35,901 nucleotides of DNA from Treponema sp. (GTDB taxonomy: Bacteria > Spirochaetota > Spirochaetia > Treponematales > Breznakiellaceae). Below, one piece after another: positions 1 to 35,901 of this stretch. The notes under the pieces are model-generated. The model saw nothing but the letters and a program-made list of their open reading frames with translations. It searched no databases and was not told where the DNA came from. The stretch lies in the NCBI GenBank assembly GCA_009778545.1, contig WRJO01000009.1:1-35901 (forward strand). The letters run 5' to 3'. Position 1 is the first letter of the stretch. Every line of letters starts with the position of its first letter. The position numbers and the translations under genes are program-made.

Positions 1-3000
1 TTCGTGGATGTTGTCCGAACCGGCAACGAAATACGGATCATAGCGGTCGAGCACAAATGCCATGCCGTACAGCTCCGACCAATTGCCCGCCGAGTCTTTC
101 ATGATGATGTCGACGGTGTTGGGCCCGTCCTGATTGTGGGAATTGTAGGCGGGATTGGTGTAATACGAATCGATGGGGATTTCCCAGACGGCGGAGCTGA
201 GATGCGGCCCGGCGGCTTCGACCGCACGGGGAATCCAGCCGTTGACCACCGCCGTTTCGGACACGGTGCTGATGTCGAAACCGGCTTCCCTGCCGCCGGC
301 TTTGTTAAAGCGGTACCAGAAGAACGTGTCGCCGGTTTCTTCCCTGACCCGCGAATAGGGATCGTCCTGGAAGCTGCCCCTGATCCTGTTGTTGGAAACG
401 ATCAGGCTTTCGGGATACCCCGCCTGGCTCAGGTCTTCCTGGAGTTTTTCCCGGACATCTTCCGGATCGGCAAAGAAGGCGTATTCCGTGGGCCAGTCTT
501 TTATTACGGCAGTCCACGCCGCGTCCCAGCCGGGAAGGGTCCCGTCGCCGTCCCGCCAGTAGTGTACTGTTGATCCATCTATCTGCGTGGTGCCGTTTGG
601 CCAGTCGGAAGGCCAGGCCTGGCCCTGCCGCGTACCGCTGGCGCTGCCGTCGGGGAAGTCTGCCGCTGCGGGAATGCTGCCGTGCCTGATCGCCCGTGAA
701 ATGCTGGCAGTAATGATGCGCGGCCCCTTGGTATCTTTGTAGAACAGCCAGGGAACGCGGGTAACGTTTCCGGCAATGTCGCGGGCCTCCAGGGTAAGGG
801 TCTGCGCCCCCTGGAGGGCTGTCTCAAATTCCGCCAAATCGCTTTCTGTCAACGACCAGCGGAATTCGTTGTCCTGGCCGGTTGGAACAGGGACAAGGTT
901 CCCGCTCTGCCCGCCGTAGGTAAAGCTCAGGTAATCGAGGTTCGCCTCCGTTACCGTTCCGCCGCCGCCCGCGCCCAGATCGGCGAGCAGGGCGGCAAGG
1001 GACGCGTAGGTGGGGCGTTCGTCCGTGCCGTCATATGCAGAGAATGTTATTTGCGGATCGGTGTCGTCCAGGATAAACCGGTAGCTATAGAGCCTGCTGC
1101 CGCTATCCGGATCGGTAACGTCGTCCACAACGTAGCCGTTATCGTCTGCGGGAAATATTTTTTCCTTCACGCCGATGTAGAGAGGGCCGGATGTGACACC
1201 GTCGGGATTCTTGCCGTAGCTCCCTCCCCTTTCGGCCGGTTCGTCCATCACCTTTATCTGGTAGAATTTAACGCCGTCGGTGTTAAAATAGCCGCCAAAA
1301 ATTTCGCTATGTATGCCGTGAACGACAATCTCATTAGTATCGACATCCCGGATCGCATAATCGTTAAACCGGAATTCATAGTTGATGTCGCCGACCGGAT
1401 CAAGGCGGCCGGTAACATTTATCCAGTCGCCCCAGTCGCTTTCATCGCCTTTGCTTGTGCCGTTATAGTCCCGGCTTTTGGGGAATCGGATCAGCACATA
1501 GCTGTTTTCTTCCGGCCGCAGGGGATCATATTTCCGGTTTTCCGCCGCATAGGGAAGCTGCCGAACCTTGCCCGAATCGAACCGGTCGTCGTCGCTTACC
1601 TTGCCGCCGATAACGAGGCCTTCTGCCCTCCTCACGCTTCCCGACCTTCTGCTGTTGATCGGATTCTGAAAGAGCAGATCAAATTCCGGATAGTCCCTGC
1701 TTTGATCGACGGTAAAGAAGCCCGAATGGGGGCTGCCCGCTTCCGACGGGGGAAGCACGTTTTTGACGGTAATCAGACCCGCGTTGTCCATCGCCGCTGC
1801 CCAGAGTTTGTACCTGCCTTCGGGAAGGTCCCTGGTATCGGCAACCACCCGGAAGCGTCCGCTGTTTTCATCGGATGCAAGGAACTGCCTTCCCATGCCC
1901 TGCGATGGAACGTCGTTCATTTTTGGGAAGTCTTCCCATTCCGGAACGCCGTGATCGGCGGGCAATATCCACCACCAGACTCCGGCATGGGTTTTTGCAG
2001 CATCGGGATTGCCGGGATCGTGGGGGAAAAGCCGCAGGCCGTTGTTGTCAAAGGCGCTGATGACAAAATGGATCTTGCCGTGCACCGTTTCCGCGCGGTT
2101 GTTGTTAAACTCGTTCAGGTTTACTTCCGGCGGAACGGTGTCTACCATTACCGTGCGTTCCTCCAGGAACCTGACCCCCAGGCGATCGAAGGCCTCCAGG
2201 CTAAAGCGCCGCATGTCGTTCGGCGGAGAAAAGCCGGGATAGTCCCGGTTAAACGTAACGTCTTCCAGTTTCCAGGTGTAGTAATATACGCCGTTCACAC
2301 GCGGCGGCACGGCGGGAACAAGGGCAACCTCGACAGGATCGCCCGCGGTGGAACTGGCGGCGGCGCTGTAAATGTCGGGGGTAAAGGCGATATACAGCCG
2401 CTGCATTTCGATGAGGCTTTCCACCGTGCCTTCGATGGCTACCGGCTCCGCAGTTTGCAGGGAATTTTCTTCCGGCGCGGTAATGTTTATTTTGGGCTGC
2501 GCGGTTGAAACGGCAAAATAATACGTCAGCGGCGGCTCATCTGCCGGCGGCTGCAAAACGGCGGCGGGAACATCGCCCGGCCTGGTTCCGTCTATGCGAA
2601 CCTTTGCCTCCACGTCGTCGGCGACGCGAATTTCGATTTTGTAGAAGCCGTCGGGAAGCGCCTCTGGCGGCGGATCAAAGAGCGCCTCCGCCATGATCGC
2701 CGGGGTAAGCGTCCCCGACCATTCCCTGGCATTGCCACGGGGAAGCGCCGCCTCAAGCTGCGCGTCGCTGAGTTTTTTTGCAACATTATTAACAAGGTCG
2801 GTAAGGGTAATGGCAATGCCGGTAATGGGCCTGCCGTCGCCGTCCAGCGCAATGCTGTTATCGCCGTCAAGGATCATTTCCCTGCGGCGGATGCCGTCGT
2901 AATCGGTAAAGATCAGGTCGATGCCGTCGCCCACGCCAAGGACGTTCCGGCTGCCCGTGTCGCCCCAGTTCCCGCCCTGTATTACAGGCCGGTCGGAAGG

Positions 3001-5175
3001 GGAATCCCTGCCGATTATCACATGCAGGCCGTCCGCGCCGGAAATGGGATCTCCCGCGCCGTTAAGGTGCGACATATTTGGCACGCCGATAACGGGCGTG
3101 TCCAGAGAATCGTTCACCCTGATCTTCTGGATAATGTATCCGAGGTTGTGCACCATGTCCTGGGCAATAACGTAGACCCACAGGTACTGGCTGTTGAGGG
3201 GCTGGGGGCTGCCGGGAGGGGAAGCGGGATCGTCGGGATTGTCCCATGCGTTACCCCCGCTGCCGTCGTCTTTGAAGGTATTAAACCGGAAGGTATGGAT
3301 ATTTTCTTCCCTTCTGACCCATCCCGACATTCCGCCGGGGTCGTCGTCAATATCGTAGAAGAAGCGGAGGTTATCGTACGACGGATCGCTTCGGTAGTTT
3401 TCGATTTTTTCGAGCATGGAACCGGAGAGGCCCGGCGCGGCATCCTCGACTATCCACTTGACCATCGGGTAGGCGGCTTCGGGCGGAGGAGCGCCCATGT
3501 TGTCCAGCTCCAATGAATGTTCCATTATCGACGAGCTGTCGTTGCGGGTAACGATTACCTGTATGTTGCCGCTGACGGTGTAGGGGTCGTCGATGGATTC
3601 GCCGTCCGAGTCGCCGGGAACGGCGTCTATGGCGGCGATTGCGCCGATTACCGACTGTATCCGGACAATCGGGCCTTCCCCGTCGATGTACACCGAGTAC
3701 CGCGCCGGAATGGGATTATACGCGCCGGCGCTATCCGAATACGCCGTTACTTCCAGGGTGTAGGGATAGGGGCTGTGTTCAAAAATCGCATTGCCCGCCG
3801 GGGCGATGTAGGTGAAAATCCTGTTATTGGAACCGGGATACTCCGGCTCGTCGGAAGTCCACAACAGCGTGCCGCCTCCGCCGGGGGCGTTTATGTGCGA
3901 ATACTTTAAAACCGCGCGGTCGACCCCTTCGGAATAGGTAGCCAGCACGCGAAGGCGGAAATCGTCGCCGCTCTGCCTGCGGGTCTTATGTTCGGTTCCT
4001 TCGGTCAGATAGATGTGTGGGTTCTTAAACGCATCCGGATCGGAAACGTCGCTGTTGTCCAGCGAAATGTGGGGAACTTCCACGTTTCTTTGCAGGTACA
4101 TGTGGACCGGATCGCCCTGCCGGGTGGTTTCCTCATCGGAAAAGCCTGGAAAAAAGCCGGTTACGTCGTCCCAGTCTTCCCAGGGGGAGGCCGTTTCCCG
4201 TCGCTGCGCGTATTCTTCCGCTGTTAGGGGAAGGCCGTTTTCGTTATAAAAAGTATCGGAGGTTTTTATTCTGAAGAAATATTCACCCGGAGTCATGGAC
4301 TGGCGCGGCAGCATGTATTGAATCTGCGGCGGCAAATTGGGATCGTTCGGGTGGGGAACTATGATGAATTGGTCCAGGTTAAAAACAAAGTCCGCGACGC
4401 GCAGCGGTTCGGAGGCGGCAGTGCGATCCATGTATAGCCCCTGCGCGTCCTTGTCGTTAACGTCGGGCGGAACATCGGGATTGGCAATGTTAACGAGGAA
4501 CAGGCTCGCGTAGCCCGCCGCCGGATCATCGTCTGCCGGCTCGGGGCTTAAAGCCGGCCATATTTTTATTTGCGGGTAGCCGGGCTTTAGGCCCTTGCGG
4601 TCGCTTATCTGTCCGCTTAGCTGAAGGCCCGTGCTGGCTTCCGACATGAGCGGCGGGGCAAAGCGTGGGAATGACATCCTAATATAGGAAGCGCGGTTTT
4701 TTAAAAAATAAACCAGTTCTATGGTTTCTGTGGATATTTCGCCTGTGTCAAAAACGCGGAACTGTATTTTTAACGTGCCGTCTTTGAGTTTTGTGCCGCC
4801 GGGAAATTCCATTTCCAGGGTATCCAGGCTGTATGACCATGTCCCATTTTTTTTTCCTGCATCGTCAAAAACAATGCCTTCGCTGGTCCAGGGCAACAGG
4901 GGGCTGAGCGGCAGATGCGGGTCTTGATCGGGATCGAAGATCGTTACTTCTACCCTGCCAAGTTCCCGAAACGCCTCTACTGTGCCTTGAAAATGCACGA
5001 TTCCTTTAACATATGACGCTATCTGCACAGGAAAATCGACGGTAATAACCGGTGGAGCTACGGTAACTTTCTCTCCCATGCTTCCGCTGAACGGATTTTC
5101 GCACGAAAGAAATACCCCCAGTATTATTACAATTACTGTTACTGTACGAAATAGTTTTTTTACCAGCCCAATCAT
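1..5175 (-). CDS. Giant repeat lipoprotein G1, partial (3' end beyond left edge; at least 1725 codons)
   Basis: Read by hand on the reverse strand: ATG at 5175 gives MIGLVKKLFRTVTVIVIILGVFLSCENPFSGSMGEKVTVAPPVITVDFPV..., open to base 1 in the same frame (...DRYDPYFVAGSDNIHE). Lipobox VFLSC. GGGGG RBS-like tract upstream. Colinear paralogue of the G3 N-terminus (MGEKV..., DRKGLKPGYP.IKIWP). Absent from the ORF track because it has no stop in the window. Confidence 0.93.
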   Translation of the reverse strand, partial: MIGLVKKLFRTVTVIVIILGVFLSCENPFSGSMGEKVTVAPPVITVDFPVQIASYVKGIVHFQGTVEAFRELGRVEVTIFDPDQDPHLPLSPLLPWTSEGIVFDDAGKKNGTWSYSLDTLEMEFPGGTKLKDGTLKIQFRVFDTGEISTETIELVYFLKNRASYIRMSFPRFAPPLMSEASTGLQLSGQISDRKGLKPGYPQIKIWPALSPEPADDDPAAGYASLFLVNIANPDVPPDVNDKDAQGLYMDRTAASEPLRVADFVFNLDQFIIVPHPNDPNLPPQIQYMLPRQSMTPGEYFFRIKTSDTFYNENGLPLTAEEYAQRRETASPWEDWDDVTGFFPGFSDEETTRQGDPVHMYLQRNVEVPHISLDNSDVSDPDAFKNPHIYLTEGTEHKTRRQSGDDFRLRVLATYSEGVDRAVLKYSHINAPGGGGTLLWTSDEPEYPGSNNRIFTYIAPAGNAIFEHSPYPYTLEVTAYSDSAGAYNPIPARYSVYIDGEGPIVRIQSVIGAIAAIDAVPGDSDGESIDDPYTVSGNIQVIVTRNDSSSIMEHSLELDNMGAPPPEAAYPMVKWIVEDAAPGLSGSMLEKIENYRSDPSYDNLRFFYDIDDDPGGMSGWVRREENIHTFRFNTFKDDGSGGNAWDNPDDPASPPGSPQPLNSQYLWVYVIAQDMVHNLGYIIQKIRVNDSLDTPVIGVPNMSHLNGAGDPISGADGLHVIIGRDSPSDRPVIQGGNWGDTGSRNVLGVGDGIDLIFTDYDGIRRREMILDGDNSIALDGDGRPITGIAITLTDLVNNVAKKLSDAQLEAALPRGNAREWSGTLTPAIMAEALFDPPPEALPDGFYKIEIRVADDVEAKVRIDGTRPGDVPAAVLQPPADEPPLTYYFAVSTAQPKINITAPEENSLQTAEPVAIEGTVESLIEMQRLYIAFTPDIYSAAASSTAGDPVEVALVPAVPPRVNGVYYYTWKLEDVTFNRDYPGFSPPNDMRRFSLEAFDRLGVRFLEERTVMVDTVPPEVNLNEFNNNRAETVHGKIHFVISAFDNNGLRLFPHDPGNPDAAKTHAGVWWWILPADHGVPEWEDFPKMNDVPSQGMGRQFLASDENSGRFRVVADTRDLPEGRYKLWAAAMDNAGLITVKNVLPPSEAGSPHSGFFTVDQSRDYPEFDLLFQNPINSRRSGSVRRAEGLVIGGKVSDDDRFDSGKVRQLPYAAENRKYDPLRPEENSYVLIRFPKSRDYNGTSKGDESDWGDWINVTGRLDPVGDINYEFRFNDYAIRDVDTNEIVVHGIHSEIFGGYFNTDGVKFYQIKVMDEPAERGGSYGKNPDGVTSGPLYIGVKEKIFPADDNGYVVDDVTDPDSGSRLYSYRFILDDTDPQITFSAYDGTDERPTYASLAALLADLGAGGGGTVTEANLDYLSFTYGGQSGNLVPVPTGQDNEFRWSLTESDLAEFETALQGAQTLTLEARDIAGNVTRVPWLFYKDTKGPRIITASISRAIRHGSIPAAADFPDGSASGTRQGQAWPSDWPNGTTQIDGSTVHYWRDGDGTLPGWDAAWTAVIKDWPTEYAFFADPEDVREKLQEDLSQAGYPESLIVSNNRIRGSFQDDPYSRVREETGDTFFWYRFNKAGGREAGFDISTVSETAVVNGWIPRAVEAAGPHLSSAVWEIPIDSYYTNPAYNSHNQDGPNTVDIIMKDSAGNWSELYGMAFVLDRYDPYFVAGSDNIHE

Positions 5176-5232
5176 AATGAACCCCCAGATGCCAATGGCC
5201 AAGAAACCGCTAAACCGGATTCTACATTGATT

Positions 5233-5260
5233 ATTATATCGCACAAATAATTCATTACAA
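5233..5260 (-). promoter_or_regulatory. Putative sigma70-type promoter for G1 (TTGTAA-16 bp-TATAAT)
   Basis: Reverse strand: TTGTAA (5260..5255), 16-nt spacer, TATAAT (5238..5233), about 58 nt upstream of the G1 ATG. Confidence 0.45.
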
Positions 5261-5316
5261 TATTTTCTATTGGATTAATAATATTTTTTTAAAATAACAT
5301 TTGCAGGTTTAATATA

Positions 5317-5427
5317 CGCCTAACGCACAGCGAACATGTATTTATTTTTTTCACCTGTAAGCGTTATATCCATCTAACATTCAGCGAAAACTTTTTTTTG
5401 TTAATCTGCAAGCTGGATTTAATACCA
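5317..5427. repeat. Imperfect tandem repeat (about 54-nt period) with inverted-repeat arms, attC-like
   Basis: GCCTAACGCACAGCGAAC (5318..) and ATCTAACATTCAGCGAAA (5372..) are followed by T-tracts and CTGTAAGC / CTGCAAGC. In the first unit TAACGC..ACAG can pair with CTGT..GCGTTA. Confidence 0.4.
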
Positions 5428-5464
5428 ACTTTTAGGGAAGGTTTTTTTGTTCCAAAAACCGGGC

Positions 5465-5492
5465 TTGATTGTATGCAATATTTCGATATAAT
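5465..5492 (+). promoter_or_regulatory. Putative promoter for the DUF6922/AbiEii pair (TTGATT-16-TATAAT)
   Basis: TTGATT 5465-5470, TATAAT 5487-5492, then AGGAGG 5501-5506 and ATG 5517. Confidence 0.5.
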
Positions 5493-5516
5493 ATATGGTA
5501 AGGAGGAATATTATTC

Positions 5517-5834
5517 ATGGCAGAAACCGATAATTCGCATGAAAACAACAATAAACTGCTCTCACAATTAACCAAAGGAGTGTTTTGGAGCAGTGATATT
5601 GATCAATTAGATTATTTGAGGGACAAAGAATATATTATTGAACAGATCATTGACGCAGGTTTGGAAAACGATGAAATAATCATGTGGAAACTATATTCCT
5701 ATGAAGATATAAAAAATATTGCTTTAAATATGGAAAATCTTCATAAAGAAAAAGTCACCTATATGAGTTTTGTATTAAAAGTCAAGGAGTCTGAATTTAA
5801 ATGTTACAAAAAGAAGCAGTGGTACCAGAAATAA
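5517..5834 (+). CDS. DUF6922-like small protein, probable antitoxin partner of the AbiEii-type nucleotidyltransferase
   Basis: 105 aa; pattern FW..DIDQLDY.RDKEYIIEQIID.G...., C-terminal ESEFKCYKKKQW. Strong AGGAGG RBS. Overlaps the downstream nucleotidyltransferase ORF by 34 nt. Confidence 0.75.
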   Translation: MAETDNSHENNNKLLSQLTKGVFWSSDIDQLDYLRDKEYIIEQIIDAGLENDEIIMWKLYSYEDIKNIALNMENLHKEKVTYMSFVLKVKESEFKCYKKKQWYQK

Positions 5835-6448
5835 TTAACTTGATTAAGGAATTGCAAAGTAACTCTTTATTTCAAGAACACATTTTGGCCGGTGGAACAG
5901 CGCTTTCACTCCATCTTGGACATCGCACATCTACCGACATTGACTTATTTACATCAAAACCCCAAAATACTTTTGCGATAATAAAATATTTTATGAATAC
6001 TTTTAATAATATAAATGTTGAAATTGCCAATGATTCTTTCATAAGAATATATGTGAATGATATTAAGGTAGAAATGGTTTTTGATGATGAAAAAATAATA
6101 GAAACTCCAATAAACGACGAAAATATAAGACTGTTTGGCATAAATGAAATATCGGCAATGAAATTACGTGCAATTACAGGAAGATCAAAAGGAAGAGATT
6201 TTATAGATATTGCTTATTTATTAAGAGAAATTCCTCTTAATAAAATGTTTTCATTGTACAAAGAAAAATACGGAACAATTAGCCCATTATATATGAAAAG
6301 AACATTATTGGTAAAAAGCCAATCGATAAAAGACAATGAATGGTTAATCGGCATAAAAATGATACGGCATGATATTGAACCAAAGGATGTACCCTTGTTT
6401 ATTGAGCACGCAGTAGAAGAATACAATAAAAATATTGGCATAAAGTAA
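5801..6448 (+). CDS. Nucleotidyl transferase, AbiEii/AbiGii toxin family
   Basis: 215 aa; hallmark HILAGGTALSLHLGHRTSTDIDLFTSKP followed by KLRAITGRSKGRDFIDIAYLL. AAGGAG RBS at 5784. Confidence 0.85.
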   Translation: MLQKEAVVPEIINLIKELQSNSLFQEHILAGGTALSLHLGHRTSTDIDLFTSKPQNTFAIIKYFMNTFNNINVEIANDSFIRIYVNDIKVEMVFDDEKIIETPINDENIRLFGINEISAMKLRAITGRSKGRDFIDIAYLLREIPLNKMFSLYKEKYGTISPLYMKRTLLVKSQSIKDNEWLIGIKMIRHDIEPKDVPLFIEHAVEEYNKNIGIK

Positions 6449-6478
6449 AAAAACGCCCCGTGTTAACGCTGAGGGTTT

Positions 6479-6940
6479 CTATAGTTTGCTGTTTAAGTAT
6501 TCCTTGAAGTCAAATGTTTTTATATTCAATGATTTTGCATAATCGCACAGACTGGCATCGCCGGAAATTAATAAATCACAATCTGTAGCCATCATTAATA
6601 TTGAAGAATCAGTTATCCCCAGTGAATCAAAAAACCAATTTTCAGCTACTGTTTCAGTTTTTATGTATTTTTCCAGAGTTTGCTTAAATATTGTCTTTAC
6701 CAAAATCAAATACCTGTATTTGTCTTCACCTTGGATTCTGTTTAATATATTATCAACCTCTGTAAAAATATTGGGACTGGTAATGATTCTGTCATAATCT
6801 GCGAGAATTCTAAGGAGAAAATAATAGTCCTCTTTTGAATATAGGGAATTCCTGGTGTATCTTCCTATTTTATTCTCGTTTATCTGTCCAGCCAGAAACA
6901 AAATAAAAATATTTGTATCAATAATTACATCACGCATCAT
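6479..6940 (-). CDS. PIN-domain protein, probable RNase toxin
   Basis: 153 aa; MMRDVIIDTNIFILFL (first PIN Asp), TEVDN (acidic), DSSILMMATDCDLLISGDASLCDYA (C-terminal PIN acidic cluster). Confidence 0.8.
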   Translation of the reverse strand: MMRDVIIDTNIFILFLAGQINENKIGRYTRNSLYSKEDYYFLLRILADYDRIITSPNIFTEVDNILNRIQGEDKYRYLILVKTIFKQTLEKYIKTETVAENWFFDSLGITDSSILMMATDCDLLISGDASLCDYAKSLNIKTFDFKEYLNSKL

Positions 6941-7208
6941 GAATCATTATGGAATTAATATTTCCGTCTTCTTTATTTACTACAACCCTTTTGTACTGGC
7001 GGATATACGGATATATAATATTCCCCAATGATGAAGTTATTGTCTGTGGAATATTCTTGTTTGGAATGAGAAATGACAGTGTTAAAAAATATTCGTTGTT
7101 ATTTCCGTCATCCAATATCTCCTCTAACCTTATATCAGTTACATCGGAACCAAAAAGGTCTACAAAACGATCTTTTATTTGTTCAACCGATTCTTTGATA
7201 GAAACCAT
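6930..7208 (-). CDS. Small partner protein of the PIN-domain toxin (putative antitoxin)
   Basis: 92 aa; MVSIKESVEQIKDRFVDLFGSDVTDIRLEEI...; overlaps the PIN ORF by 11 nt; AAGGAG RBS at 7215-7220. Confidence 0.7.
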   Translation of the reverse strand: MVSIKESVEQIKDRFVDLFGSDVTDIRLEEILDDGNNNEYFLTLSFLIPNKNIPQTITSSLGNIIYPYIRQYKRVVVNKEDGNINSIMIHDA

Positions 7209-7225
7209 AAAAATCTCCTTAAATT

Positions 7226-7253
7226 ATTATAATACCCATTATTGCTTTGTCAA
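7226..7253 (-). promoter_or_regulatory. Consensus sigma70-type promoter for the PIN TA pair (TTGACA-16-TATAAT)
   Basis: Reverse strand TTGACA (7253..7248), 16-nt spacer, TATAAT (7231..7226), directly upstream of the RBS and ATG at 7208. Confidence 0.7.
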
Positions 7254-7278
7254 CAGCGTATCATTGTATACTTACGGT

Positions 7279-7314
7279 AAAAAAAAGCCTGCGCCGCTGT
7301 ATGGGCGGCGCAGG
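7279..7314 (-). terminator. Rho-independent terminator downstream of G2
   Basis: Reverse strand CCTGCGCCGC-CCATACA-GCGGCGCAGG (10-bp perfect GC stem, 7-nt loop) followed by C and T8; immediately 3' of the G2 stop. Confidence 0.9.
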
Positions 7315-7329
7315 TTTTGTGGTGTTACG

Positions 7330-8390
7330 TTAATTCCAGCGCTGGTCCTGCCAGGTTGGCCGGTAGAAGTATGCCAGGCGGAACCTGTCGCTGCCGTAAC
7401 CGACAGCGGCATGCCAGCCGGGCGCGGTTGAAAGCGTTCCTCCCCTAACAGTAGGCGGCCAAACCTCGATGCTCAGGCGGTCGTTGTTTACCAGGTAGTT
7501 CGACGGTACGGTGACCGCCTCCCATCCGGTAATATCGGCGCCAGTCACTGCATCTGTTAGCGGCCTGTTATCGAATCGTATTCCCGTAGCGGTACTTGCG
7601 TTGGTTCGATACGCTATGCGTGCGCCGTCGTAGTTGCCCACCCGCGATGTGTCCCCGTAGACTATCCAGGGGTTCCCTTCGTTGTCCACCGAGATGTTCG
7701 TCCACACGCCGCCCCGCACAACATTGTCCACGGTGTAGGCGGTAAATGGCTGATCTCTTGCGGTAGCATATGCGTAAACCAGGGTATTCCGGGAACTGTT
7801 CTGGAATGCAAGGTGTATCCCGTTATTTTTGTCTACCTTGATGCTCACAAACCTGCCGGAACCGCGGTAAAGGGGATGTGAGGGATCCAGTACATATTTC
7901 CTGGTCCAGCGGTTTGTCTGTTCAGCTGCTTCTCTATCTGCATAAGCAAGCCGCAAAGTATCGTTAGCTACATCGTAGTATGCGATTATTGGATAATTGT
8001 TACTGGTATAGTCAATCGCACTGAACAGTCCAGCATTACTTGAAGCGGCGATACTACCGGTAAAACCTGCCCCCGCAGTATTGCCATCAATTATATGGCT
8101 GTTAGCACTTCCCGTTCCCGTTCCAGGTAGCCTTCCATAACGCAGGTTGTTATTATATGCATCGTAAGTCACTGCATGGCTTTGACCATTGGACCTTGCA
8201 ACGCGGTTATGCTGGAAGCGTTTAGTAGGAGCAGGATTAGTAGCAGAGCTGTTGCTGCTAAAGACATTATTCCAGCTTCCAAAATTAGTACCATGACTAA
8301 TTACGAAGTTAGGATTTCCATCTCCTTCATAAGCATAAGCCATTGCGCCGCTTGCTATACTGCCATTGTAGAATGAAACGTCCGTCCCAA
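7330..8390 (-). other. C-terminal beta-propeller-like domain of G2
   Basis: Blade-like repeats: HAVTYDAYNNNLRYGR, PIIAYYDVANDTLRLAYA, IHLAFQNSSRNTLVYAYA, PWIVYGDTSRVGNYDGARIAYRT, HAAVGYGSDRFRLAYFYR. Confidence 0.6.
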
Positions 8391-11300
8391 CATACGGTTC
8401 ATTTGGAAGACCGGAATAAATTGAAGATCCCGCATCACCGCCATTCCTTCCGTAGTAAACATTCGCCGCTCCATAGACATCCCAAACGCCGGTAAGGCGG
8501 CCTGAATCAGTACCGGTATATTCGAGCGCCATCGCCGGCCTTCCCAGTCCAAAACCGTTTTGCGGCTGGGTTGTCGCGGTAACAGAACCAAAAACCGTTC
8601 TCGGTGCTTCGGTCGAAGTGCCGCTGCCCGGTCCGGGGTCGTTCTGCTGCGAGCGCCAGATATGGACATGTGGCTTGTTCGTCCACAGGTCGGAACCGGC
8701 GGTAAAGAAGTTATATTCGCTGTTCCAGGAGCGGTTCGGGTTGCTGCGGTGGTTCAGCGCCTCGGTTGAGCCGCCAACCGTTGCCCCGGTGTTCAGGACG
8801 ATCTGGCCGCTGTTGGCGGTGTTCGGTACGTTAAAGACGATGCGGTTCACCGTCGGCTCGGGGTCGCTTGCGATGTCAAGGTTGACGACCGTTGCACCGC
8901 CCGTTCCGGAAAGTATCCGCAGGGGATTAGCGGGCATTGTCCCGCCCAGGAGGTTGTATCCCTGAATGGCGATATTATTTTCGCCCCGGAAGAAGCTGAA
9001 CCAGCCCTGCCGCGAGCGCCGCGTCGCATAACGCGGCGACGGATTGTCCCATTCTTCCGGAGTTAGCGGGGTGTAGCCGTAACGCAGGAAGCCGGTGATG
9101 TACGGCACGATGTCTACCCTCATCATATTTTTAAAGGTTTCGCTACTCGGAACGCCGTTAGAAGAAAAGGTAGGATCATATTGCACTTCGGTATTGCTGC
9201 TGGCAAGGCCATTTTTATTGTTGCCAAGCTGGTCAATAACCGCGACCCAGATGCCGATATTTCCAGCGGGCGATCCGTCGTCGTTTGGTTCTATTTCGGT
9301 ATCCCAGACATACGCCCACTCAACGGAATGGCCGTCCTTCCAGTGGAGTTCCTGGTATACCGACGCGTTCTTGCCGGGCACCGGCTGCAATATGCCGAAC
9401 AGCGGATTGCGGATCGTTTCCCCGCCTTGTGTGATGGTCTTTTCCGCATCCTCGTCAATCCTCAGAATTGCCATATCTTTTCCGGCTGATGAATTCACGT
9501 TATGCAGATCGTCAGACGGATCTTCCCCGATATGGACGCGGATCTCGCGGATTAGCTGGTTATCGTGGGCATAGCCCCGCAGGATAACCTTGCCGGAAAC
9601 CATGTCCCGTGTAACGTTAACAATGCTTGTCCCGTTGTAATACGTGTTTTCCGGACGATCGACACCTTCGACAAATCCGTCTGCCGGCAGCATGTCGTAT
9701 CTCCCTAAGGTGTTTTTAACCATCGGCTGGAGTGCGCCGGTACCGTTCCTCGGCTCGACGTGGCCGGAGCTTAACAGTTCGCGCTCAGTGTTGACGTTGT
9801 ACAGGCCGCCACGCAGGATGTTCTCGCCGATGCCCCTTGGGAACAGGGCGTTCTCCATGGTGGTTTTGCGGCTTTCCTCGGTAACGTTGTTCCCGGTAAC
9901 TTCCGTTTCGGTGTAGGGGTTCAGGTCGTAGAGCCTGATCGTCGGCTCTTCAATATCGCGCAGGTAGACATTCATACCAATAACCACCGCGTCGTAGAGC
10001 TGCCCGTCCTCTTCCTCATCATCGTTTACCCTGTCCCATGCTTTGATAAGGAAGAACGCCGTTTGTGTAGGATCGTTGCGTACCGCATCGCCCGGATAGC
10101 TGCCGTTTAATTCGCCAATCCTGTCATTTAAACCGTCAGGTTCAAAACAATCGCTGCCCTGGAAGTTAAAGCCGTGCCCCGGTTCAATGGGAGAATCCCA
10201 GTCATTGGGGAGTACGGGGAGGTTGTAGATGCCGTTGGGATCGGTACGCTCCAGCCCCTCGATTGTCCTTGACAAATTGGCTATGGGCCTGTAGCTCCAG
10301 ACACATGCGGTTGAGTCAGGAATGTAATTATCATCGGTCGAATTTGTACCAATATTATTAACCTGAAGGACAAAGTGGGTGCCAATCGGGGTGTCCGGGG
10401 TAGGAGCGCCAATGGCCTGCCACCGGTTGGAGTTATAGTCCCCCTGCCATGCAATGGTGTAAACGTTGGAGTAAGCCGGGCTGGCGGAATTTTTATTGGC
10501 AATCATCAATTCCAGGTTATCCCTGGTTAGCTTCATTGGTTCATTCGGTACCCACGACCCTGCTTCGTAACTCCCCCTCTCCACATATTGGAGGCGGTAG
10601 CTCATGGGATCGTTGCCCAGGGAGCTTTCTATCCTAAAGCCGACAAATTCGTTCTTGGAGATAAAGCCTGAATTAAGATAGCCATAATCGTCTGCCCATA
10701 AAGGCTCGTAATTGGAGCCGCCGGTGCGGTTGGTGAACATGGTGTCGCGGTGGTTTTCCAGAATGAATTCCGTGGACGCGATGTTCACCGTGTCGTGGGT
10801 GGTATAGACCGCGCCGATGCCGTCGTTGTCGGTGTACAGGGTAACGCGATCGATCTGCGGGTACCTGTTCCGGATAAAGATGTTTTCCTGGGTGTGGTAG
10901 CTGGCATTGCCCGCTTTGTCCGTTACAACATAGTTAAGGGTGATAAGGCCGTCGGGCATTACCGTCGTGTCGATGTTCAATACCCAGGTAATGTCCCAGT
11001 TCCGGTTGGGTATCCACAGCATCCGCGATCCCGGCCGCGCAAGCGATTCGTTAATGTGCCTTACCCAGCCGCCGGCTGTAGCATAGGCCGCATTTTCGCC
11101 CGCCGCAACTGCGGGATAGGCAATTCGGCTGCCTGCGGCGACCAGGTCGTTTCTGTCGCCTTGCTGGTCCAGGGCAATGACTGTTGGGTTGCCATCATCC
11201 GGTTCCACCGTAACTTCGCGGTTTATCAGGAAAGTTCCCGTTGTATTGCGGAAAACGGCGCTGCCCGCCTGGGAGCTTCTGCTGCCGTTGTTGATGTTAA

Positions 11301-14300
11301 TAAATTCTTCATTGCCGTTATAGTTCTTGGTGAACCAGACATACACCGAGTCGATGTCTCGGGGCGCGCCGGTGGTAAAGTTAAACGGCGAAGTAGAATA
11401 GTCAAACACCCTGCCCATAAAGTCCTGGTTGGTACCGGCGGCGCGTTTGTTGCTTTGTGACACGGGCCTTGGATCAGAAACCGGCGCAAAGTTGTCGATG
11501 CCGATGTCAAAGACGTAAATCGCCTCTGCCGGCGGGCTTGCGCCATCCCTTATCCGCACCTCAACGGGGTATCTGCCGCCAAAGTTGCGCCAATCGCCAT
11601 TCTTTACCAAGCTGAAAATGGCGTTGGAACTTCCAGTCTCCAGGCTGGTTCTGATGGAATCAAAATACATGTCAAAGTAGTAGAGCTGCCCTTCGGTTAT
11701 CGTCGTAATTTTTACGCCCGCCACATTGTTCCGAGGCGTTCCGGGATTTACCGGCGTAGCATGGGTATCCCTGTCCCATACCGTTACCCAGCTTCTGTTT
11801 TCTTCCTGCGGGCGCCTGATAGATATTTGGCTCAGATCCTGATCGTTTCCTCCAGAGTTCAGGGTTGCCCGTATCGCGAACTTATCTCTGAAAACATGGC
11901 TGCCCTGGCCAACGTAATCGTCGCCCGGTACCTGGTTTATATCCATTACGCTGCCAATTTTGTAGTCGCTTATTACTGGCGCACTGTCCTGCATAAAGAA
12001 TATCCGTATGTAGGGCATTGCCGCGACTTGTCCAGAAGGAAGTGATGTCAACGGTGTTCCTGGCGAACCTAATTCAGCTAAAAGTTCGGATAATATTCTG
12101 CCATCGTCACCGATGCTGATAATCGTTGCTGTGCCGTTGCCTCGGAAGGCAAATACCTCCATGTACACGCGGATCCTGTTGTTGTCGCCGGTGCCAGAGA
12201 ACCTAAAGCCCTGTGTATGGATAAGGTCTTTTATCTCATTCTGCGTGTTAAAGCTGAAATTCCACGGCATTTCATCCGATCCCTCCGGGGCCTCTGGGTT
12301 GGCATAGTACCAGCCGTAGGTGTCGTATCCGTTATCACGCAGGAGATTCAGCTCGGAAGGATCGTCAACCATCCGGTTTTCGTCAAAGGTAACGATACCG
12401 CCGGTACCAGGATCGGTATCCTGAGTAAGCCGGGTGTTGCCCGGAGGAGTAGTACTTGTTCTATCTCCGTCGACTTTTACACGGAATACCACGCTGTTTA
12501 CCGCCCAGTTGTTCCTCGCTATGCCGTCGGCGCTAATCGTGCCGCCTCGCGGTTCTTCAGGGCCGGAGTTCTGGGGATTAAGCACCGTAGTCCGGGGGAT
12601 GTCGCCGTCCGGGTATATCCAGATGTCGCGGCAGGTGTAGCTGATATTGCCCGCCTTGTCCGCAACGCGGATGTACAGGGGCATTCGAACTACGCCGGTC
12701 TCCCCTACTTCGTCCAGCAGTTCCTTTGGTACTGGAAGCGTCATACGCGGACTATCGTTGCTTATATTATAGTGTTTCCCCTTAATCCAGATTGGCTTAT
12801 CGTACTGTTTCAGACCGCCTACATCAGTTCCGATTGCTGGATAACTCCCATTTGACGGATTGTCAGTAGTAACCAGACCAGTTGGGCCTGGGTAACTCTG
12901 CGGAATTCGCATAATCCAGTCGTAGATGTTCGAATTGGCAATGACAAATCCGGGTGGCTCTGACACGCCGAACTGAAACCAGGCGTTTTTGACAGCAGGC
13001 TTTGCAGCAGCGTCAAAGAGTTCATTGTATTGGCCCCGGTCGCGCTCGGTCATCGAAATACCGCCTGGATATTTACCAGGGACAAGCGTATTGGCATAAT
13101 CCAAGACAGACCGCTCTATTTGCTGCTGTGTCGGGAATTTGCCAGTCGTCAGATTCGTTCCATCGTCCAGGAAGCCGAGGTGGTACCATATTGACTCAAC
13201 GCCGCTTTCGGTGCGGTTGTTGCTGGTGTCTCTGGTTGTTCCCCGTATTTCGGCATCTTCGCCGCCCATCACCACTTCGCTGGCATACCTGAATTCACCG
13301 GCTTCCCAGGGCCCAATGATGCTGCCTTGCCTGTTTGCCGAGGGCAAGGTAATGTCCGCGTCCGGGGGCCTGTTGTCCAGGGTAAAGTTTTTGGTAACAA
13401 CGTTTACATTATTTGCCATGTCCGTAGCGGTAACGCGTACCCGGTAATGACCGTCTGCGGCGGTGGTTACCGTAAAGGTCGCTGCCCATTCCTGCGAAGC
13501 ACTTGGCTGCAGATTCGCATTTGCCGGTAATATGTTTACGCCTCCCGCAGGGCCAATTCCCGGTACGGGAGCGGCTGCTGCGGTCTGGTCGATAATATCG
13601 ACATGGATGCTGCGGTACCTGTTCGCGTCATTTACCGTACCGCTGAATTTCAGTTCTCCTCCCTGGCTCACCGATGAATAGAAGCCCGCTACATCCGGCT
13701 CAAAGGCGATGTTGGGGTTGTTGCGATCGATGTAGAAGTACACGGATTGCGAAAGCGCCGGATTCCCCGTGCCGTCATTGGGATTCCAGTCGTCGCCAGG
13801 CGGATTCCCTATTACAGAAGAATCCTTCGCCCGAACCTGAATGCTGTACAGGCCCTCACTGCGCTGGAGGACGTTACGCCCAGTTAGAGGAATATCGGGA
13901 CCATCACGCTTGGTAATTTGCCAGATATTTGGTGTACCACCTGTTGCACTTACAACATCACCTGTATCCCATGAAGTTCCGGTATCAACAATTTCCCAAT
14001 CACCGGGATCTGGCCCGACATTGGTTTCTACCCACCATGTACCGTTATAGACGAACGGCATGTTGTAGCTCAGGTCCTTTGTCCACTGCACATTGGCAGA
14101 TGTTTTATCGCCAAGGTCGGTTATTGAACCCCATGGCTGAATAGTTACCCATTCCGCAGCAGCCCAGTTCCAGCGCGACACCTCGCTTTCCAGGGCGCTT
14201 ATGGCGCTGGTATCGTCGATAACGCTGCCCTGTATCCGCACGGTCTCGCTTGATATGCGGTTAAAGTAGCTGGTGTTACCGGTAACGTCGCTGGGGTTAA

Positions 14301-17300
14301 CGGTCGACGCGCCGGTACTCTGTACGCCGCTGAATCGTATTGCAGGGGCACTGGTATCTTTTGTGAATGTCCATACCGCTTCTTCGGACTCAAGATCATA
14401 TTCGTCAACGGAGGTAACGATTACATCAAAATGCGCCCCATTGGGCATTCTGGCGCCTTCGTACAAGGTACGGGGAAGATCGTATCTCCAATTCAGCACC
14501 ACCACTCCCGGCGGATTTGTTACTTCACCAGGTCCAAATGTCCAATCCGAGAGCGCGGTATTGTCAAAATTATAGCGCTGATCGACTATTACATCTCTGG
14601 GGTCGCTGGATGTGTTAACAATTCTCAGCCGCGCTTCCTTGACGTTGGCGTCGCTTGCCGTTCCCAAAATGGAAAAGACCGTCGTGCCAAAACCGCTGCT
14701 CCGGCCAAAGACCGTAGGCGCATCATTTATTGGAACAGGAGTTCCGGCAAGGATTATATTGCTAATCTCCGTTTCCGGCAGTTTTGAATCGATTCTGAAT
14801 GCGTACATGGTATCGGCGGCTAGTGTATTACCCGATTTATCGGAAATGGTAAACCTGATCGTATGGATACCGTCGGATAGCGCTGTCCCGCTTTGCGTTC
14901 CGTTATTGGTCAGCCAAATCTCCCAGCGGTAGTTCCTTCCTGTCCCGCTGACCGATTTTTTTTCATCAAAGCCTATTGGCGCATCATTACCATCAAACCA
15001 GTACATGAATGTACTCATGTCAACATCAGAATCATCGTCGTCGAAGGTGCCGGTCAGCACCGGTTTCTCGTTAGCATCGGCATCGTAATAGATCACCGAT
15101 AGCGGACGCAAAAGATCCCCTGTATTAATGTCTCTCGCGTTCAGCCAGGAAAGTTTTCGCCTGTTCCACATTTCGTCCCATTCATCGCTCGTCAATCCTG
15201 GGGGAACTGAGGGTATTGGAGGTTGCACCCACCAGTTTCCAACGTTCCCCAGGTCAACGCCGGCAGCCGGGTTATGAGTAACGGATGGCCATGTGGTAAT
15301 GTTGGTGAATTCAAAGTTCGGCGGTTTTTCGTCCTTAAGGAATGTTACCGTGGCGGAGCCGGTCCTGCCCGCCGCATCCGTTACAGAAATGGTCAGCATG
15401 TGCGTTCCTGAATCGAGGGTTTCGTACCGTAACATTCTCGCGCCCTCATCCGCAGGAATGCGGAAGTATATTCTTTCTCCGTTAGTGGGAGTACCAGCTG
15501 GCTTATTGCCCCACGGGTCACTAAATGGTGAAGCACTTACCCAGGCAAGGGGCAGTGTTTCGGTTTCCGTTTTTTCCCATGATTCAAGGCGGTATTCTAT
15601 ATGGTACCTGCCATCATCGTCTGTTACCAGGTTTACGTCCTCAAAGAAGCCGGTTATGTACATTTCTTCATTTGCTTCCCTTCCAAACGCCTGGTTTGTT
15701 TCCGGGTAGTCAATCCTAACGGTCGGCGGAACCGTATCATAGATGAAGGTGAAGTGCTTGCGCCTGGCAACCGTTTCGGGCCTTGCCGTTCCCCCGGCGG
15801 GAGGGGCTATTTTGCTATATGACGCATCTGTAGCTTCGATGATGATGTGCTTGCGGCCATTGCCGCTTCCAACAGCACTGGTAACGCCCAGTTGGGCGGC
15901 GGTAAAGAGTCCTGCTTGATCACTCGTTTCTATCAAGCGTGCGCCGTTAAAATTGATGTTTTTGCTGCCAGACTGGCCGAGCATGGAAACGGGGACGGTT
16001 ACCGGGCCGATATAGCCCACAGGCGGATTTGTGGTATATATGCCTGTAGCGGCATTATATGTGCCAAGATGGGTGTCATCGTAGGTATAACTGTCGGTAT
16101 CATTGTTACGCAGCCATACCTTTACCGAACCTTCCACGATGTTTTCGCCTTCAAGGAAACCGTCGTCCTCGAAGATGGTGCCGCGCAGGATCATGCCGTT
16201 GTCGCTTACCACCATGTCATTGCTGGGGGTGATGTTTCCAAAGTACGGCCTGTCCTCTTCCTGCAAGAGGAATACTTCCTGGTAGATGCTGGAGGTGGGG
16301 CGCTTGTTTGCGTCTTCCGTATACCGGGAGATGTTGCCCGCCGCGTCTATTGCTATTATGTGCAGACGGTATTCGCCGTCGGTTGCCAAAAGCCGTTCGG
16401 TATCGATCACAACCCGGCGGCTTCCCGACAGGCTTATCTCGCCGTAAGCGCCGCCCAGCGTGCCGCCAGGCAAGTAGTGGACAACGCCCTGCTCGGCATA
16501 GGCCGATTCCTTCGACGGGTATGCGTCGAATTCCAGCACCCTGCCGCCGGATGCGCCTATCAGGGCGTTCGCCGCCGAACCGGGATGGGCAAGGGCGGCG
16601 GATCCGTTAGATCCGACATTGGCCGGCAGGAACCACCAGCGGAGTCCTGCCACCCCAAAGTTGTCGTTGTCGGTAATGGTAAAGCTGATAACCTTGTTTG
16701 CCAGCCTGCGCTTGTTGACGGACTGGTAGGCAGAATTGTCCTCATATTGGTAGCCGACAAGGATCACGTCGTCTACGTCCCGTTCAAAGGTTTCGATCCG
16801 CCGGCTCAGGCCCACGGTGGGCGGCTCGTCGTCGACGGAGTACCGCATCTGCAGGGTGGCGGGCTGGCGGAAACGATCGATGAACACCGTTTCAAAGGTA
16901 AAGCTGCCCGAACGTCCGCCCATCCTGATGGGTATGGAGAAATCGTATTCCCATATGCCCAGGTTGGCGGTGTTTCTGTCCAGTACCGTTATTGCGTATT
17001 CCGGTTCACCATCTTCGCCGACTGTGCCGAACTCAACGCCCGGCTGGCCGGTGATGTCGGTCCTTCCGTCCTGCAGAACGCGCAATCCCGTAATTTCGAT
17101 GGGGCCGTTAACGTCGCTGACTTTGCCTTTAATAAACACCGTTTCCGTTGCGGAGATAAAGTCGCCGGTAGCGGGCGTTAGCGAGTTATTGTCAATAGTC
17201 GGCGGGGTGTTGTCCACGGCTATCCAGAACGACTCTGTCCGCGTTGCCGCCGTGGCATGGCGGGGATTTTCCGGCATTATAAGTTTGATATCCGGGGCGG

Positions 17301-20178
17301 TGTAATCGGAAACGCTGATCGTTATCCTATACAGGCCGTCGGGAAGGCTTTGGAAATTGTGCTTGAGCGATTCGGCCGGTATCGGGGTTACCGATTCCGC
17401 ATCGGGCGCGCCAAACAGGTAGTTGTAATTCCGGTTGTTTTTTAGATGGGTGAGCAGCACAAACTGGTTTATCGTGGCATCCCGCTCGGTTACGGCAAGG
17501 CGTATCCTTTGACTGCTGTTCTGGGGATCGGCGTGGGTTTCCTGCATTCCAAAGGCGGCCTTTACTTCCGCCTGGCTCATGCTCATCTGGTATCCCGGCT
17601 CGTTCCAGGGCTCTATCGCATCGCCGACAATGTGGGAACCAACCATGCTTACCGAAACCGACGAAATTCCTACCGCACCGACTCTGGAATCGCCCAGGTC
17701 CAGGCTGTCGTCGTCGTTCAGCCGCAGGGAAATAACCGAATTCGGCCCGAATTTATTGCGAATGGCGCTTCCCGATTCAAAGCTGATCGGTTCGCCGTTT
17801 ATGTCCTCTGCGCCGAAATTGGGGTCTTTAACATTTTCGTTAACGGCGCCAACCCGGAAATTGAACCGGGGCTTGTCGGATTCCTCGCTGACCAGGATCG
17901 GAAAGGCCCTGTACCCGACGTTAAACGCGTTGTCGCGGGCAAACACATAGATCCAGTACTTGCCGTCGTCCAGTGTGTCGTCTTCCGAATTGTCGTAATA
18001 AATGGTGGAGGTTTTAATAAGGCAGCTCGAGTCGAAGATCGGGCCGTCTTTAAGGATCGGTATTGAGCCGACAGACTTCAGTTCGCCGCGCGAAGCAGGA
18101 ACGGGAAGCCAGGGGTTGTTGTTTCCGAGGTAGCCCTCCATGGCATCCTTTTCGCCGTCATGGATAACGATAAAACGCTGTTCATAGCCGTAGTGCTCGT
18201 CATCGTCGCCATCCCTCACAAAGTATTTGGACGTAGCGGTGCGAATGCGGGAATCTTCGGGACGCAAATCGGAAATCTGGAACTGCGGCCTTATCACCCC
18301 GTTAACCGTATAGACGGGGTTGTCCGGATCATAGGCAGACAGGTCTTCGGGAATTTCAATGTAGCCGCCCGTCATCCTCTGAAGTGCGATCTCGGGCGCT
18401 ACCCTGTCAATGGAAAGGGTAAAGGTAAAGGGAACGTAGTTCAGCGTATTGGACATGCCGCCTCGGGCAAACACCGATATCGTGTAGTTTCCTTCGGGCA
18501 GCACGCCAAGGTCGCGCCATTCCTCCGGCGCGCTCCGTTCTTCCAGGTAGTACGTGTCGATGCGGGGGCTGCCGCCGGTGAGCCAGACATCGCCCATGTA
18601 TTGCTGTATCTTGGAGCGTCCCGCTACGGAATTGCCGCCGCCGTTGGGCGACAGGTTGCTGCCGGTATCGGTGTGGGTAAAAATAAAGCTGCGGATGGTC
18701 GGGGGCGTTTCGCCGGTTGCGCTTGAGTGCGGATCGGCAAGGCCCCAGCTATTGTAGTGGGTGTTAATAATGGGGACGGTGGAAATCGCCGGAAAACCCG
18801 GATGCTGGGTGCTGTCCGCGCGATCCCAGATAAAGCGGCCTTTTTCGCCGGTGTCTTTTTCGTAGTATATCGCCGCCGAATTAACCCCCTCGGAATGGGT
18901 GGTCTTGATGCGAATCTCAAAGGGGCCCCTCTTGTGCGACGCGAGGCGGTCGACGTATACATAGTCTCCGTCCAATTCGTCCTCGTTCAGGGGCACGTTT
19001 TGATAGTGGCCTGCGGTTTCCGGATTTGGCGGGGGAACCCATCCGTTAAAGTTGGTAATGTCTTCGAGCTTCCACAGTTCCAATATGGGGAATTCATCCG
19101 GGGCGCGGACGTAGATAATCACAAAGCTGTTTTCAGTCTGCTGTTCGCGCGTAAGAAGGTCCCATTCTTCTTTTGACCACGAATCTTTCGGATATTCAAA
19201 GACCGTGCCGGGAATGTCTCGGCTCTGCGCCCTAATCTGGAAGCCGTAGTACCGGTCGTTTACGACGGGTATCGGGTAGGTAAACTGGATGTTGTTTACC
19301 CCAAGGTCGGTAAGCGATCCTTTATTGGAAATTAATTCCCAGGGAAGCTGATCCGTAGTGGGAACGCCGTCCCGCTCAACGTTGAAGATCGGTACGCCAA
19401 GGTGCGAAGGCCCCTCGTCGTCGTGGTGGTTTAGCTGCCAGAAGCGAATCTGCGGGGGGAACGTCTCGATCTCGGCGCCTTCGTATTCCTTGGTGCCGGC
19501 AAGGCGGTTAATTCCCTGGCTGTCGGTGATCATGCCGACCATAAGCCCGTCGGAGTCCATCACGCGGGGAAATGCCGCTTCCGGGAACAGGATGTGGTCA
19601 TAGTTCAGATTTTTGCTTCCCAACTGGCCTTCCGCTGTGCCTTCGATTACCGGCGGAAGGGCCATGGTTATATGCGGGGGGTCGTTTTTGATGAAGAAGG
19701 CTATTTCCTCGGTTTCGACCGGCTTTTTCTGCGCATTTTTGGCAATGTCTTCGTCCCATACGCGGAGCTTGACCTTGAAGTCGCCGTCGTCAAAAACCCT
19801 GGTGTCGATAACCAGGCGCCAGTCGGATTTCTGAACGCCCAGGTTCATCGGCAAGTCGTACCAGCCGTCATTACCGTAATAGGGGTTCGGCAGGTCGACT
19901 CCGCCTTTGGTCAGAGTCGGGCCGTAGTTGGTGATCCGTATCTGCGCCCCTGCCAGCTTGTAGTCGTCTTCGGCTTCGCCGAAAAATTCCCAATCGCCCC
20001 AGATAAAATCGCCGACCACCGGGCTTTCCAGGGTGATAGTCGGAGGCCGGATATCGACGACGCCGCCCAAACCGGCCTTGAAGGGCTGTTCGCAGGCGAG
20101 CATCGCCAGCAATACCGAACCGATACCGAAATCACGGATAATTTTTTTGACTGCCATCATGGTAATATTCCTTTTCAT
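7330..20178 (-). CDS. Giant repeat lipoprotein G2 (4282 aa): lipobox, Ig/cadherin-like beta repeats, TIG-like segment, C-terminal beta-propeller
   Basis: Uninterrupted 12.8-kb ORF; MKRNITMMAVKKIIRDFGIGSVLLAMLACEQPF; GGGAGGGG RBS; recurrent DNTPPT / DTVPPTV / DTSAPAI / DNRPPDA Ig-like strand signatures; AYYDVANDTLRLAY-type propeller motifs at the C-terminus. Confidence 0.95.
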   Translation of the reverse strand: MKRNITMMAVKKIIRDFGIGSVLLAMLACEQPFKAGLGGVVDIRPPTITLESPVVGDFIWGDWEFFGEAEDDYKLAGAQIRITNYGPTLTKGGVDLPNPYYGNDGWYDLPMNLGVQKSDWRLVIDTRVFDDGDFKVKLRVWDEDIAKNAQKKPVETEEIAFFIKNDPPHITMALPPVIEGTAEGQLGSKNLNYDHILFPEAAFPRVMDSDGLMVGMITDSQGINRLAGTKEYEGAEIETFPPQIRFWQLNHHDDEGPSHLGVPIFNVERDGVPTTDQLPWELISNKGSLTDLGVNNIQFTYPIPVVNDRYYGFQIRAQSRDIPGTVFEYPKDSWSKEEWDLLTREQQTENSFVIIYVRAPDEFPILELWKLEDITNFNGWVPPPNPETAGHYQNVPLNEDELDGDYVYVDRLASHKRGPFEIRIKTTHSEGVNSAAIYYEKDTGEKGRFIWDRADSTQHPGFPAISTVPIINTHYNSWGLADPHSSATGETPPTIRSFIFTHTDTGSNLSPNGGGNSVAGRSKIQQYMGDVWLTGGSPRIDTYYLEERSAPEEWRDLGVLPEGNYTISVFARGGMSNTLNYVPFTFTLSIDRVAPEIALQRMTGGYIEIPEDLSAYDPDNPVYTVNGVIRPQFQISDLRPEDSRIRTATSKYFVRDGDDDEHYGYEQRFIVIHDGEKDAMEGYLGNNNPWLPVPASRGELKSVGSIPILKDGPIFDSSCLIKTSTIYYDNSEDDTLDDGKYWIYVFARDNAFNVGYRAFPILVSEESDKPRFNFRVGAVNENVKDPNFGAEDINGEPISFESGSAIRNKFGPNSVISLRLNDDDSLDLGDSRVGAVGISSVSVSMVGSHIVGDAIEPWNEPGYQMSMSQAEVKAAFGMQETHADPQNSSQRIRLAVTERDATINQFVLLTHLKNNRNYNYLFGAPDAESVTPIPAESLKHNFQSLPDGLYRITISVSDYTAPDIKLIMPENPRHATAATRTESFWIAVDNTPPTIDNNSLTPATGDFISATETVFIKGKVSDVNGPIEITGLRVLQDGRTDITGQPGVEFGTVGEDGEPEYAITVLDRNTANLGIWEYDFSIPIRMGGRSGSFTFETVFIDRFRQPATLQMRYSVDDEPPTVGLSRRIETFERDVDDVILVGYQYEDNSAYQSVNKRRLANKVISFTITDNDNFGVAGLRWWFLPANVGSNGSAALAHPGSAANALIGASGGRVLEFDAYPSKESAYAEQGVVHYLPGGTLGGAYGEISLSGSRRVVIDTERLLATDGEYRLHIIAIDAAGNISRYTEDANKRPTSSIYQEVFLLQEEDRPYFGNITPSNDMVVSDNGMILRGTIFEDDGFLEGENIVEGSVKVWLRNNDTDSYTYDDTHLGTYNAATGIYTTNPPVGYIGPVTVPVSMLGQSGSKNINFNGARLIETSDQAGLFTAAQLGVTSAVGSGNGRKHIIIEATDASYSKIAPPAGGTARPETVARRKHFTFIYDTVPPTVRIDYPETNQAFGREANEEMYITGFFEDVNLVTDDDGRYHIEYRLESWEKTETETLPLAWVSASPFSDPWGNKPAGTPTNGERIYFRIPADEGARMLRYETLDSGTHMLTISVTDAAGRTGSATVTFLKDEKPPNFEFTNITTWPSVTHNPAAGVDLGNVGNWWVQPPIPSVPPGLTSDEWDEMWNRRKLSWLNARDINTGDLLRPLSVIYYDADANEKPVLTGTFDDDDSDVDMSTFMYWFDGNDAPIGFDEKKSVSGTGRNYRWEIWLTNNGTQSGTALSDGIHTIRFTISDKSGNTLAADTMYAFRIDSKLPETEISNIILAGTPVPINDAPTVFGRSSGFGTTVFSILGTASDANVKEARLRIVNTSSDPRDVIVDQRYNFDNTALSDWTFGPGEVTNPPGVVVLNWRYDLPRTLYEGARMPNGAHFDVIVTSVDEYDLESEEAVWTFTKDTSAPAIRFSGVQSTGASTVNPSDVTGNTSYFNRISSETVRIQGSVIDDTSAISALESEVSRWNWAAAEWVTIQPWGSITDLGDKTSANVQWTKDLSYNMPFVYNGTWWVETNVGPDPGDWEIVDTGTSWDTGDVVSATGGTPNIWQITKRDGPDIPLTGRNVLQRSEGLYSIQVRAKDSSVIGNPPGDDWNPNDGTGNPALSQSVYFYIDRNNPNIAFEPDVAGFYSSVSQGGELKFSGTVNDANRYRSIHVDIIDQTAAAAPVPGIGPAGGVNILPANANLQPSASQEWAATFTVTTAADGHYRVRVTATDMANNVNVVTKNFTLDNRPPDADITLPSANRQGSIIGPWEAGEFRYASEVVMGGEDAEIRGTTRDTSNNRTESGVESIWYHLGFLDDGTNLTTGKFPTQQQIERSVLDYANTLVPGKYPGGISMTERDRGQYNELFDAAAKPAVKNAWFQFGVSEPPGFVIANSNIYDWIMRIPQSYPGPTGLVTTDNPSNGSYPAIGTDVGGLKQYDKPIWIKGKHYNISNDSPRMTLPVPKELLDEVGETGVVRMPLYIRVADKAGNISYTCRDIWIYPDGDIPRTTVLNPQNSGPEEPRGGTISADGIARNNWAVNSVVFRVKVDGDRTSTTPPGNTRLTQDTDPGTGGIVTFDENRMVDDPSELNLLRDNGYDTYGWYYANPEAPEGSDEMPWNFSFNTQNEIKDLIHTQGFRFSGTGDNNRIRVYMEVFAFRGNGTATIISIGDDGRILSELLAELGSPGTPLTSLPSGQVAAMPYIRIFFMQDSAPVISDYKIGSVMDINQVPGDDYVGQGSHVFRDKFAIRATLNSGGNDQDLSQISIRRPQEENRSWVTVWDRDTHATPVNPGTPRNNVAGVKITTITEGQLYYFDMYFDSIRTSLETGSSNAIFSLVKNGDWRNFGGRYPVEVRIRDGASPPAEAIYVFDIGIDNFAPVSDPRPVSQSNKRAAGTNQDFMGRVFDYSTSPFNFTTGAPRDIDSVYVWFTKNYNGNEEFININNGSRSSQAGSAVFRNTTGTFLINREVTVEPDDGNPTVIALDQQGDRNDLVAAGSRIAYPAVAAGENAAYATAGGWVRHINESLARPGSRMLWIPNRNWDITWVLNIDTTVMPDGLITLNYVVTDKAGNASYHTQENIFIRNRYPQIDRVTLYTDNDGIGAVYTTHDTVNIASTEFILENHRDTMFTNRTGGSNYEPLWADDYGYLNSGFISKNEFVGFRIESSLGNDPMSYRLQYVERGSYEAGSWVPNEPMKLTRDNLELMIANKNSASPAYSNVYTIAWQGDYNSNRWQAIGAPTPDTPIGTHFVLQVNNIGTNSTDDNYIPDSTACVWSYRPIANLSRTIEGLERTDPNGIYNLPVLPNDWDSPIEPGHGFNFQGSDCFEPDGLNDRIGELNGSYPGDAVRNDPTQTAFFLIKAWDRVNDDEEEDGQLYDAVVIGMNVYLRDIEEPTIRLYDLNPYTETEVTGNNVTEESRKTTMENALFPRGIGENILRGGLYNVNTERELLSSGHVEPRNGTGALQPMVKNTLGRYDMLPADGFVEGVDRPENTYYNGTSIVNVTRDMVSGKVILRGYAHDNQLIREIRVHIGEDPSDDLHNVNSSAGKDMAILRIDEDAEKTITQGGETIRNPLFGILQPVPGKNASVYQELHWKDGHSVEWAYVWDTEIEPNDDGSPAGNIGIWVAVIDQLGNNKNGLASSNTEVQYDPTFSSNGVPSSETFKNMMRVDIVPYITGFLRYGYTPLTPEEWDNPSPRYATRRSRQGWFSFFRGENNIAIQGYNLLGGTMPANPLRILSGTGGATVVNLDIASDPEPTVNRIVFNVPNTANSGQIVLNTGATVGGSTEALNHRSNPNRSWNSEYNFFTAGSDLWTNKPHVHIWRSQQNDPGPGSGTSTEAPRTVFGSVTATTQPQNGFGLGRPAMALEYTGTDSGRLTGVWDVYGAANVYYGRNGGDAGSSIYSGLPNEPYVGTDVSFYNGSIASGAMAYAYEGDGNPNFVISHGTNFGSWNNVFSSNSSATNPAPTKRFQHNRVARSNGQSHAVTYDAYNNNLRYGRLPGTGTGSANSHIIDGNTAGAGFTGSIAASSNAGLFSAIDYTSNNYPIIAYYDVANDTLRLAYADREAAEQTNRWTRKYVLDPSHPLYRGSGRFVSIKVDKNNGIHLAFQNSSRNTLVYAYATARDQPFTAYTVDNVVRGGVWTNISVDNEGNPWIVYGDTSRVGNYDGARIAYRTNASTATGIRFDNRPLTDAVTGADITGWEAVTVPSNYLVNNDRLSIEVWPPTVRGGTLSTAPGWHAAVGYGSDRFRLAYFYRPTWQDQRWN
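8630..9125 (-). other. IPT/TIG-like segment plus conserved SDLW...VHIW junction in G2
   Basis: PYITGFLRYGY...GENNIAIQGYNLLGG...VVNLDIASDPEPTVNRIVFNVPNTANSGQIVLNTG..., then AGSDLWTNKPHVHIWRS; mirrored in G3 (PYITGFVRNKD...GEAVVVQGFNLGTSGQTVTI...; DGSDLWEDFTAVHIWQS). Confidence 0.5.
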
Positions 20179-20193
20179 CTCTGTACCCCTCCC

Positions 20194-23100
20194 TTACTTC
20201 ACGTAATACGCAATCCGGAAATAATCCGGGGCCAGATAGCTCACAGCGCCGCTCCAGAACTTTGTCGGCGGACTTGTACCGGTAAGCGGCCAGTTCCGCG
20301 TCGGGAAGCACTCCATTCCGGTACGGGCGTTCTCCACGGAATAATCCGTGGGAACGTGCATGGTTTCCCATCCGGTGATCAATGTCCCGTACATGTCATT
20401 CAGGGTCTTGGTAAACGCCGTATTATTGCGGTATGCCATTTTTACCCCGTCTTTTGAGCCGGAGTAGCTTTCGTCGTGATAGGCGATCCACGGATTCCCG
20501 TTTACATCTATCGAGATGGTACACCAGCGCCCAACGTCGCCCACGTTGTCCACTACCTGGACGCTGCGGTCGGTAAAGGTAAAGTCAGACGGGTTAATAA
20601 TGCCGCTTATATAGACCAACTTTTTAATGTTGGCGTTTAATGCTGCGATGTGAACCCGGTTTTGAGAGCCGCCTCCCGGCCGTGTGTCGATCTTCATGCT
20701 CACGTACTCGCCCGTACCGAATTGGTATATTCCCCTTGGAACTACTTCATCTATGATCCTCCAGTCGTCTGCCGTAGTAGGCGTCTGCGAATTGCTTATC
20801 GCCATCTTGAGCCGCGAGTTGGTCGCGTCGTAGTAGGCGACGACCGGACACCCGTCGCTGGTAACGGCGATGGCGTTGTGGAAACCGGCGTTAATCCGGT
20901 TAACCGGCCTTGTATTCCAGTTAACAATACGCTGGAACGGCGCTCCGACATCTGCATAGGAGATGATATACACCCTGCTGTTATTATCGGGGATCGTATA
21001 CATGAAGTCACCGCTTAGGGTAAAGACATTCGTGTTGTTTGCAACCTGGTTTGTATACAACCCGGTTGTTGCATTGAAATTGGCCGGCAGCAAACCGGTG
21101 ATGATCCCGTCAAACGGCGCTTTTATTTCTGTGGTTGGAAGCGGAGGAGGATCGGAGGCATTAATTCCGCTTGCGCCAAAGGTATAGATCACCTGGCCTG
21201 CCGTTACAAACGAGCCATTGGTAACATGCGTCTGTCTAAGGAAGTTGTATGCCGGAGAAGTAATGGTGTATACGTTTACGTTATTGGCAGTAACGGTGTT
21301 AAAGGTTCGGTTTGGCGCCGTTGTTCCGGATACACTGCTTACCGATAACAAACCGGTAATAATTCCATCACGCACCGCCGTAACCTCATGTGTGGGAAAA
21401 TATTCTGTTGGAGTTTCGCCCGCTACACCGTAGGTATATATCAGATCCCCCTCCCTGACAAACTGGTTATTGGAAACATGTACCTCGCGAAGGATATTTT
21501 GCCCGGCTGGGGTTATTGTAAATAAAGTGGTGGCGGGGGCACTTGTAGTGAATGTACGATTCGGCGCGGTTCCGGTTGATGCAAATGTAGCATAATAATT
21601 GGAAACAATTCCGCTAATCGGGGCGGTTAATACTAACTCGGAGGCTGTCGTATTGTTTTCTGCCGCAACTCCGATTCTAAACAGCACTTCGCCCTGGTTT
21701 ACCCAGCGTGTATTCGCAATGTTGGGGTTCCTGTACCGGACATAGTTTGACTGCAGAGTGGGGGTAATACTGAGAAGGTAAGAGGTAGTGCCACTCCTTG
21801 TATTTGTAAAAGTACGGCTCCCCGCCGTACCCGTCCATGTAACAACATTGGCATTTACGGCGGAAGTCCAGTTGCGGTTGCCTCCCTGGTTAGCCGTGTT
21901 GTTCCAAATTCTGTTAATCGTTCCGTCAAACGGCGCCCGTATATATACGATGTTGGCGGTGTTGATTTCAGCTGCACGCCCAAATTCCATAATAACATCA
22001 CCCTGTTTAACAACATCGCCAGGATGATAATAAATAGCGCGTGCATAGTTGTTTTGATTTGTGCCGGAAGTGTTAATCGTTTGGTTGCTTCCAATAGCCT
22101 GATTTAAAGTGTAATTTTGCTGGCTTGCACTTGCGGGAACGCCCAGGCCGTTATTAAACGACGCAATGGTATAATTAACCGCAGTTCCCGCCGTCGGAAT
22201 GGCGCTGCCATAGGCCGCCTGAAGCGTTCTTGCCTGAGCGGTACCCGACGTGGTAAGCGCGACATTGTTGTTTGCAAGCTGAAGTGTCGGCGTAACGGTC
22301 TGGCCGATGGTGAAGACATTATTGGTTCCGGTTCCTAATTGAGTGGAATAATTTGTACCGGACATGGGAGCATTAAGGTACACAAGTGTAATATAGCCTG
22401 ATGCATTAGCCACAACTTGAGTCTGATTTGTAGTAGTTCCTTGAGCCCGCTGGCCAAATGTATATATTAAATCACCTTGGTTTACCCACTGGTAATTTTG
22501 GACATGCACCTGGCGTAAGTATCTGTAACCTGCAGTACCATTGCTAAAAGTACCGGTAACCGTTGGACGGAATAAAGTCGTATAATCCAGCGTTATGCTT
22601 CCGTCCCTTCTGGCGGTAATAATCGTTTCCGACGCCGTATCGGCAGGGTTCCTCGTCGGAGCGCCCAGCCGGTATACCGGCTGTCCCTCCGTTACATATT
22701 GCCCGTTGGAAACGTATATCTCCCGGATGAAACGGTTGCCGTCTGCCACATCATTGCCTTTATTCGCTTGATTAAGGGTAGACGATTCCGGAATCAGCTC
22801 GCCTTCATTCTGGTCTTCCGCGTCCCATGCGCCGTCCAGATTGATCCACTTTCTGATATCCTCGTTTTTACCCAATGCGGTACTGGCTGTCTCGCCGCTG
22901 GCGGATATTGTCCCGGGCGCGCCGCGCGTATTCATGCGGTACTTAATCGAGTGATCCTTGGTGTCGTAGTAGCTAACGTGGATGTATTCATCGGTCCCGG
23001 AAACATGGGTAACAATGTGGGGGTTTTCGAACTGGTCGGTGCTGGACGGATCGGTATTTCCGCCGGGCCTGTCTGCTGATGTTGTTACCGGGCTTCTGTT

Positions 23101-26100
23101 CGAAGCATTATACCACGTCTTTTCGATAAGATAGTGGCGAATTGTATTTCCCGCTATAGTCACATACGGCGAGTTGGAGCTGCCTGTACCATTGCTCAGA
23201 CCAGACGTTGCACCACCCGGCCCTGCAGCGTATATACCGCCCAGGTGTTCCCATTCCTGACTGGTGGCGCTTCTGCCAATAATACTTGAAACGCCCCACG
23301 GACTCGCGCTTGGACTATTGCTTGCGGTGCCGCCGGGGCTGAAGTAAATGTCAGACATGATAATTGGGTCGACAAACTCAAGAACGTTATTGACTGTAGA
23401 CCTTGGGTTTCCCGCCCAGGAGACGTTGTTGTTGGTGATCATCATCGTACCGTTGTTATAACCGAATTGGCCATAACCACCGCCGCCTTCGTTCGAACTG
23501 GACCATAGCGTACCGTCTCTCGGATCAATTGTCATGGCAGGGTTTTCGACAACCCAATTTGGCCTCCTCGTTGGGAACGCGCCCTGGTCGGGTCGAACCG
23601 TTGCAGCGGTATCAGGGCGGAAGTCGTTCGACTGCCAGATGTGTACGGCGGTAAAGTCTTCCCAAAGGTCGGAGCCGTCGATGCCCGATCGTTCCGTGTT
23701 CCAGGGCTGCACCCAGTGCCGCCCCGTCATTGATTGCTGCAGGACGGTACCGTCGGCGTTCAGCAGGGGCCGCTCGCCAAAGTTCTGGTTGCCAATTCTG
23801 GAATTAATCGCATAAATAGCGCTGGTTCCGGTTCCATTCCTGAGCATTACCGTTCCGTCTGTCGTTCCCGATCCTGCTGCGGCGCTCGTTGTCGCCGTAG
23901 TGGGTATGGTTAGTATCCGGTAGCGGTGCGGGAGGCTGTTAGCATTCGAGGGGAGGTCGTAGGCGTTCTGCTGGTTGGTAATGGCGGTTGTCGTTACCGC
24001 CAATTCTCCCGGCAGAAGGATCGTAACCGTTTGCCCGCTTGTGCCAAGGTTAAAGCCCTGAACCACGACCGCTTCGCCCCTGTTGAAAATATACCTTCCC
24101 TGGAGTGAGCGGGTGTTGTGGCGGAACAGATCCTTGTTCCGTACAAAGCCCGTTATGTAGGGCCGCAGGTTCATCGAAATGGAGTTGTACTTGTTCAGCC
24201 CGACGGGGAAGCCAGGGTTCTGAATCTCGTAATTTAAGAGGCCAGAGGTAGCATGGGCTGGTCCGGGAGCGGTAACTGACGCGCTTACCTTGGCTGTCGC
24301 CGAGGATACGCTGTGCCGGTTATATGCCAATACGCCGACATTGGTTGATCCAACTATTACGCCCGAGGGTATTGCCTCGGTGTCCCAGATGTACGCCCAT
24401 TCCACGCGGTGGCGGTACAGGTCGATAGAATCGCTGTAGTACACCCGGCCGCTGGCATTGGCATTCGTTGCCGTTCTGAGTAGGCCCGTAGTGGGCGGGA
24501 TAAAATCGTATGCATCGCCCGGATGGGGTTCTGTGCCGGTGGGATCGCGTTCCAGTATCGTTACCGTCGTTCCGCCGATTACCAGGTCTACCCGCTCTAT
24601 TTGCTGGTCGTCCTCTACATACCCCCGCAGCACCACCTGGCCGCTGACCGTATCCGTACCGAGGAATCCCACCGGGTTGGCCCAGGGGCTGGTATCGCTG
24701 TGCCGCTCCCGGTCTAAAACGCCGCCCATTTGAATGCTGGTAAGGCTGTGCTGGTTTACGGTGTATGCACTTCCATAGCCCGCACCGTTCATCCTTCGTG
24801 GCTCTATGTGGCCCAGCCGGACCACGCTGGGGAATTGGTCGTTGTTGTACAGGCCGCCCTTGGTGCGGTTGCTGTTGTTGGGTCCCTCGCCGATAAACAT
24901 CGGCGAAACAGAGCGCTGTATGGTCTGCCTTCGAGTCTGTCCCTCGGTCATGGGGTTAAGGTCGTACAACTGGGAGAAGGGCCGCGTTACGTCGTTGTTG
25001 TTCACCCGGATGCGGATAAGGGCGAAGTCGCAGAAGAGGTCTTCTTCGATGCCGTCAAACACCTTGAGTATGAATAGCGAATGATCCTGCGGCGGGTTGG
25101 ACGACGTTGCCGGCGGCCATGCATTGGAACCGGCAAAGTCGATGATGCTGTTTCCAAAATTCGTGCCAAAAGCCGCGTTAGCGTAGGAGAATTCTGCGCT
25201 GCGGGCTTCTGTAATTTTAGTAGGCGTTGACGGAGGAGTCGGGCCTGAATATGGATATACCGCGTCGGGAAGATTCAGCTCGGGGGGTATTGAACCGGAA
25301 CCCTTTTCTATCCAGGTATCCGGGGTCGTCGAATCTGGGCCGTAATAGGCGCTGTTCAGTTCCCATGCGGAACCGGTTCCGCTTACCCTGGGGCCGTTAA
25401 TAGACTTGCCGTCTACGGCAGCCATAAAGGCATAGCCGCGAGACCAGGGGCCTTGTCCTTCTGCGCCCAGACCGCCCCAGTTGACGGTTCCCGGATCGTC
25501 AATAATGTAGATTCGTCCCGCTTTAACATTGGCGAGTTGTGCATTTGCCAGCCTTGTCGAGCCGGAGACGTACTCAAAGCGGAACTGCCTGCTCTTTCCC
25601 TCCGCTGGCGCATCGGTGGTTTCGATTCGCAGGGCCAGCAAATTATTGCGGGCGTTAAAGTCTATCACCCGGTCCACGTTCAGCGCGGAAGAAGAGATGT
25701 AGTCGCTAATTCCCTTGGAAACATCCCATTCAATGTTGGGATATTTGCTATCAGGGTATTGCGCTTCAAATTCATCGCGTATCTGGTCAAGAATAATGCT
25801 GCTGAATACCGGTGTGCCATCTGCAAGGATTCCGGTAGTTACGCTCCTGGTAGTAATTGCGCTGAAATCGTGTTTCTCGCTGATGGCGGTGCCCAGCTTT
25901 ATCCGGTCGATCAACGGGGCGTTGTTCATGATTACCAGCGGTTCCTCGTAGTACCGGGCGTTGCCCGCCTGGTCGAACACCACAAAGTGCATCGTAACGG
26001 GGCCGGAAGTAAGGCCGAGCGAGTTAAGCTCAACGTACCAAAGCATACCCGAGCCGCCGACGCTAAAGCCCATCGGCAGGTTATGGCCGTGGTGGTTGGA

Positions 26101-29100
26101 ACCAACCGAGGGATTGTTACGGTCGATGACAATGGCATAATCGCCGCCTGTTGCAAATTGATTTGCAGAATTCAGCTCTCCTGGTATGTAGGGCACCTTT
26201 AATTGCTTATTATCCCATGATTGATTAGGAATAACGCTGCCTTTCAAATTGGCTGCCCAGTCGACATCTTCGGAATTAACACTATGGTCACTGGTTAAAA
26301 ATTCGTCAATTGGAGGGTGGAAAAGAGCATTTCCCTTTGTAATTTCATTCTCGTGCCAGGAAACGTATTCTCTGGTACGGCTGCCGCTCTCGCCTACCAG
26401 CCTGGAGAACCACAGCACCACACGCGCAACGCCGGACACCGGCCCGTCGTCGGCGGCTTCGCCGCCTACCGGCACCGAGATGCCGGCGGGCCTCCGGTTA
26501 AGGGTGTAGGTCGCAGTCGGCGCATGGTGGTCGATGGGCAGGAAGGACGTGCGCGAAGCGGTGAGCGGCGTCGAGCGGGAAATGTCCGACGCGCTTAGGT
26601 AGATCGGGTACTGCACGGAGCCTGGTACCTGGCCTTCCCTTCCGGGAACGTTTTCATCGCCATAGCCCAAAGTGTCCAGATAATCTACCAGTTTTTGCGT
26701 GTTAACATCCACGGTAACAACCCAGAGGAAGTAATCGTCTACCATTTCGAGCGCTTCCCCATCAAATGTTCCGCTAGCGTACTGGAAGATTGTACCTCGC
26801 TTATTATCCTGCGGTTTTAATGGTACCGATGCTCCGGTATCTTCATCATAAATAAACAAAGCTCCAGGATCAGTTGTCGGTTCCCAAATATAGAAAAAAG
26901 CATTGGGGTTGTAATTGGGACCTGAGGGGTTATAAACATAGGCATTTTTAACCAAGGCGCCTGTTTGCGTATAACTCGGATGCGGTTCTGCTTTTACCGC
27001 CATGGCAATATCGGGGGAGGTTAGTGGAACTCCTGTAAGGTAATAATCATAAGTGCCTGGACCTGTCTTTTCAAGGTAATCCTTGTCAAGGACATTAATG
27101 GACATACCAGGGGTCGATCTAAAGCCGCCGATGCCGCCGTTCATGGAAGGGGACCATTCGGTTTTAGTCCAGCGAACCGCGCCGATACCATTTTCGCCCT
27201 TTACTACGATGCGGTACGAGGCGATTCCACGAATGTTCATTTCGTTGATGCTGCCCCAGAACGTGGCATCTTTACTGGCGCCAAGGGAAATGTATTCGTC
27301 CTCAAAGATAGGCGCTCCCGCCACTACAAAGGCGGTAACTTCCCTCTTCAGGCTTAATAGGCCCGGTCTGTCCGGATTGGTAGACGACAGCCACTTGTCA
27401 TTCTCGTTGATCCAGGATTCATTTTCGGTAGTATCCTCGGCGCGCACTTCGATGGTGATCCTGTTTGCGCCAAGATCGCCGCTTTCAAGCTCGCCCTGGG
27501 TGTTGATCATCGCCCACCAGCTTGCGACGGAATCGGTGTCGCCGCCACGGTTTGCCATGTACCAGCCGTCGCCGGGGGCGTCGCCTTCGCGATAACTGCC
27601 GATTTTATCTTCTGTCTGCGCCCTCTGCCCTGGGTTCAGCGAGCCTGGTTTTGTCCAGTCCGTTTCGTCCCATTCCGGGATAGACAGGTTGGTATAGGGG
27701 AATCCGTTATCGTCGAGCACCCTGAACCACACGTTCCTGATACGTTCGTTGTCCCGCGCCTGGCCGGATATGCGGATGCTGCCGTTAAACTGGCGTTCCA
27801 TTTCGATGGCGTTCATGTCGGGATTGCGTATTACTGATACCACAGGCCGGTCGCCTTCGGGGTAAATCCAGTATGTACATTCTTTTACCAGTTCATTTCC
27901 CGCCTCGTCCACTACGAGGATGTAGACCAGTAACTTGCCAACATCCATTCCTTCAGGAATTTTTTCACCGTTGTATAAAAGGCTGGTGGATCCAGTGGTA
28001 ACACTCCATTGCACATACATATCTATATTTGCGGAATCGGCTGTCAGGAAGTTTCTGGTATTGGGTATACGCAGGTCCCAGGTAAAGGTACCTTCATCCA
28101 GCTCCATTAGCGTAATGCCGTTCTGTATAAGGGCGCTTGGCGATCCGGGGCCTTCGTTGTACAGCCAAGTACTGGAGGCATTCGGCGGTGCATAACCGCT
28201 GGCTTTGTTTGGCACATAGAAGGCGATTCTGCTAAGCATGCTCGAATTGTCATCGGCGTTGCCCTTGATGTTGACCCTGCCGGTAACGGCATCATCGCCG
28301 CCTTCGGGCGTAACGTCAAGTTTTGGCTTTTCGTTATCAAGGATGAACTGCTTGGTGTTGTTGATCGTCGCCTGTCTGCCCGCGCCGTCAAACACGTAGA
28401 GCCGCAGCGTAAATGCCCTTGGGCTGGTTGTCGCATCAAGATAAGCTCCTGTTGACGAGCCGCCAACTTTCATTATAGGCCTTACTGTTACCTCTAATGG
28501 GTTATCCTTGTCGGCTCCCATGTTGGCAACTAAATCATACTCAAGCATATTTTTGACTTCAGTAATATCCTCACGGCCAAGCCCATCAATCACGATTCCG
28601 TTTTCATTCAATATTTCCGCTTCAATCCTTGCGATGGTGTTAATATCGCTCACATATAATTTGAAACCGGTACTGTCAATATATGCATTATTGAAATACT
28701 GCTTATTGTCAGTTTCGATATCAAACGTTATTACCGGATCGGCAATGTCAATAAAGAACTGGCGTGAAAGTGATCCAACGAGGGTATTGTCGCCGGTAGT
28801 TTTATTATCGCGGGTATCGAGCGGATTGCCGTTGCCAAGCGACCAGTCTTTCGCATACAGGTCTATCTTGTACCTCCCCTCGTGCTTGCTGTTATTGGTA
28901 AAGAAGTCTGTTGGATACAGGTTCGACGCGGTTAGCTGTTCCTGGGTAAGGTTCCAGTTTACCGATGTTTGCGCGTTGGTTTGATTATATGCGGGATTCG
29001 CCGGGTTGGGGTTGAGCATACTCGGCCATTCGCCTGTAGGCGGTTGGGCCGTCAAGCTCCATTCACCAGTACCGGTGTTGTACCAGAACCAACGATTGTC

Positions 29101-32100
29101 AGTATAACTCCACTTAGCAATGCTGTACCACAGATCGCGTACTTTGGTATCGTCGCTAACGACGCCGGTTAGCGAAACGTCGCCGGTACCGAAAACCGTG
29201 CTTTCTGCACCTGCCACAAGGTTCATATACTCAACAGTGGGAGTTTCGCTATCAAGGTAGAAATTCCATGTTACCGGGGAAATTCTGCGGCTTGCTTTGT
29301 CCGTAGCCGTAACGCTGACAAAGTGGCGGCGGCTGTTATTGTAGTCAGGCCCTGGCCCGCGCAAAGCTGTCACATCGGAGGCAAGAATTTTAAGCACCCA
29401 TGTATATTGGGGCCCTTCTCCATTGGGATGATCGTCGGTGATAGGTCCTGTTCCTTTTACCGTTAAGCGATAATTACCATCAGAATCTGGATTGCCTCCA
29501 TTAGCGGCAGTATCATGATTTCCCGACTCATCTTTATTAAGGTCATATTTAGCGGTTCTTGTGTAACCGGCCGCGCCTTCCTGCGAGATGGTTATGCTTA
29601 CGTCGCGAAGGTTATGCTCATAGATTGAGCCTCTCAATTCAAAAGCAGAAATGCCAATTAGGGGGGCTGCGTACACAGAACTGAATACACGCTCGGTTTC
29701 TGTGGGCAGCTCTGCCCATGTTGTCGGCGCGGGGTTAGCTTCAAAGTGCTGGGGCGCGGTCTCCGCTGTATGGATCACCCCTTCAAACCCAAAGTGAGGG
29801 GCCGCCCTGTCGAGCAGGAATTCCAGGCCGTACAGTTCGGACCAGTTCCCCGCCCTGTCCTCCATTTTAATGTCCAGATAATTCAGGCCGTCGATAAGTC
29901 CGGCAATATCGCCGATGTTGATAACCCAGTTGGCGGCAGAAGGCCGTTGGGTGCCAACGACGCCTTCAATTGCTTTTGGCGTCCAGTTGGGATCATCCCT
30001 GCCATTGCTTTTAGTTCCAGACCGTATGCGGTAATAGAAATTTGTGGTTTGGGGTTCACCGGCTGCGTTCATAATCCGCACGGGGGACAGTTCGTCCTGG
30101 AACCTTCCCCGGATTACCGGCTTATCGTAATCGCCATTATCGAAAACAACGCTCAGGTTTGCCGTGTTCGTGCGGTCATTATCCAAAGCGGTAATAACAT
30201 TGACCGGAGTTAGGAAGGCGTACTCGGACGGCCAGTCTCTGATGGTATTTTGCCACGCGGTGGTCCAGCCGGGGAGAGTGCCGTCGCCGTCTTTCCAGTA
30301 GTATGCCGTGTTTCCGTCAGGCAAGGCAGTTCCATAGGGCCAGTCGGAAGGCCAGGTTTGCCCCTGCGTTGCGCCGCTTGCGCTGCCGTTGGGGAAGGCT
30401 GCGACAGCAGGACTGGGAGCATGGCGTATCGCTCTGGTTATGTTTGTAGGAATGATCTGGGGCCCTTCGGTGTCCTTGGAGAACGACCATACGATGCTTA
30501 CGGGGTTTCCGGCGGTGTCGTAGGCTTCCAGCGTAACGCTCTGCGTTCCCTGGGGTGTCAGCGGGGAATCGAACGCGGCAAGGTATGCCCTGAATTCCGC
30601 TTTTTTATCATCGGGGGGCCATGCCTGAACCGTGCCGGTTGTGGGCCTGCCGCTTAACAGCTCCAGCGGCTGCTGGGTGCCGTAGGTTATGCTTAGGAAT
30701 TCCAGGTTTGCCTCATCCACCGTTCCGTTTAATTCGGCGATAAGATCGTTGAGCGTCCGGTAGGTGGGGCGCGTAGAACGGTAATTGGGGTGCTGGTTTT
30801 TATCGTTGTTGGGAGTGGGATCATAGTGGTTAAAGCTGATTATCGGCGGCGAAATGTCCAGGGTGAATGTGTACCACCCTGACCCTTCCGGGCTTACATG
30901 GGGGTATATTCTGAAAACCTCGCCGATATAGCCGGGGTCATTTTCCGTGTCGCCGTCGGGGTTTTTGCCAAAGTGGGTCTGCACTGCGGGAGGCGGCGGC
31001 GGGCCGTCCGGCTCGTCGGTAATTTTAAGCTGGTAGCGTTTTTCGCCGTCAAACGAAAAGTAGCCGCCAAAACGGGAATCGCTCACGCCGCCGTGGGCAT
31101 CAAAGTCGAAGCGGAAATTTAACACCCCCGCCGGATCGATGGAGCCGGGAACGGGTATCCAGCCCGCTTCAAGGTCGGAGGAGAATGCCCAAACGCCCCC
31201 ATTATTCTCGGGGAAGCGTATCTGCACATAGCGGTTTTCCGCAGCGCCCGCTGTCGCGCTGACTTTGCCGGGATCAAAAAGGTCGTCGTCTTCGGCTTCT
31301 CCGCTAATCGCCAGGCCGACTACGCCCCTAACGCTTTCGCCTGTGGTGCCGTTCGGCGGGAACAATGTGCGGGCGAAGAACGTGGGATAGTCCGAATCCT
31401 GGTCGACGGTGAACGACAGCGCTGCCGGCGTGTTGCGGTTGCCCGCCTTGTCTTCGGCAATCACATAGAGGGCGTAGGTATCTTCGTCTTTCAGGAAGGT
31501 GGAATTGAAGATCGCCTGGAACCGCCCACCGGGCAGGGCGTCGTCAAAGGTGAACCATCCGCCCGCTCCGTCTTCTCCGGTGTCGAAATCGTCGTCCCAG
31601 GCGGGTACCGGGTTGGGGTTCGCCGGGGTAACATGGCGTACCCACCACTTAACGCCGGCATGGTTATCGTCAAATTCCGCCAGGCCGTTTTCATCCGAAG
31701 CGGTAACGATAAAGGGGACTTTGCCGTTTACGACATTGTCGCTGCGGTTGTTGTTGAATTCCACAATGGTAACTTCCGGGGGCTTAGTATCAACCTGCAC
31801 CGAACGTTCCAGGATGTAGGCATTGCCGATGCTGTCGTATGCCTCCAGGCTGTAGCGCCTCCGGTCGGAAGCAAATCCGGCTACGGGGCGGCTAAAGTCG
31901 ACGCCGGACCCGTTCCAGTCGTACGCCCATTCGTAGACAAAGAAACCATCGCTGTCCGGCTGTGCGCCGGCAACAGGCTCAAGGACCAGTTCCACCTGGG
32001 GGCTGGCCCTCTCGTTTGTCGTAGTGCTTATTATGTCGGGGGTAAAGGAAATCCACAGCTTCTGTACGCCGAGGCGGCTTTTTACCGTGCCCTCGATTGG

Positions 32101-34944
32101 TTCCAATTTGGCATTCTGCAGCGAAGTGTCTGCCGGGCTTATGGCATCTTCGTCGAATTCCGGCGGATTACGATACACGGCGAAGAAGAAGTCCGTTGTT
32201 TCGGTGGCAACCGCCTGGGGAATGTCGCCAGGACGAGTGCCGCCCGGACGGTCTTCTATTGCTACTTTGGCTTTAACGTCGTCGGTAATTTTAACCGTTA
32301 GCTGATAAAAGCCGTCGTTAAGCCTCGCACGGGGATCTTCAGAATCGAGTTCTGCGGGATCGTCAATGTCGAGGAACGCCGCAGCCATTATTCGCTGGTC
32401 GAGGATTCCCGACCATTCCATGCTGCTGTTATTTTCGTTCGGGTTGCCGTTGGGCAGCGCTGCGGCAAGCTGGTTTGCGGTCAGCGTCCTATCTATGTGG
32501 GGTACAATGTTCAGATCGGTAATGGTAATTAAGATGCCGGATCGATCCCGCACGATGCCGTCGTCGTCGGCAAAATTAAGGGCGATTCCCTGGCCCATTT
32601 CCAGGATGTTGCTCCGGGGGCGGCCTTCGGTGCTCCAGTTGCCCGACCAGTTGTTCCTGTCGGTATCAACATCGACATAAAGGCCTTCGGGGCCGTTTAT
32701 CTTGTGATCGCCGGAATTGAATTCGGAAAGCGGCTCGCCCATGTCGGGCATATCGGCATCGTCGTCTATGTAAATTTTCTGTAAAATATAGCCAAGGTTG
32801 TACACGCTGTCCTGTGCGATGATGTACAGCCACAGTTCCTTTTTGTTCCAGATGTTGTTCCCGTCGCCGTCCTGGTAGCGGGTGTTGAATTTGAAGTTAT
32901 GCATCATGTCTTCGCGGCCAACGCCCGGCGCCTGGCTCCTCGGAGTCCTTACCCAGCCGGATTTGTAGTCGTCGGCAATCTTTTCGAAGAATTCCAGCCC
33001 TGCTTTTGTCGGCTCTGCCCGGTAATCGTTCAGAAAACTCAACGTGGAACCGGCTGTATCGGGGTCTTTGTCTTCGATGATCCACTTAACCTTGGGGTAT
33101 CCATTCGGTTCGAGGACCAAAGGCGCCACATCGTCGTCTTCATACTGGTTAAAAACCATGATGCCCGAATCGTCAACGCGGCTAATCGTTACCTGGATGT
33201 TGCTGTTAACGGTGTAAGGATCGTCGTTGCGCGCGTCGTCCTGGGTGGTGTTATAGGTAACGGTTGCAGGGGCGGAAGTTGATCCCTTTACGCCCAATAT
33301 CCGCACCGTGGGGCCTTCGCCGTCCATGTACACCACATAGCGCTGCGGCGGCTGGTTAAACGCGCCGGTATATGAATAGGCGGTAACTTCCAGAATGTAC
33401 GGCTCGGAACTCGAGGTAAAAATCGGCTTGTTGTAGCCGGGGTTAATGGGATCGTGTTCCAAAAGATCGCCCCATGCGGTAAAGGTAAAGAGCTTGCCTT
33501 CGCCCATGCTGGAGGGGTTTTTGTACCTGCCCCGGTAGCCGCCCTTTGCCCGCTCGTTGTCGTCGGCATCGTTAAGGTACCCAAAGCCGCCGTCTGCGTC
33601 CCTGTCGTCCCACTTTAAAAATCCCCTGCGGCCGGAACTTTCGTGGACGTACTCCAAAATAGCGAAGTCGATAAAGTCGGAATGCCTCGCCAGAATCTGG
33701 AGGCGGAAATCCTCTATGCCGTCTTTGCCGATGGCGATCTTCCTGGAGGTCGGCTCTTCCTCCCTGATGTAGTGGTTGGGCCTGGTATTGAGGATTTCAA
33801 TGCCTTCCTGCTGTTCACGCTCCCGTACATCATCGTTGTCTATCCTGATGACGGGAAGCTCTTCCGCACTGATCAGCAGCATCAGAATCGAGGGGCCGTC
33901 GGGATCGAAGGGGTCTTCTTCGTGGGTCACAGGGTCGATGGCCGGCGGATAGTAGCCGAAAATCTCAAATTCGCCGTCTTCCTCAATCGGCGCCCTGGGG
34001 AACAGGGTGCCTTCGTCGGAGTAGGAATCGGAGGTCTTTATTTTGAAGCTGAACTGCCTTCCCGATTCCAGCGGCTGATGCTCGCCAATGGCATTGGTTT
34101 CGTATCTGATCTGCCGCGTGGCAGGGTCGATTTTGAATTCGTCCAGCTTGAAGATAAACTGGGCGACCCGCACTATCGGCATTTGGGTCCGGTCGGCATA
34201 GGAACCCTGCCCTTCGCTTCCGCCGATGGGCGTACCGATCGGGTTGTCGATGCCCTGGAGGAACAGGCTCGCCCAGCCCCAATTTACGTCGTCGTCGTCC
34301 GGCTCGCCGGCCAGGTAATCCATCGTCGGCCATATCTTAATCATGGGGTAGCCGGGTTTCAGGCCCTTGCGGTCGGTGATCTGGCCGCGGACTTCGGTAC
34401 CGGTTATCAGCCTTGGGGGGTTGCTTTCGGTATTGAGGTTGGGGGCGGTAATTCTTATGTCGGAAATGCGGTTCTTTACTATATATACGAGTTCAATTGA
34501 GGGGGTGTTCAGGTTGGGATCGTGGGCGCGGAACTGGATCTTTAAGAGGCCGTCTTCCAGGCCTTCCTGCCCGCCCGGAAGCACGATTCCGAGGGTATCC
34601 AGGTCGAAGTGCCAGCTTTTTTCTTTTATGTTTTCGGATGGTTCAAATATGACATTTTCGCGGGTCCAGTCCATCAGAGGCTTGTCCTCTTCTCCCTGGG
34701 CCATGTTGTGTATTTTGACTTCTACGCTTACCAGTTCCCGATAGGCGCTGGCGGTTCCCTGGAACCTGACCGTCCCCTTGAGGAATGCGCCAGGGACCGG
34801 CGAATCTACCGAAATGACAGGGGGCATAATGTCGACCTTTTCCCCCATATCCGGTTTGAACGGGTTTTCGCACGACAGGAAAACTCCCAGTATGACAAAA
34901 ACCGCTGATAAGCTGAAAAATGCTTTCTTTGTAAACCTAAACAT
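20194..34944 (-). CDS. Giant repeat lipoprotein G3 (4916 aa): lipobox, Ig/cadherin-like repeats, TIG-like segment, beta-propeller interrupted by barrel-sandwich-like repeats
   Basis: Uninterrupted 14.7-kb ORF; MFRFTKKAFFSLSAVFVILGVFLSCENPFKPDMGEKVD; GGGGGAT RBS-like tract; architecture parallel to G2. Confidence 0.95.
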   Translation of the reverse strand: MFRFTKKAFFSLSAVFVILGVFLSCENPFKPDMGEKVDIMPPVISVDSPVPGAFLKGTVRFQGTASAYRELVSVEVKIHNMAQGEEDKPLMDWTRENVIFEPSENIKEKSWHFDLDTLGIVLPGGQEGLEDGLLKIQFRAHDPNLNTPSIELVYIVKNRISDIRITAPNLNTESNPPRLITGTEVRGQITDRKGLKPGYPMIKIWPTMDYLAGEPDDDDVNWGWASLFLQGIDNPIGTPIGGSEGQGSYADRTQMPIVRVAQFIFKLDEFKIDPATRQIRYETNAIGEHQPLESGRQFSFKIKTSDSYSDEGTLFPRAPIEEDGEFEIFGYYPPAIDPVTHEEDPFDPDGPSILMLLISAEELPVIRIDNDDVREREQQEGIEILNTRPNHYIREEEPTSRKIAIGKDGIEDFRLQILARHSDFIDFAILEYVHESSGRRGFLKWDDRDADGGFGYLNDADDNERAKGGYRGRYKNPSSMGEGKLFTFTAWGDLLEHDPINPGYNKPIFTSSSEPYILEVTAYSYTGAFNQPPQRYVVYMDGEGPTVRILGVKGSTSAPATVTYNTTQDDARNDDPYTVNSNIQVTISRVDDSGIMVFNQYEDDDVAPLVLEPNGYPKVKWIIEDKDPDTAGSTLSFLNDYRAEPTKAGLEFFEKIADDYKSGWVRTPRSQAPGVGREDMMHNFKFNTRYQDGDGNNIWNKKELWLYIIAQDSVYNLGYILQKIYIDDDADMPDMGEPLSEFNSGDHKINGPEGLYVDVDTDRNNWSGNWSTEGRPRSNILEMGQGIALNFADDDGIVRDRSGILITITDLNIVPHIDRTLTANQLAAALPNGNPNENNSSMEWSGILDQRIMAAAFLDIDDPAELDSEDPRARLNDGFYQLTVKITDDVKAKVAIEDRPGGTRPGDIPQAVATETTDFFFAVYRNPPEFDEDAISPADTSLQNAKLEPIEGTVKSRLGVQKLWISFTPDIISTTTNERASPQVELVLEPVAGAQPDSDGFFVYEWAYDWNGSGVDFSRPVAGFASDRRRYSLEAYDSIGNAYILERSVQVDTKPPEVTIVEFNNNRSDNVVNGKVPFIVTASDENGLAEFDDNHAGVKWWVRHVTPANPNPVPAWDDDFDTGEDGAGGWFTFDDALPGGRFQAIFNSTFLKDEDTYALYVIAEDKAGNRNTPAALSFTVDQDSDYPTFFARTLFPPNGTTGESVRGVVGLAISGEAEDDDLFDPGKVSATAGAAENRYVQIRFPENNGGVWAFSSDLEAGWIPVPGSIDPAGVLNFRFDFDAHGGVSDSRFGGYFSFDGEKRYQLKITDEPDGPPPPPAVQTHFGKNPDGDTENDPGYIGEVFRIYPHVSPEGSGWYTFTLDISPPIISFNHYDPTPNNDKNQHPNYRSTRPTYRTLNDLIAELNGTVDEANLEFLSITYGTQQPLELLSGRPTTGTVQAWPPDDKKAEFRAYLAAFDSPLTPQGTQSVTLEAYDTAGNPVSIVWSFSKDTEGPQIIPTNITRAIRHAPSPAVAAFPNGSASGATQGQTWPSDWPYGTALPDGNTAYYWKDGDGTLPGWTTAWQNTIRDWPSEYAFLTPVNVITALDNDRTNTANLSVVFDNGDYDKPVIRGRFQDELSPVRIMNAAGEPQTTNFYYRIRSGTKSNGRDDPNWTPKAIEGVVGTQRPSAANWVINIGDIAGLIDGLNYLDIKMEDRAGNWSELYGLEFLLDRAAPHFGFEGVIHTAETAPQHFEANPAPTTWAELPTETERVFSSVYAAPLIGISAFELRGSIYEHNLRDVSITISQEGAAGYTRTAKYDLNKDESGNHDTAANGGNPDSDGNYRLTVKGTGPITDDHPNGEGPQYTWVLKILASDVTALRGPGPDYNNSRRHFVSVTATDKASRRISPVTWNFYLDSETPTVEYMNLVAGAESTVFGTGDVSLTGVVSDDTKVRDLWYSIAKWSYTDNRWFWYNTGTGEWSLTAQPPTGEWPSMLNPNPANPAYNQTNAQTSVNWNLTQEQLTASNLYPTDFFTNNSKHEGRYKIDLYAKDWSLGNGNPLDTRDNKTTGDNTLVGSLSRQFFIDIADPVITFDIETDNKQYFNNAYIDSTGFKLYVSDINTIARIEAEILNENGIVIDGLGREDITEVKNMLEYDLVANMGADKDNPLEVTVRPIMKVGGSSTGAYLDATTSPRAFTLRLYVFDGAGRQATINNTKQFILDNEKPKLDVTPEGGDDAVTGRVNIKGNADDNSSMLSRIAFYVPNKASGYAPPNASSTWLYNEGPGSPSALIQNGITLMELDEGTFTWDLRIPNTRNFLTADSANIDMYVQWSVTTGSTSLLYNGEKIPEGMDVGKLLVYILVVDEAGNELVKECTYWIYPEGDRPVVSVIRNPDMNAIEMERQFNGSIRISGQARDNERIRNVWFRVLDDNGFPYTNLSIPEWDETDWTKPGSLNPGQRAQTEDKIGSYREGDAPGDGWYMANRGGDTDSVASWWAMINTQGELESGDLGANRITIEVRAEDTTENESWINENDKWLSSTNPDRPGLLSLKREVTAFVVAGAPIFEDEYISLGASKDATFWGSINEMNIRGIASYRIVVKGENGIGAVRWTKTEWSPSMNGGIGGFRSTPGMSINVLDKDYLEKTGPGTYDYYLTGVPLTSPDIAMAVKAEPHPSYTQTGALVKNAYVYNPSGPNYNPNAFFYIWEPTTDPGALFIYDEDTGASVPLKPQDNKRGTIFQYASGTFDGEALEMVDDYFLWVVTVDVNTQKLVDYLDTLGYGDENVPGREGQVPGSVQYPIYLSASDISRSTPLTASRTSFLPIDHHAPTATYTLNRRPAGISVPVGGEAADDGPVSGVARVVLWFSRLVGESGSRTREYVSWHENEITKGNALFHPPIDEFLTSDHSVNSEDVDWAANLKGSVIPNQSWDNKQLKVPYIPGELNSANQFATGGDYAIVIDRNNPSVGSNHHGHNLPMGFSVGGSGMLWYVELNSLGLTSGPVTMHFVVFDQAGNARYYEEPLVIMNNAPLIDRIKLGTAISEKHDFSAITTRSVTTGILADGTPVFSSIILDQIRDEFEAQYPDSKYPNIEWDVSKGISDYISSSALNVDRVIDFNARNNLLALRIETTDAPAEGKSRQFRFEYVSGSTRLANAQLANVKAGRIYIIDDPGTVNWGGLGAEGQGPWSRGYAFMAAVDGKSINGPRVSGTGSAWELNSAYYGPDSTTPDTWIEKGSGSIPPELNLPDAVYPYSGPTPPSTPTKITEARSAEFSYANAAFGTNFGNSIIDFAGSNAWPPATSSNPPQDHSLFILKVFDGIEEDLFCDFALIRIRVNNNDVTRPFSQLYDLNPMTEGQTRRQTIQRSVSPMFIGEGPNNSNRTKGGLYNNDQFPSVVRLGHIEPRRMNGAGYGSAYTVNQHSLTSIQMGGVLDRERHSDTSPWANPVGFLGTDTVSGQVVLRGYVEDDQQIERVDLVIGGTTVTILERDPTGTEPHPGDAYDFIPPTTGLLRTATNANASGRVYYSDSIDLYRHRVEWAYIWDTEAIPSGVIVGSTNVGVLAYNRHSVSSATAKVSASVTAPGPAHATSGLLNYEIQNPGFPVGLNKYNSISMNLRPYITGFVRNKDLFRHNTRSLQGRYIFNRGEAVVVQGFNLGTSGQTVTILLPGELAVTTTAITNQQNAYDLPSNANSLPHRYRILTIPTTATTSAAAGSGTTDGTVMLRNGTGTSAIYAINSRIGNQNFGERPLLNADGTVLQQSMTGRHWVQPWNTERSGIDGSDLWEDFTAVHIWQSNDFRPDTAATVRPDQGAFPTRRPNWVVENPAMTIDPRDGTLWSSSNEGGGGYGQFGYNNGTMMITNNNVSWAGNPRSTVNNVLEFVDPIIMSDIYFSPGGTASNSPSASPWGVSSIIGRSATSQEWEHLGGIYAAGPGGATSGLSNGTGSSNSPYVTIAGNTIRHYLIEKTWYNASNRSPVTTSADRPGGNTDPSSTDQFENPHIVTHVSGTDEYIHVSYYDTKDHSIKYRMNTRGAPGTISASGETASTALGKNEDIRKWINLDGAWDAEDQNEGELIPESSTLNQANKGNDVADGNRFIREIYVSNGQYVTEGQPVYRLGAPTRNPADTASETIITARRDGSITLDYTTLFRPTVTGTFSNGTAGYRYLRQVHVQNYQWVNQGDLIYTFGQRAQGTTTNQTQVVANASGYITLVYLNAPMSGTNYSTQLGTGTNNVFTIGQTVTPTLQLANNNVALTTSGTAQARTLQAAYGSAIPTAGTAVNYTIASFNNGLGVPASASQQNYTLNQAIGSNQTINTSGTNQNNYARAIYYHPGDVVKQGDVIMEFGRAAEINTANIVYIRAPFDGTINRIWNNTANQGGNRNWTSAVNANVVTWTGTAGSRTFTNTRSGTTSYLLSITPTLQSNYVRYRNPNIANTRWVNQGEVLFRIGVAAENNTTASELVLTAPISGIVSNYYATFASTGTAPNRTFTTSAPATTLFTITPAGQNILREVHVSNNQFVREGDLIYTYGVAGETPTEYFPTHEVTAVRDGIITGLLSVSSVSGTTAPNRTFNTVTANNVNVYTITSPAYNFLRQTHVTNGSFVTAGQVIYTFGASGINASDPPPLPTTEIKAPFDGIITGLLPANFNATTGLYTNQVANNTNVFTLSGDFMYTIPDNNSRVYIISYADVGAPFQRIVNWNTRPVNRINAGFHNAIAVTSDGCPVVAYYDATNSRLKMAISNSQTPTTADDWRIIDEVVPRGIYQFGTGEYVSMKIDTRPGGGSQNRVHIAALNANIKKLVYISGIINPSDFTFTDRSVQVVDNVGDVGRWCTISIDVNGNPWIAYHDESYSGSKDGVKMAYRNNTAFTKTLNDMYGTLITGWETMHVPTDYSVENARTGMECFPTRNWPLTGTSPPTKFWSGAVSYLAPDYFRIAYYVK
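20980..22740 (-). repeat. Six tandem diverged barrel-sandwich-hybrid-like (biotinyl/lipoyl/HlyD-like) protein repeats within G3
   Basis: Repeats (approximate starts, high to low): 22734 RFIREIYVSNGQYVTEGQPVYRLG; 22524 RYLRQVHVQNYQWVNQGDLIYTFG; 22050 NYARAIYYHPGDVVKQGDVIMEFG...IRAPFDGTI; 21749 NYVRYRNPNIANTRWVNQGEVLFRIG...LTAPISGIV; 21500 NILREVHVSNNQFVREGDLIYTYG...VTAVRDGIITGLL; 21249 NFLRQTHVTNGSFVTAGQVIYTFG...IKAPFDGIITGLL. Confidence 0.8.
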
Positions 34945-34974
34945 ACCTATCCCCCATATCTATATACTAATCCA

Positions 34975-35002
34975 AGCATAATATATCACATAATCCTGCC
35001 AA
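34975..35002 (-). promoter_or_regulatory. Possible promoter for G3 (TTGGCA-16-TATGCT)
   Basis: Reverse strand TTGGCA (35002..34997), 16-nt spacer, TATGCT (34980..34975), about 30 nt upstream of the G3 ATG. Confidence 0.35.
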
Positions 35003-35095
35003 ATACCAGCCATTATACATAATTTCATAATTTCCTACCAAGCGGCAAAACGGGCCGTCTTGCAACTTGCGGGCGGGAAATCTACAATTACAGGG

Positions 35096-35764
35096 ATGGC
35101 CGAAGAACGTTATGCCCGGACAATCGGGACTTTGACGGCGGAAGAAATGGGTACTCTGAGCCAAAAGCGGGTGTTTGTCGCCGGCTGCGGCGGCCTTGGC
35201 GGGTATGCCGTGGAAATGCTGTCCAGGGCCGGCGTGCTGCATATCAGCGTCGCCGACGGGGACGTTTTTTCGCGCAGCAACCTGAACAGGCAGCTTTTAT
35301 GCACCGAAGCGACCATCGGCGCTTCCAAGGCAGCATGCGCCGCCGTGCGGGCCGGGGAAATCAATCCGGCGGTACAAGTCCGCGTGCATCCGGCATACAT
35401 TAATGAAGAAAACGCCGAAGGACTGCTGCGCGATCACGACGCGGTAATCGACGCCCTGGACAACGTGCCGTCGCGGCTGCTGCTGGAACGATGCGCCGAA
35501 ACGCTGGACATACCGCTTATCCACGGGGCGGTGCGCGAATGGTTCGCCCAAATCGCCGTTATCATGCCCGGCGACCGCATACTGGCAAAATTGTACGGCG
35601 AAGCTGCCGCCGCGACCCCGTCCGTCCCGCCCTTTACCCCTGCCCTATGCGCCGCCCTCCAGGTTTCAGAAACCATCAAGCTCTTATGCGGCAGGGACTC
35701 CCCGGCAAAGAGAAGGCTGCTCATCTTCGACCTACTTGATTACAGCGTAAATAATATTATGTGA
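35096..35764 (+). CDS. ThiF/MoeB/HesA-family (E1-like) adenylyltransferase
   Basis: RVFVAGCGGLGGYAVEMLSRAGVLHISVADGDVFSRSNLNRQLLCTEATIGASKA...DAVIDALDNVPSRLLLERCAETLDIPLIHGAVREWFAQI. The ORF track starts at TTG 35060; ATG 35096 (MAEERYART) is a more likely start. Confidence 0.85.
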   Translation: MAEERYARTIGTLTAEEMGTLSQKRVFVAGCGGLGGYAVEMLSRAGVLHISVADGDVFSRSNLNRQLLCTEATIGASKAACAAVRAGEINPAVQVRVHPAYINEENAEGLLRDHDAVIDALDNVPSRLLLERCAETLDIPLIHGAVREWFAQIAVIMPGDRILAKLYGEAAAATPSVPPFTPALCAALQVSETIKLLCGRDSPAKRRLLIFDLLDYSVNNIM

Positions 35765-35773
35765 AAAACATTT

Positions 35774-35846
35774 ACACGCAAAGGCGCAGAGATATTATTG
35801 GAAAATACATCACGCAGAGGCGCAGAGGCGCAAAGCACGCAGAGGG
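35774..35846. repeat. Short degenerate tandem repeat of CACGCAAAGG / CGCAGAGG type
   Basis: CACGCAAAGGCGCAGAGA ... CACGCAGAGGCGCAGAGGCGCAAAGCACGCAGAGGGG. Confidence 0.75.
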
Positions 35847-35860
35847 GAAGAGGAGGTTTA

Positions 35861-35901
35861 ATGTATCGTAGTTCGAACAACGATCGTACTTCCGAAATAT
35901 A
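35861..35901 (+). CDS. Possible start of a truncated downstream CDS (MYRSSNNDRTSEI...)
   Basis: AGGAGG at 35851-35856 spaced 4 nt from ATG at 35861; open to the window end, but only 13 codons visible. Confidence 0.3.
   Translation, partial: MYRSSNNDRTSEI

Follow-up and report, generated by a model that had tools for sequence, protein, structure and literature searches.

Six diverged barrel-sandwich repeats in a propeller loop of a predicted giant lipoprotein from Treponema sp.

The window analysed here, a 35,901-nt stretch of contig WRJO01000009.1 from a 68%-complete Treponema sp. assembly, encodes a giant predicted lipoprotein in which a series of internal repeats had been noticed. The locus raises the question of whether these repeats are genuine copies of one unit, to which fold family they belong, how they are built into the host protein and what they might do there. 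The organism may have come from a termite gut, judging from its closest named relatives (L064 and L065), whose isolate names were read as termite hosts.

The host ORF (4916 aa; 34944..20194, reverse strand) begins with MFRFTKKAFFSLSAVFVILGVFLSCENPF, in which a hydrophobic stretch is followed by FLSC, read by eye as a predicted spirochete-type lipobox. Pfam matches to the ORF included Ig-like domains (Big_7, 7.4e-10) and Biotin_lipoyl_2 (1.9e-15), and its C-terminal domain is a beta-propeller bearing the inserted repeats. It is adjoined by a paralogous giant lipoprotein of 4282 aa (20178..7330, reverse strand; ORF call and alignment; Pfam Big_13, 5e-16), the propeller end of which aligns with that of the 4916-aa protein and lacks the insert, providing an internal comparison. 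A third giant lipoprotein (FLSCENPF) is represented at 1-5244 on the reverse strand by its first part, the propeller end being removed by the end of the contig. Between the giant lipoprotein genes, a DUF6922 ORF and, next after it, one for an AbiEii-like nucleotidyltransferase (5517-6448, forward strand) are likely a type IV toxin-antitoxin pair, and an ORF at 6482-6940 (reverse strand) with a weak PIN-domain match (0.0062, below cut-off) is possibly another toxin gene. Giants were observed as adjacent same-strand pairs in several genomes (the window, G000:C4, G028:C112, G007:C3 and G022:C8); in unit-bearing pairs the units are confined to one partner and the other has none.

Six units were delimited in residues 4070-4645 of the host (22737..21010, reverse strand). 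For each unit, a profile of the remaining units was used for scoring, and 999 shuffles of that unit served as the comparison. On the reverse strand the units are R1 at 22737-22537 (44.0 bits, best shuffle 12.1), R2 at 22524-22297 (58.2 bits, best shuffle 14.6), R3 at 22053-21757 (35.8 bits, best shuffle 12.4), R4 at 21750-21505 (41.9 bits, best shuffle 11.5), R5 at 21501-21256 (62.5 bits, best shuffle 9.3) and R6 at 21249-21010 (62.9 bits, best shuffle 13.1). All six therefore scored above every shuffle (35.8-62.9 bits vs. 9.3-14.6 bits for the best of 999). The units are 67-99 residues long, R3 carrying the longest internal insertion, and the closest pair is R5-R6 (pair score 146, z 20). In the alignment the units are 26-39% identical to R1, which indicates that the array is neither a recent expansion nor an assembly stutter. 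A T/N-rich spacer of 77 residues (22284-22054, reverse strand) separates R2 from R3; it was considered as a seventh unit and rejected, as two unit profiles gave it negative bit scores. The six diverged repeats that the original prediction had placed at 20980-22740 are thus present, and the consensus proposed for them, N-[FY]-[LVI]-R-x-[VI]-[HY]-V-x-N...[TEV]-[IV]-x-A-[PR]-x-[DS]-G-I-[IV]-[TS], is correct in substance.

The fold family was addressed by profile searches in both directions. Four Pfam models matched the array above their curated cut-offs: Biotin_lipoyl_2 (PF13533, 7e-21), Biotin_lipoyl (PF00364, 2.5e-6), Peptidase_M23 (1e-7) and HlyD_3 (2.6e-6); the NCBIfam models RND_mfp and type_I_hlyD gave matches below cut-off. 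For the reverse search, a profile built only from the units of the window and of its relatives served as the query against 395 spirochete genomes. The giants themselves ranked first, followed by EAMKM biotin carriers, HlyD/RND-like adaptors and an RnfC/NqrA-like ORF, families that were assigned by eye from sequence. A sequence search of the PDB returned a chance match only. A significant profile match to the biotinyl/lipoyl/HlyD families, which had been set as a check on the fold, was thus obtained with Biotin_lipoyl_2, and the reverse search agrees with it.

The array contains two lysines in its 576 residues, neither of them at the biotin/lipoyl hairpin; in the reverse-search alignments the hairpin position of the biotin carriers corresponds to 'TFG...' in the units, without the lysine. 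The modified lysine (EAMKM/DKA) had been predicted to be absent, and no hairpin lysine was found in any of the six units; as judged from these residues, the array should carry no biotin or lipoate. The Peptidase_M23 and HlyD_3 matches could also be taken as a sign of M23 peptidase or HlyD/RND efflux-adaptor domains that have degenerated and yet keep their original activity, which is very improbable. The Biotin_lipoyl, HlyD and M23 families have the barrel-sandwich motif in common, which accounts for the Peptidase_M23 match. Neither the HxH nor the HxxxD zinc-binding motif of Peptidase M23 was found in the array, the full-length HlyD/RND adaptor models of NCBIfam scored far below cut-off on it, and no helix was present across it in either of two AlphaFold models, where the array part was coil or of low confidence. 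Both the catalytic M23 and the efflux-adaptor readings were rejected, the motifs being absent and the context unsuitable. By sequence, then, the units are read as barrel-sandwich domains that act neither as carriers nor as M23 peptidases or efflux adaptors.

The setting of the array in the host was established by alignment with relatives, which places it between 'WINLDGA' and 'NAIAVTSDG'. The propeller blades C-terminal of the insertion lie at 20898..20197 (reverse strand) and were matched by profile A2 at 2.2e-122, a profile built with the window sequence included. In the AlphaFold model of 1173 residues, the part after the insert forms four-stranded blades (block pLDDT about 77-90 across the first ~140 residues, a few loops excepted), and the top Foldseek matches of the host model were beta-propellers, among them glycoside hydrolases, sialidases, lectins and paraoxonase (best E 3.7e-4). 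As modelled, the host domain is a beta-propeller with four-stranded blades. Taken together, the insertion-point alignment, the modelled blades and the propeller matches place the array in the loop by which the last strand of a blade is connected to the first strand of the blade after it. It is accordingly inserted in an inter-blade loop of the C-terminal beta-propeller and does not belong to the rod; among relatives the copy number of the insert differs.

The repeats themselves were not given a confident structure by either AlphaFold model: a two-unit model reached pLDDT 52 and pTM 0.43, and the array was coil in the 1173-residue model. Foldseek ranked pyruvate carboxylase/BCCP first for the low-confidence pair model; biotin carriers made up most of the matches, with AcrA and CusB lower, none passing E 0.001. 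In R1 the closing strand that the other units have is either absent or degenerate, and the first strand is weak in most units. Together with the strand exchange described between units of RNA polymerase SI3 (PMC10802570, PMC11515920), this would suit an arrangement in which the repeats are half-motifs that together form a single structure, continuous or strand-swapped, like that of cyanobacterial SI3, and not six separate domains. Such an arrangement is nevertheless unlikely, because single units occur alone: a lone unit lies between the propeller parts in L068, L112, L064 and L044, so that one unit can stand by itself, and Pfam Biotin_lipoyl is covered over most of its length on some isolated inserts. 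In addition, a single biotin carrier (BCCP) from P. horikoshii matched the low-confidence pair model in Foldseek with a TM of 0.64 of its own length.

The distribution of the units was followed at the same loop in relatives. A first scan of the genome contigs with the array gave no matches. A two-unit query run on the genome that contains the window matched this locus only, and a longer query also matched a related giant on contig C4 with one diverged unit. The propeller family was found in 69 of the 395 sampled Spirochaetota genomes (E <= 1e-15); most of the ORFs concerned are 2000-6500 aa long. Units are absent from the loop in L106/L069, L071, L107-L109, L016, L041 and the close Treponema relative G028; there is one in L064 (Treponema sp. 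Emb289P3bin37), L068 (Brucepastera parasyntrophica), L112 and L044, and probably in L117; there are two in L072, L110 and L111; and six, the highest number among the loci examined, only in the window protein. Searched in isolation, 7 of 10 inserts matched barrel-sandwich families in Pfam, two of these above the curated cut-off and the others more weakly, and shuffle tests backed most of the relatives' units. In L072 and L110 the second unit was weak alone when both loci were left out of the model; it was accepted because it lies next to a clear first unit and because the two second units resemble each other. The inserts of L115 and L078, also considered as barrel-sandwich units, were not supported against shuffles. 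When the window lineage was left out of the training set, R4, R5 and R6 scored 8.6-16.1 bits, values reached by 1-3 of 999 shuffles, so that the window units, taken one at a time, are modestly linked to the distant inserts.

The finding of 0, 1, 2 or 6 units in the loop marks it as an insertion site with variable copy number. Two further observations were made on the sampled giants. In five Treponema loci (L079, L080, L082, L089 and L093) a distinct, mutually similar insert (GDxIALL...EYGxYKI) lies just ahead of the same propeller segment. Contig LIUJ01000092.1 (L066), labelled Fibrobacteria bacterium GUT77, encodes giants close to these Treponema proteins and is probably mis-binned.

Mapped on a tree of the propeller, the presence of units requires seven changes (gain or loss), at least three of which are forced by well-supported branches. 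So patchy a pattern, in a loop that is empty in some relatives (G028 among them) and occupied by inserts of unrelated kinds in others, would suit an array that is tolerated filler, the loop being a permissive hot spot at which functionless units are gained and lost neutrally; the unrelated inserts agree with such filler as well as they do with a functional arm. The filler reading is rather unlikely, given that the reading frame is open and the core fold motif kept in all six diverged units and that single units persist in distant spirochetes.

The explanation that we prefer is that six non-modified barrel-sandwich domains sit in a propeller loop of an Ig-repeat lipoprotein and act there as an arm or cap; taken as a whole it is probable, with considerable room for doubt. 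Its anatomy, meaning the repeats, their family and the insertion point, is very likely. A unit that was already in the loop would have been duplicated in frame several times over to give the array. The lipidated N-terminus and an Ig-like stalk of ~3700 residues would keep the propeller head away from the cell, and the array, set in a blade-to-blade loop on what is usually the ligand-facing side of a propeller, would project from that side. There, as a non-catalytic arm or cap, it may make contact with a partner or extend and shield the binding face. This arm or cap function is the weakest step, and belief in it falls slightly short of disbelief. More tentative again is the generalization that the propeller loop of the spirochete giants takes barrel-sandwich domains as interchangeable, expandable and tunable surface contact arms; if true, a fold from metabolism, efflux and RNA polymerase would have been reused as envelope architecture.

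This fold is known mainly from metabolic carriers, efflux adaptors and inserts in RNA polymerase; the locus extends it to a case that is associated with the envelope and probably exposed at the surface. The occurrence of 0, 1, 2 or 6 units in one loop offers a natural series for asking what the array does, and the complete genome of a named strain with one unit, Brucepastera parasyntrophica RmG11 (NZ_CP084606.1), should make the protein experimentally accessible. The original prediction knew of no described lipoprotein with such an array, and a search of the open-access literature yielded no envelope lipoprotein with a barrel-sandwich array.

Among known systems, pyruvate dehydrogenase E2 has up to about three tandem lipoyl domains, which are cytoplasmic, lipoylated, joined by flexible linkers and not set in a propeller. 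The units share their fold family with BCCP and lipoyl domains (Biotin_lipoyl, Biotin_lipoyl_2) by Pfam and the reverse search; unlike those carriers they have no hairpin lysine, possess an extended second half, are predicted to be extracytoplasmic and are inserted in a propeller. With the HlyD/RND periplasmic adaptors such as CusB and AcrA they have in common a barrel-sandwich in an extracytoplasmic protein (here a predicted one) and an HlyD_3 match above cut-off, but they are not split by a helical hairpin, and the full-length adaptor models do not recognize them. The closest parallel in organization is the SI3/SBHM/HABAS insertion of the RNA polymerase beta' subunit, likewise a loop-inserted barrel-sandwich array with lineage-dependent copy number and no cofactor (PMC10802570, PMC11515920): the SI3 of E. 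coli contains two SBHM copies and that of a cyanobacterium eight (PMC10802570), and the cyanobacterial type of the polymerase has nine additional HABAS insertions (PMC11515920). The barrel-sandwich assignment made in the original prediction holds for the fold family; its statement that such domains normally occur singly or split by a helical hairpin needs correction, as arrays are known in SI3. The SI3/HABAS insertions are cytoplasmic, belong to RNA polymerase and have units that are partly strand-swapped and nested, whereas the host here is the propeller of a predicted envelope lipoprotein. The principle of tandem barrel-sandwich insertion is thus already known from RNA polymerase, and its envelope lipoprotein version appears new with respect to the open-access literature searched.
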